A stretch of 17,796 bases of DNA from Bondarzewia mesenterica. Taxonomy: Eukaryota > Basidiomycota > Agaricomycetes > Russulales > Bondarzewiaceae. Location: positions 1-17,796 of the forward strand of contig SGPL01000629.1 of assembly GCA_004802705.1 (NCBI GenBank). Reading direction: 5' to 3'. The position numbers were made by a program, and so were the translations under genes. Numbering within the stretch: position 1 is the first letter of the stretch; every line of letters starts with the position of its first letter. Of the stretch, positions 1 to 17,796 are shown piece by piece. The notes beneath the pieces were generated by a model. The model was not told the origin of the DNA and made no database searches. It worked only from the letters and a program-made list of their open reading frames with translations.

Positions 1-588
1 AATTTTCAGTACCTTCAGCTCAGCTGAAAGTAAAGGTTTCAGGCTCAATTTAGTTGCACATGTGACCAACCTGCCATATTTAATTTTGGACTTGCTGATT
101 TTTTAGATTTCTACCAAATTTCAGACAAAACAACAGAACTTCTGAAAATTTAAGGCCCAGATTGAATTCAGAAGCTCTTCAGGGTGTCTTATTTTAAATA
201 ATGCCTCTTGTGTACTACTGACACTTATTAGTATCATAATTGTGTAAATAAAAAAGGCACGTGAACGGCATAGTTCGGCAGTGACAGCAGCTGTCGGGAT
301 CTGAATTCAGAGGCCAACATTTCTTCGGAAAATCCCGAAGTTGGACTCCAGGCAAAACCCCCCGAATTTGGAAGCAGACCTTAACACAGAACGACTGTCT
401 TCTGTGTAGGTCGCTACGGAGACTAGGCTAGTGTGCTCTCCCGACTGCACACGAGCAAGGTCTCTTCCGACTGCGTCGGAGCTTCCTGAGTGATGGTTCC
501 TGGGAGTTTTCTTATCTAAGCGCCGGAAAGGTTGATGTGAGACGAGCCGGAAAAAATTTTGCGCTGCCCGCTTTCTTCAAACTCCATC
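1..588. other. Upstream non-coding region of the permease
   Basis: No reading frame here resembles a known protein. The first 250 bases are AT-rich and hold small inverted repeats: a TTCAGCT-c-AGCTGAA hairpin near 17-31 and the palindrome TCTGAATTCAGA near 300. From about 260 the GC content rises, which is the likely promoter and 5' leader of the permease that starts at 589. A pyrimidine-rich stretch (ctttcttcaaactcc) lies just before the ATG. I see no convincing TATA box. Confidence 0.4.
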
Positions 589-3084
589 ATGTCCACGCCA
601 TCGATCAAGAGCAAAAGCGATAATGAGGAGGTCTCCTCCCTCGACCAAGACGAGATCCAGCTGGTAATACCGCAGTTGGACAGCTGCCGGGACGGACCAA
701 GCAGGCTATGAGATTGCTGACTGCGTTTGAGGCTTTATCGTTCAATCGGTAACGTCGGTTTCTAGTGGTGAACTGGAATGGCTGCGGGTATCCCTGTTCG
801 CCTCTGCGGTCGTTCTGCTCGCGACAGCCATCTATCTGATTGGCATTGTCTGGGGGGACGTCGTGGAGGGGAGCAGGGATTGAGATTATACCGCTTGAAC
901 CTGATCAGCGCTCAGACCTGCGTAGGGAAGCCCCCAGTGTCACACTTACTTTTCACCCCCTCCACCGGAGGGGACTGCAGCGGAAGTACTGACTTTTTGT
1001 TCTTTTCTTGCCGTTGTTAGCAAAGTCTTGGATACAAGCAGGTTTGTGCATACGTAGGTGTGCGATTGATAATGACTCACCGGCGCTTCGTACATCCCAT
1101 AGCAATTGCATCGTAGCTGGAATTTGATCGAAAGCTTTGCAGCAAGTTTTTGCGCTCTCAATTTCATTGGCGGCGTCAGGTATGTTTCTTTTTCACCGAG
1201 TCACCACAGTCGAAATTTGAGCTGAGTTATATACCAGATCTGCCATCTTCTTGGGACTGCTCGCTGGTGGACCAGCCGCGATTTGGTATATATCCGCCGT
1301 TTTCTGTCATCTCATTGCAGACTCGATATTTTTTCAAGGTCGTCGTATATCATCAGCATGATTTTCATGTTCATCACGGCAGGCGTTCTTGCTGAGATCT
1401 GCTCCGCTTTGCCCTTGAGCGGATCGATCTATATCTGGGCCGCTGAGAGTGCAGGACCAAAGTACGCCAGGTTTTTCGGGTTTATCGTCGCCTGGTGGTC
1501 GACTACCGCCTGGATGACGTTTACTGCTGGAAATTGCCAAGTTCGTGTTTTTATTGCGCGTTCTGGTGCCGTAAGTGGCTGATAAAGTCAAAAGACGACT
1601 GCCAATTACATCGTCTCGCAACTAGCTGTCTGGGAGATCGACTATCCAGGAGGTATCGGCAACGACAACGTGAAATGGCGTGCCCTCATCTGGGTCTTGT
1701 CGGAGGCCATGCTGGTCATTTCCATTGCGATCAATTACTTACCTCCTCGGTTGTACTCGGCAGTGTTCAAATTCTCCATCGGATTGATGATGGTCGACTT
1801 TTTCCTCTGTCTCATCTGGCTTCCGATTGCTACGCACAACACGTACGGGTTCCGTTCGGCCAAGGACGTGTTCACTATGACATGTATGTTGTTGCTTTGT
1901 TGACGTTTACTTGATCGTCGTGTTGATTTATTACATCGTAGACAATGGGACTGGCGCTCCTGCTGGATGGAACTGGATGTTGTCTTTGTAAGTTCGTGAG
2001 AACGTTTAATCATCGAACACATGTTGACCCAACGTCATAGCCTTTTCACTGTTGGGACTATGACTGGATTTGATGCGTCAGGACACATAGCAGAGGAGAC
2101 GAAAAATGCCAGGTTCGTTGCTTTCCCCCAAGCTGGAATAAATATTACTCACGCAAAGCATCATACAGGGTCGTCGCAAGCCGCGGTATTTTGAGCAGCG
2201 TCATCGCCACAGGTGTTCTTGGTTTTGCGACCACGATCCTTTTCCTGTTCTGCACTCCGGATCTCGACACTGTGTTTTCGCTCAATGCTCCTCAGCCCTT
2301 CGTCCAGATATACGCGCTGGCCCTCGGCAAAGGACCCAGCATCTTCATGACGGTTATCGCCGTGCTAGGATTGATCATGGTGCGTCTCGTTGCTTTCGAC
2401 CCGAATACCGAGAATCTCGACACTTAATCACCTCTCTATTAAGAATACGAGCATTGCGGTCGTGGCATCTTCGCGCCTCGTCTATGCGGTCGCCCGCGAC
2501 GGCGTGCTGCCGCTCTCGCACTGGATCGGACGCGTGAATGAGAATGGACAGCCGCAGAACGCGGTCACGGTCATTTTCGTCTTCGCCGCGGCGCTGCTGT
2601 GCACCATCCTCCCCAGTCAGGTGGCNTTCACGTCCCTCGTCTCTGCTGGCGGTGTGCCCACCATCGCCGCCTACGGCCTTATCGGCCTGCTCCGCCTCAC
2701 GATGACCCCGCACATGTTCAAGTCATCCCACTTTTACCTCGGTAGGTTCGCCATCCCGATGTACCTGGCCACGACGCTGTTCAATGGGCTCATATTTGCC
2801 GTGTGTTTCTGTTCCTCTCACATGATCGAGTCGGTTAAAATCTAATGTTGCCTGTCATCTATCTCTTTTTTGTTTCGTTGAAAATTCAGGTCATGATTTC
2901 GCCGTTCTACTTCCCCGTCGATGCTCAGTCCTTCAATTTTGCCTGCGTAATCTTCGGCGCCGTCACGGTCTTCGCACTCCTCTCATGGTGGTTCACGCCC
3001 GCGGAGAAGTGGCTACGTCAGGAGCAGATCGTGCAGGCCTTGCGTCTCGCCGATGATACCTTCGTGGACGAAGTCCGCGATTGA
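589..3084 (+). CDS. APC-superfamily amino acid/choline-type permease, 11 exons
   Basis: A membrane transporter moving amino acids or related amines with a cation. By eye it resembles fungal amino acid/choline and GABA permeases such as Uga4 and Hnm1. Exons: 589-663, 1021-1041, 1103-1179, 1238-1285, 1339-1540, 1595-1883, 1942-1987, 2041-2112, 2169-2379, 2444-2800, 2890-3084. They sum to 1593 nt, giving 530 residues and TGA at 3082-3084; all introns are GT-AG. A hydrophilic N-terminus (about 1-40) contains LGYKQ at 28-32. The family stretch [13 protein letters not shown] follows at about 44-56, then hydrophobic segments including [20 protein letters not shown]. The conserved loop HIAEETKNA is at about 268-276. 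Length is typical of the family. Intron 1 is 357 nt against 53-89 nt for the others. The single N at 2626 is in a GCN codon, so the residue is alanine whatever the base. Substrate cannot be read from sequence. Confidence 0.93.
664..1020 (+). other. Long first intron of the permease
   Basis: This 357-nt intron (donor GTAATA, acceptor TTGTTAG) is several times longer than the others in the gene. It was placed because exon 1 (ending IQL) and exon 2 (QSLGYKQ) join in frame only this way. It contains a 50-codon ATG-less open stretch at 731-880 that encodes a hydrophobic run ([19 protein letters not shown]). Confidence 0.7.
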
Positions 3085-3333
3085 TCTTTTTAATAGACAC
3101 GACCCCAAAGGAAGAGAATGAACTGCCGACTTTTGAACATTTACGAAGAGGGTCACGAACGTCACGAACTTTAGAGTTTTGAGCTGGACGTCTCTTTTCT
3201 TGAAGGAATGTATATACCTTTCTCTTTTCTTGTTTGCACGACAGACATAGTCGACGGTTGTTGGTATTGGTTATTGGTTTTTCTTGTTGCACGCATGATT
3301 ATTGTGATTATGTAGATGCTGTGTAGATGCTGT

Positions 3334-5860
3334 CTAAAATGGCTCTAGGCTCAGAAGGCCCTGGCATGCACCTTCCACGTCTTCGATCTAAAACGGAACG
3401 ATCAGTGAGTGGTCAGATTCACCTGCACTGGGTTTGAAGGTGAGACAGCCGGACGAACCTCCTTGGGAGCCGCGACGCTGAGGACGGTGGGATCGGTCTC
3501 GCCGATCAGCACCTCATCCTAATAGAGAAAAAGAGTAAACAAAGAAAAGACGTCAGGAAATGTACCAGAGGACCGTGTGAGGGTAACAGAGACGGCTGAC
3601 TTCGATGCGGATGCCGAGGCCGTGGAAGTGTTTCGGGAAGGCAGGGTCTGGGGGAACGTATACGCCTAGAATATGTGACAGCAGTGTCAAGATTTGGAAT
3701 GGACGCAATGAGAAGGGGAGGGTTGTGGTGGCTTACCGGGTTCGATGGTGATGACCATGCCCTCCTTGAGTCTGATCGAGGGGCATATGAGAGAGAGAGA
3801 AAAAAATCCGTAAGAAAGAAGAAGCTGAGCGCGTTCGAGAAACGACTTACACGTCGCTCCGGTCGAACCCGCTGGACTCGTGCAAATCTAGTTTTTGAAA
3901 TCCAAATTTGCATCGGGTAAAAGATACGCACAAGTTAGGATAATGCACGCGAGAGAGTGAGTGAGTGAGGTTGTGAACTGTCGCACGCACCGACGCCGAT
4001 GGGATGGGAGAGATAATGTGGATACAGCACGCGTTCAAGGATGCCAGCGGAAGTGCCAAGGTGGAATCCGATCTGGGTGAGCTCGGTGCGAAGGAGTTCG
4101 ACGGACTTGCGGTGGAGGTCGTTCATGGAGAACCCGTGCGTAGCGGCGCAGAGCGCGACGAGTGATTTTTGGGCGGAGAGGAGGGCGGCGTAGAGTTCGC
4201 GCTGTGCAGGTGTGAAGGTGCCGTTGACTGGGAAGGTGCGGGCTGTGAAATGTCAGGAGAGGGTGGTTTAATGAGTGAGTGATGGTAGGAGAAGGGAGAA
4301 GGGACGAACTGATGTCGGAGGCGTATCCGCTAGAGGGGGAGGGCTGGATAAGCTGGAGCTCGGGTGTGATGATAATGAAGATGGAAGAACAAGGCGTACT
4401 TGTATTCGCATGCTGCATCAATCAACACGAGCTCTCCATCCTGGAGGAGATGGTTGTTGCGCGTGTAGTGTATGATCAGCGCATTCGCTCTCCGCGACGC
4501 CAAATACAAAAAAAAAATTGAGTTTACGGGTTGATAGGTGTGATTTTGAATTTAGAGTTGGCTTACCCCGACGCGACCACGGGCACGTAGGCGGGACGTT
4601 GCGACCCACTTCGCGCACAGAGGTATTCGAAATGTGCTGCGAGCTCGGACTCCGATAGGCCTGGCTGGGCTAAACGCATGGTCTGCAAGATACGGTCAGC
4701 AAATGTGCGGACCGACGAGCCCTCGTGCGAGGTCAAAGTAGCTCATGACTATCTGGATGCCGAAGTCGTAAATATTCACCTTCGCATGCGCCCTCCCACT
4801 GATATCCGCGGCAGCCCTCATGACCGCCACCTCCGTCTTACTCTTTACACTCCTTAACTTCGCCACCAACGGCGCCAGCGGTCTCCGCTTACTCGCCGCC
4901 AGACTTTCCAAGACACTCTCGAACTCCACGCGCGGCACCGCATCAGCGGAGCCCGCGAGATACTTCAACAGGGACTTTGCCGATCCCCGCGACGCGCGCT
5001 CTCGACGCGCGGACGGCGGCAGGTCGACGTAGGTGGCGGGGGAGGTCGGGAGGAGGGCTTTGAGGTCGGTGGAGAAGCGATCGATCAAGCACGCGTCGTC
5101 CGCCCCGAAAAGGCGCGTCACATCCACGAAGGGCGTCCGTGCACCATCCCATTGCTCCTTTGCGGGGTCCTGGCCGCCGCTGTAGAGCGTCATGCTGTAG
5201 CCGCGCGGGCTGTGGTCTTTTCCTGTATTTTTTGATGGTCATACTTACGATGATAGCCCGTAGAAAGGGGAGAGTAGGACGTACGAAGGATGACGGCCGA
5301 GTCGGGCTCTTCGAAACCGGTCAAGTACCAAAAGTCGGACGCTTGTCGGAACTTGTAGCTTTGCAGGCAAGCGGTCAGGATCGGTGAATCCAGTCAAGCT
5401 CGCCATAGTAACTCACAATATCGCTGAATTCGATAAGTTCATACTTATGAACCTCTCTGAAGATATATTTGTTGAAAACTCACCACCGCTCATGTATTTC
5501 ACCTGTCCGGAGACGGACACGACCAAACTGCCATCCGGCAAACTTTCCATCAGCTCCACCCGTCTCCTCTCATACTCTCTCGCCGGTATACCAGGCGTGG
5601 TCTCTTGAGGTTGCACTGGAATCATTCAACGTCCCATTCTGACCTCAGTCCTTTCCGTCCCGGCGCACACGAAAGGCGGAACGCTCACCGAGGTAGGGAT
5701 GACTCTGAAATGTGGGCTGGCCAAACTTGGAGGGTTTTGGAACGGTGCTAAAATCCAGTTCGGTAGCGTAGGTCCTGCATGGGAAAGGGCGGGTGCACCG
5801 TGGAAGAGAGGAGGAAGAGAGCGCTCTTCGGGCGACCGAGGTGAGTGAGCGGACAGACAT
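3334..5860 (-). CDS. ICP55: Mitochondrial Xaa-Pro aminopeptidase (intermediate cleaving peptidase 55), 14 exons
   Basis: A metallo-aminopeptidase of family M24B. The family removes one residue from proteins after the mitochondrial processing peptidase has cut, which stabilises the mature proteins. Exons on the minus strand: 5860-5689, 5615-5484, 5423-5417, 5358-5285, 5222-4780, 4682-4567, 4489-4400, 4329-4310, 4242-3991, 3887-3851, 3771-3737, 3665-3601, 3518-3459, 3387-3334. They sum to 1557 nt, giving 518 residues, close to yeast Icp55. The Arg/Ser-rich, acid-free N-terminus (MSVRSLTSVARRALSSSS) is a mitochondrial targeting sequence. The N-domain has TPGIPAREYERRR, GQVKYMSG and SDFWYLTGFEEPDSAVIL. 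All five metal ligands are seen: D339 (LIDAACEYN), D350 (ASDITRTF), H431 (SHPIGVD), E458 (TIEPG), E481 (GIRIEDE). LIDAAC replaces the usual DAG-C. The C-terminus EDVEGACQGLLSL is the expected ending. Exon 3 is 7 nt and exon 8 is 20 nt. The intron 12 donor is an unusual GTCAGC. Confidence 0.95.
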
Positions 5861-5947
5861 GGAGGTGGTCCCATTGTAGGGTTAGGTCCCCGTCTGCTAG
5901 GGTTGCGCTGTGTGACCAGCGTCGACGGGGGCGTGACCGCGTCTGGC

Positions 5948-7420
5948 ATGGCAGGAAACCATCAGCAACTTCTCGCGAGTCGCGTCCACGGAATCCAACT
6001 TCAACAATCATCAAGTGAGTCATACTACTAGTACCGCTTCCTCCTCCCATGCACCGCCTCTCTTTGCCTCACTATCTCCGACAACCGGCCTTCTAAACAA
6101 GTCCTCATGGTGTACTACCGTACCTCCTCCACCGGCGCTAGATCAAAGGATCATAGCATACCTGGTCATATCGGAACATACTAGGGCAGTCTCCATGGAT
6201 GTTCGTCAACGAAGGTTATTACGACTACGCGGACGGAAACAACGAAAATGTGGTTTATGCGCTCCGTTCGAGCTGTGCGCGCAATCGCTTACGGGCGCAT
6301 GTCCCAACGTCCTGTTTTATTGTAAGAATAAGGGGAACGTCGGCGCGAGCATACCTAGCTTTCGAGTGACCGACGGGATCTGCAGTACATGTCTTCTGCC
6401 TTCATCTCTTTATGTTCGATTGGTGCTAGGGCTTGTGCTGTGGATTCTGCATGGTGTGTTGGCGAGTCGGCTTGTGCGAGAACACGCGTAAAGAACTGGT
6501 TGAAAAGTACAGACGTTACATAGATGCTGAGTTAAAAACCAAGGAAGGCAGTGAGTTCACTCTACAGTATGTACCTCGATAGCTCTCAAGTACTGAAACA
6601 CACGTGGACATCCCCCTCGTAGGGCTCGAAAATACGTCAATGTCCATTTCCCTGTCTGCGGATCTTAATATTGCGCAGTTCTAACATGTATGCATCCCAT
6701 GAATTCCGAACAGCGTCTATGCCTCCCTCATCGCGCATCCCAACGCGTTCAAGTCCCTGCGTTATGAACACAATGAAGCACCTGGAGCGCGAGATCTTCG
6801 ACACCCTCAGACGGAGACACAATACGAATTCGCAATCCCAGTATGCTTCCCTTCCTTCGTTTCAATGTGTCTTTTTCCTTTCTAGATAGACGTGCGAAGG
6901 CAGAAACGGGACAAAAGGGGTTCCAAGTTCAGTCAGAGGTATGCGGGTCGTATTTGATACACTAGGCTCCACCTCAACAGGCTGGTCGTGCTTGGAGGAA
7001 CGACAACTACCGTGACTACTTGGACGGCCGCAACGACCCCGGCGAGACCCCGTTTCTGTCTCCCTCGTCTTTTGCGCACCGTTGACCGATGGCGGGCATG
7101 GATGCATATTCCGATGCCCTTCTCTATCATGAAAATGATGTCCATATAGGCGAGAGCATCTCTAGCTGGACAGTCAACGACGGAACTTGCGGTGCGTGTG
7201 TTTGTTTTTGTCCGTCCGTACAACTCATTAATATTATTATCCCGTCTGGTCTCAGGGCTGGATCAAACAGGGTATAAACACGGACACTTCCCTGCGCAGC
7301 TGTCGCCTCACATCCGCCGTAAATACGTGACACACGGCGCGTCACCGCGTTGCGCTCAGGCGATGATTTTCATGTTAACAAATTTCAATACACCTCATGT
7401 TCGCATTCATCCACAGTAAT
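5948..7420 (+). other. Exon-like segments of an unrecognised, possibly broken gene
   Basis: Several short plus-strand stretches have protein-like composition and plausible splice borders, but I could not join them into one frame or match a family. Segments include SPWMFVNEGYYDYADGNNEN (about 6192-6251), KELVEKYRRYIDAELKTKEG (about 6490-6550) and VYASLIAHPNAFKSLRYEHN (about 6714-6775, running on to a donor near 6840). Further on are WRNDNYRDYLDGRNDPGETP (about 6988-7047), SDALLYHENDVHIGESISSW (about 7110-7170, donor at 7194) and GYKHGHFPAQLSPHIRRKYV (about 7270-7330). An ATG at 5948 could start it, only 87 bp from the divergent ICP55 ATG. In-frame stops between segments mean either many introns or a decaying gene. 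Function unknown. Confidence 0.3.
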
Positions 7421-7606
7421 CAACGATTCAACACAGAGTCATATATAACACAGATATTCAGACAAGCAAACAGACAGACACCACGGCTCGACCCATCCCC
7501 TTTGCCCCCGCCCCTCCCTGTCTGTCTTCCATCGTCGATCGTCCGCGGTACGTTTCTTGTTTCTTTTTTTTCTTTTTTTCTTTAAAGTGAGGAAGATGGA
7601 AGTGGC

Positions 7607-7828
7607 TCAGACCCCCACGGCCAGTGCTTGAGTAGGGGTACTGTCGGGATCGCGCCGAAACGCCCTACCGACTAGAAACCTCACCCCCTGGGTATACGGG
7701 ATTCCGGCCATGTGCGTTTCGTGCGAAGGCGGCGCCGGCGCACGCATCGAAGTTGACTCGTCGGGCGCGTGTGTCGGTGTTGGCGAAGTCTTGAAGAGGT
7801 CTTGCGCCTCAGCTCTAGCCCACCCAAG
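7607..7828 (-). CDS. Possible last exon of an unrecognised minus-strand gene
   Basis: A GC-rich open stretch of 73 codons begins right after a good acceptor (cactgccttgtag) and ends in TGA at 7609-7607. It reads LGWARAEAQDLFKTSPTPTH, then a Pro/Ser-rich part, then MAGIPYTQGVRFLVGRAFRR and a short tail. An internal ATG near 7744 could alternatively start a 46-residue product. No upstream exon could be assigned with confidence, and I recognise no family. It may be chance coding potential in GC-rich DNA. Confidence 0.2.
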   Translation of the reverse strand, partial: LGWARAEAQDLFKTSPTPTHAPDESTSMRAPAPPSHETHMAGIPYTQGVRFLVGRAFRRDPDSTPTQALAVGV

Positions 7829-7882
7829 CTACAAGGCAGTGGGAGTACCGAACTGATTGGGAGAATCAGACGGTGTAGGTGT

Positions 7883-7896
7883 CCTTTTTATACCCC
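7883..7896 (-). promoter_or_regulatory. TATA-like box, minus strand
   Basis: On the minus strand the sequence is GGGGTATAAAAAGG, a strong match to a TATA box, about 55-70 bp upstream of the possible minus-strand exon at 7828-7607. Without a confirmed transcript this is only suggestive. Confidence 0.25.
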
Positions 7897-7899
7897 TCA

Positions 7900-8660
7900 G
7901 GCAGGGGATAAATATGGTGCTATATTTAGAGACTGAAAGGGACAAGTGTCAGACCGAGACGAATCCGTCGATCCTATGCACGAATGCGGATTGATAACTT
8001 GGAACTGATTCTCCCTGATTCTGCAAGTGTTAAACGTTAAACGACGTTCTGGGACCTGTTTTCCAAATCTAGAATTACTGACTTGCCACAACGCCTCTTT
8101 CCTTCAACGTTCGGCACGCGGCAATTGTGGAAAGAATATTCCGCAGTAGTCAAGATATCTGTGTTCAGGATAAAGCTTTTTTTAAAGCCTGCTGAGCTTC
8201 ACAGAACCGTTAGATCTCGCCTGTTCACATCGCATGATGATGTGAGTCACGACAATATGAATGGTTTTCACGTAAAGTACAGAGGATTGGAAGAGCCTAA
8301 CTGGCATTCTGTAACTGACATGTAAGTACATGCGAGAAAGAACATAACCAGAATGTAGTATGTCAACTTTACACGCTTGACTTGGCCATTGCGCAGACGA
8401 ATGGCACACCGGCCTCACGTCGTTGATATCGGGGTTCTTTGAAAGTCAACGACAGAATGGAACCCCGGTAACAGAACGCATACGCTACAATGTCGACCTT
8501 TCCAACGCAGCAAGGTCGGCACAAGTGAAGATCCTGTACATGATACTTACGCAATCGGCAATGTGCTGCTTGTCGCTACTATGATGATAGCCCCAATCAC
8601 ATCTACGTTTCCATGTCTCAACGTAAGCCTAGATCATCATATGGATCAGTTCAATTATAG
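7900..8660. other. No recognisable gene; transition to AT-rich DNA
   Basis: Only short frames with no family resemblance are present on either strand, for example 8083-8325 plus and 7897-8091 minus. A possible 38-nt intron (donor GTAAGC at 8623, acceptor at 8660) would connect its end to the exon that starts at 8661, so part of the stretch may be degraded upstream sequence of that protein. Confidence 0.4.
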
Positions 8661-9110
8661 TGTCAACAATGTAATACAATATTTGAAGAAACACCAATCA
8701 CAAGTTCTTTATGGCATACTGATTTGAGCCATAAAGATCTTTTAACTGCAGCTATTGTGAAATTATTACTTGATCACAAAGATGAAAGATCATGTGTATC
8801 TTGTATTAATAATTTTCAAAGAACAACTGTACTCAAACATCTACCTATCACCTTTTACTTAGAAATCAATCAAATAGCTGGAGACTTTGATCTCAACATA
8901 ATGATTGACACAACTATATATCAATTAAGAGGCATTATTTACTGGGGATCCAATCACTTTACTGCAAGGATAATTTCTAAAGATTACAATGTATGGCAAT
9001 ATAATGGTACATTTATAGATGAAGAATGCATATTTGAAAATACATATTCAGAGATTATACAAACTGAATTGCACTCCTTAAATGGAAGATCAGCTTCAAT
9101 ATTAATTTGA
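8661..9110 (+). pseudogene. 3' exon of an ubiquitin-protease-like, transposon-associated protein
   Basis: This 450-nt AT-rich open stretch follows an acceptor (tcaattatag) and ends in TGA at 9108-9110. It reads CQQCNTIFEETPITSSLWHT, a Cys pair (CVSC), and then LRGIIYWGSNHFTARIISKD followed by NVWQYNGT. The SNHFTAR...WQYNG pattern is like the histidine box of ubiquitin-specific cysteine peptidases (GGHYTAYV...WYxxDD). As I recall, C-terminal domains of this kind occur in repeated mushroom proteins associated with transposons. I find no N-terminal catalytic-Cys exon upstream. An ancestral-repeat tail follows at 9134-9203, which also supports a mobile origin. Probably a truncated copy. The domain is a family resemblance judged by eye. 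Confidence 0.55.
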
Positions 9111-9133
9111 TCAAGACTTTAATGAAGTTTTAA

Positions 9134-9203
9134 CATAAAATTAAAAAGATGTGGGAATCTTTCATGCCATGCAATGCAGCGGCCCTCTCCTAATAAGTTC
9201 AGC
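9134..9203 (+). repeat. Direct repeat, copy 1 (other copy 14471-14540)
   Basis: About 70 bp centred on CATGCCATGCAATGCAGC and CCCTCTCCTAA recurs at 14471-14540 in the same orientation with about ten differences. Here it lies just downstream of the protease-like ORF, so it probably marks the 3' end of that mobile element family. The two copies diverge sharply after GTTCAGC / GTCCAGC. Confidence 0.75.
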
Positions 9204-9364
9204 AGATGTGCAGTGACACACCTTAGAAATGATGTGTGATGAGCGATCATCCGACAGCGTGATTAGATCAGTGGTCTAGCATTGGCGAAGGCATCGCTAA
9301 AAAGATTGCGCGCATTGATTAGCCTGGTGTAAACTAAGGTCTAAACTCGATGCAAAGTTGAACG

Positions 9365-9476
9365 CAGACTCCTACCCAGTCCCTATTTTGAGTATAGAGT
9401 AATTGCTAGGGCAGTAGCAATGTTTTTTGTCAGGAAAAAATAAATCATGTGATTTCTGAAAAAAACATACCCTAAT
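9365..9476 (+). repeat. Left 112-bp inverted repeat of the composite element
   Basis: Starts CAGACTCCTACCCAGTCCC and ends AACATACCCTAAT. The reverse complement of 15740-15851 matches it over all 112 bases without gaps, with five mismatches by eye, four of them transitions. Both copies end inward at exactly CCCTAAT. Outside the left copy is GTTGAACG and outside the right copy is GTTGAATG, a possible degenerate target-site duplication. Confidence 0.85.
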
Positions 9477-9617
9477 TATGATTCTCTAAAAGGGAATCAT
9501 TACTTATAGATGATAAAAGGACCATTTTGACCCCTCCCAGAATGAATGAGCCTAGTCGACTACAATCATCATTAGAGTCACGACTAGTGTCATTAGAAAT
9601 TAGTAAGAAACTGACGA

Positions 9618-9710
9618 CTACTGTATCATTCCGACCAATTCATTTGTCATACGTCACAAGGGTGCCAGCGGAAGGACTCCTGATAATAGGGAGTGAGGTC
9701 GGGTCGGCGT
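9618..9710 (+). repeat. Inverted repeat S (partner 10478-10658)
   Basis: ACTGTATCATTCCGACCAATTC...GACTCCTGATAATAGGGAGTGAGGTC is matched by the reverse complement of the later stretch, ACTGTACCATTCTGACTAATTC...GACCCCTGATAATAGGGGGTGAGGTC. This copy lacks about 90 bp from the middle. Most differences are C/T or G/A. Confidence 0.65.
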
Positions 9711-10477
9711 CCACCAGTAAAAGGCTCCCCGGCCCCGGACAAGTCGGGTAGTGCCCGGTTGTGATCCACCAGCAAGACGCCGGTCCAAGGCCTGAGGTAG
9801 GGTTTTTTGTCCATCAGTCACCTCCCCTGTATGGGAGGTCAGGTCTGTCCACCATCTGCATTTCAAACTCTATGTTCGTGCCAATACCATACACGTCCAT
9901 CGATTGTCTACTTAGTGAGCCACTGTGAATGTGCCCTATGGCATCTTGTGGCAAGCAAGTATGCATTTTGTCTTCTCATCTTTGTCCTGTTAATATACAG
10001 GTAAGTCTGCCACTCAGTTTTTTTTCATCAAAATCCCCCCTCTTTCACTCAATGTCTCTTCCTATTGACTTCCATTTGAAATCTATTACGGTTACAGATA
10101 GCTCGAATTTATATCATGTGACTACTGATCATGACATGTCATCTTGGATTAGATGCAACAAGCGATACAAGAACTGGTTACATGCTGTTGCACAAGGAGC
10201 AGTTGGTTTTGGCAGTTGAGGCTATAGAGCAGTCTAAGATGTCAGTCAATGATGAAGATAATGGCTTGGAGTAGCAGACTGGGTAAATAGATATAAAAAT
10301 ACATTATCTATGAATTTTTGCGCATTTTTTGGATTTTTTCTGAAATTTTTAGAGGTTAGGTAATTTACCCACCAGTTCCGCCAAAAAAGTTGAGATTGGG
10401 TCACCTCATGATAGGGAATTTCCTTATTTGGGTAGCATTTTTGTTCACCAGCTCAGAGCCAGAAGGCCGAAAAATCT

Positions 10478-10658
10478 GACCTGACCTCACCCCCTATTAT
10501 CAGGGGTCCTAATGCAGTGCAGCTGATGTCACAAAACTTTGACTGGGAATGAAATTATCCCTTTGTCACAGTCATACCCTACTCCAAATGAATGAATGAA
10601 CTTGAAACCTGTCACACGGGTCATTTCAAGAATGAATTAGTCAGAATGGTACAGTATG
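10478..10658 (-). repeat. Inverted repeat T (partner 9618-9710)
   Basis: The longer copy of the pair facing 9618-9710. It holds a small CCCC-TATTATCA-GGGG hairpin near 10491-10506. The pair flanks about 770 bp and may be the ends of a small nested non-autonomous element. Confidence 0.65.
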
Positions 10659-10871
10659 CTCACTTCATTTTCTCTGTAGAGTTTCTTCACCAGTCAACCG
10701 GTAAGCATATTTACCGATAAGTTTTCTAGTCTTTGGATTCTAGTCGAACAATTTTATTTTGTAGTATTGTAACTCTGCATAGTCAAGCTTCTCTAGTCTT
10801 CATATTATAGTCAACCTATATCGGATCGCTCTCTACCACCTACTCAAAACCCTCATCATCCCGACGCACCC

Positions 10872-11812
10872 ATGGAAGCTCTCAGCTCTCGCAGGTGCTG
10901 AAAGTTAGAAGAGTACGAAGGAGAGTGAAAACAAGAAAATTGAAAGTAAGTCTATACATTTTGTCTGCATATCAACAACATTAGACAAGCATCATACATG
11001 GCCCCAGCTCACTGTTTCGACACAGTGGGCATTCATTTACCCCCAGCACATCTCCAGCCCCATCGTTTTAATCTGACTTGGTTCGCGCTCATCCACCCCA
11101 TCATCAGCCTCATTGTTTTGGCACAATGGGGCTTTGCACTCACCCAGCACATTCTCAGCCCCATTGTTTCGAGACGGCGGGGCTCACCCTCATCTAGCAT
11201 GTCATCAGCCCCATCATTTCAATATGATGTGGGTTCATGCACACCCATCTCATCCTCAGCCTTATCATTTTAGCACAATGGGGCTTCGTGCTCATGCAGC
11301 ATGTTCCTAGCCCTGTTGTTTCGATCCTGTTGCTTACAGTGCACTAATACTGTGACAGCGAAGCCACTGGTGGACAAGATGTATGAGAAGCATAAGGCAG
11401 TGGCACTAGAGCTCGGTAAGTGTGTATGGCTCCTGCTCTGAGTGCCATAGAAGGAACTGATGTTGTGCGAGGAAAAATGTATCCCTGAGGCCCACTAGCA
11501 GGGAGATGACCACCGCATAGTTCAGATCGTGGACCAGCTCACGGGAATGTTTAGCAGTCCCTCGAAAATGCTGCATGTACAGAGTGGAGGCCTCATCGGG
11601 CTTACGGGGATGGCGATCGCACTTGGAGTGTACATCATATCATACATGGAATGGTTTTTTGAGAACCAGCTCACCTGCTTGGTGAGCTTGATAATAGTGT
11701 GTACTACTTTTCCACCAAGTGCCTGCACAATATCGTTAAGGTATCCAAGGCCGAGTTCTGGTGTACTTCACTCTCATCTTTGACACACTGAGTAAAGTGA
11801 GTTTTGCAGTTG
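10872..11812 (+). pseudogene. VAC14: VAC14 N-terminal fragment (captured, broken)
   Basis: VAC14 is the HEAT-repeat scaffold of the Fab1/PIKfyve complex that controls phosphatidylinositol 3,5-bisphosphate on vacuole membranes. Pieces in order: a start-like ATG at 10872 (MEALSSR, donor near 10895); an exon at 11340-11415 with KPLVDKMYEKHKAVALEL, like the family's DKxYEKRKAAALE; HRIVQIVDQLTGMFSSPSKM and GGLIGLTGMAIALGVYI from about 11499; then VYYFSTKCLHNIVKVSKAE and VLVYFTLIFDTLSK up to a donor after 11806. A stop (TAG) precedes QGDDHR, and the frame changes near 11670 and again near 11760, so no functional protein is possible. Only the first part of a gene normally over 700 codons is present. 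Intron 1 is filled by a minisatellite. Confidence 0.85.
11005..11335 (+). repeat. Minisatellite, 50-51 bp unit, about 6.5 copies
   Basis: Units begin with CAGCC or close variants at 11005, 11055, 11105, 11156, 11206, 11257 and 11308. A typical unit is CAGCCCCATTGTTTCGAGAC followed by GGGGCT...CTCATC. Copies are strongly diverged from one another. It lies inside what was the first intron of the VAC14 fragment. Confidence 0.8.
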
Positions 11813-11854
11813 TGCTTCCACCCATAGCCATACAACTGAAACACCAGCACTGCA

Positions 11855-11996
11855 GCATCCACCATGATCATGATGCAGAGCATGCCCTTTGAGCAGTGGC
11901 TGTTTCGTGGCCACCTCGATTTTCCACCAGGTCCAAGAGACATCTTTGAGCTCCCTGCTGGTCAGATTGTAACTACAGAGATTGGATGCAATAAGG
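11855..11996 (+). pseudogene. AA14 lytic polysaccharide monooxygenase fragment
   Basis: One exon-sized piece preceded by an acceptor (caccagcactgcag) and ending at a donor (AAGG|GTGTGT). It reads MPFEQWLFRGHLDFPPGPRD, then IFELPAGQIVTTEIGCNKG. AA14 enzymes, copper oxidases acting on xylan-coated cellulose and found chiefly in wood-decay basidiomycetes, share a segment of the form FDQWWFxGHLxxPP...DxFELPAG...TxExxCNKGAT. The catalytic N-terminal histidine and the rest of the domain are missing, so this is a captured fragment. Identification is by remembered family motif, not by search. Confidence 0.7.
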
Positions 11997-12094
11997 GTGT
12001 GTGGACGCGCCTACTGATTTCTGCTTTGGGTTCTTTAGAGGGTGCATGTTTTCTCTTTTTCACCTATGGCTCAAGCTTATTGCTACATTTATAG

Positions 12095-12310
12095 CATTGA
12101 GGGTGTGAAGCTACTCATATGGAGGTACAAGTTGATGCGCGAGGTGCTCAATGGATGCCCATCTTTGAGGGCGAGTACGCACAGCTGCATCCCACATTTA
12201 CACCCGGGAGCAAGACAGCATTGCTCAAGTGCATCTCCCGATCAGCATGCCCGATGTGGTATATTTAGAGGAGGACGATTGTGTGATCGAGGCTTACATG
12301 TGGCCCTTTG
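12095..12310 (+). pseudogene. Alcohol oxidase (GMC oxidoreductase) C-terminal fragment
   Basis: The piece begins after an acceptor-like TTTATAG and ends at a donor (CCCTTTG|GTGAGT). It reads EGVKLLIWRYKLMRE; then, after a one-base frame change, QWMPIFEGEYAQLHPTFTPG; then, after another, ISMPDVVYLEEDDCVIEAY. Fungal FAD-dependent alcohol oxidases have the same order near their C-terminus: VWAYKxxREIxRRM, RGExxxxHPxFPxGS, PDIxYTxEDDxAIxxY. The catalytic His segment (TTWHSLGT) and the FAD-binding N-terminus are absent. The two frame changes show it is not functional. Confidence 0.65.
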
Positions 12311-12473
12311 GTGAGTGCCTGCCCATCTCTTTATGAATCACTGTTGAATCGAATTATAGAGTGCCTCTTTCAACCTCCTTGCTAGTTATCAATGCATCTC
12401 GCACCCTACGCACCCTCCATCAGATGCAAAAGATCAGTGCCTCAACTGTCCAGCCTCACCTAGTTTACGAATG

Positions 12474-12736
12474 CAGGTGTCCCTAGCAAATCTCTTATCA
12501 CTCCTACTCCAGTTTCGGTTCAGATGATGAGTGGTATGCAAGGCATTATTCAGCCGATTGCCATCCCCGTGTTCAAGGGCCTGACTGTCAGGAGTCGAAA
12601 TGCACTACCTACGCCCAGGGGCAAGGCCATTGAGAAGATCAAGAGACCATCTGATGAAGCTGAGTTAGGCAAAGAGGATGAGAAGTCTATCACTATCATC
12701 GACAATGGCACTCCGCATACCTATTTGCCTCATTAA
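12474..12736 (+). pseudogene. Unrecognised coding fragment
   Basis: An open frame runs from about 12474 through ATG 12524 to TAA at 12734-12736. It has a Ser/Thr/Pro-rich start (GVPSKSLITPTPVSVQMMSG), then QPIAIPVFKGLTVRSRNALP and a charged part, GKAIEKIKRPSDEAELGKED, ending TPHTYLPH. I recognise no family. It looks like the disordered part of a regulatory or nuclear protein and sits in line with the other captured pieces, in the same orientation. Confidence 0.45.
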
Positions 12737-13118
12737 TGTTAGCTGCTGTACCTACCCCCAGCATTACTGTGAGTGGGTACTGGACACCCGCCCGACCATG
12801 TGCTCTATAGCTAGGTATATCAAGAGACACATCTCCTTCCCCCTCACTCGAAGCCATTGTATTTAATTGAGCCCACTCAAGGTGGATACAGTGTGCATAT
12901 GAGCACTCCTTAGCATGGCCTCTGCAATCTCCTCATTTCATTTTCTCTCATACTCCTTTTCAACTTGACTAGATTCATCTGAACTCAGTCTTAAGTCTCG
13001 CATCCTATCATGTCCTAAGCCCATGTCTCTTTTCTCCTTCACTCTCTTCACCTAGTCCCTGTCCTGTTGCCATCTTCTGTCTGCCAGCAAATATCTTCAG
13101 CAACTCGCCCAGCCAATA
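12737..13118. other. No recognisable gene between captured fragments
   Basis: Pyrimidine-rich sequence with short frames only. The stretch around 13000-13110 is rich in CTC/TCC and could be captured intron or leader sequence of the bHLH gene that follows. Confidence 0.35.
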
Positions 13119-13155
13119 ATGGACTGCTCTATAAAGAATATTATACCCTATGCTA

Positions 13156-13862
13156 GGACCTACAATCCCCCTCATTATGTCAACCATTCTCGAATGATAG
13201 AATCTGAGAGACTACCGTCCATTCTCACCATGGCCATACCTAACAGATGTCCACCAGCAGCAAAGATGCTAGGGGGTGCTGATGAAGAACTAGAGGCACC
13301 TGCTGCAGCTTACCTAAAGCACTGTGGCCGCAGGCTTTTCACTTTATTGCATGCCACTTGCGAGTCGATTTGGAGGCAAAACTATTGGAGGATCGAGAAG
13401 GCTAGACGGATGAAGATTAATGACATGCTCGCTACCCTATGTGAGCTCATTCAAGCTGGTATCAGACAAGGAGATGTAGCTGAGGATGATGACAATGATA
13501 AGGATGAGTATTTGGAGGAGAAGAAGAAGCAGAGAGAGAAAAAGCAGGATGAGAAGGAGAAGGAGTTCAAGTTGGAGGTGCTGGAGAAGACCATTGTATA
13601 TGTCAAGGAGCTTAAGGAAAAGGTCAGGCTTCTCGAGGAGACACCTTGCGTTAAGTGCACCACATGGGCAGATAACTTTTCACAATGCTAACTGAGTCAG
13701 AAGAGGAAGCACATCGAGGAGGACAAGGATAAAGATGAGTCTGTCCAAGACATCGAGATCAATCTGTCTTCGCATTCACTCACCGGTCGTGGTGAGGATC
13801 ATCAGTATAAGAAGGGAGTTAAACCGCTGAGGGGATCAAAATACATGGTGGTGGAGATGTGC
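13156..13862 (+). pseudogene. bHLH transcription factor fragment, interrupted by a stop
   Basis: The open frame 13119-13691 contains LPSILTMAIPNRCPPAAKML, then RIEKARRMKINDMLATLCEL (about 13393-13452), an acidic/lysine-rich linker and EFKLEVLEKTIVYVKELKEK (about 13564-13623). This is basic region, helix 1, long loop, helix 2 and start of a leucine-rich coil, as in fungal INO4-like bHLH proteins. After TAA at 13689-13691 the same frame stays open for 56 codons (SQKRKHIEEDKDKDE...) to TGA at about 13864, so the stop looks like a later nonsense change. Usual basic-region residues are altered: HVEKRRRMKIN in the family is RIEKARRMKIN here, losing the DNA-contacting His. A captured, decayed copy is likely. 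Confidence 0.75.
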
Positions 13863-13869
13863 TGAGGGT

Positions 13870-14470
13870 CAGCATCCTGATGAATCCAGTAAGGGCAGGA
13901 GGTTTAAGAGCAGCCCACTCATCAGTGGGCTGAGGCTGTCAGTAAAGATGAAAGTTCGAATGCATGTGATGAAGAGAATGTGAAGGAAGGTGGATATCTG
14001 ATAAGAGGGATAAGGTAAGACCAAATAAGGATATGAAGGTCTTTATTGGACAAATTATAGATAGATTTATATAAATATAGCAAATTTACATAGATTTTTG
14101 TCAATTTAAAAAGACAGTGCTGTAATTAGCATTTGATTTGTGGTAGATTTCAGCTCTATTTATCTCTATTTATCTATCCCTTTTTAACTAGATCTAGAAA
14201 CTAGAAATTATTAGATTTAAGAATATCTAGTAGAATGTATAAGATTCTATGGGATAGTTATGCTATATCTAATTATATAGTGATAAATTTAGCCAGACAG
14301 TATTATATTTATGTATATTTTGCTAGATGTAAGAAGATCTTGCTATATTTATAAAGATTGTTACTATCAGAGGTAATTTTATCTAATGCAGACTATTAAA
14401 GAAGAAGGATGCTGTATAAGTTGAGATTTACTTTAATATAAATTTATTAAAGGGTCTGATTGAATTTTAA
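13870..14470. other. AT-rich non-coding stretch
   Basis: Very AT-rich DNA with recurring short motifs (CTAGAT, TATTTATCTA, AGATTTA) and no supported reading frame. It separates the bHLH fragment from the repeat that starts near 14471. Confidence 0.5.
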
Positions 14471-14540
14471 AATAAAGTTAAAAAGAGGTGGAAATCGTTC
14501 ATGTCGTGCAATGCAGCAGCCCTCTCCTAACAAGTCCAGC
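14471..14540 (+). repeat. Direct repeat, copy 2 (other copy 9134-9203)
   Basis: Matches 9134-9203 in the same orientation (AATGCAGCAGCCCTCTCCTA). Five kilobases separate the copies. Here it runs directly into the inverted repeat starting CCAGCCAAC at 14536. Confidence 0.75.
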
Positions 14541-14625
14541 CAACTTCACCTCTTAACTCTCTATAGGGACTGGCAGTAAACATCAGCGCTTAATTCTCGG
14601 CAAGCACTATGCGCACTCAACGCGT
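14536..14625 (+). repeat. Inner inverted repeat P (partner 15650-15739)
   Basis: CCAGCCAACTTCACCTCTTA...ATAGGGACTGGCAGTAAA...ATGCGCACTCAACGCGT is matched by the reverse complement of 15650-15739. About 15 of 90 positions differ, nearly all C/T or G/A and several at CG dinucleotides (AACGCGT against AATGCAT). The pair brackets about 1 kb with two coding remnants. Confidence 0.8.
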
Positions 14626-14690
14626 TATGTAAACTTCTTGCGGCGGGACAGTAGATACAAATTTTCACCTCATATATCACAACACTCATT

Positions 14691-14864
14691 ATGTCAGATG
14701 AAAAATTCCACTCTGTAATTCAGGCTTTAGACAATGTTCATCTGACTATTGCACAATTTCTCGCTGCCTTAATAGATAGTCCTAAAAACCAAGTCAAACA
14801 AGATGCTATCTGGGATGTTGGAAAAAGATACACCAGATCATGTTTGATTATCCTGAGAGGGTGA
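14691..14864 (+). pseudogene. N-terminal fragment of a transposon-type protein
   Basis: An ATG-initiated 57-residue frame (MSDEKFHSVIQALDNVHLTI, AQFLAALIDSP..., ending LIILRG, TGA at 14862-14864). The start resembles the N-terminus of repeated mushroom proteins of unknown function found in mobile DNA; this is recollection of a pattern, not a search result. It lies downstream of the CCAGCCAAC repeat, as expected for a promoter-bearing end followed by an ORF. It stops far short of a full protein. Confidence 0.4.
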
Positions 14865-15008
14865 TTATTTGAGCAATAAAATAGAGTTGTCTAGTGGGGG
14901 TGGAGGTTCAGGGTCTTTTCACAGAAGATAAAATCGACAGAGGGATAGTGGCAGAAGTGGCAAGGACTGGCAAGGATAGGAATTGAGGGGGAAAGCAGGT
15001 ATCAGAGA

Positions 15009-15540
15009 TGGCTGATGTCCTAATATTCCTGTCGGAACCCACCCCATTGATCCACGCAATGAGCTTCGTCCACTACCAACTTGACAAGTCTCGAGATGAG
15101 AGGCTTCTTCTTCAGCATTTCTTCAAAGCCCTTGAGATCGGACATGAGGATTTCTGGATTGGCAATGACAACTCTGTATTTACACATTGTAATATCCTTA
15201 TGATATATAAAGAGATAAGTGATAAATTTTCACATGAGAGGAAGAATGACAGAGTCACCTTCAAATTATCTTCAGTAGCATTATTACCGGTGAGAGCTAT
15301 AGCTCGTATCCCCTTGCTATTAAGAAACTGTACATTTTAATCACCCAAGAGGTTAAGGGCAGTCACAATAATTAAGATGGCTTCAGAGTTAAAGAGAAGA
15401 GGAAGCCAGAATGTCAGGGTCTTTCTGTCACCAGTAGCCACGATGGATATTATGTCGGTCTTTCTTAAAATGAGTGCTGCACCGATCTCAAGTTGCCAGA
15501 GACATGATGATTGACCCAGCTGCTTCTTGGCAGTTGTCAG
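15009..15540 (-). pseudogene. RecQ-like DEAD/DEAH helicase fragment, broken
   Basis: On the minus strand, helicase domain 1 motifs appear in order: the Q-motif area WQLEIGAALILRKTD (from 15498); motif I as SIVATGDRKTLTFWLPLLF; motif Ia-like VTALNLLG; ALTGNNATEDNLK; an intron (15258-15197); YRVVIANPEILMSDLKGF; and motif II VVDEAHCVDQWGGFRQEY. DEAHC...QWG..FR..Y is typical of RecQ-type helicases. The Walker A loop is damaged (expected GSGKT, seen GDRKT). A TAA replaces the Gln expected after LLGD, and TAG follows RQEY at 15022-15020. Only about a quarter of a helicase remains, opposite in strand to the other captured pieces. The 110-residue plus-strand frame here is its antisense shadow. Confidence 0.85.
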
Positions 15541-15649
15541 ATCTCACTGAGGGACAGAATACCATTCCGTGAGAAGGACACTGCTGAGAAGCTGGCAGAG
15601 GCATGCCAGTACTAGGCACATCAAACACGTCAAAAAATGCAGTCAATAG

Positions 15650-15739
15650 ATGCATTGAGTGCGCATGGCGCTTGTCGAGAATTAAGTGCCAACATTTACC
15701 GCTAGTCCCTATGGAGAGTTGAGAGGTGAAGTTGGCTGG
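15650..15739 (-). repeat. Inner inverted repeat Q (partner 14536-14625)
   Basis: Minus-strand copy of the repeat at 14536-14625. It abuts the 112-bp outer repeat (15740-15851) with no gap. Confidence 0.8.
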
Positions 15740-15851
15740 ATTAGGGTATGTTTTTTTCAGAGATCACATGATTTATTTTTTCCTGACAAAAAACATTGCT
15801 ATTGCCCTAGCAATTACTCTCTACTTGAAATAGGGACTGGGTAGGAGTCTG
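15740..15851 (-). repeat. Right 112-bp inverted repeat of the composite element
   Basis: Reverse-complement partner of 9365-9476, equal in length and about 96% identical by eye. The inward end is CCCTAAT and the outward end CAGACTCC, followed on the plus strand by GGTTGAATG. Confidence 0.85.
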
Positions 15852-16382
15852 GGTTGAATGCACCCTTGGAATGATGCCAAATACTGATAAACTACATACA
15901 TAGATGCAAACAATTTATATATAGATATAAATAAACCTCTGCCAGCTATATTGATGTAGCACGCAATGCTGGCTGAGGCACACACAGAGGAACAAGTGTA
16001 CTTTCTCAAAAGTCTGCCAAATGCCAATGCTGTTCTGTGCAACATCTACATTGCTGCTGTCTTGCTGACACCTGCTAGCATGTGCTACATTTGTAGGTGT
16101 CTTGCTGAAACTATGTCGGTTGTTATCATTGTAAAATAGTACATCAGTATTATACCTCTAATCGGGCAACTCACCAGTAGTACTCACTACTCAAGCACGT
16201 GACCTTAGTCTGTACTCTATACTCCTGCTGCTCATTCTGCCCCTTATTCTGTACTCAGGCAGCATTATGTTTGTACTCTGGTCTGGTGCTAGTTCTCGAG
16301 ATGAGGTTTATTTAATTAAATACTAAACTTGGTGGCACCCTATTACCCCTGAGAATGTCATGAAATTAAAAATTTTAGGTTA
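15852..16382. other. AT-rich stretch without a supported gene
   Basis: Holds a short frame at 15966-16139 (57 codons, MLAEAHTEEQVYFLKSLPNA) with no family resemblance, and repeated words (TGTCTTGCTGA near 16056 and 16098; TGTACTCT several times at 16210-16280). No gene is supported. Confidence 0.4.
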
Positions 16383-16384
16383 TA

Positions 16385-16807
16385 TGGTGCTCGCCACTCA
16401 TGACTACTTTTGTACAGTGGCCAATCTGGTCTGAAGAAAAATAAATCTATATATATGCAATAAAAATGACAGATAGTTAGAGCTCAGCACTCAATGCAGA
16501 GTTGAATAAAAGCAAGTTACTATTGCAACATCCCACCTCGCCAACATTACTCATTGACCAGTAGATTTTTGTGTAGGATAGAGATGGGGTAATCACGTGA
16601 TATATACTATATTAGGAAGTTATTACATAATATAGTCAAATTAAATTATATATCTCTGTCAATTTTGAGCTACAGAAAAATTGGTCTTACAAAAAGTTTT
16701 TACTCATCAAAAGGAGCATTTCTGTTGAAGGAATAAAAAAATCAGGTGAAATCTCAGTGAGGTATATCAGTTGTACAAAAGTAGCGATAACTAAGTGGTG
16801 AGCACCA
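16385..16807. mobile_element. MITE with mariner-like ends, flanked by TA
   Basis: The left end TGGTGCTCGCCACTCATGAC and the reverse complement of the right end, TGGTGCTCACCACTTAGTTA, are terminal inverted repeats. Both continue inward to TACTTTTGTACA. The dinucleotide TA flanks each end (16383-16384 and 16808-16809), the target duplication used by Tc1/mariner/pogo elements. The 423-bp interior is AT-rich and codes for nothing, so it depends on a transposase elsewhere. Confidence 0.75.
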
Positions 16808-16904
16808 TAGTGTTCAAGGGGACTAGCAGGCTCCTGTGATTATGTCACAGCATATTACAGAGTTGAGAACAGATAATTTAGATGTTTTTGTTAAGATTAC
16901 AAGC

Positions 16905-17300
16905 TGATGCCGGAGTAGCACGTCGGCTGTAATGTTTTCCACATTGTATGTTTTCTCCTTGATGTTTGATCCAGATGCCACAGCGTGATGTCCATTCCAT
17001 TCTTACTTACCTTTCTGTTTGGGCTATGGCTGACTAGTTCACTCGTTCTCTACACTGTATAGTTCTAGGATTTACAGTTAGCTTCTGGTTGAATCTTATT
17101 TACAGTGTATATAAAGCTTGCATACTGAGTTTTTATCACCTCAGACTCTTGTTCACGTGAGGTGTGCACGAGACTGAGGTGAGCTATCTTTATCTTACTT
17201 AACTACTACTTAGTTTGTTTACAAGGTTTCTTTACCTAGACATTGTATCTTTGCTAGATAACTTATAGACTCTTGTTCACGTGACATCAGGGAAAATACA
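16905..17300 (+). repeat. Possible LTR-retrotransposon LTR or remnant
   Basis: Starts TGATGCCGGAGTAGCACGTC, the style of many fungal Gypsy LTR beginnings. It has a TATA box (GTATATAAAGC near 17107) and then a hairpin, CACCTCAGACTC...GAGACTGAGGTG (17140-17180). AGACTCTTGTTCACGTGA occurs twice (near 17145 and 17268). I found no clean CA end, target duplication or internal coding region, so the boundaries are guesses. Confidence 0.3.
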
Positions 17301-17480
17301 ACTTGTAAATAACATGTAATAATGATTTATAACAGCTAATTCTAAAACTTCCTGTTATTAGTTATCCCCCCTTGATAACCGATGTGTTATTACTTGATAA
17401 TCCATTGCCAACAAAGCATGGTTTTAATATTTAATGCAACATTAAAATTAATTCCGACTTTTTTTTCTTTTTTCATTTTG
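17301..17480. other. AT-rich non-coding stretch
   Basis: Only an AT-driven frame on the plus strand with low-complexity hydrophobic translation; no gene is supported. Confidence 0.35.
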
Positions 17481-17572
17481 CCATCTGCCAGGTTTGAACC
17501 CAAGGCCCTTTGCCTTGCACTTTTCCGGCAGACCTTACTTACTCTTTTAACCACTACACCATTCTATCTTAT
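17460..17572 (-). repeat. tRNA-like / SINE-like segment with A- and B-box
   Basis: On the minus strand ATGGTGTAGTGGTTA matches a Pol III A box and GGGTTCAAACCTGG matches a B box. An A-rich tail follows (AAAATGAAAAAAGAAAAAAA). The boxes start about 61 nt apart, longer than in a normal tRNA, and no proper acceptor stem can be drawn. This is a tRNA-derived SINE head or a decayed tRNA rather than a working tRNA. Confidence 0.4.
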
Positions 17573-17796
17573 AATTTATACCTCAATATATTTCTTTATA
17601 GAGCTCAAACTGACTTATACTTTTTTTTATATCTGCTTGCTATCAATGGCTACTGTCATTTCTCATGCATTAACCCTATGCATATTATACATCATCAGAA
17701 AGCTATTAATGAGAAGAGTTCAGATTTGATATTTTTAATTAAAAACTGCTTTGACTTAACCAATAAATGCAAAAACTTCATCAAATGCTGTGTGTA

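Follow-up and report, generated by a model that had tools for sequence, protein, structure and literature searches.

Pieces of five host genes within a Helitron that splits the terminal repeat of a small transposon in Bondarzewia mesenterica

A small transposon split by an insert

The window, meaning the whole stretch of 17,796 nucleotides of Bondarzewia mesenterica DNA that was analysed, holds two inverted repeats of 112 nt at 9365-9476 and 15740-15851, which are 96% identical. The original prediction had singled them out as the bounds of one transposon that gathered fragments of at least five host genes. The repeats are present as described, but they form the outer portion of longer terminal inverted repeats (TIRs), each of 200 bp, that belong to a transposon of about 1.4 kb. 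A further pair of arms, at 14535-14623 and 15652-15740, extends the 112-nt repeats with 85% identity.

The left TIR lies on the forward strand in two parts. Its outer 111 bp (9365-9475) pair with the outermost stretch of the right TIR, and its inner 89 bp (14535-14623) pair with 15652-15740. Between them stands an insert of 5,059 bp at 9476-14534. The right TIR (15652-15851, reverse strand) is intact and, aligned to the rejoined left TIR, represents its unoccupied version. When the insert is left out, the two TIRs align over 200 bp free of gaps; of the 18 mismatches 17 are transitions, and no base is lost or gained at the junction. The insert, a non-autonomous Helitron on the forward strand, is recognized by the split TIR, by both family ends and by relatives bearing a RepHel protein. 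It entered at A^T in the target CCCTAA^TCCAG and made no target duplication; the empty-site comparison consists of the intact right TIR and one diverged paralogue rather than another strain. An alternative reading, in which the insert had landed at the midpoint of a palindromic MITE, was dropped because the second TIR arm accounts for the junction.

The TIR element itself is flanked by a target duplication of about 9 bp, found by direct reading and by comparison with a relative on contig C668. The left copy (9356-9364) reads AGTTGAACG and the right copy (15852-15860) GGTTGAATG, both on the forward strand. The relative, which resembles an empty site, reads GGTTGAACG. A duplication of 8-9 bp had been expected; one of that size is there, with two mismatches between its copies, and each copy differs from the C668 sequence by a single transition.

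In this genome the 112-bp repeat was found only at the window locus and at a partner locus, C284, that is 94% identical to it (three of three candidates scored). This partner may represent either the second allele or a segmental duplication. The search for further copies with the same ends returned the partner, and no TIR-element copy was found elsewhere in the genome.

Within the TIR element, at 15005-15540 on the reverse strand, is a helicase fragment with stops. It matches PF00270 (DEAD, E 8e-5) and TIGR00614 (RecQ, E 1e-5), both under the curated cut-offs, and its relatives elsewhere in the genome reach only 44-47% at the amino-acid level. This RecQ-like piece had been counted among the captures of a single element. 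It belongs to the TIR element, as none of the other pieces do, and is possibly native to it. In the TIR element no transposase was detected by six-frame Pfam scans covering 9300-15900; the element could be a deleted derivative.

Other transposons crowd the same region. The Helitron begins with a leader on the forward strand, whose first part (9476-9620) is conserved by family comparison and whose second part (10655-11325) is common to the copies on C45, C27, C451, C374, C169 and others. Sequence comparison places MITE-A between them (9621-10654), with a TA duplication seen by eye, and within it MITE-B (9673-10510), with 33-bp TIRs; neither is assigned a strand. The conserved leader, about 230 bp long, contains splice-like signals by eye. 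A Helitron remnant lies at 8613-9197, and for a protein read from 8661-9107 no relatives were found at E 0.001.

Five gene pieces and their donor-like loci

Five gene pieces, all in sense orientation, lie between the Helitron ends, with 3-67 bp between neighbours. The first (11328-11848) is a VAC14 piece, 81% identical to a locus on C257 whose matched part carries a Vac14_Fab1_bd domain. It is followed at 11878-11997 by a piece of an AA14 LPMO, which is recognized directly by Pfam (PF22810, 9.8e-15, over the cut-off) and is 87% identical to an AA14 gene on C457. The third piece (12001-12321), which the original prediction called an alcohol oxidase, matches at 73-76% a locus on C843 where GMC oxidoreductase domain matches flank the aligned part on either side. 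The C843 locus may be a paralogue of the true donor.

The remaining two pieces are nested. A gene on C158, for which none of the frames tried gave a Pfam match, is represented by part A (12389-12885, 82% identity) and part B (13849-14014, also matched to C158), and 32 bp of the donor-like gene are absent between the two. An upstream frame of this gene may resemble Mam3/CNNM proteins. Between parts A and B sits a bHLH gene piece (12891-13845), 87.5% identical to a locus on C566 where the HLH domain is over the cut-off; in the window itself HLH is under it (E 0.0016). Since the bHLH piece lies within the other, capture proceeded in steps.

The predicted fragments therefore exist, the AA14 piece by Pfam, the VAC14, GMC oxidoreductase and bHLH pieces through their donor-like loci, and the helicase below its cut-offs. 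The claim that every fragment ends at an exon or intron border does not hold, as at least six of 12 ends contradict it: both ends of the AA14 piece and the four ends of the unnamed-gene pieces fall inside coding sequence. By eye, the VAC14 piece begins, and the oxidase piece ends, about 12 bp inside an intron.

The donor-like loci are spread over five contigs, and each has its own flanks. Parent genes had been expected to be identical to the fragments; loci of the right kind were found, at 76-88% identity. Their dispersal shows that the pieces do not descend, as a colinear remnant, from an ancient host locus where the genes stood side by side. Nothing was found in support of such a remnant, and the bHLH piece interrupts a piece whose donor counterpart is unbroken save for 32 bp, so this origin has a negligible probability.

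Much of the divergence has a direction. From donor to copy, C>T or G>A changes outnumber the reverse by 64 to 14 in the VAC14 piece, 55 to 8 in the oxidase piece (against C843), 69 to 11 and 25 to 5 in parts A and B of the C158 piece, and 97 to 5 in the bHLH piece. The AA14 piece shows no overall bias (6 and 6 in 120 bp), nor does the oxidase piece against a second relative on C261 (10 and 9 in 153 bp). The changes in the copies are mostly C>T and strongest at CpG, and the donor-like loci have normal CpG content. The low identity of the pieces to these loci is thus due in good part to mutated C sites, above all CpG sites, in the copies.

Helitron ends and related copies

The 5' terminus (9476-9505, forward strand) was identified by pattern search and flank reading. 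The family sequence is TTAYGATTCCCGATTAGGGAATCRTTACTT, which has 39 other matches in the genome within 3 mismatches and none in the control. It forms a terminal hairpin with a 9-bp stem (-9.5 kcal/mol, z -5.6); in the window this hairpin is degenerate, more than 3 mismatches from the family pattern. Flanks beyond the 5' end differ among 13 other loci; the exceptions are a duplicated pair (C85 and C361) and C45, where the 5' end occurs in tandem. The base before the 5' end is A in seven of 14 rows and G in the other seven.

The 3' end (14103-14534, forward strand), known from family comparison and pattern search, closes with ...CCTCTCCTAACAAG. Its pattern has 69 matches in the genome and none in the control. 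The next base is T in all 15 rows, after which the sequences diverge (14 separate places, C284 being the partner of this locus). Three copies have both ends and both edges readable, namely those in the window, on C168 and on C636; all three are inserted at A^T, and the latter two also lack a target duplication. Canonical Helitron1 elements insert between A and T.

The family termini are TTAY... and ...CTAACAAG, rather than the 5'-TC and 3'-CTRR of canonical Helitron1. A candidate 3' hairpin (14503-14520) ends 14 nt before the terminus, compared with 10-12 nt in Helitron1. In 15 copies 90.5% of its cells are paired, with covariation matched by 153 of 500 shuffles and a fold z of only -1.0. Two features of Helitron2 are present in the family sequences: the 5'-terminal hairpin and, by reading, an asymmetric terminal inverted repeat, with ACGATTCCC at the 5' end and GGGAATCGT set back 37-45 nt from the 3' end. 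In the window copy this repeat is reduced.

The placement of RepHel was followed with PF14214 (Helitron_like_N), using 41 of 44 rows and a limit of 12 kb. RepHel lies downstream of a 5' end on the same strand in five cases (four at 5.76-6.1 kb), on the opposite strand in one and upstream in none. Likewise, a 3' end lies downstream of RepHel in nine cases (seven at 5.06-5.52 kb), on the opposite strand in one and upstream in none. On C175 the 5' end, PF14214 and the 3' end follow in order on one strand within 10.58 kb, as known by positions only. TTAC is a motif of Starships; that the TTAC edge might mark a Starship-like element was considered, and was dropped when the distances to RepHel and the 3' end proved to be clustered. 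Pairs of ends up to 12 kb apart, with C168 counted twice, favour the expected arrangement only modestly: nine are downstream on the same strand, four opposite and four upstream.

Other copies of the family also seem to carry gene pieces. Gene domains were detected in six of 10 other members scanned, and exceed Pfam cut-offs in three. A second bounded copy, on C636, also matches several places (C496 at 88% over 1.5 kb, C129 at 96% over 289 bp). A donor for the glycogen synthase in the C15 copy was not found by DNA comparison in this genome. Sister elements share a similar layout and hold different genes.

A Pack-type TIR transposon with the 112-bp repeats as its ends would explain why TIRs and a target duplication enclose every piece, and the present composite could in principle still move as one unit. 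However, that repeat was found only at the window locus and its partner, whereas all the pieces are contained between Helitron ends seen at dozens of other sites, several with other content, and the TIR resumes beyond the far side of the Helitron. The restoration of the split TIR without the insert refutes gathering by such a transposon, which we consider very improbable. The prediction was right that one mobile element holds pieces of five unrelated genes, but the carrier is a Helitron. Chance stacking of the pieces by independent insertions or rearrangements would suit a region that is a transposon nest (MITE-A, MITE-B, the Helitron remnant and the TIR element). It is extremely improbable given five closely spaced sense pieces between two ends, and sister elements built similarly with other genes.

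Origin of the element and comparison with known systems

The locus very probably represents a non-autonomous, gene-capturing Helitron that took up pieces of five host loci stepwise, inserted in the left repeat of a TIR transposon, and then decayed by C>T change. Genomic DNA from the five loci would have been acquired over several steps, probably before insertion at the window site. The bHLH piece would have been added inside the piece previously taken from the C158 gene, possibly by repair-type (filler DNA) capture. Movement was presumably by rolling-circle transposition, using the RepHel protein of full-length relatives, and would have placed the element at A^T within the left TIR. Decay, mainly C-to-T and most at CpG, would have followed capture.

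Gene capture by Helitrons is already known, including in bats (PMC4778049), and a fungal family with capture adds to these cases. Maize Helitrons (PMC3288121) likewise hold several host gene pieces per element, added stepwise; here the host is a fungus, the ends are different and the pieces are C>T-decayed. In the available part of the report on FoHeli1/2, Helitron2-type elements of Fusarium oxysporum (PMC5148889), 27 putative captures are given and no important role was seen for them. The two systems share a hairpin at the very 5' end, an inverted copy of the 5' end placed about 40 bp in from the 3' end, and the lack of a target duplication. They differ in their termini (TCAG...ATTTT in FoHeli) and in their sites (TNAT-type in FoHeli, A^T or G^T here), and the window Helitron has several host-gene pieces per element.

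HELPO1 and HELPO2 of Pleurotus ostreatus (PMC4289320) are also basidiomycete elements with RepHel and without target duplication. HELPO1 contains gene-like sequences whose origin is different or unknown, and the accessible text of that study, which required more than 95% identity, reports no capture of host genes or fragments. Unlike them, the window Helitron has host-gene pieces, all six of which fall below that limit. Our results suggest that decay at C and CpG sites to below the identity limit may explain the earlier negative result. A search of titles and abstract starts in the open-licence literature found no report of several host-gene pieces per basidiomycete Helitron, which is weak evidence of absence.

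For this Helitron family, a single fungal genome provides both ends, relatives with RepHel, donor-like loci and cargo that varies among copies, and the nested bHLH piece offers a concrete case in which to ask how Helitrons gain new pieces. It is conceivable, though rather unlikely, that the family is a working exon shuffler, in which the leader would act as promoter and first exon, sense pieces would follow and chimeric transcripts would result. If so, host-gene capture by basidiomycete Helitrons may be common and have been overlooked, as C>T decay, strongest at CpG, lowers the pieces below the 95% identity that the earlier search required.

The TIR element has likenesses of its own. Pack-MULE and Pack-TYPE TIR elements, as far as the consulted descriptions go, also combine gene pieces from several sources within a single transposon. 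There the host pieces are part of the TIR element; here it does not carry them, and all five belong to the inserted Helitron. AcademH transposons, according to the accessible portions of two reports (PMC10045372, PMC10799480), have 9-10 bp target duplications and a helicase, and occur at low copy in fungi including Basidiomycota. The TIR element may resemble them in its imperfect duplication of about 9 bp and its helicase piece, and differs in that no Academ transposase was found in it; AcademH is a lead for the TIR element only.

A Helitron within a TIR element

The 112-bp inverted repeats of the original prediction are present, and a further pair of arms (14535-14623 and 15652-15740) abuts the inner edge of the right one. 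Omitting 9476-14534 joins the left arms into a single 200-bp repeat, which lines up position by position with its right counterpart (18 mismatches, 17 of them transitions; no gap at the junction). Because the left repeat is continuous once this stretch is omitted, the TIR element consists of 9365-9475 and 14535-15851, about 1.43 kb. The insert is a Helitron. The repeats and the gene pieces between them are borne out, but their interpretation as one Pack-type TIR element is not: the pieces travel in another vehicle, the inserted Helitron.

The TIR element is flanked by AGTTGAACG and GGTTGAATG, and a relative on C668 (C-numbers are contigs of this assembly) aligns to the joined flanks across an unoccupied GGTTGAACG. 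The target into which it inserted is another repeat, seen at 15852-16096 and in C668 (locus L058); in C668, the one copy showing this, it may open in a hairpin terminus of comparable design (TTACCTTGCTTGCAAGG). A genome search detected the TIR outside the window in C284 only.

The TIR element holds a RecQ-like helicase piece, below curated cut-offs, whose relatives in this genome reach only 44-47% identity. It is the sole minus-strand Pfam match in the window, scanned on both strands. Since AcademH transposons, as described in part of PMC10045372, possess a helicase and generate target duplications of 9-10 bp, the piece may be the element's own gene. A passage of PMC10799480 reports AcademH as low-copy in Basidiomycota. 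No transposase was found in the TIR element, so the AcademH link stays a lead.

Ends of the Helitron family

The left edge of the insert belongs to a family with the conserved end TTAYGATTCCCGATTAGGGAATCRTTACTT, which has 39 genome matches with up to 3 mismatches (reversed control, 0); the window's own 5' end is more degenerate and is not among them. In 13 other loci aligned at the 5' end, the end is common and the outside sequence differs, except in C85 and C361, which are duplicates, flanks included, and in C45. The latter (L020, 1190-1360) holds a tandem pair of Helitron 5' ends about 160 bp apart. Among the 14 rows, 7 have A immediately before the end and the other 7 have G.

The right edge ends in ...CTCTCCTAACAAG (69 genome matches; control, 0) and is followed by T in 15 of 15 aligned rows, from 14 separate places, with divergent sequence beyond. 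All three both-ended copies with readable edges (window, C168 and C636) are inserted at A^T; the edge T is attributable to element or target and is here assigned to the target, on the 3' side. When folded, the 5' end of the family forms a strong hairpin (z -5.6). Evidence for a 3' hairpin is weaker (z -1.0): across 15 copies, 90.5% of cells are paired, and covariation does not exceed that of shuffles. The family carries ACGATTCCC at its 5' end and GGGAATCGT 37-45 nt before its 3' end, an arrangement that matches the Helitron2 layout described in a section of PMC5148889.

By positional counts, domains of RepHel, the Helitron replication/helicase protein, sit between the two family ends. The genome has 44 RepHel domain rows, 41 of them used for distances. 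Within 12 kb of a 5' end, RepHel lies downstream on the same strand 5 times, on the opposite strand once and upstream never; from RepHel to the 3' end the counts are 9, 1 and 0, and from 5' to 3' end 9, 4 opposite and 4 upstream, with C168 counted twice. In C175 the 5' end, RepHel and 3' end follow in order within 10.58 kb, as known by positions alone.

Captured gene pieces

The cargo lies between the conserved leader (9476-9620 and 10655-11325) and the 3' end, all in Helitron orientation (plus strand), the one minus-strand Pfam match of the window being the helicase of the TIR element. It comprises pieces of VAC14 (11328-11848; donor-like locus C257, with Vac14_Fab1_bd), AA14 (11878-11997; C457, with the AA14 domain), a GMC oxidoreductase (12001-12321; C843, with the GMC domain) and a bHLH gene (12891-13845; C566, with the HLH domain), the last flanked by parts A (12389-12885) and B (13849-14014) of an unnamed gene from C158. 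Donor and window sequences diverge at the edges of every piece. Since 32 bp separate the two parts at C158, the 955-bp bHLH piece occupies a site missing 32 bp of an earlier capture. The oxidase piece retains apparent intron DNA, read by eye, which argues for capture as DNA. Directly after part B, 14010-14025 holds a splice-donor-like junction, AAG/GTAAGA, absent from the donor. Between the leader parts, 9621-10654 is a nested MITE pair: MITE-A (several copies, TA duplication by eye) encloses MITE-B (33-bp TIRs, many copies).

A Pfam scan of ten other 5'-end loci, mostly of their first 1.3-2 kb, found gene domains in six. C15 (UDP-glucose dehydrogenase and glycogen synthase), C85 (calreticulin family and HMGL-like) and C369 (cyclophilin), each without a 3' end in view, have matches above the Pfam cut-off; those in C268 (TPR), C636 (C1 and kinase) and C374 (UDP-glucose dehydrogenase and Rpb1) are below it. 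Sense frames of C168, C447, C45 and C169 gave none; L049, L051, L054 and L056 lay outside the scan. Antisense frames, added for C15, C85 and C369 alone, gave no matches, which leaves a sense bias of the family tentative. Three contigs, C496 (88%, 1.5 kb), C129 (96%, 289 bp) and C265 (79%, about 260 bp), match the two-ended element of C636 and may hold donors or other copies. A DNA search of the genome found no donor of the C15 glycogen synthase piece.

The insert is a new, well-bounded example of a known gene-capturing kind of Helitron, of interest here because of its host. Castanera and others, as outlined in part of PMC4289320, report that Pleurotus ostreatus Helitrons had captured neither host genes nor pieces of them; their host-fragment search was limited to >95% identity; the six pieces are 76-88% identical to their donor-like loci, and none would pass. 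Passages of PMC5148889 list 27 putative captures by FoHeli elements and see no important role for them. Gene capture by TIR transposons is reported for the fungus Pyrenophora in a section of PMC3538342.

Decay and setting

Donor-to-copy C>T/G>A changes against the reverse direction number 64/14 in VAC14, 6/6 in AA14, 55/8 in the oxidase, 69/11 and 25/5 in the unnamed gene and 97/5 in bHLH; C261, a second oxidase relative, shows no bias (10/9). In all six pieces, donor CpG positions are changed more often (33-46%) than other C or G (4-18%). CpG observed/expected is 1.09 in window 1-8600 and 1.00-1.28 in the five donor-like loci; over the captured stretch it is 0.39, and a Helitron remnant at 8613-9197 has 0.14. 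A likely, putative cause is DNA methylation. C284 (L005, L035) 1-5925, which begins within the Helitron, is colinear with window 11919-17796 at 94% and could be another allele or a duplicate; over 5,442 sites, 246 transitions and 9 transversions separate the two.

The window is the entire contig C587 of a 33.1-Mb assembly of 844 contigs. The AA14 gene, together with the original prediction, suggests a mushroom-type basidiomycete as the host. An amino-acid permease and an aminopeptidase-P-like gene lie in the left 8.6 kb of the window, where there is also a weak glucosidase II beta-like match at about 6291-6386 (PF12999, E 2.9e-5, below cut-off). The remnant, a truncated 3' end of the insert's own family, lies immediately left of the TIR element and includes a decayed ORF (8661-9107) for which a protein search found no relatives. 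The contig end, 17284-17796, is a multicopy repeat, possibly an LTR, with 92-95% copies on C83, C423, C762 and C796.
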